From Polyangia bacterium (GTDB lineage Bacteria > Myxococcota_A > Polyangia > Nannocystales > Nannocystaceae): a DNA stretch of 64,000 nt. This document shows positions 1 to 64,000 of the stretch, piece by piece. The stretch is taken from NCBI GenBank assembly GCA_030430565.1, contig JAUIKS010000023.1, forward strand, positions 1-64,000, read 5' to 3'. The notes beneath the pieces are model-generated. The model was not told the origin of the DNA. It saw only the letters and a list, made by a program, of their open reading frames with translations, and did no database searches. Numbering within the stretch: position 1 is the first letter of the stretch; each line of letters starts with the position of its first letter. The translations under genes and the position numbers were made by a program.

Positions 1-462
1 GAGAAGCTCCACTGTGACGCCCAGCGCCGCTGCCAGGATCAGCAGCGTCCGTAGCCGCGGGATCGTCATGCCCGCGAGCGCCCGCCAGGCCGTCGTGCTA
101 GCGATGGCGCCGACGCGCCGAGCGACGTCGCGGCTCGTCAGCCCGAGCTGCGCGCGCCGTCGCTCGAGCAACGTGCAGAACTCGACGTGACTCTGGAACC
201 CCGACAGCGACAGGCCCGCCTGCTTAAGCGCCGCGAAGAAGATCTCCGCGCTCGGATTCGGACACGCGCGACTGCGGTGCCGCAGCAGCGCCTTGCCCGA
301 ACGCCCGACACGTCGACGCAGCTCCGTCCACGAGATCCGCCGACGACCTAGCTCTCCGTCCAGGAGGACGAAGAGATCCTTGGGAGTGATCACCACCGCG
401 ATTGCAACATGGCCCGAAAGACCAACGCGATCGTAGCTCGCGAAGGCGACGGCTGTCGACAC
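1..462 (-). CDS. Helix-turn-helix (XRE-like) regulator, 3' end outside window
   Basis: Read on the minus strand this frame stays open from the window edge and has no ATG near its beginning. The C-terminal visible part (CTLLERRRAQLGLTSRDVAR, then AWRALAGMTIPRLRTLLILA) has the pattern of an XRE-type helix-turn-helix: a helix, the TSRDVARRVG helix and turn, a recognition helix and an 'LxxLAxALG' helix. The preceding 90 residues contain VITPKDLFVLLDGELGRRRI and are not recognised. I chose GTG at 460-462 because a GGAAGG lies about 10 nt upstream; GTG at 391-393 is an alternative with no visible ribosome site. The family binds DNA as a dimer; the target is unknown. The gene is partial, so its full length and any C-terminal domain are unknown. 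Confidence 0.6.
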   Translation of the reverse strand, partial: MSTAVAFASYDRVGLSGHVAIAVVITPKDLFVLLDGELGRRRISWTELRRRVGRSGKALLRHRSRACPNPSAEIFFAALKQAGLSLSGFQSHVEFCTLLERRRAQLGLTSRDVARRVGAIASTTAWRALAGMTIPRLRTLLILAAALGVTVELL

Positions 463-1053
463 GAGGAGGCTGCCTTCCCAGGACCGTAGAGAAACATGCT
501 CTCTGGGACATAAACCTTCGTTCTTATTGGGAAAAATGCGCTACTCGCCGCGAACGTTAGAAGCCGAATTTGGAAATTTCCAAAACTCGGCCTCGAAGTC
601 TCGAAGATTTTGCGAAAACGCCGGTGTCAGATTTGAAATTTTAGGAAATGAGATACAAAAAAATCCGAAGCTCGTGTCAATCGCGTATTTGGGGTTTCGT
701 TTTTTGCTTATCAACAACATCGCGCTGACCTAAGCCAGGCGCGACTTGACCGCGCGGTGTCTGGTCGCAGGTCGCGCCATCGAGTTGCCCACGGGCCGAC
801 GCTCGTGCCGGCGTCGTAACGGCCGCGGGGCTGCTGCATTGCCTGCCACGCCGCTGCATTTCGATCCCCACGCTGCTGCATTCCTGACCCGCCTGCTGCA
901 TTCCTGCGCCGGCCAGCGCGCTACTCCCAGGTGTATGTCCGGCTCGTGATGACCGCCGGGACAGGCGCCTCCGAGCGACGCGTCGACGTGTTCCGCTCGC
1001 GCCGAAAACACCGATGACGTGGGCGCAGGTCCGCGCGGAGGAGAACGCTGAAG
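463..1053. other. Gene-poor stretch of 590 bp
   Basis: I find no convincing gene here. The part from about 512 to 730 is markedly more AT-rich than the surroundings, and its one 68-codon open frame lacks a ribosome site and recognisable motifs. The part from 831 to 902 holds a short phased repeat, listed separately. The AT-rich section may be a promoter region or a remnant of transferred DNA. Confidence 0.4.
831..902 (+). repeat. Four phased copies of CTGCTGCATT
   Basis: The decamer CTGCTGCATT begins at 831, 873 and 893, and a one-mismatch copy (CCGCTGCATT) begins at 851. The start-to-start distances are 20, 22 and 20 bp, close to two helical turns, so all copies face the same side of the DNA. 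The sequence between copies is not conserved except for a CCTG after several of them. This could be a multi-copy protein-binding site or a degenerate minisatellite. No gene crosses it. Confidence 0.6.
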
Positions 1054-1980
1054 ATGCCAAACGTAGAATCAGGGACGGTGGGCGTGCTCGTCAGCGCTGG
1101 CGCGCTCGCGGGGGGCGCGTATCTCCTCTATCGCCTGTGGAAGGGCGCCTCCGTTGGCCCCGGCTTCGGAAAGGATGGACGCTCCATCTTCGACCTCGGC
1201 CGGACGCAACGCGCGGATCGAGCAACGGGTGGCGACGCGTCGGATGATTCATCATCGAAGCCCAACAAGCCCGGCGACGGCTCGAGCCAGCCCAGCTCTG
1301 GCGGCACCAAGGCGAACGCCGGCAGGGACCCCGGGACCGGAAGCGGGGGCGATGGCAACGTAGCCATGGATCAGCGCCGACAGCATGGTGACCGAGAGTC
1401 CGGCGACGCTCGAGCCGATAGCGACGACCACCGCGCAATACACGACCTCGAGACAACCGTCCCGTCGCCTCGCCACCTCGAGGAGGCGCGGCTGCGTCAA
1501 GCCGCGTGGTTGCAGGCGCGTGGCCGGTCGATTTCGTCGGCCCGCGTCGCGCGTCGAGTTCCACCGGGTGTACATGCGCTGGCACTCTCGCTGGCGGGCG
1601 CGCCGAGCGGCAAGCGCGGGTTAATACACGGCCGCCGACGGTCGCCGCTTCACTCGGCAGCGCGTCCCGATTCTCGAGCTGACCCGAAAGCGCTTTACAA
1701 CCGTTGCTACGGCAGTCTTCGGCTCGCGGTTGCTCGCGTGGGGCGGCGAGACATCGACGGTGAGGACCAACGCGCCGCTCGAGGGCCGCCAGGAGAAGTA
1801 CGGGTCATCAGATCCAGTGAGTCTACACAAACGCGAGCGGTTAACGACCGCGTCGGCTGTTGCAAGTCCTTGAATTCACGTTGGTCCTTCGAAACCGCGC
1901 GGATGGTTAAATCCAGCGTACGCACTAAACATGTCCGTCCAGACTTGTCGTGGGGCGGCCTACGGATAGCGCGATATTGA
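1054..1980 (+). CDS. Doubtful membrane-anchored hypothetical protein
   Basis: The ATG is preceded by a strong ribosome site, GGAGGAGA at 1037-1044, nine bases upstream. Residues 8-29 (GTVGVLVSAGALAGGAYLLY) form a clear transmembrane or signal-anchor helix, followed by a Ser/Gly/Pro-rich linker at roughly residues 60-110. The last two thirds are Arg-rich with no fold signature and look like out-of-frame translation, so the real protein may be shorter or frameshifted. The opposite strand carries a 107-codon frame (1252-1575) with two hydrophobic stretches, which cannot be excluded as the true gene. No function is assigned. Confidence 0.35.
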   Translation: MPNVESGTVGVLVSAGALAGGAYLLYRLWKGASVGPGFGKDGRSIFDLGRTQRADRATGGDASDDSSSKPNKPGDGSSQPSSGGTKANAGRDPGTGSGGDGNVAMDQRRQHGDRESGDARADSDDHRAIHDLETTVPSPRHLEEARLRQAAWLQARGRSISSARVARRVPPGVHALALSLAGAPSGKRGLIHGRRRSPLHSAARPDSRADPKALYNRCYGSLRLAVARVGRRDIDGEDQRAARGPPGEVRVIRSSESTQTRAVNDRVGCCKSLNSRWSFETARMVKSSVRTKHVRPDLSWGGLRIARY

Positions 1981-2095
1981 TCCAGAGAGCCCGGTTCCAC
2001 CCCTTCCCCCGGGTGATGTCACTCGACGGTTACGGGTGCTCGATTCCTCGGATGCTCGACTCGCTCGTTCGAGACGTTCGTCGTACACCAGCCCC

Positions 2096-2689
2096 ATGCG
2101 CAAGCTCGTGTACTTCGTGGCGGCGACCGTGGACGGCCACATCGCCTCGCCGCGGGGGGAATTCGACTTCTTCCCGCTCGGTGAGCATTTCGAGGCCCAG
2201 GTCGCGGAGCTCCCGGAGACCATTCCCGCACACCTGCGCGCGACCGTGGGGGCCGCCTCCGAGCCGAGGCGCTTTGGCGCCGTGGTGATGGGGCGAAAGA
2301 CCTACGAGGTCGGCGCCCGCGCGGGCCTCACCGACCCGTACGCGCCGCTCCCGACGGTCGTCTTCTCGCGGACCTTGGCGACCGCTGAATCGCCCGTGCG
2401 GGTGACCGCGGAGAACCCGGTCGACGTCGTCCGCGCGCTCAAGCGGCAGCCGGGTCGCGACATCTGGCTGTGCGGCGGCGGCAACTTGGCCGCGTCCCTC
2501 GCCGACGAGATCGATGAACTGGTGGTCAAGCTCAACCCGCTCTTGCTCGGCGCAGGGATCGCGCTCTGGAGCGCCCCGTTCTCGCCGCGGAGCCTGCGCC
2601 TGATCAACACGCGAACCTTCGCTAGCGGCGTTGTTTGGCTCACCTACGCGCTCTCCTCGAGGGCGTCGGTGCCCAGCCCGACGAGCTGA
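2096..2689 (+). CDS. Dihydrofolate reductase-like (RibD C-terminal domain) protein
   Basis: The 197-residue product begins MRKLVYFVAATVDGHIA, the first strand of the RibD C-terminal/DHFR-like fold. It continues with VVMGRKTYE around residue 65 and WLCGGGNLA around residue 124; the Gly-rich turn of the second motif binds NADPH in this family. Such stand-alone proteins (COG0262) are NAD(P)H-dependent reductases whose substrates are mostly unknown; a role in folate or riboflavin synthesis is not implied. The start was set at the ATG giving the canonical N-terminus. The frame is open 60 bp further upstream, but that extension is unlike the family. The gene stands alone with no obvious operon partner. 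Confidence 0.85.
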   Translation: MRKLVYFVAATVDGHIASPRGEFDFFPLGEHFEAQVAELPETIPAHLRATVGAASEPRRFGAVVMGRKTYEVGARAGLTDPYAPLPTVVFSRTLATAESPVRVTAENPVDVVRALKRQPGRDIWLCGGGNLAASLADEIDELVVKLNPLLLGAGIALWSAPFSPRSLRLINTRTFASGVVWLTYALSSRASVPSPTS

Positions 2690-2933
2690 TCGTCGTCGAC
2701 ATCAAGGGTGATCGCCGAATCTCGATCCGCGTGCTCAGGTCGCACGAGCCCTAGCGAGCCCGAATTCGCGTACCCCAAGGGGGGCCGCGAGGCGCTAGTG
2801 CTCGCGCGTGCTCGCGTGAACACCGGCCTGATTAAAAGTACATATATCTCCCCTAGCGACTCCCATACCGGAGTTCGCGGAGAGCGGCGATATGCACACC
2901 GTGGACCCCCCGCCCCCGAGAGTCAGTCCGTGT

Positions 2934-3410
2934 TCAATCGCACTCTCGTCGATCGCAGCAGCGAATCGCGCGTAGGTTCAAGAGGTGCCCGCTTAACAGG
3001 AGCAGGCCGGCGAGCACCCCGACCGTCGCGCCGGCGAGACCGCGCGCGGACTCCTCGTGGCGTGTAGCCGGAGCCGTCTCGTCGACGTGATGGTGCGCGG
3101 CGTGATCGTGCTCTGCTCCCGCCTCGAGCCCCCGAGAGGCGAGTAAGCCCAAGATCCCGATCAAGAGCATGGCCGCGACGCCAGGAGAGCGATGACGACT
3201 CCAGCTCAACACGAGCGCGCCGGCGGCGAAGCCGATGGCGATGATCGTGAAGATCCACTCCGCCTGGTGGCCGAGCAAGGCGCCTAGCCCCATGGCTCCG
3301 AACGCGGCGGGCAGCAACGCACAGATGGCGCAGTGGACAGCGCAGAGGCTGCTCGCCACAGCGCCGAAGCGATCGACGCCGGGGTCTCGTCGTGGAGCCG
3401 AGCTCATCAT
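2934..3410 (-). CDS. MerC-domain membrane protein
   Basis: This 158-residue protein has four hydrophobic segments and the MerC-type N-terminal cysteine motif CAVHCAIC (Cys23, Cys27, Cys30) in the first helix. A His-rich loop (EHDHAAHHHVDE, about residues 99-110) and a cysteine-containing C-terminus (RCCDREC) follow. MerC proteins are inner-membrane transporters or chaperones for mercury and related soft or borderline metals. No other mer gene is present, so mercury resistance is unlikely. It lies 87 bp downstream of the DUF3526 ABC operon on the same strand and has its own degenerate copy of the 15-bp motif at 3441-3455. I infer a role in zinc handling. Confidence 0.8.
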   Translation of the reverse strand: MMSSAPRRDPGVDRFGAVASSLCAVHCAICALLPAAFGAMGLGALLGHQAEWIFTIIAIGFAAGALVLSWSRHRSPGVAAMLLIGILGLLASRGLEAGAEHDHAAHHHVDETAPATRHEESARGLAGATVGVLAGLLLLSGHLLNLRAIRCCDRRECD

Positions 3411-3440
3411 GGTCTCCGCCTATCACCCGCGGAAATCCGA

Positions 3441-3455
3441 GGCAACTGAGCTGCG
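3441..3455. promoter_or_regulatory. Degenerate Zur-like box upstream of merC-like gene
   Basis: GGCAACTGAGCTGCG matches 12 of 15 positions of the perfect site at 27489-27503 and keeps the 7-1-7 symmetry around the central G with a weakened outer pair. It begins 30 bp upstream of the ATG at 3410, similar to the spacing of the better sites. On its own it would not be convincing; its position in front of a metal-transport gene is what supports it. Confidence 0.4.
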
Positions 3456-3497
3456 CCTGTCAGTTGTGCATATGTTCAAATGGTCATGCGGACAACT

Positions 3498-4928
3498 TCA
3501 GGCGTTCACCCGAGAGCCGAGCCGCGCGAGGTTGCGAACAGCCAGCGCGGCGAAGACCGCGGCCAACAGCGCCAAGAATCCGAGCGGTCCGGCGACTCGC
3601 CTGATCACCCGCGAGAGCGGCGCCTCCTCGAACGTGAAGCGCGGCAGCGCGTCGTGCTCACGCACCGTCATACGTCGCCCCGTCAGCACGTGCTGCTCGA
3701 CATGCTCGGCGAGCGCCCGCTTGAACGAGCGCGTCTGCGCTTCGAATCGACGCTGTCGGGCGAGGCTCGTGCCCGCTACCTCGTTGAACGCTTGCTGCGT
3801 GACGACGGCGGGCGAGAGGTACTGCGCGACGCTGAGGAGTCGTTGCCGTTCGGCGTGGACCTGATCGAACTCCTCGAGCAGCGGGAGAACGCCCTCGTCC
3901 ACGGTCTGCGTCACGATGAAGGCCGTGCGGATGAACTCGGGGAGCGAGTACTGGTCGGCGTCGAGTTCAGGGTGATCGAGCGTCATCCCCTGGACGATGT
4001 CGGCGCGCGACTGATAGGCCTCGCTGGAGGCCTGTCGAATCCGTGACAGGAGCTCGAGTCGTGAGGGCGTTGGGTAGCACGCCTCGGTCGCCGCGCTGAG
4101 ACACGCCGGGCCGGCGAGACAGGTCAACGCCCACACCGCGACCAGCGCGAGCAGCGTCACCTCACCGCTACGGCGCAGGCTCACGACCCAGGCGATCACC
4201 GCCGCCCACAGCCCGAAGTGGGCGAGCGCGAGCGCCGTCCAGAGTACGAAGCGGCCGAGCCGAGTCCCGACGCTGGGCTCCCCAGCGCCTGAGAACAGCC
4301 CGCACGCGAGCGCGAGCGCGAGGACGACGATCAGCGCGCCGAAGCGAACCCTGAGACGACTGAAGACGACCGCGCGCACGGACACGGGATGCGACAAGAT
4401 CAGGCTCAAGCGGCCGCGCTCCCGATCCTCGGCGAGCACGTCGAAGGACAGCGCGATCATCACCAGCGGCAGCACGAAGACCACCACGAACGCGAGATCA
4501 AACGGTCCCTCGGCGAGGAGGGCGGGGCTCTGAAATTCGTAGCTGCCGAACAGTCGCTCCACCGTCCTCCACTGCGAGACCTCGGCGGTCGTCGGCTGGT
4601 GGTCTGAGACGCCGACCGAGAGATCCGCGAGCGGTCCCGGCGACGCGCTCGCCGAGAATTTCACGTCCATCGCCAGCCCCGCCCACGGGTCCTTCTCGGG
4701 CGCGACAGCGCCAGACTCGATCGCCGCGGTCCGTGCTCGCCACTCGTCCGTCGCCCGCTCGTTCTCCGCGACGAAGGCCGCGGTCGAGCGCGACAGCGCG
4801 TGCTTGTGGACAGCGCCGCTCGCGAGGGCGAACAGGCACAACAGCAAGAAGCCGATGAGCAGACCGAGCCGAGCTCGATCCCCGAGCAGCGCTCGGCGCT
4901 CACGCGTGATGATGGCGGGATGAATCAT
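3498..4928 (-). CDS. ABC transporter permease, DUF3526-type (second permease)
   Basis: The product is 476 residues. One membrane helix near the N-terminus (LGLLIGFLLLCLFALASG) is followed by a periplasmic domain of about 120 residues. A core of several helices comes next (from AFVVVFVLPLVMIALSFDVL), including an ABC-2-like coupling segment (EDRERGRLSLILSHPVS), then a second soluble region and a last helix. This is the layout of ABC-2-type permeases with DUF3526. The ATG at 4928 overlaps the stop of the upstream permease (ATGA), so the genes are translationally coupled; longer upstream starts would overlap that gene further. It probably pairs with the 4925-6358 product as a heterodimer. The transported substrate is unknown. 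Confidence 0.8.
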   Translation of the reverse strand: MIHPAIITRERRALLGDRARLGLLIGFLLLCLFALASGAVHKHALSRSTAAFVAENERATDEWRARTAAIESGAVAPEKDPWAGLAMDVKFSASASPGPLADLSVGVSDHQPTTAEVSQWRTVERLFGSYEFQSPALLAEGPFDLAFVVVFVLPLVMIALSFDVLAEDRERGRLSLILSHPVSVRAVVFSRLRVRFGALIVVLALALACGLFSGAGEPSVGTRLGRFVLWTALALAHFGLWAAVIAWVVSLRRSGEVTLLALVAVWALTCLAGPACLSAATEACYPTPSRLELLSRIRQASSEAYQSRADIVQGMTLDHPELDADQYSLPEFIRTAFIVTQTVDEGVLPLLEEFDQVHAERQRLLSVAQYLSPAVVTQQAFNEVAGTSLARQRRFEAQTRSFKRALAEHVEQHVLTGRRMTVREHDALPRFTFEEAPLSRVIRRVAGPLGFLALLAAVFAALAVRNLARLGSRVNA

Positions 4929-6358
4929 GACCGCGCCTCCTGAACGAAGCTGGCGCGCACGCCGGTGATCGCCAACGAGAGCGCCGCCAGGCACCACAGC
5001 GCGAGAATCAGCGCGTCTTGCCAGATACGCGGCCAGATCGCGGAGACGCGCGGAGGGGCGTACTCGAAGTCTGGAGCCTGGCGCCAGAACGCGTTGTCGG
5101 ACTGATAGCCGTAGCCGTCGGCTCCCCCGCGCTGGGTCATCTCTTCGTTGAGCAGCCGAATGAACTCTCGTCGGAACTGCTCCGCCGCGTTCGTGAAGTG
5201 ATGGTGGGCGTCGATGTCCGACCCCGCGAGCGCGCTCGAGATGTTCTTGATCGCGATCGTCGGCGAGATCACGCTGAATTGACGCGCGGTCGCTCGCTGT
5301 CGTGTGAGCGTGTCGTGTAGCTCGCCGTAGCGGCGGTCAAACACGTCGTTCGCGAACTCCTCGCTCGCCTGCAGGAGATACCCGTCGTAGTTGATAGGCA
5401 GCTCGTCGACGCTGGTCACCCCGTACTCGGCCAGCACGCGGTCGCGCAGGGCGTCGCGTCGCTTCGTGGCCTCCTCGCTCTTCCCCCAGAACGCTTTCGA
5501 AGACGCCTCATCGAGCGCCGACCAGAACTCCGCGCTTGGCGGCGTCGGGTGCAGGAGCGCGCCCGCGTTGTTGGCGAGGCGCGGCGCGACGATTGTGGAG
5601 AGGGTCCAGAGCGCCAACACGATCACGAGCGCGGACCTCGATCGCCTCGCGCGTGAGGAGACCGCCAGGGCCACGAAGACGAAGGAGAGCAGGTAGATCG
5701 TGTAGGCGGCGATGAGCAACGCGAGGCGCGACGCGGTGTCGGCGAGCTGCGTGGCGCCGCCGGCGGTCGTCACCAGCGCGCCCGTCAGCGCGAGCACCGG
5801 CGCGAGCGTACCGAGCACGAGCAACGCGGCCAGCGCTTTGCCGAGCAGCAGCTTGTTTGGGTGAGCGCCGGCGCTCATCATGTGGCGGAGCGTGCCTCGC
5901 TCGCGCTCTCCCGCCACGCTCGGGAAGAGGAGCAAGGCGAGCAGCAGCGGCGCGAAGCACTGAAGGATCCAGGCCGGGCTCAGCGGCGCGAAACGATGGA
6001 TCTCGACCGCGTCCTCGATCGGGCGCAGCGCCGCGGGGTCACGGTGGTGCGCCTCGAGCCACACCGCACCGCCCACGTATCCGTTCACGCCGGGGTCGAA
6101 GACCGACAGATTGGTGACGGGGCGAAACGCGTAGCGGGAGAAATGAGCGGCGGTGTGCGGGTTCTTCTTCCCCTGATGGTCCCACACCTGGCGATCGACG
6201 ACGGTCGCGGCGACCCGCTCGCGTTCGCTCGCCCGCACCGTGGTCCAGCCGCTCAGCGCAGCCGCGACGCCGAGTCCGAGCAGCGCGATGACCAGGACGA
6301 TGACGCGACCATCGCGAGCGTACTGACGGAGCTCGTTCTTGAGGACAGCCGCGATCAT
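4925..6358 (-). CDS. ABC transporter permease, DUF3526-type (first permease)
   Basis: The 477-residue protein shares the layout of its neighbour: an N-terminal helix (VIVLVIALLGLGVAAALSGW), a periplasmic region, and a membrane core starting near residue 129. The core includes VAGERERGTLRHMMSAGAHP, the ABC-2 coupling segment. A large soluble insertion of about 170 residues and a final helix (ALILALWCLAALSLAITGV) follow. Its start overlaps the stop of the ATPase gene (ATGA). The two permeases are diverged homologues, which suggests a heterodimeric transporter. DUF3526 permeases are often found beside TonB-dependent receptors; here such a receptor lies in the same putative regulon but 17 kb away. 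Confidence 0.82.
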   Translation of the reverse strand: MIAAVLKNELRQYARDGRVIVLVIALLGLGVAAALSGWTTVRASERERVAATVVDRQVWDHQGKKNPHTAAHFSRYAFRPVTNLSVFDPGVNGYVGGAVWLEAHHRDPAALRPIEDAVEIHRFAPLSPAWILQCFAPLLLALLLFPSVAGERERGTLRHMMSAGAHPNKLLLGKALAALLVLGTLAPVLALTGALVTTAGGATQLADTASRLALLIAAYTIYLLSFVFVALAVSSRARRSRSALVIVLALWTLSTIVAPRLANNAGALLHPTPPSAEFWSALDEASSKAFWGKSEEATKRRDALRDRVLAEYGVTSVDELPINYDGYLLQASEEFANDVFDRRYGELHDTLTRQRATARQFSVISPTIAIKNISSALAGSDIDAHHHFTNAAEQFRREFIRLLNEEMTQRGGADGYGYQSDNAFWRQAPDFEYAPPRVSAIWPRIWQDALILALWCLAALSLAITGVRASFVQEARS

Positions 6359-7080
6359 GACGCCCTCGCGGGGGCGTCGTCGCGCATATGCACGAGGTAG
6401 ACCGACTCGAGCTCGTCGTGACGCAGCGACGCGGGCTCGAGCTCATCGACGAGCCGTCCCGCCTTCATGATCCCGATCCGCGAGGCAACCTCCTTCGCCC
6501 GGAAGATGTCGTGCGTCGCCATCAAGATCGCCGCGCCTTCACGCTTTAGAGTTCGAAGCGTCGCGCTGAACTCGTTCGCCGCCTTGGGATCGAGACCTGA
6601 CATGGGCTCATCCAGGAGGAACGTCGTGGCGCGCTTCGCCATCGCGGCGGCGATCCCGACCTTCTGGCGCATGCCCTTGGAGTACGTCCCGGCGCGTCGA
6701 TCGATCGCGGCCGTGACGAGCCCCGCGCGCTCGAGGAGCTCGCGCAGCTCGGACCGCGTGTGGTCTGAGCGGCCGGTGAGCGAGGTGAAGAACTCGAGGT
6801 TCTCGAGGCCCGTGAGCGTCGGATAGAGCGCGACCTGCTCGGGGATGTAGGCCAGCTCGCGCTTCGTCGCCAGCGGCGACTCGCTCACGTTGACGCCGTT
6901 GACCAGCGCCGCGCCAGCGCTCGGCGCGAGGAAGCCGAGGAACAGGTTGATGGTCGTCGTCTTCCCGGCACCGTTCGCGCCCAGCAGCGCGACCAGCTCC
7001 CCCTGCCTGACGACCAAGTCGAGCTCGCGCAGCGCCCACGCGGTGCCGAACATCTTCGATAGACCTCTCGCCTCGAGCAT
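6355..7080 (-). CDS. ABC transporter ATP-binding protein
   Basis: All hallmarks of an ABC-2-type ATPase are visible in 241 residues. Walker A is GANGAGKTT (near residue 34), the Q-loop lies in YIPEQVALYP, the signature is YSKGMRQK, Walker B is TTFLLDEPMSGLD, and the switch His is in ATHD. It energises the two permeases encoded immediately downstream, with which it forms one overlapped operon. The ATG is preceded by AAGGAGGAAG, a near-perfect ribosome site. A 15-bp Fur-family-like palindrome begins 45 bp upstream of the ATG, so I infer repression under zinc sufficiency. Whether the complex exports or imports is not decided by sequence. Confidence 0.92.
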   Translation of the reverse strand: MLEARGLSKMFGTAWALRELDLVVRQGELVALLGANGAGKTTTINLFLGFLAPSAGAALVNGVNVSESPLATKRELAYIPEQVALYPTLTGLENLEFFTSLTGRSDHTRSELRELLERAGLVTAAIDRRAGTYSKGMRQKVGIAAAMAKRATTFLLDEPMSGLDPKAANEFSATLRTLKREGAAILMATHDIFRAKEVASRIGIMKAGRLVDELEPASLRHDELESVYLVHMRDDAPARAS

Positions 7081-7460
7081 CGTGCTTCCTCCTTGAAGGT
7101 ATGACGCGGTGAGACTGACTCAAGTTGCAACTAAATTGCAAAAGCTATTACTGAAGCTTGAAGACCTGTTCAAGTGAGAACATGATCCCGCGCGTCTCTC
7201 GCCGGCTGGGAGGTCGAGGCGATGTTGGTAGCAACATGTCTTTAGAGGCATGGTAGACGTACGTTGATCCGAGCGGCTCCCGCTCGCGAATCGGTCGACC
7301 ACTCCGCGCTTGAGCCCGGCAGCGAGCGGGCGTTGGGCTCGGTCGTGTCCGTTTCCGCTTCTCCTGACGCTTCCGCTTCGAGCGCCGGAGCGTGCACCGA
7401 GTCGGGAGCTACGAACTCACGACTCCCCGCGCCTGACTCCGCATCCAGATCGATCCGCCC
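7081..7460. other. Divergent promoter region between ABC and czc operons
   Basis: This 380-bp gene-free interval separates two divergent metal-transport operons. Near the ABC side lies the Zur-like palindrome (7126-7140). Nearer the czc side, 7222-7237 reads ATGTTGGTAGCAACAT, an inverted repeat with 6-bp arms and a 4-bp centre, which could be the operator of a separate metal sensor. The stretch 7120-7200 is locally AT-rich, as expected for a promoter. I did not identify convincing -35/-10 pairs. Confidence 0.5.
7126..7140. promoter_or_regulatory. Zur-like box, TGCAACTAAATTGCA
   Basis: A 15-bp inverted repeat with 7-1-7 symmetry (one mismatched pair), lying 45 bp upstream of the ABC ATPase start and 320 bp from the czcC-like start. 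It shares the consensus TGCAACTNARTTGCA with four other good sites in the window. By position it most likely controls the ABC operon. Confidence 0.65.
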
Positions 7461-8717
7461 ATGCTGTCGCTCAAGACCTTGTTGTTCGTTGTCGCGTTCG
7501 CGCGACCCCCCGGGCACCCGTGCTCAGGGCCGCTGACGCGCGACGCCATCGTCGCCTGCGCGGCGAGACAGAGTCCGCGCGTGCGCGCGGATCTCGAGCG
7601 CGTGATCGCGGCGCGCGGCGAGGCGGAGGCCGCCCGCGTGCTCCTGCCCGAGAACCCGCGGCTGGCGATGACGATCGGCCAGCGCTGGAACCCCGGCGAA
7701 GCGCGAGCGGTCAACGTCTCGGGATCGCTCACGCAGCGGATCGAGATCGCCGGGGAGCGGCGCCCGCGGATGAAGGCGGCGCGTGCCGAGTTCGCCGCGC
7801 GCCGCCGTGAGGTCGTCGTCACGAGGCGCCACGTGATCGCCGGCGCGCTGCTGGCCTACTACGACGTGCTCGCGGCCCGCGAGGAGCAGCGGATCATCGC
7901 GCGCGGATACGCGGCCGCCGAGCGACTGGGCGTGGTCGCCAAGGCCCGCGCGGACGCGGGCGTCGGCGCGGCGGTGATGGGCGATCTCGCGGCCGCTGAA
8001 GTCAGCCGGTTTAAAGAACAGGTCGCCCTCGCCGCTGGGCGGGCTCGCGTCGCCGAGGCGCGCCTGGCGAGCGCGCTCGGGCTCGAGCCGACCGCGGCGC
8101 TGCCCGAGCTGGTCGGGGCGCTTGTACCCCTGGAGGCCCGAGTCGACCTCGAGCGCGCCGTACGTGACTCGAGCGGCAGGCCGGAGATCGAGCGCGCGCG
8201 CGCGAGGAAGCGCGCCCGCGAGGCGGAGCTCGCGTGGCTCAAGCGCGCGCGCGTCCCCAACCTCTCGCTCTCGGTGTTCGCGCGGACGGACGGCTTTGAC
8301 GAGCGGGTGATCGGCGGAGGGCTAGGGATCCCGATCCCGCTGCCGTTCCCGGTGGGTCGAACGAACAAGGGGGAGCTCGAGGCGGCCCGCGCCAGCGTGC
8401 GCGAAGCGGACGAACGGATCGCGGCCGAAGGGCGCGCGCTCGGCCTCGAGGCGACCGTGGCCTATCACGAGTTCGTCGCGCGACGGCAGGCGACCGAGGC
8501 CTACAGCGCGCAGCTTGACGAGACCGCGCGCAGGCACCTCGACACGCTCGCCGAGGAGCTCGAGCGAAGCCGCCTCCCAGTACGCGACGCCTTGCTGACG
8601 CAGCAGTCGCTCATCGAGGTGCTGCTTCGCTCGCTCGAGTCACGCCATCAGCTGTGCCGGGCCTCCGTAGGGCTCATCCTCGCGACCGGCGCTTCGTTCG
8701 AGGGAGGTCCTTCGTGA
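7461..8717 (+). CDS. CzcC-like outer-membrane efflux protein
   Basis: The 418-residue protein has a signal-peptide-like N-terminus (LKTLLFVVAFA) and two long coiled-coil-forming halves typical of TolC/CzcC outer-membrane factors. Typical features include ENPRLAMTIGQRWNPG, which resembles the first strand of the TolC barrel, and LGIPIPLPFPVGRTNKGELE in the second repeat. It is the outer-membrane channel of the tripartite efflux pump encoded with the next two genes. Its stop overlaps the GTG of the adaptor gene. A short inverted repeat at 7222-7237 lies in the leader region; no 15-bp Zur-like box lies close to this gene. Confidence 0.85.
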   Translation: MLSLKTLLFVVAFARPPGHPCSGPLTRDAIVACAARQSPRVRADLERVIAARGEAEAARVLLPENPRLAMTIGQRWNPGEARAVNVSGSLTQRIEIAGERRPRMKAARAEFAARRREVVVTRRHVIAGALLAYYDVLAAREEQRIIARGYAAAERLGVVAKARADAGVGAAVMGDLAAAEVSRFKEQVALAAGRARVAEARLASALGLEPTAALPELVGALVPLEARVDLERAVRDSSGRPEIERARARKRAREAELAWLKRARVPNLSLSVFARTDGFDERVIGGGLGIPIPLPFPVGRTNKGELEAARASVREADERIAAEGRALGLEATVAYHEFVARRQATEAYSAQLDETARRHLDTLAEELERSRLPVRDALLTQQSLIEVLLRSLESRHQLCRASVGLILATGASFEGGPS

Positions 8718-9913
8718 CGCGCGCGCGTCTCGTGCTGATGTCGATCGCTGCCGTGATCGCGACGCGGCTCGTCGCGTGTGACTCGGCTCCGACGCTTGAT
8801 GGGGCCCACCATGACGAGGCCCGCAGACATGGGGCCGCGCATGACGGGCACAGAGGACGCCACGACGATCCGCCGTGCAGCGTCGTGCTCGCGCCGGACG
8901 TGATCGAGCAAGCCGGGATTAAGACCGCTCCGGCCACGCGCGAGCGGCTCTCGCCGACGGTGCGCCTGTTCGGAGAGATCGCGCCGACCCCCAACCGGGA
9001 GGCCTCGGTCGCGGCGCGCGTGGACGGCGTCATCGAGACGATTCGCGTGCGCGTCGGTGACGTCGTCGCCCGCGACGAGGTGCTAGCGACGGTCCGCGCC
9101 CCAAATCTTCAGAGCCTTCGCGCGGCCGAGACCGCGATGCGCTCCAAGGCGACATCGGCCCGCGCCAACGCGGACCGGCTCTCGGCGCTGCTCGACCGAG
9201 GGATGACGAGCCAGCAAGAAGCGCTGGCCGCCGACGCGGAGGCGGACGCGCTCGAGGCCGAGGCACGAGCCGCGCGGGAGCGACTGCGGGCGCTCGGCGT
9301 GAACCGATCCCGCGGCGCCGTGAGCTTCGACGTGCGGGCGCCGGTCGCGGGCGTCGTCATCAAGCGCGGCGTGATGGCGGGCGCGCCGGTGACGAGCGAC
9401 TCCGTGGTGGCGACGCTCGTGTCGACCGACGACGTGTGGTTTTTGGCCCGCGTGTTCGACCGAGATGTCGCAAGGGTCAGCCCAGGCAGCCCCGCGCGCG
9501 TCTACCTGAACGCGTTCCCCGACGAGGCGCTGACGGGCGTCGTCGAGTATGTCTCGCATCAGGTCGACCCCGGCGCGCACACGCTCTCCGCGCGCATCCC
9601 CCTCGCCAACCCCGACGGACGGCTCCGGCTCGGGCTCTACGGAACCGCGCAGGTCATCGCCGACGGCGTCGGTGAGCGGCCGGTGCTCGCGGTGCCGAAC
9701 GCCGCGATCACGCGCCTTCGCGGGCGAACCGTCGCGTTCGTTCGCAGCCCAGACGGCCCGTTCGAGCTCCGCGAGCTGGTGCTCGGCGAGTCGGACGCCC
9801 GCCTCACCGAGGTCGTGCGAGGCCTACACGAAGGCGAGCAGGTGGTGACGGAGGGCGCGTTCACGATCAAGAGCGCGCTGCTGCGGGGCACCTTCGGAGA
9901 GGACCATCACTGA
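8714..9913 (+). CDS. CzcB-like periplasmic adaptor lipoprotein
   Basis: The start is GTG at 8714, overlapping the czcC-like stop (GTGA) and preceded by AGGGAGG. The N-terminus is a lipoprotein signal (LVAC, Cys22) followed by a His-rich segment (HHDEARRHGAAHDGHRGRHD) that could bind divalent metal. The rest is a membrane-fusion protein: a biotinyl-lipoyl half (VAARVDGVIETIRVRVGDVV), an alpha-hairpin of about 90 residues, the second lipoyl half (VRAPVAGVVIKRGVMAGAPV) and beta-barrel/C-terminal domains. Such adaptors link the RND pump to the outer-membrane channel and can deliver metal. The product is 399 residues. A metal cation role is well supported by the partner CzcA. Confidence 0.9.
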   Translation: MTRARLVLMSIAAVIATRLVACDSAPTLDGAHHDEARRHGAAHDGHRGRHDDPPCSVVLAPDVIEQAGIKTAPATRERLSPTVRLFGEIAPTPNREASVAARVDGVIETIRVRVGDVVARDEVLATVRAPNLQSLRAAETAMRSKATSARANADRLSALLDRGMTSQQEALAADAEADALEAEARAARERLRALGVNRSRGAVSFDVRAPVAGVVIKRGVMAGAPVTSDSVVATLVSTDDVWFLARVFDRDVARVSPGSPARVYLNAFPDEALTGVVEYVSHQVDPGAHTLSARIPLANPDGRLRLGLYGTAQVIADGVGERPVLAVPNAAITRLRGRTVAFVRSPDGPFELRELVLGESDARLTEVVRGLHEGEQVVTEGAFTIKSALLRGTFGEDHH

Positions 9914-12900
9914 TGGGCTTGCTCGAGCGCATCATCGACGCCTCGCTGCGCAACCGCGTCGCGGTGCTGCTCGTGACCGCGCTGCTCGTCGTGCTCGGGC
10001 TGCGCGCGGCGGCCCGGCTGCCCATCGACGCGGTGCCCGATATCACGAACACCCAGGTCCAGGTGATCACGTCGGCGCCCGCCCTCTCGCCGCTCGAGGT
10101 CGAGCAGTACGTCAGCATCCCGATCGAGCGGACGATGCAGGGGCTCCCCGACGTGACGGAGCTGCGATCGCTCTCGAAGTACGGGCTCAGCGTCGTCACG
10201 ATCGTGTTCGAAGACGCGACCGACATCTACTTCGCGCGGCAGCTCATCAGCGAGCGGATGCTCGAGGTCCGCGACGCGGTCCCGCCCGGCTTCGGAGAGC
10301 CGCGCCTCGGACCGATCAGCACCGGTCTCGGCGAGATTTACCAGTTCGCCGTCCGCAACGACTCGATGACCCTCATGGAGCTCGAGGAGCTCCTCACCTG
10401 GTATATCGCGCCGCAGCTGCGAGCGGTCCCCGGAGTCGTTGAGGTCAACACCTTCGGAGGGGAGCGACGCGAGTATCAGGTCGTGCTCGACCCAGCGCTG
10501 CTGCGCGCCGCCGGCCTCTCGACCCGCGACGTCGTGGACGCGCTGCGGACCGCGAACGCCAACGCGGGCGGAGGGTATATCGAGCGAGATCGTGAGCACA
10601 TCGTCATCGGATCGGACGGGCTCGTCTCCGACCGACGCGCGCTGCTCGACGTGGTCCTCGGCGTGACGCCGCAGGGCGTCCCCATCACCTTGGAGAGCGT
10701 GGCGGAGGTCCGCTTCGGCCCGCGCCTGCGTCGCGGCGCGGCGTCCATGGATGGCGAGGGCGAGATCGTCGTCGGCTCCGCCCTGATGCTGATGGGAGAG
10801 AATCCGAGAGTCGTCGCGCGGGCCGTCCGTGACGAGCTCGCTGCGCTTCAGCCGACGCTCCCCGAGGGGACGACGGTCGACGTGTTCTACGATCGAACTC
10901 GACTGGTCGATCGCACGATCCGGACGGCCGTCACGAACCTCGCTGAGGGCGCGCTGCTGGTCATCCTCGTGCTGCTGCTGCTGCTCGGCAGCGTCCGCGC
11001 CGGCCTCATCGTCGCGGTCGTCATCCCGCTCTCGATGCTGTTCGCGCTCACCGTGATGGAGGCCGCCGGTTTGTCGGGAAACCTGATGAGCTTGGGCGCC
11101 CTCGACTTCGGGATCATCGTCGACGGCTCGGTCATCGTGGTCGAGAATGCGGCGCGCAGGCTCGGGGTCGCGGCGGGGCGCGGGGCGCCGCTCACGGCGG
11201 CGCAGCGCGGCGCGATCGTGCGCGCGTCGACGATGGAGGTACGGCGCGCGACCGTCTACGGCGAGCTGATTATCGCGGTCGTCTACGTGCCGATCCTGAC
11301 GTTGACGGGCGTCGAGGGGAAGCTCTTCACGCCGATGGCGATCACCGTGCTGCTCGCGCTCGCCGGCGCGATGATCCTCTCGGTCACGCTCGTCCCCGTG
11401 CTCTCGGCGCTGCTGCTGCGAGCCGACGCCGCGCACCAGCCGACGCTGCTCATGCGGGCCGTGAGCGCGGTCTATCGACCGGTGCTCGCGTGGACGCTGC
11501 GCCGGCGGCTGTTGACCTTGCTCCTGGGCGCGGGCGTCGTCGCGGGCGCGCTCGGCCTGGGCGCTCGGCTCGGCGCGGAGTTCGTCCCGCAGCTCGACGA
11601 GGGGGACATCCTGGTCGAGGCGCGACGCCTCCCCGGCGTCGCGCTCAGCGAGTCTGTTCGGCACGACGAACGCCTGCAGCGCGCGCTCATGAAGATCCCC
11701 GAGGTCGAGCACGTGGTGTCCAGGACGGGCGCGCCTGACATCGCCATGGATCCGATGGGCGTCGAGCAGAGCGACGTGTACATCTCGCTCGCGGATCCAG
11801 AGCGCTGGCGCGCAGGGCTGACGAAGTCCGCGCTGGCGGCGGAGCTCCGCGAGGCGGTCGAGCGCGCCGTGCCGGAGGTCGCCGCGTCGCTCTCGCAGCC
11901 GATCGAGATGCGCACCAATGAGCTCGTCGCCGGGGTTCGCTCTGACGTCGGCGTCCTCATCTACGGCCCTGAGCTCGCGCGTCTCGTCGAGCTCGGAGAC
12001 GAGGTGCTCGGCGCGATCCAGGCGATACCCGGCGTCGCCGACGCTCGGGCGGAGCAGGTCGCGGGGCTCCAGTACCTGCGCGTGATCCCGAAGCGCGAGA
12101 GGCTGGCGCGCTACGGCCTCACGATCGCCGACGTGAACCTCGCCACCGAGACGATGGCGGTCGGGCACAAGGTCGGCGTGGCGCTCGAGGGCGACCGGCA
12201 ATTCGCGATCCGGGTCGTGATGACGCACGAGCCCACCGGCGATCTCGAGGTCTTGGCGAACACGCCGCTGCGAAGCGCGAGCGGCCGCGTCGTCCCCCTC
12301 GGCGACGTGGCCGAGCTTCGCCTCACGGAGGGGCCGGCGGTGGTCAACCGCGAGGCGATGGCGCGTCGACTCGTGGTCGAGTTCAACGTCGAGGGACGCG
12401 ATATGAGCTCCGTCGTCGCGGACGCCCAGCGCGCGCTCGCGGACGAGGTCGCGCTCGACGTCGGCTATCGCGTGGAGTGGGGCGGGACGTACCGCCACTA
12501 CGAGCAGGCCAAGACGAGGCTGATGTGGGTCGTGCCCGCGTCGCTGGGCGTCATCGTGTTCCTGCTGTGGTCCGCGTTTAACGCGACCCGACCCGTCGCC
12601 ATCATCCTCGCCACGGTGCCCATGGCGCTCGTCGGCGGCGTCGTCGCCCTGTGGATCCGAGGCATCCCCCTCTCGATCTCCGCCGGCGTGGGGTTCATCG
12701 CGCTCTTGGGCGTCGCGGTGCTGAACGGGCTGGTCCTGGTCTCGATCGCGGTAGAGCAGCAGGCCGAGGGCTCCATGCCGCACTACGCGATCGCGTCGGC
12801 AGCCACCATGCGCCTGCGTCCCGTGCTGATGACCGCGCTCACCGATATCCTCGGCTTCGTGCCCATGGCCCTGTCGACGGCGCCTGGAGCCGAGGTCCAG

Positions 12901-13044
12901 CGCCCGCTCGCCACCGTCGTGATCGGCGGGGTCGTGAGCGCCACGGTCTTGACGCTGCTCGTGCTCCCAGCGGTGTATGCCTGGGTCGGCGACGGTCGCG
13001 GAGGAGCGCGCGGATCCACGGCCGAGGAGCTCGCCGGGGAGTGA
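9913..13044 (+). CDS. CzcA-like heavy-metal RND efflux pump
   Basis: The 1043-residue protein is a full-length RND transporter of the heavy-metal branch. It starts LLERIIDASLRNRVAVLLVT and has PIDAVPDITNTQVQV after the first helix. In the fourth membrane helix it has DFGIIVDGSVIVVE, with Asp398, Asp404 and Glu411 spaced exactly as the proton-relay acids of CzcA-type divalent pumps; the monovalent CusA type has a different motif. It therefore likely exports Zn, Co, Cd or Ni by proton antiport. ATG overlaps the adaptor stop by one base. The czcC-czcB-czcA order is canonical, and no regulator gene of MerR, ArsR or two-component type is adjacent. Confidence 0.93.
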   Translation: MGLLERIIDASLRNRVAVLLVTALLVVLGLRAAARLPIDAVPDITNTQVQVITSAPALSPLEVEQYVSIPIERTMQGLPDVTELRSLSKYGLSVVTIVFEDATDIYFARQLISERMLEVRDAVPPGFGEPRLGPISTGLGEIYQFAVRNDSMTLMELEELLTWYIAPQLRAVPGVVEVNTFGGERREYQVVLDPALLRAAGLSTRDVVDALRTANANAGGGYIERDREHIVIGSDGLVSDRRALLDVVLGVTPQGVPITLESVAEVRFGPRLRRGAASMDGEGEIVVGSALMLMGENPRVVARAVRDELAALQPTLPEGTTVDVFYDRTRLVDRTIRTAVTNLAEGALLVILVLLLLLGSVRAGLIVAVVIPLSMLFALTVMEAAGLSGNLMSLGALDFGIIVDGSVIVVENAARRLGVAAGRGAPLTAAQRGAIVRASTMEVRRATVYGELIIAVVYVPILTLTGVEGKLFTPMAITVLLALAGAMILSVTLVPVLSALLLRADAAHQPTLLMRAVSAVYRPVLAWTLRRRLLTLLLGAGVVAGALGLGARLGAEFVPQLDEGDILVEARRLPGVALSESVRHDERLQRALMKIPEVEHVVSRTGAPDIAMDPMGVEQSDVYISLADPERWRAGLTKSALAAELREAVERAVPEVAASLSQPIEMRTNELVAGVRSDVGVLIYGPELARLVELGDEVLGAIQAIPGVADARAEQVAGLQYLRVIPKRERLARYGLTIADVNLATETMAVGHKVGVALEGDRQFAIRVVMTHEPTGDLEVLANTPLRSASGRVVPLGDVAELRLTEGPAVVNREAMARRLVVEFNVEGRDMSSVVADAQRALADEVALDVGYRVEWGGTYRHYEQAKTRLMWVVPASLGVIVFLLWSAFNATRPVAIILATVPMALVGGVVALWIRGIPLSISAGVGFIALLGVAVLNGLVLVSIAVEQQAEGSMPHYAIASAATMRLRPVLMTALTDILGFVPMALSTAPGAEVQRPLATVVIGGVVSATVLTLLVLPAVYAWVGDGRGGARGSTAEELAGE

Positions 13045-13065
13045 GAGCTGCGAGTGTCCTCGAGG

Positions 13066-13881
13066 TCAGGATCCGGAGGAGTCCGGCTTGACGCCGCGTC
13101 CGAGGAGGCCCGGCATATCCAGCTTCGCTCCGCCCTGCAGGCGGGTTCGCAGATGCGCGAGGATCGTGGCCTCGATGTCGGGCCAGGCCTCGCCCTTCTG
13201 CGCGCGCAGGCGGTCGACGAAGATGTTGGCCGCCGCGTCCGCCCAGAAGTGGTCGCCGTTGCGAACCTCCTGCTCGTTGGGGAGTCTTCGAACCTCGACA
13301 TCGGAGAAGCCCGCCTCGCGCAGACCGCCCGCGAGCAACTCAACGGAGTCCCAGGCCAGCGGGGGTGGAGGCGGGGCGTCGGGATCGGGCGGGTTGGCGA
13401 TGCGCATGGCCTCGCCGAGCAGCTGCATCATGGGGGACTCCGTGAAGGGCACCCAGCACGAGATGAAGACCTGTCCTCCGGGTCGCAGCACGCGGTATAG
13501 CTCGCGCAGGGCGGCGACCGGGTCGGGGAAGAAGACGAGGCCGAACATCGAGAAGGCCGCCGCAAAGCGTCCGGCGGGGAACTCCAGCGCCTGGCCGTCG
13601 CCGACGGCGGCCGTGACGTTGGAGACCTCCCTCGCGCGGGTCCGCAGCACCTCGATCATGCCGGGCGAGAAGTCGAGCGCGTCGACCGAGCGCACACGCG
13701 GCGCGACGAGGAAGGTCGTCGTGCCCGGGCCGCACGCGACATCGAGCACTTCGTCGTCGGGGCCGAGCCCCGCCCACTCGATCGCTGCGGCGGAGAAAGG
13801 CTCGAGTCGCGCGCGGGCGCTATCGTCGTAGGCGACCGCGACGGCGTCCCACGCGGCGGGGTTGTGGATGACCTCTTTCAT
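13066..13881 (-). CDS. Class I SAM-dependent methyltransferase (UbiE-like)
   Basis: The 271-residue protein shows the class I methyltransferase order. Motif I is VLDVACGPGTTT, the acidic motif II region is VDALDFSPGMIE, GDGQALEFPAGRFAAAFS corresponds to motifs III and IV, and VLRPGGQVFISCW follows. This matches the UbiE/MenG-like cluster, which methylates small molecules; the C-terminal half carries no specific substrate signature. It is convergent with the czc operon, with only about 20 bp between the ends, and is separated by about 100 bp from the next minus-strand gene. The substrate is unknown. Confidence 0.85.
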   Translation of the reverse strand: MKEVIHNPAAWDAVAVAYDDSARARLEPFSAAAIEWAGLGPDDEVLDVACGPGTTTFLVAPRVRSVDALDFSPGMIEVLRTRAREVSNVTAAVGDGQALEFPAGRFAAAFSMFGLVFFPDPVAALRELYRVLRPGGQVFISCWVPFTESPMMQLLGEAMRIANPPDPDAPPPPPLAWDSVELLAGGLREAGFSDVEVRRLPNEQEVRNGDHFWADAAANIFVDRLRAQKGEAWPDIEATILAHLRTRLQGGAKLDMPGLLGRGVKPDSSGS

Positions 13882-13977
13882 CGCGGCGAAGACTAGCCCA
13901 GCAAACTAGAAATTCATCGGGAGTTTCTGAGGTCCATCGCTTGAGCCGGGTTGCATGCCTGGGCTCGTCGACCGTGC

Positions 13978-14379
13978 TCATGCGACAAGCGACACGAGGC
14001 AGACGCCGGCCAGCACCAGCAGCACCACGCCCGCGCCCTGAAACCCGCGGTCGCCCTTGGACTCCGCCATCGACAGGGAGCGCAGGCCGATCGTGGGGCA
14101 CAGCAGCGACATCGTGATCTTGAGGCTCAGGAGGTGACCGTAGATCGTGAGCGCCGCGGCCGGCCCTGACCACACCTGATGAAACGTGATGATCGTGATG
14201 GCCGGCCACAGCTCGAGCGCGAAGCTCCGAGTGATGACACCAGGAGGCCCCTCGCCGTGGAGGCGCGTGAAGAAGACGCGCCACATGGCGGGCTGGATGA
14301 TGTGGGATAGCCCCATCAGGACAAAGACCAAGGCGAACATCGCCTCGACGGCGGCGGCGCTGTCAGGTGTGGTCAACAT
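13978..14379 (-). CDS. Small four-helix membrane protein
   Basis: The 133-residue product has four hydrophobic segments (AMFALVFVLMGLSHIIQPAM, PAITIITFHQVW, LLSLKITMSLL, GAGVVLLVLAGVCLVSLVA) with HIIQP and HGEGPPGVITRS between them. I do not recognise a named family. The chosen ATG at 14377-14379 lies inside the end of the upstream small membrane gene, giving a 17-bp overlap. The two therefore form an operon with the TetR gene in front. Function unknown; co-regulation with a TetR repressor suggests a small-molecule response. Confidence 0.6.
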   Translation of the reverse strand: MLTTPDSAAAVEAMFALVFVLMGLSHIIQPAMWRVFFTRLHGEGPPGVITRSFALELWPAITIITFHQVWSGPAAALTIYGHLLSLKITMSLLCPTIGLRSLSMAESKGDRGFQGAGVVLLVLAGVCLVSLVA

Positions 14380-14578
14380 CGGCGAACTCCGTGGTTTGAG
14401 CGTGGTAGCGACGAAGGATCCGCGCCGTGAGGGCGACGCCGACGACGACGCCGACAACAGCCGGGAACACCCACAAGAGACCGCGCTCGCGCAGCCAGGC
14501 GCCGATCGTGAGCACCAGCGACCACTTGATCACCAGGTACCCGATCACCAGGAGCCAACGGCGGCGGCCGGCGGTCAC
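14363..14578 (-). CDS. Small two-helix membrane protein
   Basis: A 71-residue protein with two membrane helices (LLVIGYLVIKWSLVLTIGAW and LLWVFPAVVGVVVGVALTA) and a short charged tail. Its ATG overlaps the stop of the TetR gene upstream, and its end overlaps the next membrane gene, so it sits in the middle of a translationally coupled three-gene operon. I do not recognise the family. Size and topology would fit a subunit of a small membrane complex with the following gene product. Confidence 0.6.
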   Translation of the reverse strand: MTAGRRRWLLVIGYLVIKWSLVLTIGAWLRERGLLWVFPAVVGVVVGVALTARILRRYHAQTTEFADVDHT

Positions 14579-15150
14579 GCGCCCTCCGAGTCCAGGACAG
14601 CCTGCAGCAAGCGCTCGACGAGCGGACCCGCCGGCGTGGGATGGGGGGAGAGCGCGCGCTGGGTGAGGATGCCCAGCAGGCTCACCTGGAAGAAGCGGGC
14701 CTCGAGCGCCGGCTCGGCCCGCCCCGCGAACAGCGAGCGCCAGTCCTTAGAGGCAGGTGGTACGAATCCGCCCGCGATCTCCCGGAGGTCGTCGTCTGTC
14801 AGCGCGCGAAGGTAGAGGCGAAACCGCGACGGGTTCGCGTCGGCGTCAGCCGCGATCGCGCGCGCCCACCAGCGCAGCTTGTCCGCCGCCCCGAGCCCCG
14901 AAGGCTGCTGCTTCGCCAGCGCGGTCATGTGCTCGATTCGCGTGGCGAGGACCGCGGCGATGAGATCGCGCTTGGTGGGAAAATAGTGATGGACGAGGCC
15001 CTTGGAGCTCCCGGCCCGACGCGCGATCGAGGCGATCGAGGCGTTCTTGAAGCCGACCTCGGCGAACAACTCGAGGGCGGCCTCCAGCACGCGCCGTCGC
15101 CCTTCATCGCGTTGGCGTTGCCGCTGACTGGTGTTGTCGGAGGCGCTCAC
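14575..15150 (-). CDS. TetR-family regulator
   Basis: The N-terminal DNA-binding domain is clear: RRRVLEAALELFAEVGFKNASIASIARRAGSSKGLVHHYFPTKRDL in the source, with the recognition helix at GSSKGLVHHYF. The C-terminal ligand domain is variable, as usual. I set the start at GTG 15148-15150 (VSASDNTSQRQRQRDEG), which gives 191 residues. A palindrome (15168-15185) lies 17 bp upstream of this codon, and the longer reading frame would run through it. The gene probably represses its own operon, which includes the two small membrane proteins downstream. Confidence 0.85.
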   Translation of the reverse strand: MSASDNTSQRQRQRDEGRRRVLEAALELFAEVGFKNASIASIARRAGSSKGLVHHYFPTKRDLIAAVLATRIEHMTALAKQQPSGLGAADKLRWWARAIAADADANPSRFRLYLRALTDDDLREIAGGFVPPASKDWRSLFAGRAEPALEARFFQVSLLGILTQRALSPHPTPAGPLVERLLQAVLDSEGA

Positions 15151-15167
15151 CAGTCGAGCATACTCAC

Positions 15168-15185
15168 TGACCGTACGACCGGTCA
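15168..15185. promoter_or_regulatory. Likely TetR autoregulatory operator
   Basis: TGACCG, a 6-bp centre and CGGTCA form a perfect inverted repeat of 18 bp directly in front of the TetR gene starting at 15150. Size and symmetry suit a TetR-family dimer. Confidence 0.55.
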
Positions 15186-15368
15186 ATAAGATGTCGAGCG
15201 CGAAACCGACCTCCCTAGTCCGAGACGCTGGCGCCAATCCAGTGGGTTAGGTCGCCTCGGACGACATCTCACGGTTTGACCGACCAGGACAACGGGGTGC
15301 GCTCCGGCGAGCCCACCTGTCCAATGTCACATGTTTAGATTCGCTACGCGCAGCAACGGCGGCAGCGC

Positions 15369-16004
15369 CTACCGCGAGCTCGTTCGGAGTTGCGCGAGCG
15401 CAAGCTCGGCCGCCGCCGGCGTCAGCAGCCCCCGCAGCAGCGTGACGATGGACTGCTCAGCGACCCGCGCGTCGAGCTCGGCGCTGTCGAGCGGGTACTG
15501 CTCGAACTGGGCGCGTCGATCCCAGTAGCCTTTGAACAGCGCCTCGATCAACAGCATAGCGATGTCGACGTCCACGCCGTCGCGGAGCAGACCTCGCTCG
15601 TTCGCGGCCCGCAACCGCGCGCGAACCCGCTCGTAGATCGTGACCGTGCCCTCGTTGAGCTGGGTTCTCCCCTCCAGTCGGGCCCACGCGGCCAGACGCA
15701 TCAGCTCGTGGTTGTCCCCCAGCCACCGGAACAAGACCGCGAGCCCCACCGCGAAGAAGCCGATGTCGTCCATGGGGCGCGCCCACTGCTCGGATTGAGT
15801 CTGCTCGTAGGTCTCAACAGCGTCCTCGAGCACCGCGTCGAAGAGCTCTTCTTTTGAGCCGAAGTAGTGGTGAATCAGCGGCTGCGTGATCCCAGCGCGA
15901 CGCGCGATTTCTCGTGTGGCGGCCGCCGCCAACCCCCGCTCCGCGAAGCAGCTTCGCGCCGCGTCGAGGATGGCGCGACGTGTCGCGGCTGCTCGCGGTG
16001 TCAT
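15369..16004 (-). CDS. TetR-family regulator, divergent from ABC operon
   Basis: The 211-residue protein has an N-terminal TetR helix-turn-helix (RRAILDAARSCFAERGLAAA, then EIARRAGITQPLIHHYFGSK) and an all-helical ligand domain. ATG at 16002-16004 is preferred because GGAG lies nine bases upstream; a GTG at 16017-16019 is in frame. It is transcribed away from the methyltransferase-ABC operon beginning at 16217, and a palindrome lies between the two (16043-16058). The natural reading is a repressor of both itself and that operon, induced by the transported or methylated compound. Confidence 0.85.
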   Translation of the reverse strand: MTPRAAATRRAILDAARSCFAERGLAAAATREIARRAGITQPLIHHYFGSKEELFDAVLEDAVETYEQTQSEQWARPMDDIGFFAVGLAVLFRWLGDNHELMRLAAWARLEGRTQLNEGTVTIYERVRARLRAANERGLLRDGVDVDIAMLLIEALFKGYWDRRAQFEQYPLDSAELDARVAEQSIVTLLRGLLTPAAAELALAQLRTSSR

Positions 16005-16042
16005 TCTCACGCGCTCCACTGTACGAAAGGACTTGATTAAAA

Positions 16043-16058
16043 TTTATCGAACGATAAA
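16043..16058. promoter_or_regulatory. Likely operator TTTATCG-AA-CGATAAA
   Basis: A perfect 16-bp inverted repeat with 7-bp arms lies in an AT-rich spot between the divergent TetR gene (start 16004) and the methyltransferase-ABC operon (start 16217). It is a good candidate for the binding site of that TetR protein. Confidence 0.55.
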
Positions 16059-16216
16059 AAATATTGAAAGTCATTTTCAACAAGGAAATAGATGAGCCCA
16101 TCCAACCTCAGTCTCGTTTGCTCGGTATTGCGCTCGCCGGCCCGCGAGCTCGTTCCGCAGCTCCTGACCGCGCTTGAGGTGACGACGTGTGTACGCACAG
16201 CGAGGGGGGTCGCGTC

Positions 16217-17035
16217 GTGAAGCCTGAGCTCACCGAGGTCCCCGAGACGATGCTCTGGACCCTGCACAACCGCGCCAGCGAGGCCATGCGCGCAGACGGC
16301 ATGCTGCGCGACGACGAGGCGCTCCGCATCTACCGCGCGCTCGAGTACGACTACGCGCGCTCCTTCGGCCAGCCGAACGCTTCACACGCGGTCCGCAGCT
16401 TCACGGTTGATCAGGAGCTGCGCCGCTTCCTCGCGGAGCAGCCAGCCGGCGTCATCGTCAACCTCGGCGAGGGGCTCGAGACGCAGCGCTTTCGCGTCGA
16501 CAATGATCGCGCGCTCTGGATCAGCGTCGACGTGCCCGACGCCATCGCCATCCGCGAGCGCTTCATCTCGCCGGACGAGCGCCACCTGCACGTCGGCTGC
16601 TCCGCGCTTGACCATCGCTGGATGGACGCGGTCCCGGCGGGGCGCGAGCTGTTCGTCACCGCCCAGGGGCTGCTGATGTACTTCGAGGAGGATGACGTCG
16701 GCCGCCTCATCGGCGCCATCGCGCGGCGCTTCCCCGGCGCGCGGCTGATGTTCGACAGCATCCCGATCTGGTTCTCGAACAAGACCCTGGCGCCCGCGGG
16801 CTTGCGGCTCACGCCGCACTACACGGCGCCGAGGATGCCGTGGGGCGTCCGCGAGCGAGACATCGAGCCGGCGCTGCGTCGCTGGGCGCCCGAGATCGTC
16901 GAGGTGTGGTCGGTGCCGTACCGTATGCCGCGGGGCCTCGGCCGCTGGCTCTACCCCGCGCTCGGGAGCGTCCCGCTCGTCCGTGACTTGCTCCCGCGCA
17001 TCACCTTCGCGCGCGTCGGCGGGAGCCGATCATGA
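16217..17035 (+). CDS. Class I methyltransferase, LCM/TcmP-like
   Basis: The 272-residue product carries NLGEGLETQRFRVD near residue 90, the motif I variant of the leucine carboxyl methyltransferase/TcmP group (NLGAGLDTRxxR). ISVDVPDAIAIRERF follows, then VTAQGLLMYFEEDDV, also typical of that group. Members O-methylate carboxyl or hydroxyl groups, often on polyketides. GTG at 16217 was chosen because GAGGGGGG lies seven bases upstream; a GTG at 16187 is in frame. It is the first gene of an overlapped operon with an ABC transporter, so the methylated compound may be the transporter substrate. That link is inference. Confidence 0.8.
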   Translation: MKPELTEVPETMLWTLHNRASEAMRADGMLRDDEALRIYRALEYDYARSFGQPNASHAVRSFTVDQELRRFLAEQPAGVIVNLGEGLETQRFRVDNDRALWISVDVPDAIAIRERFISPDERHLHVGCSALDHRWMDAVPAGRELFVTAQGLLMYFEEDDVGRLIGAIARRFPGARLMFDSIPIWFSNKTLAPAGLRLTPHYTAPRMPWGVRERDIEPALRRWAPEIVEVWSVPYRMPRGLGRWLYPALGSVPLVRDLLPRITFARVGGSRS

Positions 17036-17928
17036 GCGCGGTCGTCAACGCCCCCGCTCGCGGCGACGGCCTCGTTGTCCGCGGCTTGACCAAGACCTAC
17101 CCCAACGGCGTCCGCGCGCTGGTCGACGTGAACCTGGAGCTCACCAGCGGGCTCTACGGCCTGCTGGGCCCCAACGCCGCCGGCAAGAGCACCCTGATGC
17201 GCACGCTCGCCACGCTCCAGGAGCCCGACGCGGGCAGCATCCACCTCGACGGGGTCGACATCCTCCGTCAGCCCGACGCCATGCGCCGACGACTCGGGTA
17301 CCTGCCGCAGCAGATCGGCGCGTATCCTGGGGTGTCCGGGCGCGAGCTGCTCCGGCGCTTCGCCTGGCTCAAGGGACGTACGAGACGTGATGAGCGCGAG
17401 CGCGAGGTCTCGGCGCTGCTCGAGCGAGTGAACCTCACTGCCGCGGCGGGCCGCGCCGTCTCGACCTACTCGGGCGGGATGCTGCGGCGCTTCGGGATCG
17501 CGTTGGCGCTGATCGGGGCGCCGCGCCTGCTGATCGTCGACGAGCCGACCGCGGGGCTCGACCCCGCCGAGCGTCGACGGTTCCACCGCGTGCTCGCCGA
17601 GGTCGCCACGGACGCCGCGGTGCTGCTGTCGACGCACATCGTCGAGGACATCGAGAACCTGTGCGAGCGGCTGACGATCCTCGCGGAGGGTCGAGTGGTC
17701 GCGGAGGGTCGCGTCGCGTCGTTGATCGCGGCGCTGAGCGGTCGGCTGTGGACCCGCGTGATCCCGCGCGGCGCTCCGCTCGGCGAGCATCTCCACGCGA
17801 CCGCCACGCCCCGCGGCACGCGCGTGGTCGTCGTCGCCGACGAGTCCCCCGGGCCAGATTGCGCGGCCCACAGCCCGCGCCTCGAGGATGTCTATCACTA
17901 CACTCTTCGTCGGGAGGTCACGGCGTGA
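17032..17928 (+). CDS. ABC transporter ATP-binding protein
   Basis: The 298-residue ATPase has Walker A GPNAAGKST, the Q-loop in YLPQQIGAYP, signature YSGGMLRR, Walker B LLIVDEPTAGLDP and the switch His in STHI. A C-terminal tail of about 75 residues (from LWTRVIPRGAPLGEHL) follows, as in ATPases paired with large ABC-2 permeases. ATG overlaps the methyltransferase stop (ATGA) and its own stop overlaps the permease GTG. It drives the fused permease encoded next. Confidence 0.92.
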   Translation: MSAVVNAPARGDGLVVRGLTKTYPNGVRALVDVNLELTSGLYGLLGPNAAGKSTLMRTLATLQEPDAGSIHLDGVDILRQPDAMRRRLGYLPQQIGAYPGVSGRELLRRFAWLKGRTRRDEREREVSALLERVNLTAAAGRAVSTYSGGMLRRFGIALALIGAPRLLIVDEPTAGLDPAERRRFHRVLAEVATDAAVLLSTHIVEDIENLCERLTILAEGRVVAEGRVASLIAALSGRLWTRVIPRGAPLGEHLHATATPRGTRVVVVADESPGPDCAAHSPRLEDVYHYTLRREVTA

Positions 17929-20900
17929 GCGCGGTGCGCTTGATGATCGGGGAGTCGGCGGCGGCGTTTCGCGCCGCCACGCGCAGCGGCGTGTTCGTGC
18001 TCGCGTTCATTGGCCTGACCGCCTACATGCTGCTGGTGCTGGCCAACGCCGACTACCTGCAGCAGATGGGCGCGGTCGGGATCCCGCGCAACGCCCCAAG
18101 CCTGATCCACCTGATGACCCCCGGGGAGATGTTCTGGCTCATCTTCGTGTGGGCGTGGATGTTCGCCCAGCCGATCACGCGCGACCGGGTCGCCAATCTC
18201 CACGAGCTCGTGCTCTCGGCGCCCTTGTCCCTGCGCGCGCTGCTCGTGGGGCGGTGGGTGGGGGTCGTCGCCGCGGCCTGCGTGCTCTCGACCTCGACCA
18301 CGCTCGCGTTCCTGCTCGCGCCGTCGCTCGAGATGATCGGCGCCACCCCGCCGGGATCGTTCGCGAGCCCGCCGTGGATGGCGATCCTGCAGTCACACCT
18401 GCTGTTCACGCTGCCGCCCGCGCTGGGGCTCGGCGCCCTGTACATGACCGTGACGATGCGGACACGCTCGGTCGGCGGCTCGTTCGCGGCGGCGGCGCTG
18501 CTCTCGAGCGTCTGGATGTTCAGCATGGTGATCCTCCGCGGCGGCGATGTCGACCCGTTCGTGGCGACCCTGCTCGACCCCACGGGGTACGGCGAGGCCG
18601 AGCACCAGGTCCTGTCGTGGACGCCCGAGCAGAAGTCGTCATCGCTGCTCGCGCTCACGCCCGCGCTGCTGATCAACCGGATCATCTGGGGAGCGCTGCC
18701 CGTGTGCGCGTTCGCGATCGCGTTGGTCCGCGTCCGTCGCGAGCGGCTGACGCTGGCGCGCGCGCCCGCTCGGCCGATCCGCGACGAGTTCTCCAGACAT
18801 GACGATATAGACATCTCCCCGTGGCGCGACGCGTCACGCTCGATCCAGTCGCCCCGCTGGGGGCGCGCGCTCTGGGTTGAGCTGTCATGGCAGACGCGGC
18901 GCGCGTTGGGGTTTCGCGGGACTCAGCTCGCCGCGATCTGCCTGGGCTTGCTGGCGGTCGCGGGCTCATTCGTGCACGTCGTGGGGCACGCTGAGGGCCC
19001 GCTGGTGCCGCGTCCCCACCTCGTCACGCCCATGCTGCTCGAGTTCTCCTACATCATCGTCGTGTTCGCGATCGCCGGGATCGCCGGCGCGATCGCGCGC
19101 GGTGATGACCACCTCGGGTTTGACGAGCTGCTCGACGTCACGCCCGCGCCCGAGTGGGTTCGGCAGCTCGCGCGCATCGGGGCGGCGCTCGTGGTGACCG
19201 CGATGTTTAGCTTCATCCCGGCGCTCGCCAGCGTCATCGTCACGGCCCTCGCGGCGCCCGGAGCTGTTGATGTCATGTTCCCGTTCCGCGACGCGCTCCT
19301 CGGCGTGCTCCCGGCCATGTTCGAGCTGTGCGCCTTGATGCTCTTGGCCCACGCGGTGGTTCGCCGAACGGGGCCGGCCTACGCCCTCGCTATCCTGCTG
19401 GCCTTCGTCTGCATCATCAATCACGAGCTGGGGCTAGTGTCCTACTCCCCGTTCGAGCTGGCGATCCCGGCGCACGTCGAGCTCTCGGAGCTGACCGGCT
19501 TCGCGCCGTGGCGCGGCTTCCGGCTCACGCTCGCGCTTCACAAGCTGGCGATCACCGGGGTGCTGCTCGGCGTCACAGCCCTGTTCGTCGCCCGCGGTGT
19601 CGAGCGCGGCTGGACAGCGACGCTCCGTCGCGCGCGGCGACGCGTGCTCGCGGGTCCGGGCGCCGTGATCATCGGGAGCGCGCTGGTGCTGTCCGTAACG
19701 ACGATCTATTTGCAGCACAAGCTGATCGACCTCGGCGGCTATCGCAGCGCTTCCGCGCAGCGAGCCGAGGACGCCGCGTGGGAGCGGCACTGGCTGACCC
19801 GCGGCGGTGGGGTGACCGTCGATGGCGGCCGTGTCGAGGTCGAGGTCGAGGCCGGCCGCCTCGCCCGTGGTCACTGGACGATGGTGGGGGTCCGTGGACC
19901 GTACCTGCACGCCGAGCTGCCCGACGGCTTCGCGCTCACCTCGCTGCGCGTCGACGGAGTCGAGCGCGCGCCGGAGCTCGCCCATGATCACCTCGGCGTC
20001 GCGCTCGACGGCTGCATGGCGAGCCCCTGCGCGATCGAGCTGACGTGGACCGTGCACACGCTCGGGTGGTCGGCGGAGGGCGAGCCGAGCTGGAACAACT
20101 CCAACGGCGTCTGGCTGCGCGCCGCCGACGTGGTGCCGAGGATCGGCCTCGACTTGACCCGAGTGCTCCGAGGGCCGTCGGATCGCGCCGCCCATGATCT
20201 TCCCGAGGCGCTCCCGCAGCTGACAAACGAGCGAGTCGTCCCTGTACGCGGCGTGACCGCGAGTGGACGCTGGACCTGGTCGACGCGCTTGAGCACCGGC
20301 GAGCTGCTAGACGAGGGGATATCGGAGGCGCCGCTGGATTTCGCCGCGGTCTGGGCTCCCCACGCGGAGACCGTGACCGCCGGGTCGCACACCGCCGTGG
20401 TCGGGCCCGATCTCGTCGCGGCGGTTCCCGAGGTCATGGAGGATCTCGCCGCGGCTTCGGGGGCCCTGGCGCGTCGGCTGCGTCCGCTGCCGCCGGTTCG
20501 TCACGTGATCGCTACGCCGCGCGGCCTCGGGGAGCCCGCGTTGATCGGTGACAGCCTGTGGCTGCCCGAGGACGCCGGCTGGGACGCCGCGGCGACCGGG
20601 GTCGGCCGGGATCTGCGTCGCGTCGCCATCGCCGAGGCGCTCGCCAGCGCCCACATCGCGCGGACCGCCAATCTGCGCGCGACGCCGGCGGGCCTCTGGT
20701 TCGAACGCGGCGTCGCGCGAGCGCTCGGGCTGTTGGCGCTGGGGGACACGGCGGGCGACGAGGCGCTCCAGCGTGTCCTGTCTCGAGAGACAGAACACGT
20801 GATCCTCGAGATGGCGGCCAGCGAGGCGCCGGTCGTCGACCTCGCCAGCGCGTCCGTGGACGGCTGGGCCCACGCCTACACACCCCTCGCCGCCTTGAGC

Positions 20901-21203
20901 TGGACCGCGTCGCGCTCGCCGGAGACCCTCGATCAGCTGCTCACACGCGCGCGCGAGCGGGGTCCCGAGCGCAGCATCTCCAAATCCGTGCTCGGCCCTC
21001 CACGCGCTTCGGATCTCACGGTCGACGCCGACGGGCAGGTCCACGGGACCCGCGAGATCTGGCATGACGGCGGATGGACCCCCGCCAGCGACGACGTCTC
21101 ACCGTGGTCTCCGACCGAGGGTCGTCTCATGCTCGATCGCTGGCCGTCGTTCGAGCGGTCTCCCGAAGACAACCTCCTTCGATCAGCCGCGCGGCCGCGG
21201 TGA
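17925..21203 (+). CDS. ABC-2 permease fused to degenerate M1-peptidase-like domain
   Basis: The 1092-residue protein has two ABC-2-like membrane modules. The first begins near residue 20; the second starts near residue 325 and ends with a helix at about residue 585 (GAVIIGSALVLSVTTIYL). A large extracytoplasmic region of about 500 residues follows and resembles the M1 aminopeptidase half of ABC permease/M1 fusion proteins. The zinc motif is degenerate: the expected HExxH reads AEALASAH (residues 903-910), missing the first His. The downstream Glu survives in LWFERGVARAL (Trp925, Glu927). It is therefore probably a non-catalytic pseudopeptidase. GTG overlaps the ATPase stop (GTGA), with GGGAGGTC upstream. 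Confidence 0.8.
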   Translation: MSAVRLMIGESAAAFRAATRSGVFVLAFIGLTAYMLLVLANADYLQQMGAVGIPRNAPSLIHLMTPGEMFWLIFVWAWMFAQPITRDRVANLHELVLSAPLSLRALLVGRWVGVVAAACVLSTSTTLAFLLAPSLEMIGATPPGSFASPPWMAILQSHLLFTLPPALGLGALYMTVTMRTRSVGGSFAAAALLSSVWMFSMVILRGGDVDPFVATLLDPTGYGEAEHQVLSWTPEQKSSSLLALTPALLINRIIWGALPVCAFAIALVRVRRERLTLARAPARPIRDEFSRHDDIDISPWRDASRSIQSPRWGRALWVELSWQTRRALGFRGTQLAAICLGLLAVAGSFVHVVGHAEGPLVPRPHLVTPMLLEFSYIIVVFAIAGIAGAIARGDDHLGFDELLDVTPAPEWVRQLARIGAALVVTAMFSFIPALASVIVTALAAPGAVDVMFPFRDALLGVLPAMFELCALMLLAHAVVRRTGPAYALAILLAFVCIINHELGLVSYSPFELAIPAHVELSELTGFAPWRGFRLTLALHKLAITGVLLGVTALFVARGVERGWTATLRRARRRVLAGPGAVIIGSALVLSVTTIYLQHKLIDLGGYRSASAQRAEDAAWERHWLTRGGGVTVDGGRVEVEVEAGRLARGHWTMVGVRGPYLHAELPDGFALTSLRVDGVERAPELAHDHLGVALDGCMASPCAIELTWTVHTLGWSAEGEPSWNNSNGVWLRAADVVPRIGLDLTRVLRGPSDRAAHDLPEALPQLTNERVVPVRGVTASGRWTWSTRLSTGELLDEGISEAPLDFAAVWAPHAETVTAGSHTAVVGPDLVAAVPEVMEDLAAASGALARRLRPLPPVRHVIATPRGLGEPALIGDSLWLPEDAGWDAAATGVGRDLRRVAIAEALASAHIARTANLRATPAGLWFERGVARALGLLALGDTAGDEALQRVLSRETEHVILEMAASEAPVVDLASASVDGWAHAYTPLAALSWTASRSPETLDQLLTRARERGPERSISKSVLGPPRASDLTVDADGQVHGTREIWHDGGWTPASDDVSPWSPTEGRLMLDRWPSFERSPEDNLLRSAARPR

Positions 21204-21922
21204 TGATGCGAGCACAAGAACTCGAAGCGTCAAGCGCTGCAGGCTGCGAAGGGCACCCCATGAGCGAAGGCCCGTGGATGTCTCGCGCGGCTGGAGCGGC
21301 TTGCTGGGGCGGGGTGGTGAACCTCGCCTGTGATGTCCTGCTCACTCCAGGGGCGGGTCCCGGCTCGACCCTCTCCACGCCGGTGTCAGCAGCCGCTGCG
21401 CTCGCCAAGACCCCGCTCGATCGATTGGCGGTGGCGACCGTACTCGGCGCGCTGGCGATCAGCACCTGGACCCTCGCGGTCCCGGCGCTGATGCGCCTCG
21501 TGCGTCCGGCAGGCCGCGCTGTCGCCTCACTCGTCGGCTTGTTGTATGTGCTCGTCGTCGGGGGCTGCGTGGCGTTTCACGTAGCGACGGGCTGTCTTGG
21601 GTGGGTGGGACGACTCGTCGAGCCCGTCGATCCGGCGCTGCTGGATCCGTTCTGGCAGCTCCTCCAGGGCGCGCTGGGGACCACCTTCATCGCGCTCGCG
21701 GCGGTGCTCGCGTTCGCCGCGTGGAGGGCTCCACGAGTTCCTTGGTGGCTGGTTTTTGCCTCTCCGCTCGTGTCGATGAGCGTGTTCGCGATCCCGGCGA
21801 CGGCCGCTCCGTCGCCGTACGGTCTCGCGCTCGCCCTCCCCGCGTCTACTGCGGGGGCGCTCCTCTGGCTTCTGCTCCTGTGGTTTGCGTCGCGCGCGAT
21901 TGATCGCGCGCGAGCTGGCTGA
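21203..21922 (+). CDS. Polytopic membrane protein, last gene of ABC operon
   Basis: The 239-residue protein has about six hydrophobic segments (for example ASLVGLLYVLVVGGCVAFHV and [15 protein letters not shown]) and ends in a short basic tail. It resembles small membrane proteins annotated as DUF6796-like, but I cannot confirm the family. The ATG at 21203 overlaps the stop of the permease fusion by one base; a second ATG follows immediately. Position in the overlapped operon suggests an accessory subunit of the transporter or an immunity-type protein. The function is open. Confidence 0.6.
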   Translation: MMRAQELEASSAAGCEGHPMSEGPWMSRAAGAACWGGVVNLACDVLLTPGAGPGSTLSTPVSAAAALAKTPLDRLAVATVLGALAISTWTLAVPALMRLVRPAGRAVASLVGLLYVLVVGGCVAFHVATGCLGWVGRLVEPVDPALLDPFWQLLQGALGTTFIALAAVLAFAAWRAPRVPWWLVFASPLVSMSVFAIPATAAPSPYGLALALPASTAGALLWLLLLWFASRAIDRARAG

Positions 21923-21970
21923 CGCGCCTGAGCGCGTCGCCATGTGACCAAAAAAGCAGGTACAACTTAA

Positions 21971-21988
21971 ACGCCCGCTGACGGGCGT
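21971..21988. terminator. Hairpin between convergent genes
   Basis: ACGCCCG, loop CTGA, CGGGCGT form a 7-bp perfect stem between the ends of the plus-strand operon (21922) and the minus-strand lipoprotein gene (22052). On the minus strand a T-run follows about 18 bases after the stem; on the plus strand there is no T-run. It may act as a weak terminator for either side. Confidence 0.35.
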
Positions 21989-22051
21989 CACGCTCCTGAT
22001 CGCGGCCCAACGTCATCGACGACTAAGCGTCCGTGGGAGCGACTGCACAAA

Positions 22052-22288
22052 TTATTCGTGGTCGTGGTCGTGCTCGCCTTCTGGCTCACAGACCCCCGCC
22101 TCATCGTCGTGCCCTTCCTCGTCGGCATCCGCGCCCTCGGCTTCGCCCTCATGCTCGTGTTCGTGTTTATGGCACTCAAGGCCTTCGGCGCAGTCGCTAT
22201 CCGCGAGGCACTCTTCCCCCTCTTCGCCCGCATCGCAAGCGCCGAGTGGGAGCAGAAGTAGAACGGCCATCATGAATCGAACTCTCAT
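22052..22288 (-). CDS. Short His/Glu/Asp-rich lipoprotein
   Basis: The 78-residue precursor begins MRVRFMMAVLLLLPLGACDA, a textbook lipoprotein signal with Cys18 (LGAC). The mature part is acidic with spaced cysteines (ECLADSDCAEGLECHK, like a short disulfide-knotted repeat) and then His-rich clusters (HKHEHEHEGE and EHDHDHE at the end). Such clusters bind zinc or nickel at low affinity. AAGGA precedes the chosen ATG by about eight bases. A Zur-like box lies 234 bp upstream, nearer the divergent flavoprotein gene, so joint control is possible but uncertain. Probably an outer-membrane or periplasmic metal-buffering lipoprotein. Confidence 0.7.
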   Translation of the reverse strand: MRVRFMMAVLLLLPLGACDAGEEGEECLADSDCAEGLECHKHEHEHEGEAEGADADEEGHDDEAGVCEPEGEHDHDHE

Positions 22289-22521
22289 CTTGGTTTCCTT
22301 GAAGAGGTAGCGCCTGATCCCACGAGAAGGTCGAGGCAGACGTACACCCGGCCAAAGCCTATCCAGCACGGATCGATATTTCAATCGAGTCGCGGCAGCA
22401 ATGAGCCGCGGCGACGAGCGACTCGACTTTGCAAAATATGAACAATCGAACAACTGTCAATATGCTGAAGTGTTGCCGCAGTACGACTGCCATCTGTTGT
22501 CTTCATCGCCGCAGATTCAAA

Positions 22522-22536
22522 CGCAACTGAATTGCA
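22522..22536. promoter_or_regulatory. Zur-like box, CGCAACTGAATTGCA
   Basis: This 15-mer matches 13 of 15 positions of the perfect site at 27489-27503. It ends 31 bp upstream of the flavoprotein ATG at 22568, a typical operator position, and lies 234 bp upstream of the divergent His-rich lipoprotein gene. Confidence 0.6.
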
Positions 22537-22567
22537 ATTGTGTACTCGTCGACGTAGCGTCTGCTGT

Positions 22568-23710
22568 ATGTCGGTGCTCGACTGGGTGGTCGTGGGGGGT
22601 GGGCCTCACGGTGTCTGCGCGGCGCGGGCGCTGCGGGCCGCAGGGGCGGATCTGCGTATTATCGACCCCAGCGGGGAGCTGCTGCATCGCTGGTCGACCC
22701 GGGCCCATGCGGTCGCCATGACCTGGATGCGCTCGCCCGTCAGCCACCACCTCGACCGTCACCCTTCCGCTCTTCACCACTTCTTGCATCGCCACGACAA
22801 CGCGGACGTCGCGGACTTGGCCCGCCCCTTCTTGCGTCCAATGCACGCCGCGTTCATCCGTCACGCGCGGCACGTTATGTCGCGGGATGGACTCCATGAC
22901 GCGGTGCTCCCGGGTCGCGTCGAGCGCATACGCGACGACGGGGGCCATCTCGTGGTTGAGGGGGCGAACCTGCTCCTACGAGCCCGTCGAGTTCTTGTGG
23001 CCACTGGCTCCAATCAGTTGAGAATCCCCGACTGGGCGCGACGACTGCGGGAGGAGGGGGCGGCGGTCGATCATGTCTTTGAGCCGGGCGCGGGGGTGGC
23101 CGTCGATATCGTGGGCGGGGGGATCTCCGCGGTTCAGCGCGCCCTCGAGGTGTGGCGCCGCACCAGGCACACGGTGCGGCTGTGGGTCCGCCGCTCCGTT
23201 CAGATCGCGGACTTCGACAACGATCAGTCGTTGACTCGGGCTCGGTTCGTCGGCTGGTGGTCACGGCTCAACGAGGCGCAGCGGTTCACCTTCCTCGAAC
23301 GACATGCTTCTCGAGGCAGCGTGCCCCCCGGGCTGTGGGCGCGCCTGAGCAGGGCTATTCAACGAGGACGCGTTCGGCTCCGCCAGGGGGTGCTCAGGGT
23401 GGAGCGCGCGAGCGCGAGTCGTCGGCTCATCCTGACGGGAGCAGGAGGAACAGTGGAGTCCAGCGCATTGACGCTGGCTACCGGGATCGAGCCCGAGCGA
23501 GTCGGTGGGTGGCTGCGAACCGCCGCCGACCGGCTCGCGCTACCTGTACGAGCGAATCTCCCGCGCCTCCAGCCCGACATGCACTGGGGGCGAGGCGTGT
23601 ACGTCTGCGGTCCTCTCGCGCGCTCGCGCCTGGGCCCCATGGCGAGCAACCTCATCGGGGCGCGCTGGGCCGCGTCGCTGCTGCCGGGCGTCGATATGCA
23701 GCCCTACTAA
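22568..23710 (+). CDS. FAD/NAD(P)-binding flavoprotein, monooxygenase-like (paralogue 1)
   Basis: The 380-residue protein begins with a Rossmann FAD-binding motif (WVVVGGGPHGVCAARAL). It has MRSPVSHHLD near residue 57, a second dinucleotide motif (VDIVGGGISAVQRAL) near residue 182 for NAD(P)H, and LATGIEP near residue 310. This order is that of the flavin-containing N-hydroxylase/monooxygenase superfamily (lysine or ornithine N-oxygenase-like, NAD_binding_9-type). The substrate is unknown. The protein at 29038 shares the same motifs, including RSPxxHHLD, so the two are paralogues. A Zur-like box lies 31 bp upstream. I infer a zinc-limitation-induced oxidoreductase, perhaps modifying a metal-binding small molecule. 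Confidence 0.8.
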   Translation: MSVLDWVVVGGGPHGVCAARALRAAGADLRIIDPSGELLHRWSTRAHAVAMTWMRSPVSHHLDRHPSALHHFLHRHDNADVADLARPFLRPMHAAFIRHARHVMSRDGLHDAVLPGRVERIRDDGGHLVVEGANLLLRARRVLVATGSNQLRIPDWARRLREEGAAVDHVFEPGAGVAVDIVGGGISAVQRALEVWRRTRHTVRLWVRRSVQIADFDNDQSLTRARFVGWWSRLNEAQRFTFLERHASRGSVPPGLWARLSRAIQRGRVRLRQGVLRVERASASRRLILTGAGGTVESSALTLATGIEPERVGGWLRTAADRLALPVRANLPRLQPDMHWGRGVYVCGPLARSRLGPMASNLIGARWAASLLPGVDMQPY

Positions 23711-23918
23711 GCCGGCGGAGCACGCCACGGCCCGTGCTGGTCACGGTCGCACGCGCGAGCCAGGACGATGGCACCACGCCACACACGGCAATCGAGCACG
23801 CGGCGACTGCACCTGTGGCCGGTGCTCATGACGGCGTTGACGGATGCTCGGCTTCGTTCCAACGGCTCTCGGCCGCGGTACTCCCAACCGCAACGAGGCC
23901 GGCGAGCAACGCGAACCG

Positions 23919-26354
23919 TCAGGAGGCCGAAAATTCGATGGCGACCCGCAGGGTGAGGCTCCAGCCGGGCTCGTCGGCGAAGTAGCGCAGCAAGCTCGTG
24001 TACTCCCGGTAGCGGGAGTTGAGCAGGTTGGCACCGAGCAGGCTGGTCCTCACCAGGTAGTCGTCGCTGGGAAACTCGATCCCGACGCCAGCGCCGAGCA
24101 GGAAGTAGGCCGGCGGCGGCGCGGCGAAGTCGGTCTCAGGGTCGTAGCGACGCTGACGATCGACGAAGGTCCCGTTGAGCTCGAGGTAGCCGTCGGACGA
24201 GACCTGGGTATCAGGCCACAGCCAGCGCCCGGCGAGGGTGTAGCGATCCGAGGGCACAAAGGTCAGGTGCTCGCCGGTCCCGATCTCCTTGGCGCGGACC
24301 CAGGCGGCGTTGCCCTTGAGCTGGAGCGGCAGCCGGGGCGCGCGTAGATCGAAGTCGAGCTCGGCCCCGCCGAACAGCGCGTCGACAGGGGCGAACACGA
24401 AGACGGGCAGCGGTCCGCGGGCGGTGCACGACAGCGGCGCGCACTGACCCTCCTGCGGCCCCGGGGTGAAGTAGATGTAGTCGTCGATGTAGTTGGCGTA
24501 GCCCGAGACGTCGACGTAGAGCCAGTCGCCGGCGTAGATCAAGCTGGTCGCGCCGCTCCAGGTTCGCTCGATCCCGATGTTTGAGTCGCCGAGGCCGAGG
24601 ATCGGGAACGAGGGCGCCGCGCCGTTCATGAACTGCTCGTCGATGGCGGGAATCCGCGCGGAGGAGTTGAAGTCCACGCGCCAGCTGAAGTCCAGCGCCT
24701 TGGCGAACGGCCTCGTCAGGAGACCGACGGTCGCCGAGGGAGTATGGAATTGCTCGCGGCAGTTGGCGCCGTCGTCGACGCGGGCGCAGCTGCCTTCGTC
24801 GAGGCGGCCGCCGGCGCGCTGACCGAGGAAGTCGAGCTCGGCCAAGCCGGCTCGCCGGTCGAGGCCTTCGTAGCGCCCGCCGAGCTCGAACTCGACGCGC
24901 GGGGCGACGAAGCGCTCGACCGCGAACACCCCGCCGCCGATCTGCGTGTAGTCGGGGATCAAGGTGGTCGCCGCGGTGAAGTTGTTGTCTTGGTGGCGGG
25001 CGCTGACCCCGATGGTCCCGACCAACTCCCAGCCGCGACCGAGCGTCGCGACGGGCTGCTCGTAGCGAAGGTCAGCCGTGTGAGTCGCGAGCGCGAAGGT
25101 CAACTGCGGAGCGGGGGTCTCCACGCGAACGATGTCGAACTCCTCGCGGTCGTTGAATTGGAAGGCGTAGGCCAGGTGCAGCTCGCCGGCGACGCCGAGA
25201 TCAACACGCGAGCGGGCCATCGCCAGGTGGTGCCAGACGGCCTGGTAGGGGCGCTCGATCGTGGACTCGGCCGAGTAGAGATCAGCGTTGACGGGTCTGT
25301 TGAGGTCCAGGCTGAGGGCGAACTCGTCTGGCGTGGAGATCCGTAGGCAGGTGCAGATGCCGGCCTGGGTCCGCAGCAGGCGATAACCGACCTCGAGGTC
25401 GACGCGCTCGCTGAGGTAGCCGAGGCGGGCGCCGACGTTCCAGGTCGAGAACCCGGTGTTGTCGAGCGCGTAGGTGGGGGTCAGCGTCGCGCGGTGACGT
25501 CCGACGTTGCCCTCGACGCGCCACGCGAGGCCCTTGGCTCGACGAGGAGCGTGGTCGAAGCGCGCCGCGAGCCCGCCGCCGAGCGGGTTGGAGCCGCCCA
25601 TGGTGCTGACCTCCCCCGCGATCCCGGGTGTTCGCAGCAGCGGGCGCGGCTCGACGAGGACCACACCACCGATCGCGTCGGGTCCGAAGCGGGTCGTGGC
25701 CGCGCCCTTGATCACCGTGATGCGACCGGCGGCGTAGGGATCGATCTCGGGGGCGTGGTCGAGACCCCACTTCTGCCCCTCGTGACGGATCCCGTCGAAG
25801 ATGATCAGGTTGCGACGCCCGAGCTGGCCGCGGATCACCGGCTTGCCCATGCCGCCGGCGGTGCCGCGAAGGGTGCTGACCCCCGAGACCCCGGAGATGG
25901 CGTCGGACAGCCCAACACCGCGGGTCTTGGCCAGCTCGGCCCCTGCGATCTGTACGCTGGAACCCATGTGCGGGTTGTCGTCTCGGACGACGACGACCCG
26001 CGTGCTCTCGTCGTACTCGACGGGCGCGAGGTTGATCGTGCTCTCGACCGCCGGAGCCGCGAGCTCGATGGTCGCTTCCCGCAGCTCGTGTTCGCGCGCG
26101 CGGACCGTGACCCCTACGGTCCCCGTGCACAGGCCCTCGACCCGAACCTGCCCCTCGTCGTCAGTGCGCGCGTAAACGGTCTCGCCCCCGCGCGGGCGCA
26201 GCTCGATCTGAGCTCCGCGCACGGCCTCGCCGGTGTCGCGGTCGACCACGCTCCCAGACCAGCTGAATCGCTCGCTGCACCCCGAGCTAGACGGCTCCGG
26301 AGATGGAGGCGGCGCCAGCGTCAACAACACGCCGAGCAACGCACAGTTCAGCAT
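23919..26354 (-). CDS. TonB-dependent outer-membrane receptor, candidate zinc receptor
   Basis: The 811-residue protein has an N-terminal signal region and a carboxypeptidase-regulatory-like domain (SVVDRDTGEAVRGAQIELRP). A plug domain follows (SVQIAGAELAKTRGVGLSDA, then GKPVIRGQLGRRNLIIFDGI), then a beta-barrel of roughly 590 residues whose last strand is SLTLRVAIEFSAS. The plug resembles ZnuD-type receptors (DGIRxExQxWGxDHAPEID). The barrel has Cys pairs (GICTCL and CAPLSC). The family imports scarce metals or metal complexes using TonB energy. It is the last gene of an operon with the Zur-like regulator (7-bp gap) and a His-rich lipoprotein, so zinc or a zinc complex is the most likely cargo. 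Confidence 0.88.
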   Translation of the reverse strand: MLNCALLGVLLTLAPPPSPEPSSSGCSERFSWSGSVVDRDTGEAVRGAQIELRPRGGETVYARTDDEGQVRVEGLCTGTVGVTVRAREHELREATIELAAPAVESTINLAPVEYDESTRVVVVRDDNPHMGSSVQIAGAELAKTRGVGLSDAISGVSGVSTLRGTAGGMGKPVIRGQLGRRNLIIFDGIRHEGQKWGLDHAPEIDPYAAGRITVIKGAATTRFGPDAIGGVVLVEPRPLLRTPGIAGEVSTMGGSNPLGGGLAARFDHAPRRAKGLAWRVEGNVGRHRATLTPTYALDNTGFSTWNVGARLGYLSERVDLEVGYRLLRTQAGICTCLRISTPDEFALSLDLNRPVNADLYSAESTIERPYQAVWHHLAMARSRVDLGVAGELHLAYAFQFNDREEFDIVRVETPAPQLTFALATHTADLRYEQPVATLGRGWELVGTIGVSARHQDNNFTAATTLIPDYTQIGGGVFAVERFVAPRVEFELGGRYEGLDRRAGLAELDFLGQRAGGRLDEGSCARVDDGANCREQFHTPSATVGLLTRPFAKALDFSWRVDFNSSARIPAIDEQFMNGAAPSFPILGLGDSNIGIERTWSGATSLIYAGDWLYVDVSGYANYIDDYIYFTPGPQEGQCAPLSCTARGPLPVFVFAPVDALFGGAELDFDLRAPRLPLQLKGNAAWVRAKEIGTGEHLTFVPSDRYTLAGRWLWPDTQVSSDGYLELNGTFVDRQRRYDPETDFAAPPPAYFLLGAGVGIEFPSDDYLVRTSLLGANLLNSRYREYTSLLRYFADEPGWSLTLRVAIEFSAS

Positions 26355-26360
26355 CGGCGC

Positions 26361-26801
26361 TCAGCCGTCGGCGCAGCTGTCACAGACGCCGCGGATCTGG
26401 ATCTCGAACCCGCCGGCCGAGGTCGAGCGCGGCAACCCGCGGCCGCGTTTTACCTTGATCTCGACCTCCGGCAGGCAGCTGACGGTGCCGCAGTCGGTGC
26501 ACATGAAGTGCGGGTGATCGTGCCCGGCAGTCACGCTCTCGAATCGCCAGCGCCGATCGCCGTGATCCTTGCGCTGGACCAGCCCAGCCTCGGCGATGGT
26601 GATGAGGTTGCGGTAGATCGTGGTCGCGTCCCACCCGTGACCGGCGAGCTGACGGGCGAGCTCAGCGTGGGTGATCGGCGCCTCGGCCTGGCGCACGGCG
26701 TCGAGCACGGCCACGCGCGCGGGCGTGATCCTCAGCTTCGCCGCGTGCAGCTCGTCAACGAGCGCCTGACGCCTGGCCATACTGAGGATCCGCCCGGCCA
26801 C
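26361..26801 (-). CDS. zur: Fur-family regulator, likely Zur
   Basis: The 146-residue protein has the Fur winged helix (LRITPARVAVLDAVRQAEAP, recognition helix in DATTIYRNL, wing in RRWRFES). The metal-binding region is HDHPHFMCTDC with Cys101/Cys104, and a C-terminal pair Cys140/Cys143 (CDSC) makes the structural zinc site of Fur, Zur and PerR proteins. Zur is chosen over Fur because the operon encodes a His-rich lipoprotein and a ZnuD-like receptor, and the divergent gene is a COG0523 GTPase. GTG at 26799-26801 has GGAG six bases upstream; ATG at 26778-26780 is an alternative. It likely represses its own operon via the box at 27489-27503. Confidence 0.85.
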   Translation of the reverse strand: MAGRILSMARRQALVDELHAAKLRITPARVAVLDAVRQAEAPITHAELARQLAGHGWDATTIYRNLITIAEAGLVQRKDHGDRRWRFESVTAGHDHPHFMCTDCGTVSCLPEVEIKVKRGRGLPRSTSAGGFEIQIRGVCDSCADG

Positions 26802-26815
26802 CGCGCGCTCCGAAC

Positions 26816-27472
26816 TCAGGGGACGACGTTAAGCTCGAAGCTCACGTCGACGTCAACGTCGCCGGGCAGCGCGCTGCCGTCGGCGAACAGACCGGGCAGA
26901 TCCCCGCGTTTCTGCGGCGCGTCGTTGAGCGGCGGCAGGTGGCGCAGCATCACGCTCAGCTCGGACATCCCCTCGGCGTTGGCGGTGATCGTGTTCCGGA
27001 GGCCAACCGGGAGGTTTTCGCCCACATCGTTAGGGGCGTAGTCCGACTCGACGTCGGCGTAGGCGTGGGTCACCAGCGGCGCGGTTGAACTCGTGGCCGG
27101 GCCGCCGACGCCGTCGCCGTAGATCAACATCAGGTGCTCCTCGGCGAGCTCTTCGATCTCCTCCGTCACGTCTTCAGTCGGAGACTCGAGCTCGTTGAGC
27201 ACCTCGATCGTGAGGGTGTAGGTTGTCCCGAGGGTCAGCTCGATGGGATCCGAGGTCCCGGACATCCCGCCGTCGCCGTCGGGATCGCTGAACACCGCCG
27301 TCACGGGGTCGCCCCCAGCGTCGGGCGTGAAGGTCAGCTCGACCCTCGAGATAATGTGGATGTGGTCGTGGTCGTGGTCGTGATCATCGTCGTGATCGTG
27401 ATCATCGTCGTCACAGCCGAACGCCACCAAACTCAGGACCAGGACGGCCCCCCATATGAACCTCTTACACAT
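26816..27472 (-). CDS. Asp/His-rich metal-binding lipoprotein
   Basis: The 218-residue precursor has a lipoprotein signal (FIWGAVLVLSLVAFGC, Cys20) followed at once by an extraordinary Asp/His run alternating D and H over about 20 residues. A soluble beta-rich domain of about 175 residues follows (VELTFTPDAGGDPVTAVFSD, then HLMLIYGDGVGG). Similar lipoproteins occur beside TonB receptors; I cannot name the domain with certainty. The Asp/His run should bind several zinc ions and could hand metal to the receptor encoded two genes downstream. It is the first gene of the lipoprotein-zur-receptor operon, and a perfect Zur-like palindrome ends the gap 16 bp upstream of its ATG. Confidence 0.82.
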   Translation of the reverse strand: MCKRFIWGAVLVLSLVAFGCDDDDHDHDDDHDHDHDHIHIISRVELTFTPDAGGDPVTAVFSDPDGDGGMSGTSDPIELTLGTTYTLTIEVLNELESPTEDVTEEIEELAEEHLMLIYGDGVGGPATSSTAPLVTHAYADVESDYAPNDVGENLPVGLRNTITANAEGMSELSVMLRHLPPLNDAPQKRGDLPGLFADGSALPGDVDVDVSFELNVVP

Positions 27473-27488
27473 GACCGTTTGTTAATTA

Positions 27489-27503
27489 TGCAACTGAGTT
27501 GCA
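27489..27503. promoter_or_regulatory. Zur-like box, perfect TGCAACTGAGTTGCA
   Basis: A perfect 7-1-7 palindrome, extended to 17 bp by flanking A and T, lies 16 bp upstream of the His-rich lipoprotein ATG (27472). Placement that close to the start would block transcription of the operon that includes the Fur-family gene itself, the usual arrangement for an autoregulated repressor. Confidence 0.75.
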
Positions 27504-27615
27504 TTTGTCAACAGCCGATTGGTGGCGAGAGCAGACCGCGGATCCACCGGACCGCCGCGCGAGCGCGCAAGCCGCCAAGCGGGTGGCCAATTGAACATGT
27601 GTAAAATTGATGAAA

Positions 27616-27630
27616 TGCAACTCTGTTGCA
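27616..27630. promoter_or_regulatory. Zur-like box, TGCAACTCTGTTGCA
   Basis: TGCAAC, TCT, GTTGCA forms an inverted repeat with perfect 6-bp arms, 137 bp upstream of the COG0523 GTPase ATG and 112 bp from the neighbouring box. It probably covers the promoter of the GTPase-flavoprotein operon. The 295-bp interval 27473-27767 contains no gene. Confidence 0.7.
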
Positions 27631-27767
27631 AGTGGAGAGCGCGGGTGATAGTCAGACAGCGCGACGCTCCAGCGTTCGCGCTGCGATCGCTTGGTGAGCG
27701 CGCCGGGCTTTGACAGCGGCTATCTGCCACGGGGCCGTCGACACCATTCGATAGACGAGTACAGCTC

Positions 27768-29003
27768 ATGAACCCAACACACCTTCACTCGGACAAGCGC
27801 CTCCCTGTAACCGTGCTGTCGGGCTTCCTCGGCGCCGGCAAGACCACGCTGCTCAATCAGATCCTCAACAACCGCGAGGGCCGACGAGTCGCCGTGATCG
27901 TCAACGACATGAGCGAGGTCAACATCGACGCGGCGCTCGTCGAGCGCGGGGGCGCCGAGCTCTCGCGGACCGACGAGAAGCTGGTCGAGATGTCGAACGG
28001 CTGCATCTGCTGCACGCTCCGCGACGACCTGCTCGCGGAGGTCTCGCGCCTGGCCCGGGAGGGTCGCTTCGACTACCTGCTCATCGAGTCAACCGGGATC
28101 TCGGAGCCTGTACCGGTAGCGCAGACCTTCACGTTTCAAGACGAAGACGGGCAGAGCTTGAGCCAGGTCGCGCGTCTCGACACGATGGTCACCGTCGTCG
28201 ACACCGCGAGCTTCTTGAGGGACTACAACGCGGCCGAGGCGCTCAAGGATCGCGGCGAGTCTCTGGGGGAGGATGACCACCGCACGGTCACGAACTTGCT
28301 CATCGACCAGGTCGAGTTCGCGGACGTGATCGTGCTCAACAAGATCGATCTGGTGAGCCAAGAGCAACTTCTCGAGATGCGCGGGGTTATTCACGCGCTC
28401 AACCCCGGCGCGAAGGTCATCACCGCGACCCGCGGCGACGTGCCGCTCGAGCGCGTTCTCGACACGGGGCTGTTCGACTACGAGAAGGCGGCGAACTCGG
28501 CGGGGTGGATTCGCGAGCTGCAAGGCGAGCACACGCCCGAGACCGAGACGTACGGGATCTCGAGCTTCACCTACCGCACGTCCCACCCCTTCGACGCCGA
28601 GAAGCTCTGGGCGTTCTTTCACGATCCGAACAACTGGCGCGGAGTGCTTCGGTCGAAGGGCTTCTTCTGGATCGCGGCGGACCACCGCGTGGCCTATGAA
28701 TGGGCGCAGGCGGGGCGCGTCAGCAGCTTGAACGCGCTCGGGACGTGGTGGGCGGCCGTGCCTCGAGAGCATTGGCCCCATCCCGAGGGGCATCGCCCGG
28801 ACGAGCAGCCCGACTGGCACCCCCGCTTCGGTGACCGTGCCCAGCAGATCGTGTTTATCGGGCAAGAGCTGAACGAGGCCGAGCTACGCGCTCGCCTGGA
28901 CGCGTGCTTGCTCGACAAGCGCCTCGCCGCCGCCGCGAGCCGCGCTTGGTCGAAGCTCCCGAATCCATTTCCTTCGATGCCGACCGATGAGGACGCTGCG
29001 TAG
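27768..29003 (+). CDS. COG0523 (CobW/ZigA-like) GTPase, zinc chaperone
   Basis: The 411-residue protein has the G3E-family P-loop GFLGAGKTT (residues 19-27), the metal-binding CxCC in GCICC (Cys79, Cys81, Cys82), the switch region ESTGISEP, the base-specificity motif NKID (191-194) and a C-terminal CobW_C domain with several Trp and His residues. COG0523 proteins under Zur control (ZigA, ZagA, YciC) deliver zinc to client enzymes during starvation, using GTP. A Zur-like box lies upstream and the divergent operon encodes the regulator. The gene is followed after 34 bp by the second flavoprotein, making a likely two-gene operon. Confidence 0.9.
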
Positions 29004-29037
29004 TCCGGCGACGCGGTCGTGAACAACGCCGGCGCGT

Positions 29038-30255
29038 ATGGACAAAGACTGGCTGATCGTCGGCGGCGGCATCCACGGCGTGCACATCGCCGCTCGCCTC
29101 ATCGCGGAGGCCGGCGTGGCGCCGGACCGGCTGCTTATCGTGGACCCCGCCGAGCGGCTGCTCGAGCGCTGGAGGGTGTGCGCCGCGGTGACGGGGATGA
29201 GCTTTCTTCGCTCCCCGACCGTTCACCACCTCGATCTGAGCCCGTGGTCGCTGCGGCGCTTCGCCGACAACGTTGATCAACCGAAGTCAGAGTTATACGC
29301 GCCCCCGTATGATCGGCCGTCGCTCGCGCTGTTCAACGCGCACTGCGAGTGGGTCATCGAGCGCTTAGGGCTCGGCGAGCGGCACGACCGCGGGCGCGTG
29401 ACGGCGTGCGACGTCAGCCACGCCGGCGTTCATGTCCGCGTCGCTGACGGCCGCGAGCTGTTCGCGCGACACGTCGTGTTGGCCATCGGCGCGAGCGAGC
29501 AGCCGTCGTGGCCACGATGGGCGCCGAGGGACGAGCCCCGCGTTCAGCATGTGTTCGCGCCGGGCTTTGACGGCTGGCCGTCGACGCGCGAGCAGGTGGC
29601 GGTCGTCGGCGGCGGTATCTCGGCGGGCCTCGTCGCGCTCCGGCTCGCGCGGGAGGGTCACCGGGTGCACCTCGTCTCTCGTCACGCGCTTCGCGAGCAC
29701 CAGTTCGATAGCGATCCGGGGTGGCTAGGACCGCTACACATGACAGGGTTCAGCCAGGAGCGGGACTACGATCTTCGCCGCGCGATGATCGTCCGCGCGC
29801 GGCATCGAGGATCCGTTCCGCCAGATGTTCGAGCCCCCCTCCGCCGGGCCTTCGACCACGGACACATCCGCTGGCATCGGGCCCAGGTTCACGAGGTCGT
29901 CGAGCGACGAGGGTCCGCGCGCCTGCGCCTGGACAACGACGTCCTCGAAGTCGAGCGCGTACTCCTTGCGACCGGCTTTATCACCGCGCGCCCGGGGGGC
30001 GCGATGATCGACGAGCTCGTCGCCTCAGCCTCGCTGCCGTGCGCTCGCTGCGGGTTTCCGATCGTCGACTCGGCGCTGCGGTGGCACCCCAGGATTCACG
30101 TGACCGGTCCTCTCGCCGAGCTCGAGCTAGGTCCGTCATCGCGCAACATCGCAGGGGCTCGCAGCGCCGGCGATCGCCTCATCAACTCACTTCGCACGCA
30201 GTCGATCTGGAGCAGCCTGCGACCGTCACGCTGGTCTCGTTCGGTGAGCACGTAG
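29038..30255 (+). CDS. FAD/NAD(P)-binding flavoprotein, monooxygenase-like (paralogue 2)
   Basis: The 405-residue protein begins MDKDWLIVGGGIHGVHIAAR, a Rossmann FAD motif. It has FLRSPTVHHLDLSPW near residue 58, VLAIGAS near residue 144, a second dinucleotide site (VAVVGGGISAGLVAL) near residue 190 and LLATGF near residue 310. The motif order and the shared RSPxxHHLD make it a paralogue of the 22568-23710 protein. It sits 34 bp behind the zinc GTPase gene and so is probably co-transcribed from the 27616 box. One hypothesis is that it is a client of the GTPase or makes a metal-binding product. The substrate is unknown. Confidence 0.82.
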   Translation: MDKDWLIVGGGIHGVHIAARLIAEAGVAPDRLLIVDPAERLLERWRVCAAVTGMSFLRSPTVHHLDLSPWSLRRFADNVDQPKSELYAPPYDRPSLALFNAHCEWVIERLGLGERHDRGRVTACDVSHAGVHVRVADGRELFARHVVLAIGASEQPSWPRWAPRDEPRVQHVFAPGFDGWPSTREQVAVVGGGISAGLVALRLAREGHRVHLVSRHALREHQFDSDPGWLGPLHMTGFSQERDYDLRRAMIVRARHRGSVPPDVRAPLRRAFDHGHIRWHRAQVHEVVERRGSARLRLDNDVLEVERVLLATGFITARPGGAMIDELVASASLPCARCGFPIVDSALRWHPRIHVTGPLAELELGPSSRNIAGARSAGDRLINSLRTQSIWSSLRPSRWSRSVST

Positions 30256-30262
30256 ATCAACA

Positions 30263-30991
30263 TCAACGTGGTTTTTGAAAGCTGAACATGTTCCGGTCCA
30301 GGTCCTGCGCAGACGCCTCTAGCCCAGCAGCGGCCGCGGCTCTCGAGACCAGCGCTGGTCCTACGACGGCCCACTGGGTGCTGGCCTCCCGGCGCTCTAG
30401 CTCGACTCCGTCCGCGTCATGAATCGTCCAGCGCAGCGTCCATTTCGCCAGATCTTCGGAGGTGATCGAGGCAGCTCCAGCGGTGCGGTAGATCCGGTCG
30501 CCAACGCGTGACTCGCCGAAGTCGGTCCACGGGATCTCGACGGGCTCGAACGGGGGCTGCAGCCCGAGAACGAGCTGCCCGCCAGGCGCCAGGCGCTGGC
30601 CCGCGAATCGCCAGAACCCTTCGAACTCAGCTGGATCGAAGTGTCCGAGCGCGTTGAGCACCACGATCCCGCCTAGCCGCTCGGGCAGCTGATCGCCGAC
30701 CTGGTGCAGCGTCCCCGGCAAGATCGTGACCCGCTTCCGCAGCGCCTCGTTGCCCGCGACCGTCGTCATCAACCCGACCCGCATGTAGATTGAGGGCTCG
30801 ACCGCGTACAGAGCGCCGCTGGTCATGTCTGCCAGTGTTGTCAGCGCAGTGCCGATCCCAGCGGCCACCTCGACGACGGCGCCGTCGAAGGGCGCGTTGA
30901 CGACCGAGCGGAGGGCGGCGAGCTGTCCTGGCAGGCTGGGCAGACTGATCGCCGCGTAGATGTCGGCGTTGGTGGCGTAGTAGTCGGTCAT
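30263..30991 (-). CDS. Class I SAM-dependent methyltransferase
   Basis: The 242-residue protein has motif I as VVEVAAGIGTALTTL (residues 38-52), the acidic residue in LYAVEPS, VVLNALGHFD as motif IV and LAPGGQLVLGLQPP as motif V/VI. It is convergent with the flavoprotein gene, 8 bp between ends. No Zur-like box was found in the 226-bp gap upstream (30992-31217), so membership of the zinc block is by location only. The substrate is unknown. Confidence 0.8.
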   Translation of the reverse strand: MTDYYATNADIYAAISLPSLPGQLAALRSVVNAPFDGAVVEVAAGIGTALTTLADMTSGALYAVEPSIYMRVGLMTTVAGNEALRKRVTILPGTLHQVGDQLPERLGGIVVLNALGHFDPAEFEGFWRFAGQRLAPGGQLVLGLQPPFEPVEIPWTDFGESRVGDRIYRTAGAASITSEDLAKWTLRWTIHDADGVELERREASTQWAVVGPALVSRAAAAAGLEASAQDLDRNMFSFQKPR

Positions 30992-31217
30992 GATGTGCGT
31001 GCGGGGGCTCGGTCATCCACGGCCTGACCATCCTCGTCGGTCACTGACTAGCAGCGGGCGTGGACTTTCGCCACAGGAGGCGGAGTATCTGACTGTCCTC
31101 AGCGCCAGCTCGTGTCAGCGGTCGTTCATTTCGACAGCTGTTCGATCGTTCAACTGGCGCCGCGACGACGGTCTCGTGTTGGCGGACGAGGACGGACATG
31201 ATGAGCGTCGAGCGTCG

Positions 31218-31760
31218 CTACGGGAGCGCGTCGATGATCGTGACGCAGCGCTGATCCTCGTCTTCCCAGGCCGCGCCGCTGATCTCGACGATCAGGCAGA
31301 CATCGCGCCCGACGACATCTTCGGGTCCGTCGATGTCGAAGACCACGCGATCGCCGAGGCGAAACCACCCCTCGTCAGCGGGCAGAACGCCGCCCTCAGT
31401 GAGCTGTGAGCTGGTGACGAAGCTCAACTCATCGCCGCTCTCCGCATCAATCGCGTAGTAGTCGAGCCGCAGACCCTCCGACTCGACGCCCGCGCCACGA
31501 ACGCTTACGTCGACGTGCCAACCGCCTTGGGGGCCCGCGACGAGCTCGATTGGGTCGCCCTCGGCGAGGGCCCGCCAGCGAGTCAGCCCCGTCCCTAGGC
31601 CGAGGGACGCCTCCATCAACTGAGCGTCCGTCGCGGCAGGCGAGTGAGTCGTGGAGGTCGAGGTCGACATCACGTCGTCACCGGGTTCGCAGGCGGCTAG
31701 CGCGAGCAGCAGCGGGATGGTTCTATGGGCGCGAACGCAGATAGAGGGTCCGCTTGACAT
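31218..31760 (-). CDS. Lipoprotein of unknown function
   Basis: The 180-residue precursor has a short lipoprotein signal (TIPLLLALAAC, about residue 24), a Ser/Thr-rich linker and a beta-rich domain of about 130 residues (GWHVDVSVRGAGVESEGLRL, then VVFDIDGPEDVVGRDVCLIV) with two cysteines that could pair. It may be a small Ig-like domain; no family is recognised. ATG at 31758-31760 was chosen because the signal sequence begins there. The divergent lipoprotein gene starts 33 bp away and a Zur-like box lies between, which suggests co-regulation. Confidence 0.7.
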   Translation of the reverse strand: MSSGPSICVRAHRTIPLLLALAACEPGDDVMSTSTSTTHSPAATDAQLMEASLGLGTGLTRWRALAEGDPIELVAGPQGGWHVDVSVRGAGVESEGLRLDYYAIDAESGDELSFVTSSQLTEGGVLPADEGWFRLGDRVVFDIDGPEDVVGRDVCLIVEISGAAWEDEDQRCVTIIDALP

Positions 31761-31793
31761 GACGCTGAGAGTAGTAGAAGAACCGCACCGTTC

Positions 31794-32765
31794 ATGCAAC
31801 ACAATTGCACAAACGCGACCGGTCTTGGACTCGCAACTCTTCTCGCGTGCAGCGCCATCCTCGGCTGCGGCGACGAAGCGAACAGCGGCGACGTGACCGG
31901 TACGTCCGACGCGACCACGACGGAGGATGAACACGGGAGCACCGACAGTGAGGAGAGCGTGGGCGAGAGCGAGGCGCCGGACGCTCCAGCCCCAGTCTCG
32001 CCCCACGGGCGCCTCGTCGTCGACGAGGTCTATTTCACCGGGAGCCCGCCGTTCGGAGGGGCTGAGCACTACTTCTCGGATCAGTTCATCGCCATCTACA
32101 ACGCCAGCGACGAGCGGGTCGCCGCCGGAGGGCTGCTCGTGGGCGATGTCTTCGGTGTCGCCGGCGAGATCAACCCCGGGGACGCGCCGCACGGGCTCGC
32201 CGACGATCTCGACCACGTTTATATGCAGAACCTGTGGCGAATCCCGGGCGCGCCCGACGACGTGATCATCGAGCCAGGTGAGCGTCTCGTGATCGCGCAG
32301 GACGGGACCAACCACAACCCGTTCTCGACCGTCGACCTCAGCGGCGCGGACTTCGAAACCTTCGTCGCGGAGAGTGACAAGGACGACGACTACCCCACGG
32401 TCGAGAACCTCGAGCTGCTGCACTACAACGCGGGCTTCGATTGGTTGATCTCGGTCTTCGGAGCCAGCGTCGTGATCGCCTCGCTCGAGGACTCGAGCGG
32501 TGTGGAAGAGTACGAGCACGAGGGATGGACGCTCGTCCGACTCCCCGTGGCGAGCGTGGTCGACGGCGTCGACATCGTGATGGACGCCGAGAGCGACACG
32601 TTCAAGCGGCTCCCGTCGACCGTCGATCGCGGCTTCACCTTCGCGTCAGGGACCTACACGGGCGAGGCCGCGCTCCGTCGTCGGAGTGAAGGACGACCCG
32701 TCGACACGGACGACTCGAGCGCCGACTTTGAATTAACGAGCGAACCCAACCCGTGGCGCTTGTGA
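31794..32765 (+). CDS. DUF4876-like lipoprotein (lamin-tail-like domain)
   Basis: The 323-residue precursor has a hydrophobic segment ending in a lipobox (LLACSAILGC, about residue 26), a Ser/Glu-rich linker, and a domain beginning RLVVDEVYFTGSPPFGGAEH, then FIAIYNASDERVAAGGLLVG. This resembles DUF4876/lamin-tail-domain lipoproteins known mainly from Bacteroidetes, where they occur near TonB-dependent receptors. The N-terminus lacks the usual Lys/Arg, and the start codon overlaps the box, so the true start is uncertain; no better in-frame ATG or GTG precedes the lipobox. A surface lipoprotein of the zinc block is inferred. Confidence 0.7.
   Translation: MQHNCTNATGLGLATLLACSAILGCGDEANSGDVTGTSDATTTEDEHGSTDSEESVGESEAPDAPAPVSPHGRLVVDEVYFTGSPPFGGAEHYFSDQFIAIYNASDERVAAGGLLVGDVFGVAGEINPGDAPHGLADDLDHVYMQNLWRIPGAPDDVIIEPGERLVIAQDGTNHNPFSTVDLSGADFETFVAESDKDDDYPTVENLELLHYNAGFDWLISVFGASVVIASLEDSSGVEEYEHEGWTLVRLPVASVVDGVDIVMDAESDTFKRLPSTVDRGFTFASGTYTGEAALRRRSEGRPVDTDDSSADFELTSEPNPWRL
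31795..31809. promoter_or_regulatory. Zur-like box, TGCAACACAATTGCA, overlapping a start codon
   Basis: The 15-mer lies between two divergent lipoprotein genes, 34 bp upstream of the minus-strand ATG (31760). On the plus strand it begins on the second base of the ATG at 31794, so a bound regulator would sit on the first codons of that gene. It differs from the perfect site at three central or near-central positions and keeps the TGCAA/TTGCA arms. Confidence 0.55.
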
Positions 32766-32826
32766 CCGCGACGAACGAGCGCCTCCGCTGACCGCGCGTG
32801 GCGCCTCCCCGTAAACTCAGGCAGAT

Positions 32827-34467
32827 ATGTCGGAGCTTCGTTTCAAGGTTGGCGCTGCCGTCATGTGCAATATGGGGTCAAGCGGCTGGAAGCTCGGGAG
32901 GGTCATCGCGCTGCGCTACCGCGAGGATCACTGGCCAGCCGAGCTGGAGGCGCCCTATCAGGTGGCGCTCGAGTCTGACCACACGCTCATCTATGTCCCG
33001 GAGGACGACGCTCGCTACTGCCGGGAGCCTACCCGCGAGGAGCTGAGAATCGCCCGCCGTTTGGACGCCCTCGCCCCGCTCCCGCCGGGTCCGGAGCGGG
33101 CGGAGCCCCACCCCGAGCTGCTCGGCACGGGTGCGCAGCTCGGCTGCGCCGACGGCACGGCGCGACTCGGCAGTCCAGACTACCGCGACGGTCGCTGCCA
33201 CGGCTGCGACTGCTGCCCTCGCAGCTGGTCGAGCGCCGAACTCTACAGCGAGCACTACCGCTGCGCGACGCGCAACGGGCTCACGGTGACGCGGCGCGCG
33301 TTCGACCTCGGCACATTCCGCGTCGGGGACTCGGTCCACCACCCCGCGGGCGAAGACCTGCCGGACGGGGGCTTCATGCAGTGCCCCACGCTGGTGAGGC
33401 TCCCGCCGGGGGTCCGCTTCTCCGACGACGGCGCGCTCTCCGGCGAGGTGCGCTTCGACCCGCACCGCGACGCGACATACAGGGTCGAGTTTGTCGCCGT
33501 GAGCACGGTTGCGTGGGACGACGCCGCGATGGGGATTGTCCGTCTGGCGATCACGTTCGTCGTGGAGGGCAACGAGCCGCCAAGTCGATTCGACAAGGGC
33601 GCCTTCAGGCGCGCTCAGCAGCGGGCCCGCGCCGCGGCCAACCGCGTGCTTGGTGACCTCAGCAGCACGTGGGAACGGTGGGAGCGGCAGGAGCTAGGCA
33701 ACCGCGCCACGTGCGATCGGATGTGCGCTGATCTTCGCCGGCTGCGGGAGCTGCTCGAGCTGCACCCCCGGCTCGACGGCGGCAGGTGGTGGGCCTGGCT
33801 CGGCGGCTTTCATATGAACGTGCACAAGCTCCTCGAGAACACGCTCTTCGAATGCGAGCTCTACCTCGGCCACGCGCTCACGTTCGGGGACGCCGAGGTT
33901 CGGGGTCTGGCGGAGCAGAACCTCAAGGGCTGCTATCAGAAGCGCCTGCTCGAGGCGGCGCGGTTCATGTGGATCGATGGTGTCGAGCGGATGATGCGGG
34001 GCGAGTGGGCCGCGGCGGCGGAGACGCTGCGCCTCGCCGGCGCCAATATGGATGGGTGGGGATGGGCGGTGAACTATGGCGACATCTGGATCAGCGAGTC
34101 AGCCGCGCGACTTGTGCACGGTGCAGAGCTCGCGGCGCGTGGCGGGGCGGAGAACAACGACGGGGCGCGGTGGGTGACCGAGGCGGCGCGGCTTCTCGGC
34201 CGGGGCGTAGCGAGAGCCGACGAGGCGCGCGCTTTTGGCCCCCAGGGACACCCGTGGGCTTTCGAAATTGACGCAGCCCTCGCCGCGTACCGCAGCCTCC
34301 AGGACAACGGCGCCGACGCGTCTGACTGGCTCGAGGCCTTCAAACTACGGACCGTTTATTGGTGTGCGCAGGTGCTCGGCGGAGCGGCCCCCTTCCCGCC
34401 CAAGCCGAGACCTCGGCTGGAGGATGCTGCCGCTCTGGCGCGGCGCCTACCAGAGCACAACGACTGA
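32827..34467 (+). CDS. Large hypothetical protein with eukaryote-like N-terminal domain
   Basis: The 546-residue protein has no signal peptide. Residues 5-60 (VGAAVMCNMGSSGWKLGRVI, then PYQVALESDHTLIYVPEDD) match a short beta-domain I associate with repeat proteins of algae and protists, pattern VGxxVxCxxGxxGWxxGxV...YRE..WP..PYQVxL. A Cys cluster CHGCDCCPRSW (about residues 127-137) may bind metal. Residues 150-250 look like a putative Ig-type domain (LPPGVRFSDDGALSGEVRFD), and the rest is helical with conserved Trp. The function is unknown. It stands alone, after the zinc block and before a repeat-rich gap. Confidence 0.75.
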   Translation: MSELRFKVGAAVMCNMGSSGWKLGRVIALRYREDHWPAELEAPYQVALESDHTLIYVPEDDARYCREPTREELRIARRLDALAPLPPGPERAEPHPELLGTGAQLGCADGTARLGSPDYRDGRCHGCDCCPRSWSSAELYSEHYRCATRNGLTVTRRAFDLGTFRVGDSVHHPAGEDLPDGGFMQCPTLVRLPPGVRFSDDGALSGEVRFDPHRDATYRVEFVAVSTVAWDDAAMGIVRLAITFVVEGNEPPSRFDKGAFRRAQQRARAAANRVLGDLSSTWERWERQELGNRATCDRMCADLRRLRELLELHPRLDGGRWWAWLGGFHMNVHKLLENTLFECELYLGHALTFGDAEVRGLAEQNLKGCYQKRLLEAARFMWIDGVERMMRGEWAAAAETLRLAGANMDGWGWAVNYGDIWISESAARLVHGAELAARGGAENNDGARWVTEAARLLGRGVARADEARAFGPQGHPWAFEIDAALAAYRSLQDNGADASDWLEAFKLRTVYWCAQVLGGAAPFPPKPRPRLEDAAALARRLPEHND

Positions 34468-35056
34468 AGAGGCGCGGGCAGCCCCCCGCCGCCGCTCACC
34501 GAAGCCCAGTCCTGGATCCGCGCCGGGTCGCAGGCTCCAGGACCAAGCTGGCGACATCACCTCTGCGCCACGCGGCGGCTCGTCCTCCGTCAAGTCGTTA
34601 TGCCGAGCCACCGGGCCGCTGCTGGCACGAGAGCGACCGACCTCGATTGCCCGATTCGAGCTCGCGCTTGAGGCTTGACGATGTCTCCAGCGCTTGCGGC
34701 GGGCGCCGCTCAGCGTGTGTCATCTGCTTGCGGCAAAAGTATGGTGTTTTTGTGTCATATGTTTGCGGGGCCTGGCGAATTATTCGTCCCGTGCTCATCA
34801 AATACATTGTTTAATGTTTTCGCCCTTCGTGTTTTGTGTCATACGCTTGCAGGCGCGAAAATGAAAACGGTGTATTCGTCGTCCGTTGCCGGCGTAGCTC
34901 AAATGCGCGGTTTTTCTGTTTGCGGCAAACAGAAGAAACTTGCGCTCGAACTTCGCCTCCCTCACGCTGGCCTGAGTAGGACCGCGAACGAGCGCTGCTT
35001 CGCCGATACATGTGCGGAGTTAGCGAACTCGGTCGCGCGGCCGGATCGAGGTTCGA
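34468..35056. other. Gene-free stretch of 589 bp with short repeats
   Basis: No convincing gene was found; open frames here lack ribosome sites and read mostly basic low-complexity sequence. The 34700-34940 part is AT-richer than its surroundings and carries the repeats listed separately. It lies between an ordinary chromosomal gene and the integrase-bearing element and may be one edge of that element. Confidence 0.45.
34716..34932. repeat. Dispersed repeats TGTGTCATAYGCTTGCGG and a perfect palindrome
   Basis: TGTGTCATCTGCTTGCGG (34716-34733), TGTGTCATATGTTTGCGG (34751-34768) and TGTGTCATACGCTTGCAG (34835-34852) are three direct copies of one 18-mer with two or three differences each. A related TTTGCGGCAAA core at 34916-34932 sits in a perfect 17-bp palindrome, CTGTTTGC-G-GCAAACAG. 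The first copy is followed by GGCAAAAG, which echoes the same core. Regulatory sites, recombination-directionality sites or REP-like debris are all possible. Confidence 0.55.
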
Positions 35057-35992
35057 ATGGATGTTGAAGTCGCGCAATGTCTCTTGCGTAGGGTCTCGTC
35101 TGCGTTGATCCGCTTCGGGACCCCACCCACCGAGCCTGCTCCGAAGCTCACGTCCTGGGAGGAATTCCTGCGACAGCCAACCGCGGCCGAGCGCGCCGCC
35201 GCGGACGCTCGCGAGCGTCAGACTCCCGCGCCCGACGTTCGAACAACCCCCAGACCGAGACGAGCTGGTGGCAGCCGGCGCCGGCGACGAGCCCAAGGCC
35301 CAACGCCACCGCCACGCGCTAAGCCCCGCGCGCCCCAATCACCTCGAGCGGCCAAGCCGGACGATCCCTCAAACGCGACGAGCCTCGCGCGAACCTACGA
35401 CATCACGGTAGCGGGCAACTCGTCCGAACGCATCAAGCACGCATCAGCGCCCCGGCACGTCACCGACTCGGCTATCGAGCGCCCGGAGAGACCCACGCCT
35501 CGGCATCCATCAGTGACACCGAGCGGGCCTGAAGAAACCGTGAATGACGAGTTGACGACGATTCGCCAGCTCCTCGAGCAGCTCGTTCAGTCGCAGCTGC
35601 GCGTCGAGTCCCGGCTCGAGGCGCTCGAGCGTGACGCGAGCGCCCCTGCCGCCCAAGAAGATCAGAGTGAGGCTATCGAGGATGGAGAAGCGGAGCCGCT
35701 TGCCTATCCGCCTTCCGAGCGAGAGCGAGCTGTGGGTACGGACGGGGACTCGACCGAGGCGAAGGGCGAGCGCCTCCGCGAGCAGGTCCACCAACTCCAG
35801 GCATCGCTGCTCGCCGCGTCGCGGCTGCTCAGCATCCTGAGCGCTCGCGTCGATGGGCTCGAACGACGAGGGCAGCGGACCGCGCGACGGCCTCGTCGAT
35901 GTCGCTCGAGACCTCTATCGGGGACGAGCGTCACGCACCCGAGCGAGGAGCGTGATCCAACGAGAGCGCAGGCGCGGGGACCCGCCCCGTGA
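35057..35992 (+). CDS. Hypothetical protein with coiled coil, in mobile element
   Basis: The 311-residue frame begins MDVEVAQCLLRRVSSALIRF, followed by a long Arg/Pro-rich disordered stretch (residues 50-165) and a strong heptad pattern at residues 165-200 (LLEQLVQSQLRVESRLEALE). A second heptad region follows at about 235-270 (LREQVHQLQASLLAASRLLS). The tail is basic. I recognise no family; coiled-coil accessory proteins are common cargo of integrated elements. It converges on the integrase gene, and its stop codon lies in the stem-loop at 35982-36003. The first codons have no strong ribosome site, so the start is uncertain. Confidence 0.5.
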   Translation: MDVEVAQCLLRRVSSALIRFGTPPTEPAPKLTSWEEFLRQPTAAERAAADARERQTPAPDVRTTPRPRRAGGSRRRRRAQGPTPPPRAKPRAPQSPRAAKPDDPSNATSLARTYDITVAGNSSERIKHASAPRHVTDSAIERPERPTPRHPSVTPSGPEETVNDELTTIRQLLEQLVQSQLRVESRLEALERDASAPAAQEDQSEAIEDGEAEPLAYPPSERERAVGTDGDSTEAKGERLREQVHQLQASLLAASRLLSILSARVDGLERRGQRTARRPRRCRSRPLSGTSVTHPSEERDPTRAQARGPAP

Positions 35993-36003
35993 GAGCGGGG
36001 CGG
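35982..36003. terminator. Stem-loop between convergent genes
   Basis: CCGCCCCG, a 6-base loop and CGGGGCGG give an 8-bp perfect GC stem between the coiled-coil gene and the integrase gene. The stop codon of the former is in the loop region. No T-run follows on either strand within ten bases, so the efficiency is doubtful. Confidence 0.4.
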
Positions 36004-36016
36004 CCTTCGTGCTCAG

Positions 36017-37270
36017 CTACTTCTGCTTCTTCTTCTTCGCTCTGCGAGTGCGCGGCTTCTTCCGCGAGTTCGCCGAGATCGCCGACCCCATCAGCTCGAC
36101 GCCAGCGGCGAGCGCCTTGTCGCTGATATGCGCGTAGCGAGCGGTCGTGCTCGGCTTACGGTGCCCCAGGATCTTGCCGACGACCGCGAGCGGTACGCCA
36201 GCGTTGATCGCGTCGCTCGCGGCTGAGTGGCGAAGATCGTGTAGCCGGACGCGTTCAAAGCCAGGGAGTCGGTCACGGATACGGATCCACGTCGCGGTCA
36301 ATGTCGACGGCCTGATCGCCGCCCCATGTTTGTTGGGGACTATGTACGCGCTGCGAGCCCCCCGAGCCTTGGCGCGCTTCTGACACGCGCGGAGAATGTC
36401 GAGCGCGGCGGCCGAGAGCGGGACCGTCTTCTTCCCGGTCTTGCTGTCGGGGAGACGAAGACAACGGTGGCGCCAGTCAACCATCGGCCAGGTCAAGTCG
36501 CAGACCTCACCACGACGCATGCCGGTGTGCGCGAGGATCCGAATCGCGGCGACGGACTCCCACCGCAGCGCCCCGTGCTCGTTCCGGTTCAGCGTGAGCC
36601 CGCGCTCGAGAGCCTCCTCGAGGCGGACGCGCTCCTCGGGCGAAAGAAAGCGCTCGCGTGACTTCCCGGGGAACTTCTTCACATGGCGCGTCGGCGGCGT
36701 GAACGTGGCGTCCACGACATCCCACTCCTTCGCGCGGCCGTAGATGCTGCTCAGGAGGAGCAGCGCGGCGTTCGCCTCGTACGGCGTCTCGCGCATCTGA
36801 CCGTGCCAGCGGGTGACGTCGGCCCTGGTGACCTCGTCGAGGCGGTGCTCGCCGAAGCGCGGGAGGATCGCGGTGCGCAGCAGTTGACGATATTTCTCGC
36901 GTGAGTATCGCTTGAGCCGCACGTCCACGTGCTCCTGGAGGAAGCGGTTCGCGAAGTCTTCGAGTCTGGGCAGGTTGGACGCGCGACGCGGCGACGTGAC
37001 GCGGCGACGGGACTCCGTCGGCGCGCCGACTGCCAGGAGCCGAGACTGGGCAAAGGCTCTCGCGTCCGCGAACTCGACGTCGGTGACCAGGCCGATGCGC
37101 TCCCGGACGTCTTTGCCTTCACCTGTCCGGTAGCGCACGTAGTACGCCTTCTTCCCGCTCGGCAGCACGCGGAGGATGAAGCCCTTGAGGGTGCCGCAGG
37201 TGAGTTCGTACCTCGCCTTGCGCGGCTTCGCTCGCTCGACTGCTCTCTTGGTCAGGGTCGGCATCGTCAT
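36017..37270 (-). CDS. Tyrosine recombinase / phage-type integrase
   Basis: The 417-residue protein has an N-terminal arm-binding DUF4102-like domain (LTCGTLKGFILRVLPSGKKA), a SAM-like core-binding domain (residues 100-200) and a complete catalytic domain. Arg252 lies in HTGMRRGEV, the hairpin Lys near residue 278-281 in DSKTGKK, His344 and Arg347 in HDLRHSA, His370 in LGHRKPST and the nucleophile Tyr379 in ARYAH. All active-site residues are present, so it should be functional. The C-terminus is strongly basic (KKPRTRRAKKKKQK). It would integrate and excise the element described here; no excisionase was recognised. Confidence 0.92.
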   Translation of the reverse strand: MTMPTLTKRAVERAKPRKARYELTCGTLKGFILRVLPSGKKAYYVRYRTGEGKDVRERIGLVTDVEFADARAFAQSRLLAVGAPTESRRRVTSPRRASNLPRLEDFANRFLQEHVDVRLKRYSREKYRQLLRTAILPRFGEHRLDEVTRADVTRWHGQMRETPYEANAALLLLSSIYGRAKEWDVVDATFTPPTRHVKKFPGKSRERFLSPEERVRLEEALERGLTLNRNEHGALRWESVAAIRILAHTGMRRGEVCDLTWPMVDWRHRCLRLPDSKTGKKTVPLSAAALDILRACQKRAKARGARSAYIVPNKHGAAIRPSTLTATWIRIRDRLPGFERVRLHDLRHSAASDAINAGVPLAVVGKILGHRKPSTTARYAHISDKALAAGVELMGSAISANSRKKPRTRRAKKKKQK

Positions 37271-37347
37271 GCGCTCAGAATCGAACCATCACCCGAACCA
37301 AAACAAGCCCTAGAACCATGTCGAGTTTCGATTGCAACTTCAAGAAT

Positions 37348-37899
37348 TTAGGTGGCTAGGGCGGTTCTGCGCACAACTCTATAATCGCCCAGCATGACGT
37401 TCTCTGGCTTGAAGTCACGGTGCACCAAGCCGGCGGCGTGCGCGGCCGCGAGCCCTCGGGCTGCCTCGAGGTACATGTCGATGATCTCGCGCCAGCCTCG
37501 CGCGCGGGCGCGCTGCCAGGTCCGCAGCGTCACGCCGTCGACGTACTCCATCGCCACGAACACGCGCCCCTCGTGGATGCCGACGTCGTGCACGCCGACG
37601 ACGTTGGGGTGCGCGAGGCGGGCGAGCGCCTGGGCCTCCCGCAGCAGCCGCATCCGCCCCTCGTGCCGGCGCTCGCGCGAGACGTGACCGAGCGGCTCGT
37701 TGAGCACCTTGATCGCGACCTTGCGATCGAGCTCTGGGTCGTGGGCGGCGAACACGGTGCCCATCCCGCCGGCGCCGAGCTCCTCGAGCACGACGTAGCG
37801 CCCGAGCAGCGACCCCCGCGCGAGCGCGCTGGGCCGCTGCGGCCGACCGCCGGCGACCAGCGTGGGCTCCTCAGACCACGAGCGCGACGTCTCCCCCAT
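37348..37899 (-). pseudogene. Ser/Thr protein kinase gene cut in the catalytic loop
   Basis: The 183-residue remnant has a normal Pkn-type N-lobe: [20 protein letters not shown] (Gly loop), VAIKVL (Lys) and the alpha-C region. It reaches the catalytic loop [13 protein letters not shown] near residue 160. There it switches to [11 protein letters not shown] and stops, losing the DFG motif, activation loop and whole C-lobe, so it cannot be an active kinase. The break lies about 110 bp from the start of the integrase gene. The natural explanation is disruption by the integrated element. The Asp, Lys and Gly-loop residues retained show the gene was recently functional. Confidence 0.8.
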
Positions 37900-38067
37900 C
37901 GTCGCTCGAGTGTACGGGGGCGCCCGCGCGCTCGGCGGGCGCTATCGAACAGACAGCGCGAAGTTTTGGCGCCGAGCTTCGAAACTTGCCTGTTCACCGA
38001 GTCCGCTCGCGGGGACATGTCCCAATGTGCGGCAGCGGCGTGGCGGGACGCTACGCGCTGGGCGCTC

Positions 38068-39567
38068 CTACGCGCGGGCCTTGAGCGCGGCGAGCAGCAG
38101 CGGGCGCACGACCTTGGGGTTCGCCTGCCCGCGCGTGGCCTTCATGACCTGCCCGACGAAGAAGCCGAGCAGCTTGGTCTTGCCGCCGAGGTACTGCGCG
38201 ACCTGCTTCTCGCTGCGGTCGAGGATGCCCTCGATCAGCGCGCTCAGCTCGCCGGTGTCGCTGACCTGGCGGTAGCCGTCACGCTCGACGATCTCGCCCG
38301 GCGCGCGCCGCTCGGCGTAGCTCTTGCCGAGCACCTCCTTGCCGGCGCGGGCCGAGATCACGCCGCCCTCGACGAGCGCGACCAGCTCCGCGCTCCAGGC
38401 CGGCTCGACCGGCGCGCGCCCGGGCTCGAGGCGGACGTCGCCGCGCTCGTCCTCGTTGACGCGCCGCAGCAGCTCGCCGGTGATCCAGTTGCAGAGCTTC
38501 TTGGCGGTCACGAGGTCTTCGCCCTCGCGCTGACCATGTTCTTTGGCGCAGGTGAGCGCGGCGTCGAAGTAGCGCGCGAGCCCGGCGTCGGCGGTCAGCA
38601 CGCCCGCGTCGTAGGCCGAGAGCCCGAGCCCGCGGTAGCGGGCGCGCCGCGCCGCCGGCAGCTCGGGCATGTCCTCTTGAACACGCTCGATGAGCTCGGG
38701 CTCGATCACGAGCGGCGGCATGTCGGGCTCGGGGAAGTAGCGGTAGTCGGCCGCCGCCTCCTTGAGCCGCATGATCCGGGTCTCGTCGCGGGCGGTGTCG
38801 TAGCTCAGGGTGCACTGCTGGACCGGGAGCCCGCGCGCGAGCAGGTCGCGCTGGCGCCGGATCTCGGCCCGGATCGCAAGCTCGAGGAACTTGAAGGAGT
38901 TGAGGTTCTTGATCTCGCAGCGCGTGCCGAGCGGGCCGCCGGCGGGGCCGATGGAGACGTTGGCGTCGCAGCGCAGGCTGCCCTGCTCCATGTTGGCGTC
39001 GGAGACGCCGAGGTAGCGGACGATCGCGCGCAGCTCCTTCATGTAGCGCGCGGCCTCGGCGGCCGAGCGGATGTCGGGCTCGCTGACGATCTCGACCAGC
39101 GGCGCGCCGGCGCGGTTGTAGTCGACGAGGCTGTCGCGCTCGCCGTGGAGGTGCGTGTTCTTGCCGGCGTCCTCCTCCATGTGGATCCGGATCAGGCGCA
39201 CGTAGGTGGTGTCGCCCTCGGCGCCCTTGGGCCCCGGGACCTCGAGGCCGCCGCCGCGCGCGTAGGGGTGATCGTTCTGCGTGATCTGATAGCCCTTGGG
39301 CAGGTCGGGGTAGAAGTAGTGCTTGCGCGCCCAGCGGCTGACGCGCTGAATCTCGCAGCGCGCGGCGAGGGCGACGCGCACGGCGAATTCGACGGCCCTG
39401 GCGTTCGGGACAGGCAGCGTGCCGGGCAGCCCGAGCGTGTAGGCGTCGACCTGCGTGTTGGGCTCGGCGCCGAAGTGGAACGGGCAGCCCGTGAACATCT
39501 TGCTCGCGGTGTCGAGCTGACAGTGCACCTCGAGGCCGATGACCGGCTGGTAGTCGCGGACGCTCAC
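38068..39567 (-). CDS. gatB: Aspartyl/glutamyl-tRNA amidotransferase subunit B
   Basis: The 499-residue protein begins VIGLEVHCQLDTASKMFTGC, the conserved GatB start. It contains HYFYPDLPKGYQITQ, EPDIRSAAEA, RCDANVSI, the EIKNLNSFKFLE motif and YRYFPEPDMPPLVI. It ends in the GatB/YqeY tRNA-binding domain (GFFVGQVMKATRGQANPKVV). With GatA and GatC it converts Asp-tRNA(Asn) and/or Glu-tRNA(Gln) to the amidated forms. The start is GTG at 39565-39567, overlapping the gatA stop (GTGA); longer frames into gatA are not used. Confidence 0.96.
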   Translation of the reverse strand: MSVRDYQPVIGLEVHCQLDTASKMFTGCPFHFGAEPNTQVDAYTLGLPGTLPVPNARAVEFAVRVALAARCEIQRVSRWARKHYFYPDLPKGYQITQNDHPYARGGGLEVPGPKGAEGDTTYVRLIRIHMEEDAGKNTHLHGERDSLVDYNRAGAPLVEIVSEPDIRSAAEAARYMKELRAIVRYLGVSDANMEQGSLRCDANVSIGPAGGPLGTRCEIKNLNSFKFLELAIRAEIRRQRDLLARGLPVQQCTLSYDTARDETRIMRLKEAAADYRYFPEPDMPPLVIEPELIERVQEDMPELPAARRARYRGLGLSAYDAGVLTADAGLARYFDAALTCAKEHGQREGEDLVTAKKLCNWITGELLRRVNEDERGDVRLEPGRAPVEPAWSAELVALVEGGVISARAGKEVLGKSYAERRAPGEIVERDGYRQVSDTGELSALIEGILDRSEKQVAQYLGGKTKLLGFFVGQVMKATRGQANPKVVRPLLLAALKARA

Positions 39568-41102
39568 GAGGCGCCACCTCCCGCGAGCCCGCGCCGCTCG
39601 AGCAGCGCCGGGCGCCGCGTGTGCCAGTCGGTCACTGCCTCGTGGGCGGCCGCGGCCGCGAGCAGCGTGGGCTCGCCGAGCCGCGGCCCGATCAGCTGAA
39701 AGCCGATCGGCAGCGGCGGGCTGCCGCCGGGCTCGGCCTGAGTGAAGCCGCCGGGGATCGAGATCGCGGGCAGCCCCGCCAGGTTGGCGCCGATGGTGAA
39801 GACGTCGCTGAGGTACATGGAGAGCGGGTCGCCGGCGTGCCGCCCGAGCGGGAACGCGGGCGTCGGCGAGGTCGGGGTGGCGATCACGTCGCAGGTCTTG
39901 AACGCGGCCTCGTAGTCCCGCGCGATCAGGGTGCGCACCCGCATCGCGCGGCCGTAGTAGCGCTCGTAGGAGTCCGCGCGCAGGACGAAGGTCCCGAGCA
40001 GGATCCGGCGCTTGACCTCGGGGCCGAAGCCGGCGTCGCGGGTGGCCTCGTAGGTCTCGCGCAGGGTGCTCTTCTCGACGCGCAGCCCGTAGCGCACGCC
40101 GTCGAAGCGCGCGAGGTTGGAGGAGGCCTCGGCCGGGCTGAGCACGTAGTAGCAGGCGACGGCGTAGCGCGCGTGCGGGAGCTCGATGTCGACGCGGCTG
40201 GCGCCCGCGCGCTCGAGCGCGGCGACAGAGCGCTCGAAGGCCTCGCGCACGCCGGGGTCCAGGCCGGGTAGATCGAGCATGGCTTTGGGGACACCTACAC
40301 GCAGGCCGCCGGCGCCGCGCTCGCAGGCGACCTCGAGGTCGGGCACGGGCTCGCGCAGCGAGCTGGCGTCGCGCGGGTCGAAGCCGGCGAGGCACTGCAG
40401 CACGCGGGCCGCGTCGCGCACGTCCCGGGCGAACGGCCCGGCCTGGTCGAGGCTCGAGGCGAAGGCGACCATGCCGTAGCGGGACACGCGGCCGTAGGTC
40501 GGCTTGAGCCCGACGACGCCGCAGAAGCCCGCCGGCTGCCGGATCGAGCCGCCCGTGTCGGTGCCCAGCGAGACCGCGGCCATGCGCGCGGCGACGCAGG
40601 CCGCCGAGCCGCCCGAGGATCCGCCTGGCACACGGGTCAGGTCCCACGGGTTGCGCGGCGGCGTGAAGGGGGTGTTCTCGTTGGAGGAGCCCATCGCGAA
40701 CTCGTCCATCGTGAGCTTGCCGAACAGCACCGCGCCGGCGCGCTCGAGCCGCTCGGCGTGGGCGCTGTCGTAGGGCGGCGCCCAGCCGGCGAGGATCTTG
40801 GAGCCGCAGCTCGTCTCGACGCCGCGCGTGACGAAGATGTCCTTAAGCGCCACCGGGACCCCGGCCAGCGGCCCGAGGGTCTCGCCGCGATCGCGGGCGT
40901 CGTCGAGCGCCTGCGCGCGGCTGCGCGCGAGCGCGGCGGGGCGACGCAGGAAGGCGCGCAGCTCGGGCTCGAGCGCCTCGATCTGCGCGAGGTGATCATT
41001 GAGCACGGAGCGGGCGCTCCGCGCTCCGCCGCGCACGGCCGCGGCGATCTCCCGCGCGCTCAGCTCGGTCGCCGGCCTGATGTCTACCAAGGGGGCCTCC
41101 AT
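39564..41102 (-). CDS. gatA: Aspartyl/glutamyl-tRNA amidotransferase subunit A
   Basis: The 512-residue amidase-signature protein has the full Ser-cisSer-Lys triad: Lys87 in GVPVALKDIF, cis-Ser162 in PGGSSGGSAA and nucleophile Ser186 in GTDTGGSIRQPA. The spacing (75 and 24) is the same as in characterised GatA proteins. It hydrolyses glutamine and passes ammonia to GatB. It lies between gatC (3-bp gap) and gatB (4-bp overlap) in the order C-A-B, one operon. Confidence 0.96.
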   Translation of the reverse strand: MEAPLVDIRPATELSAREIAAAVRGGARSARSVLNDHLAQIEALEPELRAFLRRPAALARSRAQALDDARDRGETLGPLAGVPVALKDIFVTRGVETSCGSKILAGWAPPYDSAHAERLERAGAVLFGKLTMDEFAMGSSNENTPFTPPRNPWDLTRVPGGSSGGSAACVAARMAAVSLGTDTGGSIRQPAGFCGVVGLKPTYGRVSRYGMVAFASSLDQAGPFARDVRDAARVLQCLAGFDPRDASSLREPVPDLEVACERGAGGLRVGVPKAMLDLPGLDPGVREAFERSVAALERAGASRVDIELPHARYAVACYYVLSPAEASSNLARFDGVRYGLRVEKSTLRETYEATRDAGFGPEVKRRILLGTFVLRADSYERYYGRAMRVRTLIARDYEAAFKTCDVIATPTSPTPAFPLGRHAGDPLSMYLSDVFTIGANLAGLPAISIPGGFTQAEPGGSPPLPIGFQLIGPRLGEPTLLAAAAAHEAVTDWHTRRPALLERRGLAGGGAS

Positions 41103-41105
41103 CCG

Positions 41106-41456
41106 TCAGTCTTCCTTGAACTTCGGGACGCGGACGTGGTGGTCGCGCGTCGCCGGGGCGCCCGCCAGCGCGAGCTCGCGATCGAGCGGCGCGCTGGCCT
41201 CGTCGGCGCGCAGCCCCGAGCCCGGTCGCGCGGCGCTCAGGTACTCGGGGACATCCGCGATGTCGACCTCCTGCAGCGTCTCGATGTAGCGCACGATGTC
41301 GGCGAGCTGCGCCCCGAGGCGCCCGGCCTCGTCGTCGGTGAGGGACAGCCGGGCGAGCCGCGCGAGCTCCAGCGCGAGCACCCTTGAGCTGTCGTCTACA
41401 CGTTCGTCTGAACGGTCATCCGCGCGGTCTTCGTTGCCGTCACTCGGGGTCGACAT
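41106..41456 (-). CDS. gatC: Aspartyl/glutamyl-tRNA amidotransferase subunit C
   Basis: The 116-residue product has the GatC pattern: LELARLARLSLTDDEAGRLG, LADIVRYIETLQEVDIADVP and a C-terminal VRVPKFKED. An acidic N-terminal extension of about 22 residues (MSTPSDGNEDRADDRSDERV) is longer than in most GatC proteins, and a later start cannot be excluded. GatC stabilises GatA on GatB. It is the first gene of the operon; the upstream 279-bp gap holds an 11-bp tandem repeat array. Confidence 0.92.
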   Translation of the reverse strand: MSTPSDGNEDRADDRSDERVDDSSRVLALELARLARLSLTDDEAGRLGAQLADIVRYIETLQEVDIADVPEYLSAARPGSGLRADEASAPLDRELALAGAPATRDHHVRVPKFKED

Positions 41457-41591
41457 GGGAGCCGAAGGCTAACAGCCCGCCGCGCGCCGGTGGGCGAGGG
41501 CTCGCAGAATCTCCCACACGCGCGCGGGCGGCACCTGCGCGGTCGGGCGCGAGGGGCCGTTCGCAAGCCGGCCGTGTAGCCCGGCACGGTT

Positions 41592-41657
41592 TCGAACTCG
41601 TTTCGAACCTAATTCGAACCGATCTCGAACCTAATTCGAACCGATCTCGAACCAAGC
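41592..41657. repeat. Six tandem 11-bp units with TCGAAC, upstream of gatC
   Basis: TCGAAC recurs exactly every 11 bp at 41592, 41603, 41614, 41625, 41636 and 41647. The inner units alternate TCGAACCTAAT and TCGAACCGATC, giving a higher-order 22-bp unit repeated twice; the first and last units have different tails. Each junction creates a TTCGAA or CTCGAA core. One unit per helical turn places all cores on one face of the DNA. The array lies 135 bp upstream of gatC and about 80 bp upstream of the divergent lipoprotein gene. Confidence 0.8.
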
Positions 41658-41735
41658 GCGCCCCCACTCACGCCCGCGCGCGCCGCCCATCGACGGGGAT
41701 AAGATGACAGCCCCGCGGCGCGGCCGTACACTGAT

Positions 41736-42749
41736 TTGGTGCCCCCCCGGACCCTCTGTCGCGCAGGCGTCGGCCTCGCGTTGTGCACGCTCATCTCGCT
41801 CGGGCTGCTCGCCTGCTCTGCGGATGAGGGCCTCGACGCCGGCGACGCGCAGCGCGAGGGAGCGCTCGCGGCGGACTCGATCGACTCGATGCATCTCGGG
41901 CGGGTCCATCTGATCATCGAGCCGACGGCCGAGACCGACGACGAAGATCGCGACTACCCGGCGCTCGAGATCACCGCGCGGTTTATCCAGTACCGGGGCT
42001 TCGCCGAGGGCTTCGTGCGCTCGAGCTTCGAGCTCAGCGCGCCGGTGCACGAGCGCCTCGCGATCGGCGAGTGCACGCCGACAGACGCGCTCGAGGCGAG
42101 CGAGCTGTGGGACGGCGAGCAGGGTCCAGGCGCCGCCGCCGGGCTCCGCGACGAGTCGCTGCGCGAGCTCCTGCTGCTCGACGCCGGGAACATCAGCGTG
42201 CACCTCGGCGAGCTGCGCTTCGACCTCGGGCTCGCGCTGATCCCCGACCTGCTGCCCTACGTGGCCGGCGTCGAGTACATCCACACGGTCGACGCGCTCG
42301 ACGGCTTCCTCCCCGGCGAGGAGCGCGAGGCGATCACGATCGAGGTCGACGGCGCGGACGACGATGAGCTGCCCGGCTTCATCCACCGCGCGGACATGCC
42401 CGCGCCGCTCGCCCTGCGCGACGCGACGGGGACCTTCGAGCGCGACACGATCACGCTGCGCTGGCGCGAGAGCCAGCTTCGCGGCGCCGACGCGCTGCCG
42501 CTCACGCTGCGCCTGACGTCGCTCTCGAGCGCGGAGCAGACCGGCCGCGAGATCACCTGCGTGGTCCCGGACAGCGGCGAGGCGCGCCTCGACCTGCGCG
42601 AGCTCGGCGAGCTCGGCCTCGGCGGCTCGGGCGACGTGCTCTCGGTCGAGGCGAGCCGCGTCGCCATCACGCACTTCGAGACAGGTGACTTCGTCGACGG
42701 CGAGGTGCTCGTCGAGGTCCGCGACCGCTACCGCACGCGACTCCCCTAG
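41736..42749 (+). CDS. Lipoprotein of unknown function
   Basis: The 337-residue precursor has a lipoprotein signal (VGLALCTLISLGLLAC, Cys27) and a beta-rich mature domain with HLGRVHLIIEPTAETDDEDR, a mid-part FDLGLALIPDLLPYVAGVEY and a C-terminal strand-rich half. Both TTG (41736) and GTG (41739) are possible starts. The family is not recognised; conserved-looking cysteines (GECTP, ITCVVP) may form a disulfide in the periplasm. It is divergent from gatC and is followed by the large kinase gene, with which it might be co-transcribed after a 151-bp gap. Confidence 0.7.
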   Translation: MVPPRTLCRAGVGLALCTLISLGLLACSADEGLDAGDAQREGALAADSIDSMHLGRVHLIIEPTAETDDEDRDYPALEITARFIQYRGFAEGFVRSSFELSAPVHERLAIGECTPTDALEASELWDGEQGPGAAAGLRDESLRELLLLDAGNISVHLGELRFDLGLALIPDLLPYVAGVEYIHTVDALDGFLPGEEREAITIEVDGADDDELPGFIHRADMPAPLALRDATGTFERDTITLRWRESQLRGADALPLTLRLTSLSSAEQTGREITCVVPDSGEARLDLRELGELGLGGSGDVLSVEASRVAITHFETGDFVDGEVLVEVRDRYRTRLP

Positions 42750-42900
42750 CTAGGAGGTCCGCGCGCCGGCTGCTGAGGTACGATTTCGAGCGTGCGCGGG
42801 TGCGCGAGGATCTGCGCGAACGTGCTACCGTCACCTACGCGCCCGGCGCGAGCTCGCGGGCGGGTCGCGCTGTGCAGCGTAGCGATGAGGGGCATGACGT

Positions 42901-45900
42901 ATGCCGCGGATGGGCGAGTACAGACTCGAGGATCTCCTTCACGACGGCCAGAATTCACGGGTCTACCGCGCGGTCCGTGACGGCGACGGCGCGCGCGTCG
43001 TGGTCAAGCTCCCGCGCCCCGGTCGTCACACGGCCGCCCGGCGCGTGAGGCTGCAGCGCGAGTACGAGCTCCTGCAACAATTCGACGACGTGGGCGTGCT
43101 CAAGGCGCTGGGCCTCGAGTCGCTGGGCGAGCAGCTGGCGCTGGTGCTCGAGGACTTCGGCGGCACCTCGCTGCGCGAGCGAGCCCACGGCGACGCGCCG
43201 ATGGAGCTGGGCGAGTTCTTCCGGCTCGCGCTGCGGATCACCGCCGGGCTCGCGGCGATCCACGCGCGCGGCGTGGTCCACCGCGACATCAAGCCGAGCA
43301 ACATCCTCGTCAACCCGGAGAGCGGGCGCGTCGCGATCGCCGACTTCAGCATCTCGTCTCAGCTCACGCGCGAGCGCCAGGGCTTGACCGGCGCGAGCGA
43401 TCTCGAGGGCACGCTCGCGTACATGTCGCCGGAGCAGACCGGCCGCATGAACCGGAGCGTCGACTACCGCAGCGACTACTACTCGCTGGGCGTGAGCTTC
43501 TATCAGCTGCTGACCTGCACCCTGCCCTTCTCCGCCGTGGACGCGGGCGAGCTGGTGCACGCGCACATCGCCGTGGCGCCCGAGCCCCCCAGCGCGCGCC
43601 GGCCCGAGCTGCCGCAGGCGGTCTCGGACATCGTCCTCAAGCTCATGGCCAAGACCGCGGAGCAGCGCTATCAGAGCGCGCGCGGGATCTCGGCGGACCT
43701 CGAGCGCTGCCTCGCCGAGTGGGAGGAGCGCGGCGCGATCGAGGGCTTCACGCCGGGTGAGCACGACCTCTCCGAGCGCTTCCAGATCCCCGAGCGGCTC
43801 TACGGGCGCGAGCGCGAGCTCGTCCGCCTGGAGGCCTGCTTCGAGCGCTGCGCCGCGGGCGGCGTCGAGCTGACGCTGATCGCCGGCGCGCCCGGGATCG
43901 GCAAGTCGGCGCTGGTGAGCGAGCTGCTGCGCTCGATCAGCGCGCGCCGCGGGATGTTCGGCGCGGGCAAGTTCGATCAGCTGGCCGGAGGGACACCTCA
44001 CGCGGGGCTCACGAACGCGATCCGCGACCTCAGCCGCCAGCTGCTGACCGAGTCGGAGTCGGTCATCGCGCGCTGGCGGGCGCGACTGCGGCCCGCGCTG
44101 GGGCGCGACCAGCCCGCCCTGACCGCGCTGGTCCCCGAGCTCTCGCGGCTGCTGGATGACGGCGAGCGCGGCGAGCACGACGAGAGCGAAGGCGCGTCCG
44201 CGCCGTCCGGCGCCGAGGCGAGCGACCGGCTGCGCCGCGCGCTCGCGCACGCGCTGCAGACCTTCGCCAGCGACGAGCACCCGCTGGTGCTGTTCCTCGA
44301 TGATCTCCAGTGGGCGGAGCCCACGACCTTGACGCTGCTCGAGCGCCTGGTCTCTTCGCCAGGCCTGTCGAACCTGCTGATCCTCGGCGCCTACCGAGAC
44401 AACGAGGTCGACGAGAAGCACCCGCTGCGCACCTCGCTTCAGCGCCTGCGCGCGCGCGGGGTCCCGATCGCGCGCTGCGAGCTCGGCCCGCTCACCCGCG
44501 AGGACGTGACGGCGCTGACGCGCGACACGGTCGATCCGGCCGCGGGGAGCGAGGCGGCCGTGCCCGCGCTCGCGGGCTTCCTGCACGACCTGACCGGCGG
44601 CAACCCGTTCTTCTTGCAGGTCGCGCTGCGCTCGCTGCACGAGCGCGGGCTGCTGCGCTTCGACCACGTCCTCCAGGGCTGGAGCTGGGAGCTCGACGCG
44701 CTGCGCCGCGCCGAGCTCTCGGACGACCTGGGCGTCGTGATGTCGACGCGCCTGCACGAGCTGCCGGACTCCGTGCGCGAGCTGCTCGAGCTGGCGGCCT
44801 GCATCGGCAACGACTTCAACCTCGACCTGCTCTCGCTCTCGCTCGACCGCGATCCGGCGGCGGTCGCCGACGGCCTGCTGGAGGCGGTCCGCAAGGGCCT
44901 CGTGCGCCCGGTCGGGAACGCGTACAAGTACGTCGACCGCGACGCGCAGGGCTCGACGCGCGCCGGCGAGGGCGGCGCCCGCGAGGTTCGCTACCGCTTC
45001 CAGCACGACCGGATCCAGCAGGCCGCGTACGCGCTGATCCCCGAGGCGAGCTTGCCCGCGGTGCACCTCAAGACGGGCCGGCTGCTGCTCGAGCGCGGCC
45101 TCGACAGCTCCGACGAGCTGCTGTTTACGCTCACGCAGCACCTCAACCACGCGATCCCGCTGATCGACGACCCCGACGAGCGCCTGCGGCTCGCGGAGTA
45201 CAACCTCCGCGCCGGCCGACGCGCGCAGCGCTCGAGCGCGTGGGAGCTCGCGCGCGCGCACTACTGCCAGGGGATCGAGCTGCTGCCCGAGGACCGCTGG
45301 GGCGCGGCGCACGAGCTCACCTACTCGCTCCTGCTCGCGCTGGCCGAGGTCACGGTGCAGGAGGCCACGAGCGAGGGTCTGAACAGCGCGCGCGGGATCA
45401 TCACGGTGCTCAAGCGCCACGCTCGCACGCTGCTCGAGCGCGTGCGCCTCAGCGACATCAGCTTCTCGATCGGCATGCAGTCCGCGCGCTACGACGAGAG
45501 CCTGCGCGCGGCGCAGGAGGGCCTCGTGGAGCTGGGCTACGCGGCGCCGCGCTCGGGCGCCGCGCCGATCGTGCTCCGCGAGCTCGCGCTCGCGCAGTGG
45601 CGCCTGCATCGCCTCGACCTCGCGCGCTACCTCTCGCGGCCGCGCCTCGACGACCCCGAGCACGAGCTCGCTATGCGAATGTACATCTACGTGTGGCAGA
45701 TGGCGCAGCACGTCGACGACAGCCTGGGGCCGGTCGCGCTGCTGCGGATCGCCAACGAGACGCTGCGCCGCGGGCTCTCGGACTACACGACGCTCGGCCT
45801 CGCCGGCCTCGCGACGATCTTGATCTCGGGCTTCGGCGCGTTCAAGCAGGGCGTGCGGATCGGCGAGCTGGCGATCGAGCTGGCGCTGCAGGGCGGCAAC

Positions 45901-48174
45901 GCCCACGCCGACGCGACCGCGCTGACGTACCTCGGGACCAGCGTGGCGCCCTGGGGCCGCCCGCTCGCCGAGGCCAACGAGCTGCTCACGCACGCGCACG
46001 AGCGGGCCGCCAGCGCGGCGCTGCCCATGGAGCAGCACGGCTACGCCGCGTGGGACGGCCTGGTCCGCTGGTTCCGCGGCGTGCCGCTCGAGGACCTGCG
46101 CGAATTCTCGGGCGCGCGCCTCGACGAGGCGCTGCACTACTTCATGGACGCGCCGGGCTCCGTGTCGCAGCTGGTGTTCGCCGACCGCTGCGCGCGCGCG
46201 CTGATGGGGGACACGCGCGCCCCGTTCGACATGTCCTCTGAAACATGGAGCGAGCACGAGTACCTCGCGACGCTGCGCGACGCCGGCACCGCGATCTTCC
46301 TGGCCCTCCACGCGCTGCTCAGGGCGCAGCTCGCGACGATCGCGGGGGACTTCGAGGCGGCGCGGCGGTGGATCGAGGCGCTGCGGCGTCACGACACCCC
46401 CGCGACGCGCAACTCGCTGATCGGGCAGCGCCGCGACTTCATCGCGGGCCTCAGCGCCGCCGCGCTGGCGACCGACGCGCCGAGCTCGCGGCGCCGCGCG
46501 CTGGTCCGCGAGCTGCGGCGGGCGACGCGGAGCACCGCGCGCGCGGCCGAGCTGCGCGCCGACAACTTCCTCGGGCACCACCTCTTGCTCGAGGCCGAGC
46601 GCGCCCGGCTCGCGGGTCATCACGGCCGCGCGCGCGGGCGCTACGACGAAGCGATCGAGCACGCGCGCGCCCAGCGTGACCTCCGGCTCGAGGCGCTCGC
46701 GCTCGAGCGAGCCGCGCGCTGCGCGTTCGCGGCTGGCCACGAGCTCATCGGCGAGATGTACATTCGGTCATGTCGCAGGACCTACGAGCGCTGGGGCGCG
46801 CTCGTCAAGGTCGAGCGGCTGACCGAGGAGTTCAGCGCGTACTTCACCCGCGCGCGCGCCGGGCAGCCGACGAGCGTGCTCGGGACGCCGAGCTCGTCGA
46901 GCTCGCTCAACGACACGATCGATCTCAAGGCGCTGCTCAAGGCCTCGCGCGCGATCTCGGGCGAGCTCGTGCTCGAGCGGCTGCTGCGCCAGCTGCTCGT
47001 CATCGTGCTCGAGAACGCCGGCGCGCAGCGAGGCGCGCTGCTGCTGATCAACGCGGCCGGCGAGCTGCGGGTCGAGGCCGAGTGCGACCTCGAGCGCGGG
47101 CCCGAGGGCGTGCGCACGCTCGAGTCGCGGGCGCCGGGCGAGCGCGAGTGCCAGGCGATCATCGACTACGTCGCGCGCACGCGCGACGAGGTGGTGCTCG
47201 ACGACGCGACCCACGCCGGCGACTTCACCGGCGATCCCTACATCCTCGAGCACCGCCCGCGCTCGCTGCTGTGCACGCCGATCCTGCACCACGGCGCGCT
47301 CCAGGGCGCGCTCTACCTCGAGAACCGGCTGACCGCGGCGGTGTTCACCAAGCCGCGCCTCGTGCTGCTGACGCAGCTCGCCGCCCAGATCGCGATCTCG
47401 ATCGAGAACGCCCGCCTCTACGAGACGCTCGACGCGGCGCGCGACCGGGCGGTCGCGGCCGACAGGGCCAAGTCGCGCTTTTTGTTGACCATGAGCCACG
47501 AGCTGCGGACGCCGCTCAACGCGGTGATCGGCTACACCGACCTGGTCGAGGAGGACCTCGAGGACGAGGACATGGAGGCGGTGCAGGAGGACCTCGACCG
47601 GATCCGCCAGGGCGCGCGCCGGCTCGTCCGCACCCTGACCAGCATCCTCGAGCTCTCGCGCCTCGAGTCCGAGGACGTCACGCCGTCGCGCGGGCAGGTC
47701 GAGCTCGATCCGCTGCTGCGGGAGATCATCGCCGAGTGCGCTCCGCTCGCGACGCAGCACGGCGACGAGCTCTCGTACTCGCTCGAGGCCGGGGCCCCCG
47801 CGACGATCTGGTCCGACGTGCAGATGACGCGCTACGTGCTGTTCAGCGTGATCGACAACGCGTGCAAGTACACCAAGCAGGGCCGCGTGACCTGCCGCGC
47901 GCGCGCGTGCACTCGAGACACGACGCCAGGCGTCGAATTCGGGGTCGCGGACACCGGCATCGGGATCGCCGCGGAGGCCCACGAGCGGATCTTCGCCGCC
48001 TTCGCCCAGGCCGACGAGGGGACCTCTCGGCAGTTCGAGGGCTCGGGGATCAGCCTCGCGGTCGCGCGGCGCTTCTGCCGACTCCAGGGCGGCGACGTCA
48101 CCGTCGAGAGCGAGCCCGGCGCGGGCGCGACGTTCACGATCTGGCTCCCGCTCGGCCGCGAAGCGCTGCACTGA
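42901..48174 (+). CDS. Fused Ser/Thr kinase, AAA-type ATPase and sensor histidine kinase
   Basis: The 1757-residue protein combines four signalling parts. Residues 1-280 are a Ser/Thr kinase (HRDIKPSNILV with Asp129, IADFSIS in place of DFG, GTLAYMSPEQTGRMNRSVDY). Residues about 295-620 are an ATPase of the predictor/AAA_16 type (Walker A GAPGIGKS at 329, LFLDDLQWAE as Walker B). A long TPR-like helical region follows to about 1350. Residues about 1380-1515 are a GAF domain. The C-terminus is a histidine kinase ([10 protein letters not shown] with His1533, DNACKYT N-box, DTGIGIA, GSGISLA). This is the known 'trifunctional' architecture of myxobacteria and cyanobacteria. DFS instead of DFG is usual in that group. 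It is probably cytoplasmic; no membrane helix was seen. Confidence 0.92.
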   Translation: MPRMGEYRLEDLLHDGQNSRVYRAVRDGDGARVVVKLPRPGRHTAARRVRLQREYELLQQFDDVGVLKALGLESLGEQLALVLEDFGGTSLRERAHGDAPMELGEFFRLALRITAGLAAIHARGVVHRDIKPSNILVNPESGRVAIADFSISSQLTRERQGLTGASDLEGTLAYMSPEQTGRMNRSVDYRSDYYSLGVSFYQLLTCTLPFSAVDAGELVHAHIAVAPEPPSARRPELPQAVSDIVLKLMAKTAEQRYQSARGISADLERCLAEWEERGAIEGFTPGEHDLSERFQIPERLYGRERELVRLEACFERCAAGGVELTLIAGAPGIGKSALVSELLRSISARRGMFGAGKFDQLAGGTPHAGLTNAIRDLSRQLLTESESVIARWRARLRPALGRDQPALTALVPELSRLLDDGERGEHDESEGASAPSGAEASDRLRRALAHALQTFASDEHPLVLFLDDLQWAEPTTLTLLERLVSSPGLSNLLILGAYRDNEVDEKHPLRTSLQRLRARGVPIARCELGPLTREDVTALTRDTVDPAAGSEAAVPALAGFLHDLTGGNPFFLQVALRSLHERGLLRFDHVLQGWSWELDALRRAELSDDLGVVMSTRLHELPDSVRELLELAACIGNDFNLDLLSLSLDRDPAAVADGLLEAVRKGLVRPVGNAYKYVDRDAQGSTRAGEGGAREVRYRFQHDRIQQAAYALIPEASLPAVHLKTGRLLLERGLDSSDELLFTLTQHLNHAIPLIDDPDERLRLAEYNLRAGRRAQRSSAWELARAHYCQGIELLPEDRWGAAHELTYSLLLALAEVTVQEATSEGLNSARGIITVLKRHARTLLERVRLSDISFSIGMQSARYDESLRAAQEGLVELGYAAPRSGAAPIVLRELALAQWRLHRLDLARYLSRPRLDDPEHELAMRMYIYVWQMAQHVDDSLGPVALLRIANETLRRGLSDYTTLGLAGLATILISGFGAFKQGVRIGELAIELALQGGNAHADATALTYLGTSVAPWGRPLAEANELLTHAHERAASAALPMEQHGYAAWDGLVRWFRGVPLEDLREFSGARLDEALHYFMDAPGSVSQLVFADRCARALMGDTRAPFDMSSETWSEHEYLATLRDAGTAIFLALHALLRAQLATIAGDFEAARRWIEALRRHDTPATRNSLIGQRRDFIAGLSAAALATDAPSSRRRALVRELRRATRSTARAAELRADNFLGHHLLLEAERARLAGHHGRARGRYDEAIEHARAQRDLRLEALALERAARCAFAAGHELIGEMYIRSCRRTYERWGALVKVERLTEEFSAYFTRARAGQPTSVLGTPSSSSSLNDTIDLKALLKASRAISGELVLERLLRQLLVIVLENAGAQRGALLLINAAGELRVEAECDLERGPEGVRTLESRAPGERECQAIIDYVARTRDEVVLDDATHAGDFTGDPYILEHRPRSLLCTPILHHGALQGALYLENRLTAAVFTKPRLVLLTQLAAQIAISIENARLYETLDAARDRAVAADRAKSRFLLTMSHELRTPLNAVIGYTDLVEEDLEDEDMEAVQEDLDRIRQGARRLVRTLTSILELSRLESEDVTPSRGQVELDPLLREIIAECAPLATQHGDELSYSLEAGAPATIWSDVQMTRYVLFSVIDNACKYTKQGRVTCRARACTRDTTPGVEFGVADTGIGIAAEAHERIFAAFAQADEGTSRQFEGSGISLAVARRFCRLQGGDVTVESEPGAGATFTIWLPLGREALH

Positions 48175-48229
48175 GCGAGGTCGCGTGGGAGAATCTCGGT
48201 CGCTGTAGACGCGATCGGGGCGCGTCTGT

Positions 48230-49078
48230 ATGCTCCGGGCTTCCATGGGCACGACCCTGAGCCTGAGCCAATCCGCGGCGCGCTCGCGACTCGTGAGCGG
48301 TCTGGTGGCGTTGAGCCTGAGCGCCGTCTCGCTGCCGCGCGCGCGCGCCGAGGCGCCGCCCCCCGCGAGCGCGGACGCGGCGAACACCGAGCCCGCGAAG
48401 GCCGAGCCCGCGAAGGCCGAGCCCGTGAGCACCGAGCCCGCGAAGGCCGAGCCCGCGAGCACCGAGCCCGCGAAGGCCGAGCCCGTGAGCACCGAGCCCG
48501 CGAAGGCCGAGCCCGCGAGCACTGCGCCCGCAAGCACCGAGCCCGCGAACACTGAGCCCGCGAAGCCGGTGACCCCAGCGTCAGGCGAGTCGGGATCCGG
48601 GGCCCCGAGCGCCACGGGCGAAGCCGCCGACCCAGCCTCGAAGCCCGCGCCCGAGACCCCGCCCGTCGGGCCGACGGCTGCCGCGGACGACTCGCTCGAT
48701 CTGCTCAACCCCTCCCGCGGCGGTCGCGTCGCGCTCTCGATCACGGGCGGGCTGCTGCTCGCGGCCGGCGCGGCCTCGCTCACGCTGATGGGTCTTCAGC
48801 TGCAACGCAGCGCGGCGCGGGAGCGCGAGGGCGCCGAGCTGGTCGGCGACACGCCGACGCTGGTCAGCGCCAGCGAGCTGCAGGCGACGCAGGACGCGGG
48901 CGCCCAGGCCAACACGCTCGCGCTCGTCACGGGCGTCGCCGGCGGCTTGCTCATAGGGACAGGCGCGACGATGCTCGTGCTCGGCCTCTCGGGTCTGCGC
49001 AAGCGCGACGCTCGCCACGCCTTCGCGCCCGCGGTCTCGCGGCGCGCGGCTGGGCTGACTTGGAGGATGCGGTTCTGA
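48230..49078 (+). CDS. Membrane protein with 12-unit pentapeptide repeat
   Basis: The 282-residue product has a signal-like N-terminus (LVSGLVALSLSAVSLPRARA) and then twelve pentapeptides of the type [T/A]EP[A/V][K/S/N] encoded by 12 x 15 bp at 48386-48565. A Pro/Ala linker follows, then two C-terminal helices (VALSITGGLLLAAGAASLTL and LALVTGVAGGLLIGTGATML). The alternating Glu/Lys/Pro stretch is an extended periplasmic spacer of the TonB/PE-linker kind. ATG at 48245 is an alternative start. The stop overlaps the ATG of the RCC1-like gene, so the two form an operon. Function unknown; probably anchors or spaces something in the cell envelope. Confidence 0.65.
   Translation: MLRASMGTTLSLSQSAARSRLVSGLVALSLSAVSLPRARAEAPPPASADAANTEPAKAEPAKAEPVSTEPAKAEPASTEPAKAEPVSTEPAKAEPASTAPASTEPANTEPAKPVTPASGESGSGAPSATGEAADPASKPAPETPPVGPTAAADDSLDLLNPSRGGRVALSITGGLLLAAGAASLTLMGLQLQRSAAREREGAELVGDTPTLVSASELQATQDAGAQANTLALVTGVAGGLLIGTGATMLVLGLSGLRKRDARHAFAPAVSRRAAGLTWRMRF
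48386..48565 (+). repeat. Twelve tandem 15-bp units in coding sequence
   Basis: GAGCCCGCGAAGGCC-type 15-mers repeat twelve times without a frame change and encode TEPAK/AEPAS-type pentapeptides. A 60-bp higher-order unit (AEPVS TEPAK AEPAS TEPAK) is seen twice. Such arrays change length by slippage without breaking the frame. Confidence 0.8.
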
Positions 49079-50598
49079 TGCGCGCTGCGCTTCGCAACAG
49101 GTTGCTCGGCGTGGCCGTCGCCGGCCTCTACGCCGCGCTGGCGCCCCAGTGTCACGACGGCGAGTACCTGCTCGGGACGCGCTGCGCGGACGACTCCGAG
49201 TGCGGCCCGTACACCTGCGTCCTGGGGATCAACGCGCCCGCGGACGCGCTGGGGTACTGCGGCGAGGCCCAGCGCGACCCGGTCGCGGTCAGCGGCGCGG
49301 CGGGGCACACCTGCGCGCTGCTGATCGACGGCGAGCTCGCGTGCTGGGGCGACGACGACAACGCCAACGGGCGGCTCGGCGCCGGCTCCCCGCTCGCGGG
49401 CCCGGTGCAGCTCACCACGCGCATCGACGACGCCATCGACGTCGAGACCGGCCTTCATCACTCCTGCGCGCTGCGCCGCGCCGGCGGCGTGTTCTGCTGG
49501 GGCGACAACGAGCTCGGCCAGCGCGGCGTGGGCGTCGAGTCGGGCGAGGAGGCCAGGCCCGCGCCCGACGCGACGGTCACGGGCCTGTCGGACGCGCTCG
49601 CGCTGCGCGTCGGCGACAACCACAGCTGCGCGGTCACGGGCGACGGCACCGTCGTCTGCTGGGGCGACAACAAGTACGGTCAGCTCGGCGACGGCTCGTT
49701 CGAGGCGGACCTCGAGGAGGTCGGCGCGCGTGATCCCGCGACCGTGGAGCCGAGCATCTCGGCCGGGCCCGTGGGCGTCGTCTCGCTGCCGCTGATGACC
49801 CATCTGGCCGCCGGCGCGGCCCACAGCTGCTCGCTGCGCCGCGCGCGGTTCTCGCTCGACGAGGAAGAGCGAGACACCGGCGAGCCGGCGCCGAACGACA
49901 AAGAGATCTGGACGGTCGCGGAGCTCGACCTGTCCGCGCGCGTGTACTGCTGGGGCGCGAACGACCGCGCGCAGCTCGGCGGCCTCGAGGGGCTGCCCGA
50001 GCGCAGCTCGACGCCGGTCGTAGTCTACGAGCGCACGGACGCCGAGGAGACGAGCCCCGCGGAGGTCCTGCAGCACGCGGTCGCGCTGGCCTCCGGCGCG
50101 GCGCACACCTGCGCTTTAATTCAGGTCTCAACAGGGGTCGCCGTGCAGGGCGCCGCCGAGGAGTTCGCCGCGGACGACGATCGGCTGTTCGAGCGCTCCG
50201 TGGCCTGCTGGGGCGCGGGTGATCGCGGTCAGCTGGGCGACGGCGCGGCGACCGACAGCGCGCTGCCGGTCACCGTCGCGGGCCTCGGGGAGGTCGCGCA
50301 GATCAGCGCGGGCGCCGAGCACAGCTGCGCGCTGCAGACCACCGGCGAGGTCATGTGCTGGGGCGCGAACGATCGCGGGCAGCTCGGCGACGGCGCGACC
50401 GAGGATCGACCGACGGCCGTGCAGGTCGCGTCGCTGGCGGCCGCGACCCACGTCGGCGCCGGGGCGCGGCACACCTGCGCGGTCCAAGACAACCTCCGGG
50501 TGCTGTGCTGGGGCGACGGCGAGCACGGTCAGCTCGGCGACGCCGTGACCTCGAGCGCGACGCCGCTGCTGGTCAACGCGTTCGCGCCCGAGACATAA
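49078..50598 (+). CDS. Secreted RCC1-repeat (beta-propeller) protein
   Basis: The 506-residue protein has an N-terminal hydrophobic signal (LLGVAVAGLYAALAPQC) and a cysteine-rich start resembling a disulfide knot (RCADDSECGPYTCVLG). At least six RCC1-type blades follow with the pattern G.xHsCAL...vxCWGdNxxGQLGdG, for example GDNHSCAVTGDGTVVCWGDN. The Cys in each blade (HSCAL, CWG) is typical of secreted bacterial RCC1 proteins. RCC1 propellers mediate protein interactions. ATG at 49078 overlaps the preceding stop (TGATG). Partner and function are unknown. Confidence 0.85.
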   Translation: MRAALRNRLLGVAVAGLYAALAPQCHDGEYLLGTRCADDSECGPYTCVLGINAPADALGYCGEAQRDPVAVSGAAGHTCALLIDGELACWGDDDNANGRLGAGSPLAGPVQLTTRIDDAIDVETGLHHSCALRRAGGVFCWGDNELGQRGVGVESGEEARPAPDATVTGLSDALALRVGDNHSCAVTGDGTVVCWGDNKYGQLGDGSFEADLEEVGARDPATVEPSISAGPVGVVSLPLMTHLAAGAAHSCSLRRARFSLDEEERDTGEPAPNDKEIWTVAELDLSARVYCWGANDRAQLGGLEGLPERSSTPVVVYERTDAEETSPAEVLQHAVALASGAAHTCALIQVSTGVAVQGAAEEFAADDDRLFERSVACWGAGDRGQLGDGAATDSALPVTVAGLGEVAQISAGAEHSCALQTTGEVMCWGANDRGQLGDGATEDRPTAVQVASLAAATHVGAGARHTCAVQDNLRVLCWGDGEHGQLGDAVTSSATPLLVNAFAPET

Positions 50599-50715
50599 TC
50601 ATCCGCGAGGGCTCGCGCGAATCGAGCTCACGATCGGGATCAAGATCCTCCCGAAGATCTTGCGGGCCCGATGCACCCACAGGCGCGGACATCATCGCCG
50701 GTCCGCTCTACCTAC

Positions 50716-51606
50716 ATGCAACCAACTCCTCGCACGTCCTCACCGCGACGCGCTGCGCTCATGTGGTGCGCCGTCGCATACCTCAGCGCGCTCCTGGGGG
50801 CTGCCGCCATCAGCGTCGGGCTGCCCGACATGCACCCGCTCGTGACGGTCGCGCTCGCCGATCTCGTGGCCACGGCGGTGATCTTCGCGTTCGCCGTCAT
50901 ATGCAACAATTCGAGCCTCTACGACCCCTACTGGAGCGTCGCGCCGCCGGTGATCGCGCTGTACCTGCTGGCGCAGCCAGAGCGTGGGGCGAACCCGTGG
51001 CGCGCGGCGGCGGTGCTGCTGGTCGTGACGGTCTGGGCGGTCCGCTTGACCTACAACTGCCTGGAGCGCTGGCGCGGTCTCGACGATGAGGACTGGCGCT
51101 ATCGCGACATACGCCGCGCGACCGGGCGATGTTACTGGGTCGCGAGCTTGTTCGGAATTCACCTGTTCCCGACGGCGCTCGTGTACCTGGGCTGCCTCCC
51201 GCTGTGGACCGCGTTCTCGCCGGAGGCCGGCGATCTGGGGCTACTCGACGCGCTCGGCGTCTGCGTCGCGCTGCTGGGCGTCGGGCTCGAGAGCGTCGCC
51301 GATCGCCAGCTGCGCGCGTTTCGAGCGGCGCGGCGCGGACCCGGCGTGTTGCTCTCGGAGGGCCTGTGGGGACGCTGCCGTCACCCCAACTACCTGGGCG
51401 AGCTGCTGTTTTGGTGGGGGGTCTTTCTGCTCGGCGCGAGCGCGCCGTGGCCGGCCGCGCGCTGGACCGTCGTCGGCGCCGCGAGCATGACGGCGCTGTT
51501 CGTGTTCATCAGCATCCCGCTGAAAGAGCGCCGCATGCTCGCGCGCAGACCCGGCTACGCGGCGTACCGCCGGCGCACGCCGATGTTGATCCCGCGCTGG
51601 CGCTGA
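50716..51606 (+). CDS. DUF1295 / steroid 5-alpha-reductase-like membrane protein (paralogue 1)
   Basis: The 296-residue protein has about seven membrane helices and the family core: YDPYWSVAPP, RLTYNCLERWRGLDDEDWRY and GLWGRCRHPNYLGELLFWWG near residue 220. It ends in PLKERRMLARRPGYAAYRRR, the conserved C-terminal tail. DUF1295 members are NAD(P)H-dependent reductases or isoprenylcysteine-methyltransferase-like folds, related to 3-oxo-5-alpha-steroid 4-dehydrogenase. Start at ATG 50716 (MQPTPRTS); an upstream in-frame start would add 15 unlikely residues. The next gene encodes a second member of the superfamily. Confidence 0.85.
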   Translation: MQPTPRTSSPRRAALMWCAVAYLSALLGAAAISVGLPDMHPLVTVALADLVATAVIFAFAVICNNSSLYDPYWSVAPPVIALYLLAQPERGANPWRAAAVLLVVTVWAVRLTYNCLERWRGLDDEDWRYRDIRRATGRCYWVASLFGIHLFPTALVYLGCLPLWTAFSPEAGDLGLLDALGVCVALLGVGLESVADRQLRAFRAARRGPGVLLSEGLWGRCRHPNYLGELLFWWGVFLLGASAPWPAARWTVVGAASMTALFVFISIPLKERRMLARRPGYAAYRRRTPMLIPRWR

Positions 51607-51764
51607 GCTGCGCCGAGCGTGAGCGCTCGGCGGTGAAGATCGCGTGTACAACAATCAGCGCTGGGGGCGACGGACCTCGTGCGACAGGCGAGCACCTCGG
51701 TACACCTGTGGTTCGCGGCGCGTCGCGGTTTTCCGCCGCGCGTGCGCTCGCGCTGGTATGATCG

Positions 51765-52688
51765 ATGGCAGGGACGAAGGAGCTCGTCTCTGCGGTCGCG
51801 AAGATCATGGTGATCACGATGACGATGCAGTCAGCGGTTGCGTGGGCGGCGGGGACCGACCCGACCGGCGGCGCGCCGCTCTGGCTGATCCCGCCGTCGC
51901 TGCTGGCCGACGATCAGCTCGCGCGACTGTACCTGGCGCTGCTCGCGATCGGCGCCGCGATCGCGGTGATCTCGCTCGCCACCCAGATGCGCGCGCCGAC
52001 GCCCTACGGCCGCCACGCCAGCCGCGAGCCGGCCTGGGGACCGCCGGTCCGGCAGCGGTACTCGCAGGCGCTGGCGACGGCGCTGCCGGGCATCGGGCTG
52101 TTTACGTGGCTGTTCTTTGTGACATGTGATTCGCTGGGGACGCGGCCGAGCGCCGCGAGCTGGGCGCTGTTCGCGATGTGGCTCGCGCACTTCGCCCACC
52201 GCGGGCTGCTGCACCCGGCGCTGATGCGCTACAGCTCTCCGACGGTGCCGCTGGGGATCTGCCTGGGCGCGCTGGTGCCGAACGCGATCTTCGCGACCCT
52301 CAACGCGCTGGCGATCGCGGCGATGCCCTACCCGGACAGCTGGCTGCTGACGCCGTGGTTCACGCTGGGCGGGGTGCTGTTCGTGGCGGGCTGGATCATC
52401 AACCGCCGCGCCGACTGGACGCTGCGAGGGCTGCGAGCGTCGGGCGCGACGACATACGAGCTCCCGCGCGGGGGGCTGTTTGAGTGGGTCTCGAGCCCGA
52501 ACTACCTGGGCGAGCTGGTGATGTGGATCGGCTGGTCGTTGGCGACGTGGACGGCGGCGGGCACGATGTGGGCTCTGTTCGCGGCGGCGACTTTCTTCCC
52601 GCGGGCGCGCGACCATCATCGCTGGTATCAGGAGCGGTTTCCGGAGTACCCCGAGGAGCGTCGGGCGTTGATCCCGTTTACGTGGTGA
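51765..52688 (+). CDS. 3-oxo-5-alpha-steroid 4-dehydrogenase-like membrane protein (paralogue 2)
   Basis: The 307-residue protein has the steroid 5-alpha-reductase C-terminal domain: GGLFEWVSSPNYLGELVMW near residue 241, RARDHHRWYQERFPEYPEER and a final LIPFTW. Earlier it has HRGLLHPALMRYSSPTVPL, matching the conserved HR.xxxP.xxR region of the eukaryotic enzymes. It is thus closer to true steroid reductases than its DUF1295 neighbour. These integral membrane enzymes reduce a C=C bond next to a keto group using NADPH. Known sterol-making myxobacteria make a sterol or steroid substrate plausible. The two genes are separated by 158 bp. Confidence 0.85.
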   Translation: MAGTKELVSAVAKIMVITMTMQSAVAWAAGTDPTGGAPLWLIPPSLLADDQLARLYLALLAIGAAIAVISLATQMRAPTPYGRHASREPAWGPPVRQRYSQALATALPGIGLFTWLFFVTCDSLGTRPSAASWALFAMWLAHFAHRGLLHPALMRYSSPTVPLGICLGALVPNAIFATLNALAIAAMPYPDSWLLTPWFTLGGVLFVAGWIINRRADWTLRGLRASGATTYELPRGGLFEWVSSPNYLGELVMWIGWSLATWTAAGTMWALFAAATFFPRARDHHRWYQERFPEYPEERRALIPFTW

Positions 52689-52838
52689 TCCTGTTTGAGC
52701 GCCTGCGGTGCCGCTGGAGCGAGCGACCACGTGCACTTGGAGCAAGCGCTGCACCGGGCGGGGACGTCACACAGCTGTAACACGCGACGGGCTAATTCCG
52801 ACGCGCGCGCGGTGTAGGTGCAAGTACAGTTGGCGGTA

Positions 52839-54080
52839 ATGCGAGACGCTCTCCTCGGGGTCGCCCTGGTCGCGCTCGCGGCTGGCTCGCTCGTGACCTG
52901 CGCGGGCGGACAGCAGGGGAAGGAGCAGCCGGCGCCGCCGATCGACACGGCGCTGCCGCTGCCGCCCGCGAAGGTGCGGGCGGCGACCCAGCGCGCGCCG
53001 CCGAGCGAGACGCGGGACGTGATGCGCCTGCACTTCATCGACATCGGCCAGGGCGACGCGACGCTGCTCGAGTTCCCCTGCGGCGCGGTGCTGCTGGACA
53101 CCGGCGCGGAGCAGAACGAGCAGTTTGACGGCGTGGCGGCGCTGGTCGAGTACCTCGAGGCGTTCTTCGAGCGCCGGGCCGACCTCGAGCGCACGCTCGA
53201 CCTGCTGGTGCTGACGCACCCGCACATCGATCACCTGCGCGGCGCGGCCGAGGTGCTCGAGCGCTACAAGGTCCGCAACATCATCGACAACGGCGCCGAG
53301 AACGAGGGGCAGATCGGCGGCGATGAGCAGATCGCGGTGCACCGCTGGCTCGCGGGGCGCGAGGACGTGGGCTACCTGCACGTCAAGGCCTCCGCGGTCG
53401 ATCCGGCGCGGGGGATGACGAGCGAGATCATCGACCCGGTGGGGGCCTGCGCGCGCTCACAGATCGACCCCGAGCTCACCGTGCTCTGGGGACAGGTCAA
53501 TGAGGATCTCGAGACCTACGGCGACGACCCGAACAACCACAGCGTCGCTATGCGCGTCGACTTCGGCGAGGCCTCGGCGCTGTTCACCGGCGACCTCGAG
53601 TACATCGGGCTCTCGCGGCTGTTCGAGCACTTCCGCGGCCACGAGGAGCTCTTCGACGTCGACATTTATCAGGTCGGGCACCACGGCTCGAAGAACGCGA
53701 CGACGCACTACCTGATGCAGGCGATGAGCCCGGAGCTCGCGGTCGTCTCGGCGGGGCCCTACGAGCGCGACCTCGACTGGACGGCGCGCCGCTACGGCCA
53801 CCCGAACATCACGGCGCTGCGGGAGCTGGTGCATCACGAGTACGGGGTGCGGAGCTTCCGCGCGCAGCCGGTGGAGGTCTGGGTCGGCTTCAAGGGCGCG
53901 TGGGTGCCGAGGCCGGGGGAGGACCAGAGCCGCGCGCGCGAGGAGGTGTTCGAGCGCCGCACGATCTCGCGGGCGGTGTACGCGACGAGCTGGGACGGCA
54001 CGGTGGTCGTCGACGCCTACGCGAGCGGCTCGCTCGCGGTCTCGACGACGCGCGCGCCCACGCCGGTCTCGCCGGGCTGA
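52839..54080 (+). CDS. ComEC/Rec2-like metallo-beta-lactamase-fold lipoprotein
   Basis: The 413-residue precursor has a lipobox (AAGSLVTC, Cys21) and a metallo-hydrolase domain: FIDIGQGDATLLE, LTHPHIDH (His127, His129, Asp131, His132), LFTGDLE and VGHHGSKNATT. This is the ComEC C-terminal/late competence type, without the ComEC membrane domain. The metal ligands are complete, so it should be an active hydrolase, perhaps nuclease or phosphodiesterase, in the periplasm or on the outer membrane. ATG at 52839 is preferred over GTG at 52818 because the signal peptide begins there. Confidence 0.82.
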   Translation: MRDALLGVALVALAAGSLVTCAGGQQGKEQPAPPIDTALPLPPAKVRAATQRAPPSETRDVMRLHFIDIGQGDATLLEFPCGAVLLDTGAEQNEQFDGVAALVEYLEAFFERRADLERTLDLLVLTHPHIDHLRGAAEVLERYKVRNIIDNGAENEGQIGGDEQIAVHRWLAGREDVGYLHVKASAVDPARGMTSEIIDPVGACARSQIDPELTVLWGQVNEDLETYGDDPNNHSVAMRVDFGEASALFTGDLEYIGLSRLFEHFRGHEELFDVDIYQVGHHGSKNATTHYLMQAMSPELAVVSAGPYERDLDWTARRYGHPNITALRELVHHEYGVRSFRAQPVEVWVGFKGAWVPRPGEDQSRAREEVFERRTISRAVYATSWDGTVVVDAYASGSLAVSTTRAPTPVSPG

Positions 54081-54140
54081 GCGCCGCGACGCCAGCGCGG
54101 GTTTTTGGGTCGGTCGATCGGCCGGTGCTAGGTTGCCGAC

Positions 54141-57100
54141 GTGGCACATTCGAACGCCCGGATCCGCCCGTCTCGCCCCGGGGAGTTGTCCGACGTAGAG
54201 CTCGGCAGCGCCGACGAGCTCGCGCGCTGGGTCGAGGATCTCTACACGCCGGAGCTGCCCGCGCCGGCGCCCGAGCTGCCGGCAGACGCGGCGGCGAGCG
54301 ACGCGACGGCCGTGGGCGAGGCCGCCGCGATCACCGAGACCGCGAGCGCCGCGAGTGACTCACCGCGCGCGAGCGCTTTACATAGGGATCTCGCGCCGCC
54401 GCGCGCTGAGCGCCCGCGGCCGACTTCGAAAGTCCACGAAAATTCGGGCGAGACCCGCCCAAACCAGACGTGCCGAAGCGTATTCCGCGCGCGAGCTGGC
54501 CGGGCGGATCCCCCGGATCCCGAGCCCAGTGAGACGCCTCCAGCGGCCTCGCTCGAGGAGCCGACGCCTGGATCGCAACTTCGCCGCATGGGCACCGGCT
54601 TGGCGTTGACGGGCGCGGCGGTGTTCGCGGCGCTCGGTTGGTGGAGCCTCGGCCGGGCCGATATCGCCGAGCGAAAGGCAAACCTCGCGCTTGAACAACG
54701 CTCGTCTGCGGAGTCTCGCGCGATGGACGCGATCGATCGGATCGACCGCGCGGAGCGCGAGGCGGCGCAGGCGCTCGCGGAGGCGGAGCACGACCGTGAC
54801 ATGCTGCGCGTGGTCGCCGCCCGCGCGAGCGAGGACTCGCTGGTCCGGCTCGCGCTGCTGCGCGAGGTCGAGGCCGTCAACCCGGGCGCGCTGCCCCAGT
54901 GGCTCGAGCTGACCGTGCCGCTGCTGCTCGAGTCGCGCGAGCCCGCGCGCTTCGGCGCGTCGAGCGAGCCGCTCGAGCGCGCGGCGCTCAGCCCCGACGG
55001 CGCGCGCGTCGTCTCGCTCGACCCGCGCGGCGTGGTCGAGCTGTGGAGCGCGACCTCGGGCGTGCGCGAGCGGGGGCCGCGACGCCTCGGGCGGGCTAAG
55101 CCGGCCGGGCGCGTGCTCGAGCTCAGCCCCGACGGGGGCGCGCTGCTGGTCGCCGGCGCCGACCATTCGTTAGAGCTTTGGGACATCCGCGACGACGGGC
55201 GCGCGAAGGCCCGCGTCACGCTGCGCGGCCACCGGGGCCCGCTGCTCGCCGCCGCGTTCAGCCCCGACGGGCGCTGGATCGCCTCGGCCTCCGCCGATCA
55301 CACGGTGCGGCTGTGGGGTCCGCTCGCGCGCGCTGACGCTGAAGGAGCCGGCGCGGCGCCGCCCAGCTACGCGCTGCGCGGCCACGAGGGCAGCGTCCGC
55401 AGCGTCGCGTTCAGCCCCGACAACGCGCGCGTCCTGAGCGCCTCGGACGACGGGACCGCGCGGGTGTGGAGCGTGCAGGCCGGGCGCGCGGGTCAGAGCG
55501 CGGCGATCATCCTGCGCGGGCACGAGGGCCGCCTGCGCGGGGCGAGCTTCGGCGACGCCGGCCGCCGCGTGCTGACGATCGGGCGCGATGACGGCACCGC
55601 GCGCGTCTGGGCCGCCGACGGCAGCGGGCGAGCGCGGGTGATCGGCAACCCCCTCGCGCCCACGCTGGCCGCCGCGATCGATCCCGCGAGCGCGCGCGTC
55701 GTGACGGCGACGCGCGGCGGCGTGCTGACGCTGCTCGAGCTCGCCGACGACGACGCCGCGAGCCCGCTGACGCTCGCGCGCGGCGGCCCCGAGCTGCGCG
55801 CGCTCGCGTTCAGCCCCGACGGGGGTCACGTCGCCGCGGGCGCGGAGGACGGCGTGGCCTACGTGTGGAGCGGCGCGGCCCTCGACGCCGAGCCGCTCGC
55901 GCTGCGCGGCCACGGCGGACCCGTGGAGGAGCTGGCCTTCTCGACATCTTCTTCACCTTCACCCGCGCGCGACGAGGCGCGACGCGAGACGACCCTGCTC
56001 GCGCGGACCGACGCCGGCGTGGCCACGCGCTGGCGGCTCGCGCCCGCGCGCGCCGGTGAGCCGCCGCGACGCCGCGGCGCTGCGCTCCCGGGGGTCACCC
56101 GCGAGCTCACGGGGCACAGCGCCGAGCTCGTCGTCGCGACGCCGAGCCGCGACGGCGCGCGCGTCGTGACCGGCTCCGACGACATGAGCGCGCGCCTGTG
56201 GAGCACCTCGCCGACGCGCCTGATCGCCGTCCTCCGCGGTCACACGGGCTGGGTGCGCAGCGCCGCGTTCGCGCGCGGCGGCGCCCAGCTGATCACGGGC
56301 AGCGTCGACGGCAGCGCGCGGGTCTGGAGCGCGGAGGACGGGCGCGGGCTCGCGACGCTCTCGGGCCACGGCGCCCCGGTCACCGCCGTCGCGCTGTCAC
56401 CCGACGGCGCGCGCGCGGTGACGGCGACGACCACGGGCACGCTGCGGAGCTGGCGGCTCGACGCCTCGGGTGAAGCGCAGCGCCTGCGCGCCACAGACTC
56501 GGCCGCGGCGCGGGCGCTCAGCGGGCACGAGACCGCCGTGTGGGCGCTCGCGTTCAGCCCTGACGGCCGCTGGCTGCTCTCCGGGAGCCGCGACGGCGCG
56601 GTCCAGCTGCAGCGGGTCGACGGAGCCCAGGGCGCGCCGACGCGGCTCGACGCCCACGACTGGCGCGTGCATGACCTCGAGTTCGCCGACGACGGCATAC
56701 GCTTCGTGACCGCCTCGGGGGATCAGCGCGCGCGCCTGTGGCGACGCGTCGGCGACGGCGCGCCCCGGCTCGCGCGCGAGTTCGAACACGACGCCGAGGT
56801 CGCGTCGGCGCGCCTGCTCGAGGGCGGCGCGCGCCTGCTGACGACGACCTACGACGACGCGATGTGGATCTGGCCGCTCGACCAGGAGGACGCGCCCCCG
56901 CGGATCATCCGGGGCGACGCGCTCGCGTCGGCCCGCGTCAGCGCGGACGGCCGCGTCGCGGTCACGCGCCACGCGCGGAGCGGCGCGCGCGTGTGGACGC
57001 TCGAGCCGCTCGCGCTGCACGCCGCGCTGTGGCGCGTCCCCGCGCTCTGCCTGCCCCCGGCCCGCCGCGTCGAGCTGCTCGGAGAGACAGGCGATCGAGC

Positions 57101-57143
57101 GCGCCGCGCCTTCGCCGAGTGCGAGGCGCGAGCGCGGGGCTGA
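54141..57143 (+). CDS. Membrane-anchored WD40-repeat protein
   Basis: The 1000-residue protein starts with an acidic, Pro/Ala-rich cytoplasmic part (residues 1-150). One membrane helix (GLALTGAAVFAALGWWSLG, about 155-173) and a coiled coil (ERKANLALEQRSSAESRAMD, to about 240) follow. From about residue 270 there are roughly fifteen WD40 blades, for example LRGHEGSVRSVAFSPDNARV and LTGHSAELVVATPSRDGARV. The architecture equals the C-terminal half of bacterial kinase-WD40 proteins but without a kinase domain. WD40 propellers scaffold complexes. The start is GTG at 54141; the GC-rich N-terminus leaves some doubt. Confidence 0.85.
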   Translation: MAHSNARIRPSRPGELSDVELGSADELARWVEDLYTPELPAPAPELPADAAASDATAVGEAAAITETASAASDSPRASALHRDLAPPRAERPRPTSKVHENSGETRPNQTCRSVFRARAGRADPPDPEPSETPPAASLEEPTPGSQLRRMGTGLALTGAAVFAALGWWSLGRADIAERKANLALEQRSSAESRAMDAIDRIDRAEREAAQALAEAEHDRDMLRVVAARASEDSLVRLALLREVEAVNPGALPQWLELTVPLLLESREPARFGASSEPLERAALSPDGARVVSLDPRGVVELWSATSGVRERGPRRLGRAKPAGRVLELSPDGGALLVAGADHSLELWDIRDDGRAKARVTLRGHRGPLLAAAFSPDGRWIASASADHTVRLWGPLARADAEGAGAAPPSYALRGHEGSVRSVAFSPDNARVLSASDDGTARVWSVQAGRAGQSAAIILRGHEGRLRGASFGDAGRRVLTIGRDDGTARVWAADGSGRARVIGNPLAPTLAAAIDPASARVVTATRGGVLTLLELADDDAASPLTLARGGPELRALAFSPDGGHVAAGAEDGVAYVWSGAALDAEPLALRGHGGPVEELAFSTSSSPSPARDEARRETTLLARTDAGVATRWRLAPARAGEPPRRRGAALPGVTRELTGHSAELVVATPSRDGARVVTGSDDMSARLWSTSPTRLIAVLRGHTGWVRSAAFARGGAQLITGSVDGSARVWSAEDGRGLATLSGHGAPVTAVALSPDGARAVTATTTGTLRSWRLDASGEAQRLRATDSAAARALSGHETAVWALAFSPDGRWLLSGSRDGAVQLQRVDGAQGAPTRLDAHDWRVHDLEFADDGIRFVTASGDQRARLWRRVGDGAPRLAREFEHDAEVASARLLEGGARLLTTTYDDAMWIWPLDQEDAPPRIIRGDALASARVSADGRVAVTRHARSGARVWTLEPLALHAALWRVPALCLPPARRVELLGETGDRARRAFAECEARARG

Positions 57144-57168
57144 GGCCGACGCGCCCATTTTTAACGTG

Positions 57169-57196
57169 CATGTTCGAGCAGGTTTGTTCGAACATG
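57169..57196. promoter_or_regulatory. Inverted repeat CATGTTCGA - TCGAACATG
   Basis: Two perfect 9-bp arms separated by 10 bp lie in the 152-bp gap between the WD40 gene and the histidine kinase gene, 99 bp before the latter's start. It may be an operator or an RNA hairpin ending the WD40 transcript; there is no T-run after it. Confidence 0.4.
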
Positions 57197-57295
57197 TACA
57201 TCAAGACCGGATCGAACGTCGTCCTCGACCGCGCGCGGCGCCGCGTCCCCGGCTGCTAGACTGCCGCGGGGCTGAGCCCCACGGAGCGTGGTCCG

Positions 57296-58735
57296 TTGAA
57301 GCGCGCGCGCGAATTCACGAGCGTTGACCCGGTGCGCGAGCCGGCGTCAGCCGAGCTCGCCGCGTCGAGCGTGGTCATGCCGTCGGCGCCGACGGCGATC
57401 GCGAGCGACCCGCCCTCGCGGGCGCCGCCGCCGAGCTTCTGGCTCGCGCTCGCGGCCGTCCTCGCCTTCGCCAGCTGGTGCGCCGTCCTCATGCTCGCGG
57501 TCCGGCGGGAGCGGGCCGAGGTCGAGTCACGCGTGGTCTGGATGATCGAGGCCCAGTCGCTGCGGGGCGAGCTCCGGCGCGACGCGAGCGAGCGCGCCGG
57601 CGACCCCGACCAGCCCGCGCCGCGCAACACGCTGATCCGCGGGCTCGCGTCGCTCGAGGCGCAGCTGTCGGCGCACGAGCCTCCGTCGACCGCGCTCCTC
57701 GAGATCACGCGCGCGGCCGAGGAGCAGCTCGCGCGCTCGAGCGCCCCGACGCTTACGCCGGAGGAACAGGCCGAGCTGCTCGCCGCCCTCGATCGCTTCG
57801 TGAGCGCGGCGCGTGTCGAGACGCGGGATTTCTCCCAACGCCTCGGCGAGCGCTGGAGCTCGCTCTACGTCGTCACGATCGCGGCCGTGCTGTTCGCCTT
57901 CCTCGCGCTCGCGCTGTTCCTGCTCGCGGACCGTCGGCGTCGCCGCGCCGAGCACTGGCACCGCGCCGCGCTGCAGACGCTCGCGCAGGTCGAGCGCGCG
58001 CGCGCCAGCGAGGCCCAGGCCAACGCCGCGAAGAGCCAGTTCCTCTCGAGCATGAGCCACGAGCTGCGGACGCCGCTCAACGGCGTGCTCGGCTCGGCGG
58101 AGCTGCTGCTCATCGGCGAGCTCGACGCGGAGCAGCGCGCGCACGCGGAGACGATCCAGGAGTGCGGCGAGCTGCTGCTCTCGCTGATCCAGACCATCCT
58201 CGAGTTCTCCGAGCTCTCGCGCGAGGGCGTGGAGCTCCTGCACCGCGACTTCGAGCTCGAGGCGCTCGCGCGCGAGTCGACGCGCCTGCACTTCGAGACG
58301 GCGGCGCGCAAGGGCCTCCAGACCGCGCTCACGCTCGACGCCGAGCTCCCCGCGCGCGTGCACGGCGACCCCGATCGCGTCCGCCAGCTGCTGAGCGCGC
58401 TGCTCGACAACGCGGTCAAGTTCACGCGGGCCGGCGCGGTCGAGCTCAGCGTCCGGCCGGCCGGCGCCGATCACATCCGCTTCGAAGTCCGCGACACCGG
58501 CATCGGCCTCAACACCGCCGCGCTCTCCGAGCTGCTCAAGCCGTTCTCCCGCGAGGACGCGTCCAACACCGGCACGTTCAGCGGCGCGGGCCTCGGCCTC
58601 GCTATCTGCCAGCGCATCGTCAACGCGCTCGACGGACAGCTCGGCGCCGAGAGCCAGGTCGGGCGCGGTTCGAAGTTTTGGTTCACGATCCCGCTCCCGG
58701 CCGACAGGCCACCGCGCGCGGACGAGACCGGCTGA
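57296..58735 (+). CDS. Membrane sensor histidine kinase
   Basis: The 479-residue protein has a helix at about residues 45-65 ([20 protein letters not shown]), a periplasmic helical region of about 110 residues and a second helix ([20 protein letters not shown]). It then has a HisKA domain ([15 protein letters not shown], His255) and an HATPase domain ([33 protein letters not shown]). It should autophosphorylate on His255 and pass the phosphate to an unlinked response regulator; no receiver domain or regulator gene is adjacent. The start codon is TTG at 57296, with GGAG 8-12 bases upstream. Confidence 0.9.
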
Positions 58736-58845
58736 TCGCGTCCGCCCGAGCCGCCGCGAGCGCGGCGCGCTCGCGGCCCAACGCCCCGGGGGATCGACGG
58801 TGGAGTGACCTCGAGGCGTGACCCCGCGAGCAAACCAGGGTACGC

Positions 58846-59922
58846 ATGGGCTGCGTGACGAGCGATGGTGGCAGCAAAGCGCCGAGACGTCGCGCGTCCT
58901 CGAGGTCCCGTGGCGGGTCCGGCGAGCGCTGGCCGCCGCCTCGAGTCCTCGGCCGCTACCGCAGCGCGCCCCAGCCCGGCGGCCCTGGGCTGCTCGTCGT
59001 CGGCGGCCTCCACGGCAACGAGCCGGCGGGCGTCCACGCGATCCGTCGCGTGCTCGCGCGGCTCGAGGATCGACGCCTGGCGCTGCGCGGCGAGCTCCTC
59101 GCGATCAGCGGGAACCGGCGCGCGCTCGCGGCGGGTCGCCGCTACATCGACCGCGACCTCAACCGCGCCTGGACCCCCGCGCAGCTCTCCGCGCTGCGTC
59201 GTCGCGGGCCCGCGCCGAACATCGCCGAGGAGGCTGAGCAGCTCGAGATCCTAGGGCTCGTCGACGACCTCGAGCAGCGCTGCGGTCGCCCGCTCACGAT
59301 CCTCGACCTGCACACGACCTCGGCGCCGGGCGCCCCCTTCGTCGGCATGGGCGACTCGTACCGCAACCGTCGCCTCGCCAGCGCGCTGCCGATCCCGAGC
59401 ATCATCGGCCTCGACGAGCTCGTCGCCGGAGCCATGCTCGCCTACCTCCACGACCTCGGTCACGTCGGCGTCTCGATCGAGGGCGGGCAGCACGAGCGCG
59501 ACGACACGGTCGACCGCATCGAGTCCGCGCTGTGGCTCGCGCTCGTCGCCGCCGGCATGCTCGCGCCGGCCGACGTCGAGCGCGGCTGCGACCACCACCG
59601 CCGCGCGCTCGCGCGGGTCTGCGAGGGGCTGCCGCGGATCGTCGACGCGCGCTACCGACACCGGATCAACCCGACCCAGGGCTTCGTGATGGACCCCGGG
59701 TACAGCAGCTTTCAACGCGTCCGACGCGGGCAGCGGCTCGCCCACGACAAGCGCGGGCCGATCAAGGCGCCGTGGACCGGGCGCGTCCTGATGCCGCTGT
59801 ACCAGCGCGAGGGCAACGACGGCTTCTTCATGGCGCGCGAGTACTCGCGCGCGCGGCTGTGGCTGGCGAACCTCCTGCGCCTCCCGCTGCGGCGCCCCCT
59901 GACCGGCCGCGAGCTGCCCTGA
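58846..59922 (+). CDS. Succinylglutamate desuccinylase/aspartoacylase family hydrolase
   Basis: The 358-residue protein has the zinc site GGLHGNEPAG (His56, Glu59) and DLHTTS (His156), the arginine-containing DLNRAW and the catalytic Glu212 in SIEGGQHE. The complete set of ligands predicts an active zinc-dependent N-acyl amino acid hydrolase. The N-terminal 40 residues (Arg/Ser/Gly-rich) are unlike the family, so a later start is possible. The exact amide substrate cannot be told from sequence. It stands alone between the histidine kinase gene and a small lipoprotein gene. Confidence 0.87.
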   Translation: MGCVTSDGGSKAPRRRASSRSRGGSGERWPPPRVLGRYRSAPQPGGPGLLVVGGLHGNEPAGVHAIRRVLARLEDRRLALRGELLAISGNRRALAAGRRYIDRDLNRAWTPAQLSALRRRGPAPNIAEEAEQLEILGLVDDLEQRCGRPLTILDLHTTSAPGAPFVGMGDSYRNRRLASALPIPSIIGLDELVAGAMLAYLHDLGHVGVSIEGGQHERDDTVDRIESALWLALVAAGMLAPADVERGCDHHRRALARVCEGLPRIVDARYRHRINPTQGFVMDPGYSSFQRVRRGQRLAHDKRGPIKAPWTGRVLMPLYQREGNDGFFMAREYSRARLWLANLLRLPLRRPLTGRELP

Positions 59923-60076
59923 CGACCACGTCGTGCCGCGAGCCGCTGAACACGTTCGAGTCAGGGCCTGCGGACGCAGCCCCTCCTCGCCGCGCCGCGC
60001 CGACGCGGGGGCGCGACTCCGCGCGCGCGGGATCGCGGGGCCGCCCGACGACGCCCGTAGTACTCTACGGACCCAC

Positions 60077-60784
60077 GTGGACCGCCCTGCGTCACGAACA
60101 TCACGCGGACTCGCCCTCGTCCTCGCGCCCGTCCTCGGCGCGGCGCTCGCCCTGGCTGGCTGCGCCGGTCACAACCTCTCGCGCACGGTCGGCAAGGGCA
60201 ACGGCGAATTCCACAGCAGCCTCGGCGGGCCGTTCTTCGACAGCCTCGGCCCGGCGATCCCGGTCCCGCACATGAACCTCGGCGGGCGCTACGGCGTCAC
60301 CGACTGGATGGACGTCGACGGCAGCGTCAACGCGACCGCGCTCGCCTACTCGCTGCTCGCCTTCGACGTCGCCGCCAACTTTCAGCTCTACCGCGAGCCA
60401 CAGGCGCTCGCGGTCGCCTCCTCGATCCGCCTCTACAACATCGGCGACCTCAACGACGCGCCCGGCTACCGCGCCTACCCGGAGCTCGGCCTCCACCTCG
60501 GCGGCCCCGTGACCCCCTGGCTGCACCTCTACGGCGGCGTGACCAGCACGTTTCAGTTCTCGCCGCCGGAGACCAAGACGCCCGTGTTCCTCACCCCCTT
60601 CTTCGGGACCGAGTTCTTGATGCCGCCGCGCGGCGCCACCAACCGCCAGCACGGCCTCGCGCTCCACCTCGGCTGGACCAACCCGTGGCAGAGCTCCGAG
60701 TCGGTCATCGCCTACCAGCCCGGCTACGGCGGGCTCGCGCTCTACCTCAACTACCGCGTGCGCTTCGGAGGGCTCGAGCGATGA
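60077..60784 (+). CDS. Outer-membrane-associated lipoprotein, beta-barrel-like
   Basis: The 235-residue precursor has a lipoprotein signal (LALVLAPVLGAALALAGC, about residue 26), followed by GNGEFHSSLGGPFFDSLGPA and a series of short amphipathic strands (MNLGGRYGVTDWMDVDGSVN, LALYLNYRVRFGG at the end). The strand periodicity and the terminal aromatic strand suggest a small barrel or a transthyretin-like sheet. No named family. The start is GTG at 60077 chosen by the signal sequence. The stop overlaps the ATG of the alpha/beta hydrolase, which gives a two-gene operon. Confidence 0.65.
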   Translation: MDRPASRTSRGLALVLAPVLGAALALAGCAGHNLSRTVGKGNGEFHSSLGGPFFDSLGPAIPVPHMNLGGRYGVTDWMDVDGSVNATALAYSLLAFDVAANFQLYREPQALAVASSIRLYNIGDLNDAPGYRAYPELGLHLGGPVTPWLHLYGGVTSTFQFSPPETKTPVFLTPFFGTEFLMPPRGATNRQHGLALHLGWTNPWQSSESVIAYQPGYGGLALYLNYRVRFGGLER

Positions 60785-61722
60785 ACGGCGAGAACAGCGA
60801 GAACAGCGAGAACGGCGAGACCCACGGCGGCCTCGCGCGCCGCCTTAATACCTGTCTCATCGGCCTTCTCGTCACGCTGCCGCTGAGCGCGTGCTTCTCC
60901 GCCGACCCGTTCTTCTTCAACGGGATCGAGGTCGACGGCTACGACTGGGACGCCGAGCCCGCCGACCCCGACCTCGAGGGCGACCTCGGCCCCGCCCACC
61001 CCTCGCTCGTCGGCCCGCAAAACCGCGTCGAGGGCTTCATCGAGCTCGACGACCGCGAGGTCCACTACGTCTACGCGCACCGCGACGACGCCGCCGCGAC
61101 CATCTTCTACAGCCACGGCAACTACGGGCACCTCGGCTGGTACTGGCAGCGCGCGGAGCTGATGTGGGGCTGGGGCTACAACGTGCTGATCTACGACTAC
61201 CCCGGCTACGGCCTCTCGACCGGCGACGCGAGCGAGCAGACGATGTACGAGAACGCCGCGGCCGCGCTCGAGCTGCTGCCGACGCTGCCCGGCGTCGACC
61301 CCGAGCGCGTGTTCTTCGTCGGCTTCTCGCTCGGCGGCGCGCCGGCCAGCGAGATGGCGGTCCGCGCCCAGCGGGGCGAGACCGCGATCACGCCGCGCGG
61401 CCTGCTGACCGAGTCGGCCTTCTGCAGCGGCGAGACGCTCGTGCAAGACGGCACCTGGCTGAACCTGCCCGGCGAATTCCTGGTCGACGGCGCGTTCGAC
61501 AACTGCGAGCGCATGGCGATCCTCGACCCCGGGCTCAAGCGCGTGATCGTGCACGGCTCCGCCGACGGCTTCGTGGTCCCCGTGCACGCCGAGAAGCTCA
61601 AGCGCGCGGCCGGGGACGCGGCGACGCTCGAGGTGTTCGAAGGGGCCGAGCACGGCGACGTGCCGGTCAACGACCCCGCGCGCTACGAGGCGGTGTTCCG
61701 CGAGTTCTTGGCGCTCGAGTGA
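60781..61722 (+). CDS. Alpha/beta hydrolase lipoprotein
   Basis: The 313-residue precursor has a charged start, a lipobox (LLVTLPLSAC, about residue 38) and an alpha/beta hydrolase fold. The oxyanion region is FYSHGNYGHLGW, DYPGYGLS is typical of the BEM46/YqkD group, the nucleophile elbow is GFSLGG with Ser183, the acid lies in HGSADGFV and the His in EGAEHGD. The triad is complete, so it is probably an active esterase or lipase in the periplasm. ATG overlaps the upstream stop (ATGA). The unusual repeat SENSENGE at residues 4-12 is encoded by a short tandem repeat. Confidence 0.85.
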   Translation: MNGENSENSENGETHGGLARRLNTCLIGLLVTLPLSACFSADPFFFNGIEVDGYDWDAEPADPDLEGDLGPAHPSLVGPQNRVEGFIELDDREVHYVYAHRDDAAATIFYSHGNYGHLGWYWQRAELMWGWGYNVLIYDYPGYGLSTGDASEQTMYENAAAALELLPTLPGVDPERVFFVGFSLGGAPASEMAVRAQRGETAITPRGLLTESAFCSGETLVQDGTWLNLPGEFLVDGAFDNCERMAILDPGLKRVIVHGSADGFVVPVHAEKLKRAAGDAATLEVFEGAEHGDVPVNDPARYEAVFREFLALE

Positions 61723-61732
61723 GCGCAGCGCG

Positions 61733-63370
61733 TCATCCCTTCGCCCGCCCGGTCGCGCGGTCGAGCAGCGCGACCGTCTCGGCGTACAGCAGCTTCGCGC
61801 CCGGGACCGTCGGCGCGATCACGGTGCAGCCCAGCTTGCCGAACTCGCTCAGGCAGCCGAGCAGGTGGAAGACGACGCCGGTCTCGTCCGAGCGGAAGTG
61901 GAAGCCGTTGACGACCAGCAGGTCCATGAGATCGAAGGGCAGCACGCCGCGGTACTCGGGCGCCTGCAGCGTGTCGGTCGCGAAGTAGCAGCGCTCGCGC
62001 CCCTGGGCCGTGAAGAACAGCCCCGAGCGCTCGTCGTAGCGCCCGTCGGTGATGAACTTCAGCGTGTTGAAGGGGTGCGTCGTGCCGCCCTGGCGCAGGT
62101 TGATCTCGACGGCGTAGAGGTCGAAGTCCGGGGCCTCCTCGGGCCGCGGGGGCGCGCCCTCCTCGGCGCGCTCGCTCGCCGGCTTGGGGACGGCGAGGAA
62201 GTCGATCGCGGCCCGGCCGATCGCGCCGCGCCGCGCCAGCGCGCGCCCGGCCTTCATCGCCTCGCGCTGGATCGCGAGCCGATAGCGGCGGTCGGCGGGG
62301 AAGCTGGCGCCCATGAAGACCTGGCCGCCGGGGCCGCCCAGCACCTGATCGTGGGTCGAGACGGCCTGGACCTCGCGCAGCGGGTTGATCCGCAGCTGCA
62401 CGCTGGGCGAGCGCTTCTCGAGCCCGCCGGCGTCGTCGGGCGCGTCGATCCACTGCTCGCAGACGCCGCCCATGATCTCAAACTGCGCCTGGTACTCGGG
62501 CCAGGTTAAACCAGCCGCTTCGAAGCGCAGCCGCGGCAGCGCCTCGCGCAGCGCGGCTCGGCGAGCGCCGGCGCTGGAGCCCGCGACGCCCGGGGCCGCG
62601 GCCGCGAGCGCCGGGTCGCGTGCGATCTCGAGGATCGCGTTGCCCTCGCCCGAGAAGCTGTCGTCGAGCTTGACGACCGCGCGCCGCATGCCCGGGCGCT
62701 CGCGCCACAGCTCCTCGAGCGCGTCGACGAGGTCGCCGGTGTCGCGCAGGCCCTCGCGCCCCGGCGCCGGCTGCAGGCCGGCCTCCTTGAAGATCCGCCG
62801 CGAGCCGGTCTTGCTGCCGAGCGCCATGAGCTCGGGGTCGCAGGCGTTGATCGGGATCCCGAGCTGGACCGCGAGCGTGCGCTCGAGCGACGAGCAATTG
62901 AACACGACCATGTGGGCCATGTCGCCGGTCTGGATCGCCTCGCGGACGCGCTGCACCAGGCGCGGGCGCTCGAGGATCTTGGCGGTGAGCGGGCGCGCCG
63001 AGGCGTCGTCGCAGTCGAGCAGCTTGAGCCGCCGGCGCGCGTGCTCAGAGGGCACGCCGCGCATCTGGTGGAGGTAGTAGTCGATGATCAGCGGGTTGAG
63101 CCGCTTCGAGGTCACGTAGACGACGTTGAGCCGCGGGTGCCGCAGCAGCATCAGGTTAAACAGCGAGCGCTCCTCGTAGTGCGCGACCCCGGGGATCTTC
63201 GCCAGCTCGCGCGGGTCGAAGCTCTGCGACGGGATCACGACCGCGGTGTAGGGCTGCGCGGGATCCCGGCTGAAGCGCACGAAGCTCGCGCGCAGCTGCT
63301 CCTGCAAGCTGTGGAAGCGCTTGATCTCCTCGGCGGACCCCGGCGCCGGCGTGTACGGAGCGGTCGACAT
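61733..63370 (-). CDS. PGM1-like ATP-grasp peptide ligase
   Basis: The 545-residue protein has a pre-ATP-grasp domain (PYTAVVIPSQSFDPRELAKI) and an ATP-grasp core: GSKTGSRRIFKEAGLQPAPG, RAVVKLDDSFSGEGNAILE, GGVCEQWIDAP and YAVEINLRQGGTTHPFNTLK, the last carrying the Mg-binding Glu and Asn. A C-terminal extension begins near residue 450. This pattern belongs to PGM1-type carboxylate-amine ligases (pheganomycin peptide ligase relatives). They couple ATP to amide-bond formation. The nearest plus-strand gene is divergent. No dedicated peptide or biosynthetic partner is next to it, so its product is unknown. ATG at 63370 was chosen over one three codons upstream. Confidence 0.82.
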   Translation of the reverse strand: MSTAPYTPAPGSAEEIKRFHSLQEQLRASFVRFSRDPAQPYTAVVIPSQSFDPRELAKIPGVAHYEERSLFNLMLLRHPRLNVVYVTSKRLNPLIIDYYLHQMRGVPSEHARRRLKLLDCDDASARPLTAKILERPRLVQRVREAIQTGDMAHMVVFNCSSLERTLAVQLGIPINACDPELMALGSKTGSRRIFKEAGLQPAPGREGLRDTGDLVDALEELWRERPGMRRAVVKLDDSFSGEGNAILEIARDPALAAAAPGVAGSSAGARRAALREALPRLRFEAAGLTWPEYQAQFEIMGGVCEQWIDAPDDAGGLEKRSPSVQLRINPLREVQAVSTHDQVLGGPGGQVFMGASFPADRRYRLAIQREAMKAGRALARRGAIGRAAIDFLAVPKPASERAEEGAPPRPEEAPDFDLYAVEINLRQGGTTHPFNTLKFITDGRYDERSGLFFTAQGRERCYFATDTLQAPEYRGVLPFDLMDLLVVNGFHFRSDETGVVFHLLGCLSEFGKLGCTVIAPTVPGAKLLYAETVALLDRATGRAKG

Positions 63371-63538
63371 CGCGGGCATTGTACGGGAATCCGCGCGCCG
63401 GGCTCACGCGCGCGAGCGCGGTGCAGGCGTCCGCGCGCAGGGTCCAGCTCTGCGCGCGGGCGAAGACCTGATTCTTCGGGCAGCAGGGAGCGCGCGACCG
63501 CTTTACGGCGCGTCCAGCTTCCCACACACTGCCCTGCG

Positions 63539-64000
63539 ATGCCCGCGCGAACGCAGCTCCTCCCGCGGCTCATCGCCGGGCTGACGCTCGCGCTGGGCGT
63601 GGGCGAGCTCGGCTGCGCCGCGAAGCGCCCGGGCGACGACGCGGCGGCGAGCGCCGCGGCGCTGGAGCGCGGCAGCCCGGGCAGCCGCTGCGAGGACGAG
63701 GGCAAGGCGAACTTCGCCCCCTTCATCGTCGACTGGGACGCGGGCGAGCGCGCGACCTTTATCGACAAGGCCGCGCGCGCGCTGGTCTTCGCCCGCTACC
63801 GCGACTGTCAGCTCGAGCTGCTGTACGACTGCGCCGACAGCCAAGCGCCCGACGTCTACGGCCGCTACGAGCCGCCGACCCCGTGGAGCGGCGCCGCGGA
63901 CCACCTCGAGATCAAGAACGAGGACGAGCTCTACGCGAAGCTCCCGCTCGGCGCGGGCTCGCTGGCCCGCCGGGTGCAGCGCGGCGAGACGCTGGAGCTG
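63539..64000 (+). CDS. Lipoprotein, 3' end outside window
   Basis: The frame is open from ATG 63539 to the window edge (154 codons) with no stop. It begins MPARTQLLPRLIAGLTLALG and has a lipobox at GVGELGC (Cys26). The mature part has SRCEDEGKANFAPFIVDWDA, RATFIDKAARALVFARYRDC and LLYDCADSQ. The spaced cysteines suggest disulfides. No family is recognised from this fragment. It is divergent from the ATP-grasp ligase gene with about 170 bp between. Confidence 0.7.
   Translation, partial: MPARTQLLPRLIAGLTLALGVGELGCAAKRPGDDAAASAAALERGSPGSRCEDEGKANFAPFIVDWDAGERATFIDKAARALVFARYRDCQLELLYDCADSQAPDVYGRYEPPTPWSGAADHLEIKNEDELYAKLPLGAGSLARRVQRGETLEL

Follow-up and report, generated by a model that had tools for sequence, protein, structure and literature searches.

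A tyrosine integrase beside a kinase gene cut just past its catalytic loop: one end of a presumed integrative element in a genome with many split kinases

The stretch of 64,000 nucleotides analysed here (the window) very probably holds one end of an integrative element, whose tyrosine integrase split a protein kinase gene just past the catalytic loop, as part of a system that uses scattered landing sites. By the mechanism we propose, the integrase would recombine the element into a short core lying within the codons that directly follow the catalytic loop of the kinase (cut after VMLGD), so that the kinase gene would be split and its 5' half left beside the integrase start codon. The reaction would be attP by attB recombination over a core of some 15-20 bp, and the window integrase itself presumably made the window insertion. 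The conserved codons of multi-copy families would serve as scattered landing sites, there being many copies, each probably dispensable. Elsewhere in the genome, further kinases are split at the motifs HRDFKP and DQFSF with direct repeats of 9-31 bp, several of them beside integrases of a second family, and GVVYAAY is probably a third motif at which kinases split. Insertion accounts for the cuts and repeats, for the frames restored on joining and for the recurrence.

The window locus

The features of the window are collected in Table 1, together with three elements from other loci of the genome. The kinase remnant occupies a frame of 183 aa (37348-37899, minus strand) that matches Pkinase PF00069 over positions 1-132 of 263 with E = 1.2e-22 and then reaches a stop. 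Recognisable kinase sequence ends in GGCGAT, with its final base at 37384, and the remnant frame is foreign thereafter, the presumed element end putting a short foreign tail and a stop on it. The original prediction had the kinase frame end and a recombinase begin about 77 bp on, and this is what is measured: PF00069 stops halfway, the integrase is intact, and its start codon comes 77 bp after the remnant frame ends and 113 bp after the last recognisable kinase codon. Where the same prediction put the insertion in the HRDxKPxN codons, conserved catalytic-loop codons as the target stand, but the position shifts, since the window kinase is cut about 7 codons downstream of HRDFKP.

Table 1. Features of the window and of three DQFSF elements elsewhere in the genome
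Locus	Feature	Coordinates	Strand	Remarks
Window	Presumed element body and/or neighbouring DNA	1..36016	.	GC 0.62-0.73
Window	Tyrosine recombinase (integrase), 417 aa, intact frame	36017..37270	-	PF00589, PF13356, PF14659
Window	Presumed element end, kinase-integrase interval, with the run CCGCCCTAGCCACCTAAATTCTTGAAGTT	37271..37383	-	Resembles segments upstream of homologous integrases (by eye)
Window	Junction sequence TCATGCTGGGCGAT, the last recognisable kinase codons and part of the presumed att site	37384..37397	-	Locus L130 (genome G010) is cut at the same codon
Window	5' half of a Ser/Thr protein kinase gene, N-terminus to VMLGD	37384..37899	-	PF00069 positions 1-132/263; kinase profile 4-151
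Window	Gene presumed to be gatB, flanking the kinase	38068..39558	-	GC higher from here rightwards
L074	DQFSF element	4636-9557		Low GC, defence-type genes
L082	DQFSF element	10426-17868		Low GC, defence-type genes
L109	DQFSF element	9816-18499		Low GC, defence-type genes

The integrase runs in the same direction as the kinase and scores E = 6.6e-30 and 104.6 bits against PF00589, for which the curated cut-off is 27.1, with arm-binding and SAM-like domains in addition. It contains GMRRGE, HDLRH, GHR and YAH in that order, which we take to be its catalytic motifs. By the kilobase, GC is 0.70-0.79 right of 38 kb versus 0.62-0.73 left of 36 kb. Twenty proteins from the left 33 kb were scanned with Pfam, giving RND efflux and ABC transporters, a TonB receptor, cobW, oxidoreductases, methyltransferases and unknowns; phage and conjugation genes were absent from these 20 (1-33 kb), and two further proteins near the integrase have no Pfam match.

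The other half of the kinase was predicted to be missing from the window, and a kinase profile search of the window agrees, finding no 3' half, its sole other match being a separate kinase at 42910-43707 on the plus strand. Checks proposed at the outset, to find the 3' half with a repeat of the junction and an intact kinase in relatives, came back empty: the junction 14-mer has a single occurrence and no partner in the genome's own assembly, and none of 21 relatives' loci has a kinase match beside gatB, so no intact syntenic kinase was found. A repeat search for a right end within the window gave only matches scoring 13-14, none of them convincing, and the pair of attL and attR direct repeats that marks an integrative element is absent from this locus, where one end is visible. 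With no right end found, we class the locus as no more than a single end of a presumed element. The window takes up the first 64 kb of its contig, which is 176 kb long and part of an 11.6 Mb draft of 68 contigs (87.7% complete, 5.3% contamination), and because the window begins at the contig start, the element may run off the contig end. Searching GTDB contigs with the window integrase gave one distant partial match.

Window-type integrases and their targets

A set of window-type integrases was drawn up from the 27 matches at E <= 1e-60, which come from 7 of the 29 genomes of the order that were searched. The window integrase has three paralogs at 57-59% identity. At E <= 1e-75, with at most 5 candidates per genome scored, 6 of the 317 genomes searched in the class have the type, and these 6 belong to a single family. 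The integrases found at HRDFKP and DQFSF are of a different family, most of them having 26-30% identity or less to the window integrase.

At two of these loci a cut kinase again lies beside the integrase. At L130, in another genus (G010), a kinase is cut between HRDFKPDNVIVGD and YGSVCRTA, at the same codon as in the window, beside an integrase 57% identical to the window's. On contig C52 of the genome itself (L089/L011), a kinase 3' half starting at IMVGDDG lies next to an integrase of 57% identity, here in the opposite orientation. A rival reading takes the window kinase for a decayed gene that a deletion truncated, with the integrase merely adjoining. The window locus leaves room for deletion because it offers one end only, no 3' half and a junction 14-mer that occurs once, in an assembly that is 87.7% complete; against it stand the cut at this very codon next to a homologous integrase of another genus, and the similar element end. 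We give deletion a very low probability.

Kinases are a minority among the neighbours of the window-type integrases. Of the 27 loci, 23 could be assigned a target, namely kinases at 3, DUF4215 repeats at 6, FG-GAP proteins at 9, histidine kinases at 2, another Cys-rich repeat at 2 and a tRNA at 1. The DUF4215 labels rest on Pfam in 5 cases (one below the curated cut-off) and on eye in 1, and the FG-GAP labels on Pfam in 6 and on eye in 3; the 2 histidine kinases have sensor domains by Pfam and an H-box by eye, the 2 Cys-rich cases were called by eye with no Pfam match, and the tRNA by eye only. In two of the four loci without a label the match begins inside the integrase. The weaker labels are L138 (DUF4215) and L011 (Pkinase), both below their Pfam curated cut-offs, with L011 passing PF07714; L142, where FG-GAP amounts to a few residues plus the core; and L143 and L145, the Cys-rich pair. 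At L113, ARAGORN finds two tRNAs, none of them at the integrase, where a partial tRNA is seen by eye.

The proposed check for the same integrase family in other kinase genes gave L130 and C52, but most assigned targets of the window-type integrases are not kinases. Integrases of this family at unrelated sites had been named beforehand as grounds for giving up the insertion reading, and in part they exist, at DUF4215, FG-GAP, the H-box and a tRNA (by eye); yet at 22 of the 27 the site consists of conserved codons from a multi-copy family (14 with a Pfam family match, 2 histidine kinases, 6 by eye only). On a tree of the 27 integrases, target labels need 10 changes versus 16.3 when shuffled, and 0 of 200 shuffles are as low, near-copies contributing to this figure. 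A purely kinase-specific integrase family was considered and rejected, as homologs lie in other multi-copy motifs.

Complete elements of the window type add what the window locus does not offer. On contig C27 of the genome itself, a histidine kinase is cut in the H-box after FLANMSH by a complete element of 14.4 kb, after which the gene resumes; the integrase is 41% identical to the window's. The element is bounded by 19-bp direct repeats with one mismatch, and the target is continuous when the two sides are joined, as expected of an integrative element. On C32 of G010 there is a perfect 20-bp repeat with copies 35.4 kb apart, with a right flank that does not continue the target gene, and on C32 of G017 the 20-bp core is found again 33.7 kb away together with a second element end. 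In the stretches searched, no convincing right end was found for L130, L131, L132, L134, L136, L139, L145, L098 or L088.

Further split kinases in the genome

The original prediction pointed to the kinase family as a supply of many potential targets, and the genome bears this out with further split kinases at several motifs. With the remnant as query, there are at least 152 kinase matches in the genome, the best 150 of 370 candidates having been scored. Among the matches listed, a hand count gives 17 with an open frame under 400 aa, comprising 1 at a contig edge, 3 complete small kinases and 13 truncated kinases. All 13 of the truncated kinases among the matches listed end at a conserved motif, 10 at HRDFKP, 2 at DQFSF and 1, the window kinase, at VMLGD, and for this reason the position of the breaks is beyond chance. 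A census of kinase halves, taken over the regions around truncated kinases and most integrases and with some fragments counted at two sites, gives 5' and 3' halves of 10 and 11 at HRDFKP, 5 and 6 at DQFSF and 3 and 1 at GVVYAAY, with VMLGD represented by the window and C52.

For twelve insertions, spread over ten kinase genes, a single contig contains both ends, and when the sides are joined at a direct repeat of 9-31 bp the kinase frame is continuous in 12 of 12. Direct repeats and restored frames, the marks of an integrative element, are thus present at both HRDFKP and DQFSF. Insertion as originally proposed gains from these kinase halves, cut at HRDFKP, DQFSF and GVVYAAY and with direct repeats wherever both ends are available. 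The core variants agree between the paired ends of split kinases. That agreement speaks against the breaks being assembly chimeras formed at a conserved motif, as do repeats that at 9-31 bp are short for misassembly and the occurrence in other genomes, one of which is a single contig, of homologous integrases next to cut motif genes. A draft in 68 contigs with several contig ends near integrases is what gives chimeras any footing, and we regard them as barely credible.

The same material bears on whether specificity is simply relaxed, with a very short core sufficing and abundant families hit for their supply of copies, without adaptation to coding motifs. One clade of 9 integrases has a kinase, DUF4215 and another Cys-rich repeat as targets, insertions occur in both orientations, and some repeats are just 9-10 bp, all of which relaxed specificity would accommodate. 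It would not lead one to expect ten kinases cut at the same few bases, target labels clustered on the integrase tree, or the 19-20 bp repeats of the window-type elements with two ends. We consider relaxed specificity unlikely, though deserving some weight.

Some kinases are split more than once. Those on C59 and C4 carry paired insertions at HRDFKP as well as at DQFSF, and the C63 kinase is cut at the same two motifs, the second cut lacking a partner. A kinase on C17 (L129, L079, L123), in pieces scattered across about 39 kb, is apparently cut at GVVYAAY and HRDFKP and offers a candidate GVVYAAY pairing. A kinase break is abutted by 11 of the 52 PF00589 hits examined (58 in all, fragments included).

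The DQFSF elements have conserved ends, the best pairs scoring 91-181 versus shuffled maxima of 19-24 and weaker pairs 21-57. One element is inverted, its left end being the reverse complement of another's right end (score 93 versus a shuffled maximum of 28). The three annotated elements (Table 1) have GC of 0.54-0.59 versus 0.65-0.68 in their surroundings, and each carries an integrase and defence-type genes; the cargo includes PtuA (Septu), a pentapeptide protein with a NACHT match just under the cut-off, and a DpdB-like protein with a helicase.

Of the paired HRDFKP islands, 6 of 8 have no PF00589 match. Four small islands among these 6 carry host-like genes (FeoB and RCC1 repeats; RND efflux; LysR, pirin, isochorismatase and lipoxygenase) or, on C63, a protein without a Pfam match. 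The island on C55 retains the C-terminal end of an integrase gene at the island end. Some islands seem to have lost the integrase and kept the cargo, leaving fossil split kinases. An integron-like cassette system had been entertained for the integrase-less islands and was rejected as the main reading, given the integrase gene end on C55. Contig C5 (L072, L125) has a 57 kb island in a kinase, with a 31-bp direct repeat and three integrase hits inside.

A programmed switch, by which elements would excise conditionally and restore kinase function as a form of regulated gene integrity, would account for the precise direct repeats and for the frames restored in 12 of 12 insertions on joining the sequences; in keeping with it, the 5' halves that were read run into foreign codons or a stop, and no replacement sequence was seen. 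The islands lacking a PF00589 match, one of them with an integrase remnant only, are hard to reconcile with such a switch, and the kinases cut at two motifs likewise suggest fossils. To our mind a switch is very improbable.

Beyond this genome, and among 77 loci of which some are its own, G018 has a kinase 3' half starting at FKPDNVL beside such an integrase, cut off where the contig stops. In G001 a weak kinase match lies near an integrase, with no break at a motif. Outside the bacterial family, none of 21 loci (one per genome, from 21 of 23 genomes) has a kinase match beside second-family integrases.

Some minor observations concern the integrases generally. Tail-to-tail pairs of tyrosine recombinase genes, within about 150 bp of each other, occur at L117 (1465-3553), L118 (9000-11985) and L085 (9311-11632). 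Contigs C7, C12, C27, C35, C37, C38, C44, C52 and C63 end a few kb from an integrase hit, and repeats in elements at contig ends may break the assembly. At L084 (near 10657), L101, L129 and L100, integrases were seen by eye to abut a WD40 repeat or proteins ending RLYC(F/V)EQ, which are possibly further multi-copy targets.

Relation to known systems

Defence islands with an integrase are a known kind of system, and the three annotated DQFSF elements are alike in their low GC, integrase and defence-type genes; the difference is that here they have landed in a motif of the kinase domain. Inteins and homing introns also prefer conserved protein codons, but are spliced out of the product, whereas the present elements have a site-specific recombinase and leave the gene broken. 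Insertion in a prophage late gene and satellite genes, by which HE-PICI and PICI are recognised, were not found: the targets are kinases and repeats, and the Pfam-scanned cargo has no phage genes.

The system reported in PMC10111431 has, like the present elements, a tyrosine integrase adjoining the att site, a clade that turns repeatedly to a single class of protein-coding gene, subclades that correspond to sites, and a target that is disrupted without a replacement sequence. Compared with that system, the present targets differ in being chromosomal and in belonging to highly multi-copy paralogous or repeat families, with several motifs in use within one gene family; a gene here can be hit more than once, and a helper phage was not seen. 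Integrative elements that enter single-copy genes (tRNA genes, icd) usually restore the target (discussed in PMC10111431). Elements of that kind share with ours short-core recombination in a conserved gene and direct repeats at the ends; unlike them, the present elements leave the gene split, and the target family has more than 150 matches in the genome.

What the present case would bring is a large paralogous family whose conserved codons offer integrases scattered landing sites, with several motifs hit and single genes split repeatedly. If true, such use would help explain how cargo and defence islands gather in giant kinase-rich genomes. The loci also provide a panel of integrases with distinct natural targets in coding sequence.

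Codon usage at the kinase cores

In 54 intact kinase domains of the genome, the codons for F, P and Q are unusual at the HRDFKP and DQFSF cores. The comparison is with other positions in the same kinases and with the kinases of seven related genomes, summed. F is TTT in 21/35 at the site versus 60/425 elsewhere, and in 2/49 at the site in relatives; P is CCA or CCT in 18/49 versus 89/774 elsewhere and 3/58 in relatives; Q is CAA in 15/28 versus 63/429 elsewhere and 2/30 in relatives. In this discovery set, the expected core TTCAAGCC[CG]GA is found in 1/24 kinases with an acidic next codon, and the same codons in 5/11 without one.

Thresholds were then fixed beforehand for 60 fresh kinases, 56 of which were usable, one being a duplicate and three lacking a frame. 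With the acidic codon, the HRDFKP core is kept in 1/24 versus 0.71 expected (p = 1e-11, which like the other codon p-values is optimistic, as kinase paralogs share descent), and without it in 10/21 (Fisher 0.0011). GACCAG at DQFSF is found in 7/36 versus 0.66 expected (the discovery set had 3/20), and all three preset thresholds were passed. Combining the sets, 2/48 intact kinases keep the usual codons at the HRDFKP core versus about 71% expected and 37/42 in relatives, and kinases whose next residue breaks the core keep them in 15/32. Eleven different altered versions of the core occur, and some elements lie at cores matching altered versions. The window kinase has the variant CCA at its HRDFKP core; its cut falls about seven codons later, next to an integrase that belongs to the other family.

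A scan over 218 codon positions, with 82 own versus 60 relatives' kinases, puts HRD+3 and DQF+1 at the top, with uncorrected p of 2.6e-7 and 5.1e-6. Occupied sites, though few, have the usual HRDFKP letters in 3/9 versus 2/48 for intact sites (p = 0.024), one of the ten occupied sites (C32) being left out because no acidic codon follows its core; at DQFSF, where again few sites are occupied, the usual letters are found in 4/5 versus 10/56 (p = 0.008).

The D codon shift at DQFSF is not specific to this lineage, relatives having GACCAG in 13/38, while the Q codon CAA is lineage-specific, with 20/36 in the fresh set versus 2/38 in relatives. GAT at the D of DQF and at GVVYAAY was at one stage taken as lineage-specific evidence and was dropped, since it is also found in relatives.

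The shift suggests a pressure against the integration site, perhaps by synonymous escape, and is compatible with selection or survivorship acting against a site where integration works. Footprints of excision are a possible source of the altered cores. A codon-level arms race, in which hosts would recode their own kinases synonymously, with the protein unchanged, and so escape site-specific integration, is by our estimate from sequence an evenly balanced proposition. In the titles and abstract openings surveyed, we recognised no report of integrases targeting kinase motifs or of synonymous escape. The shift offers a case, open to direct test, in which selection against a site-specific recombinase would act at synonymous host positions.

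Two smaller observations concern codons beyond these comparisons. In G008, of the same genus (kinases L320-L324), TTT accounts for 26/35 F codons elsewhere and 0/3 at HRDFKP, the genes being few. At APEQF and FIQAGRG, no broken kinase was seen in the stretches examined; the genome's own kinases have a weaker excess of A/T-ending codons at both motifs relative to relatives, and these are possible further integration sites.
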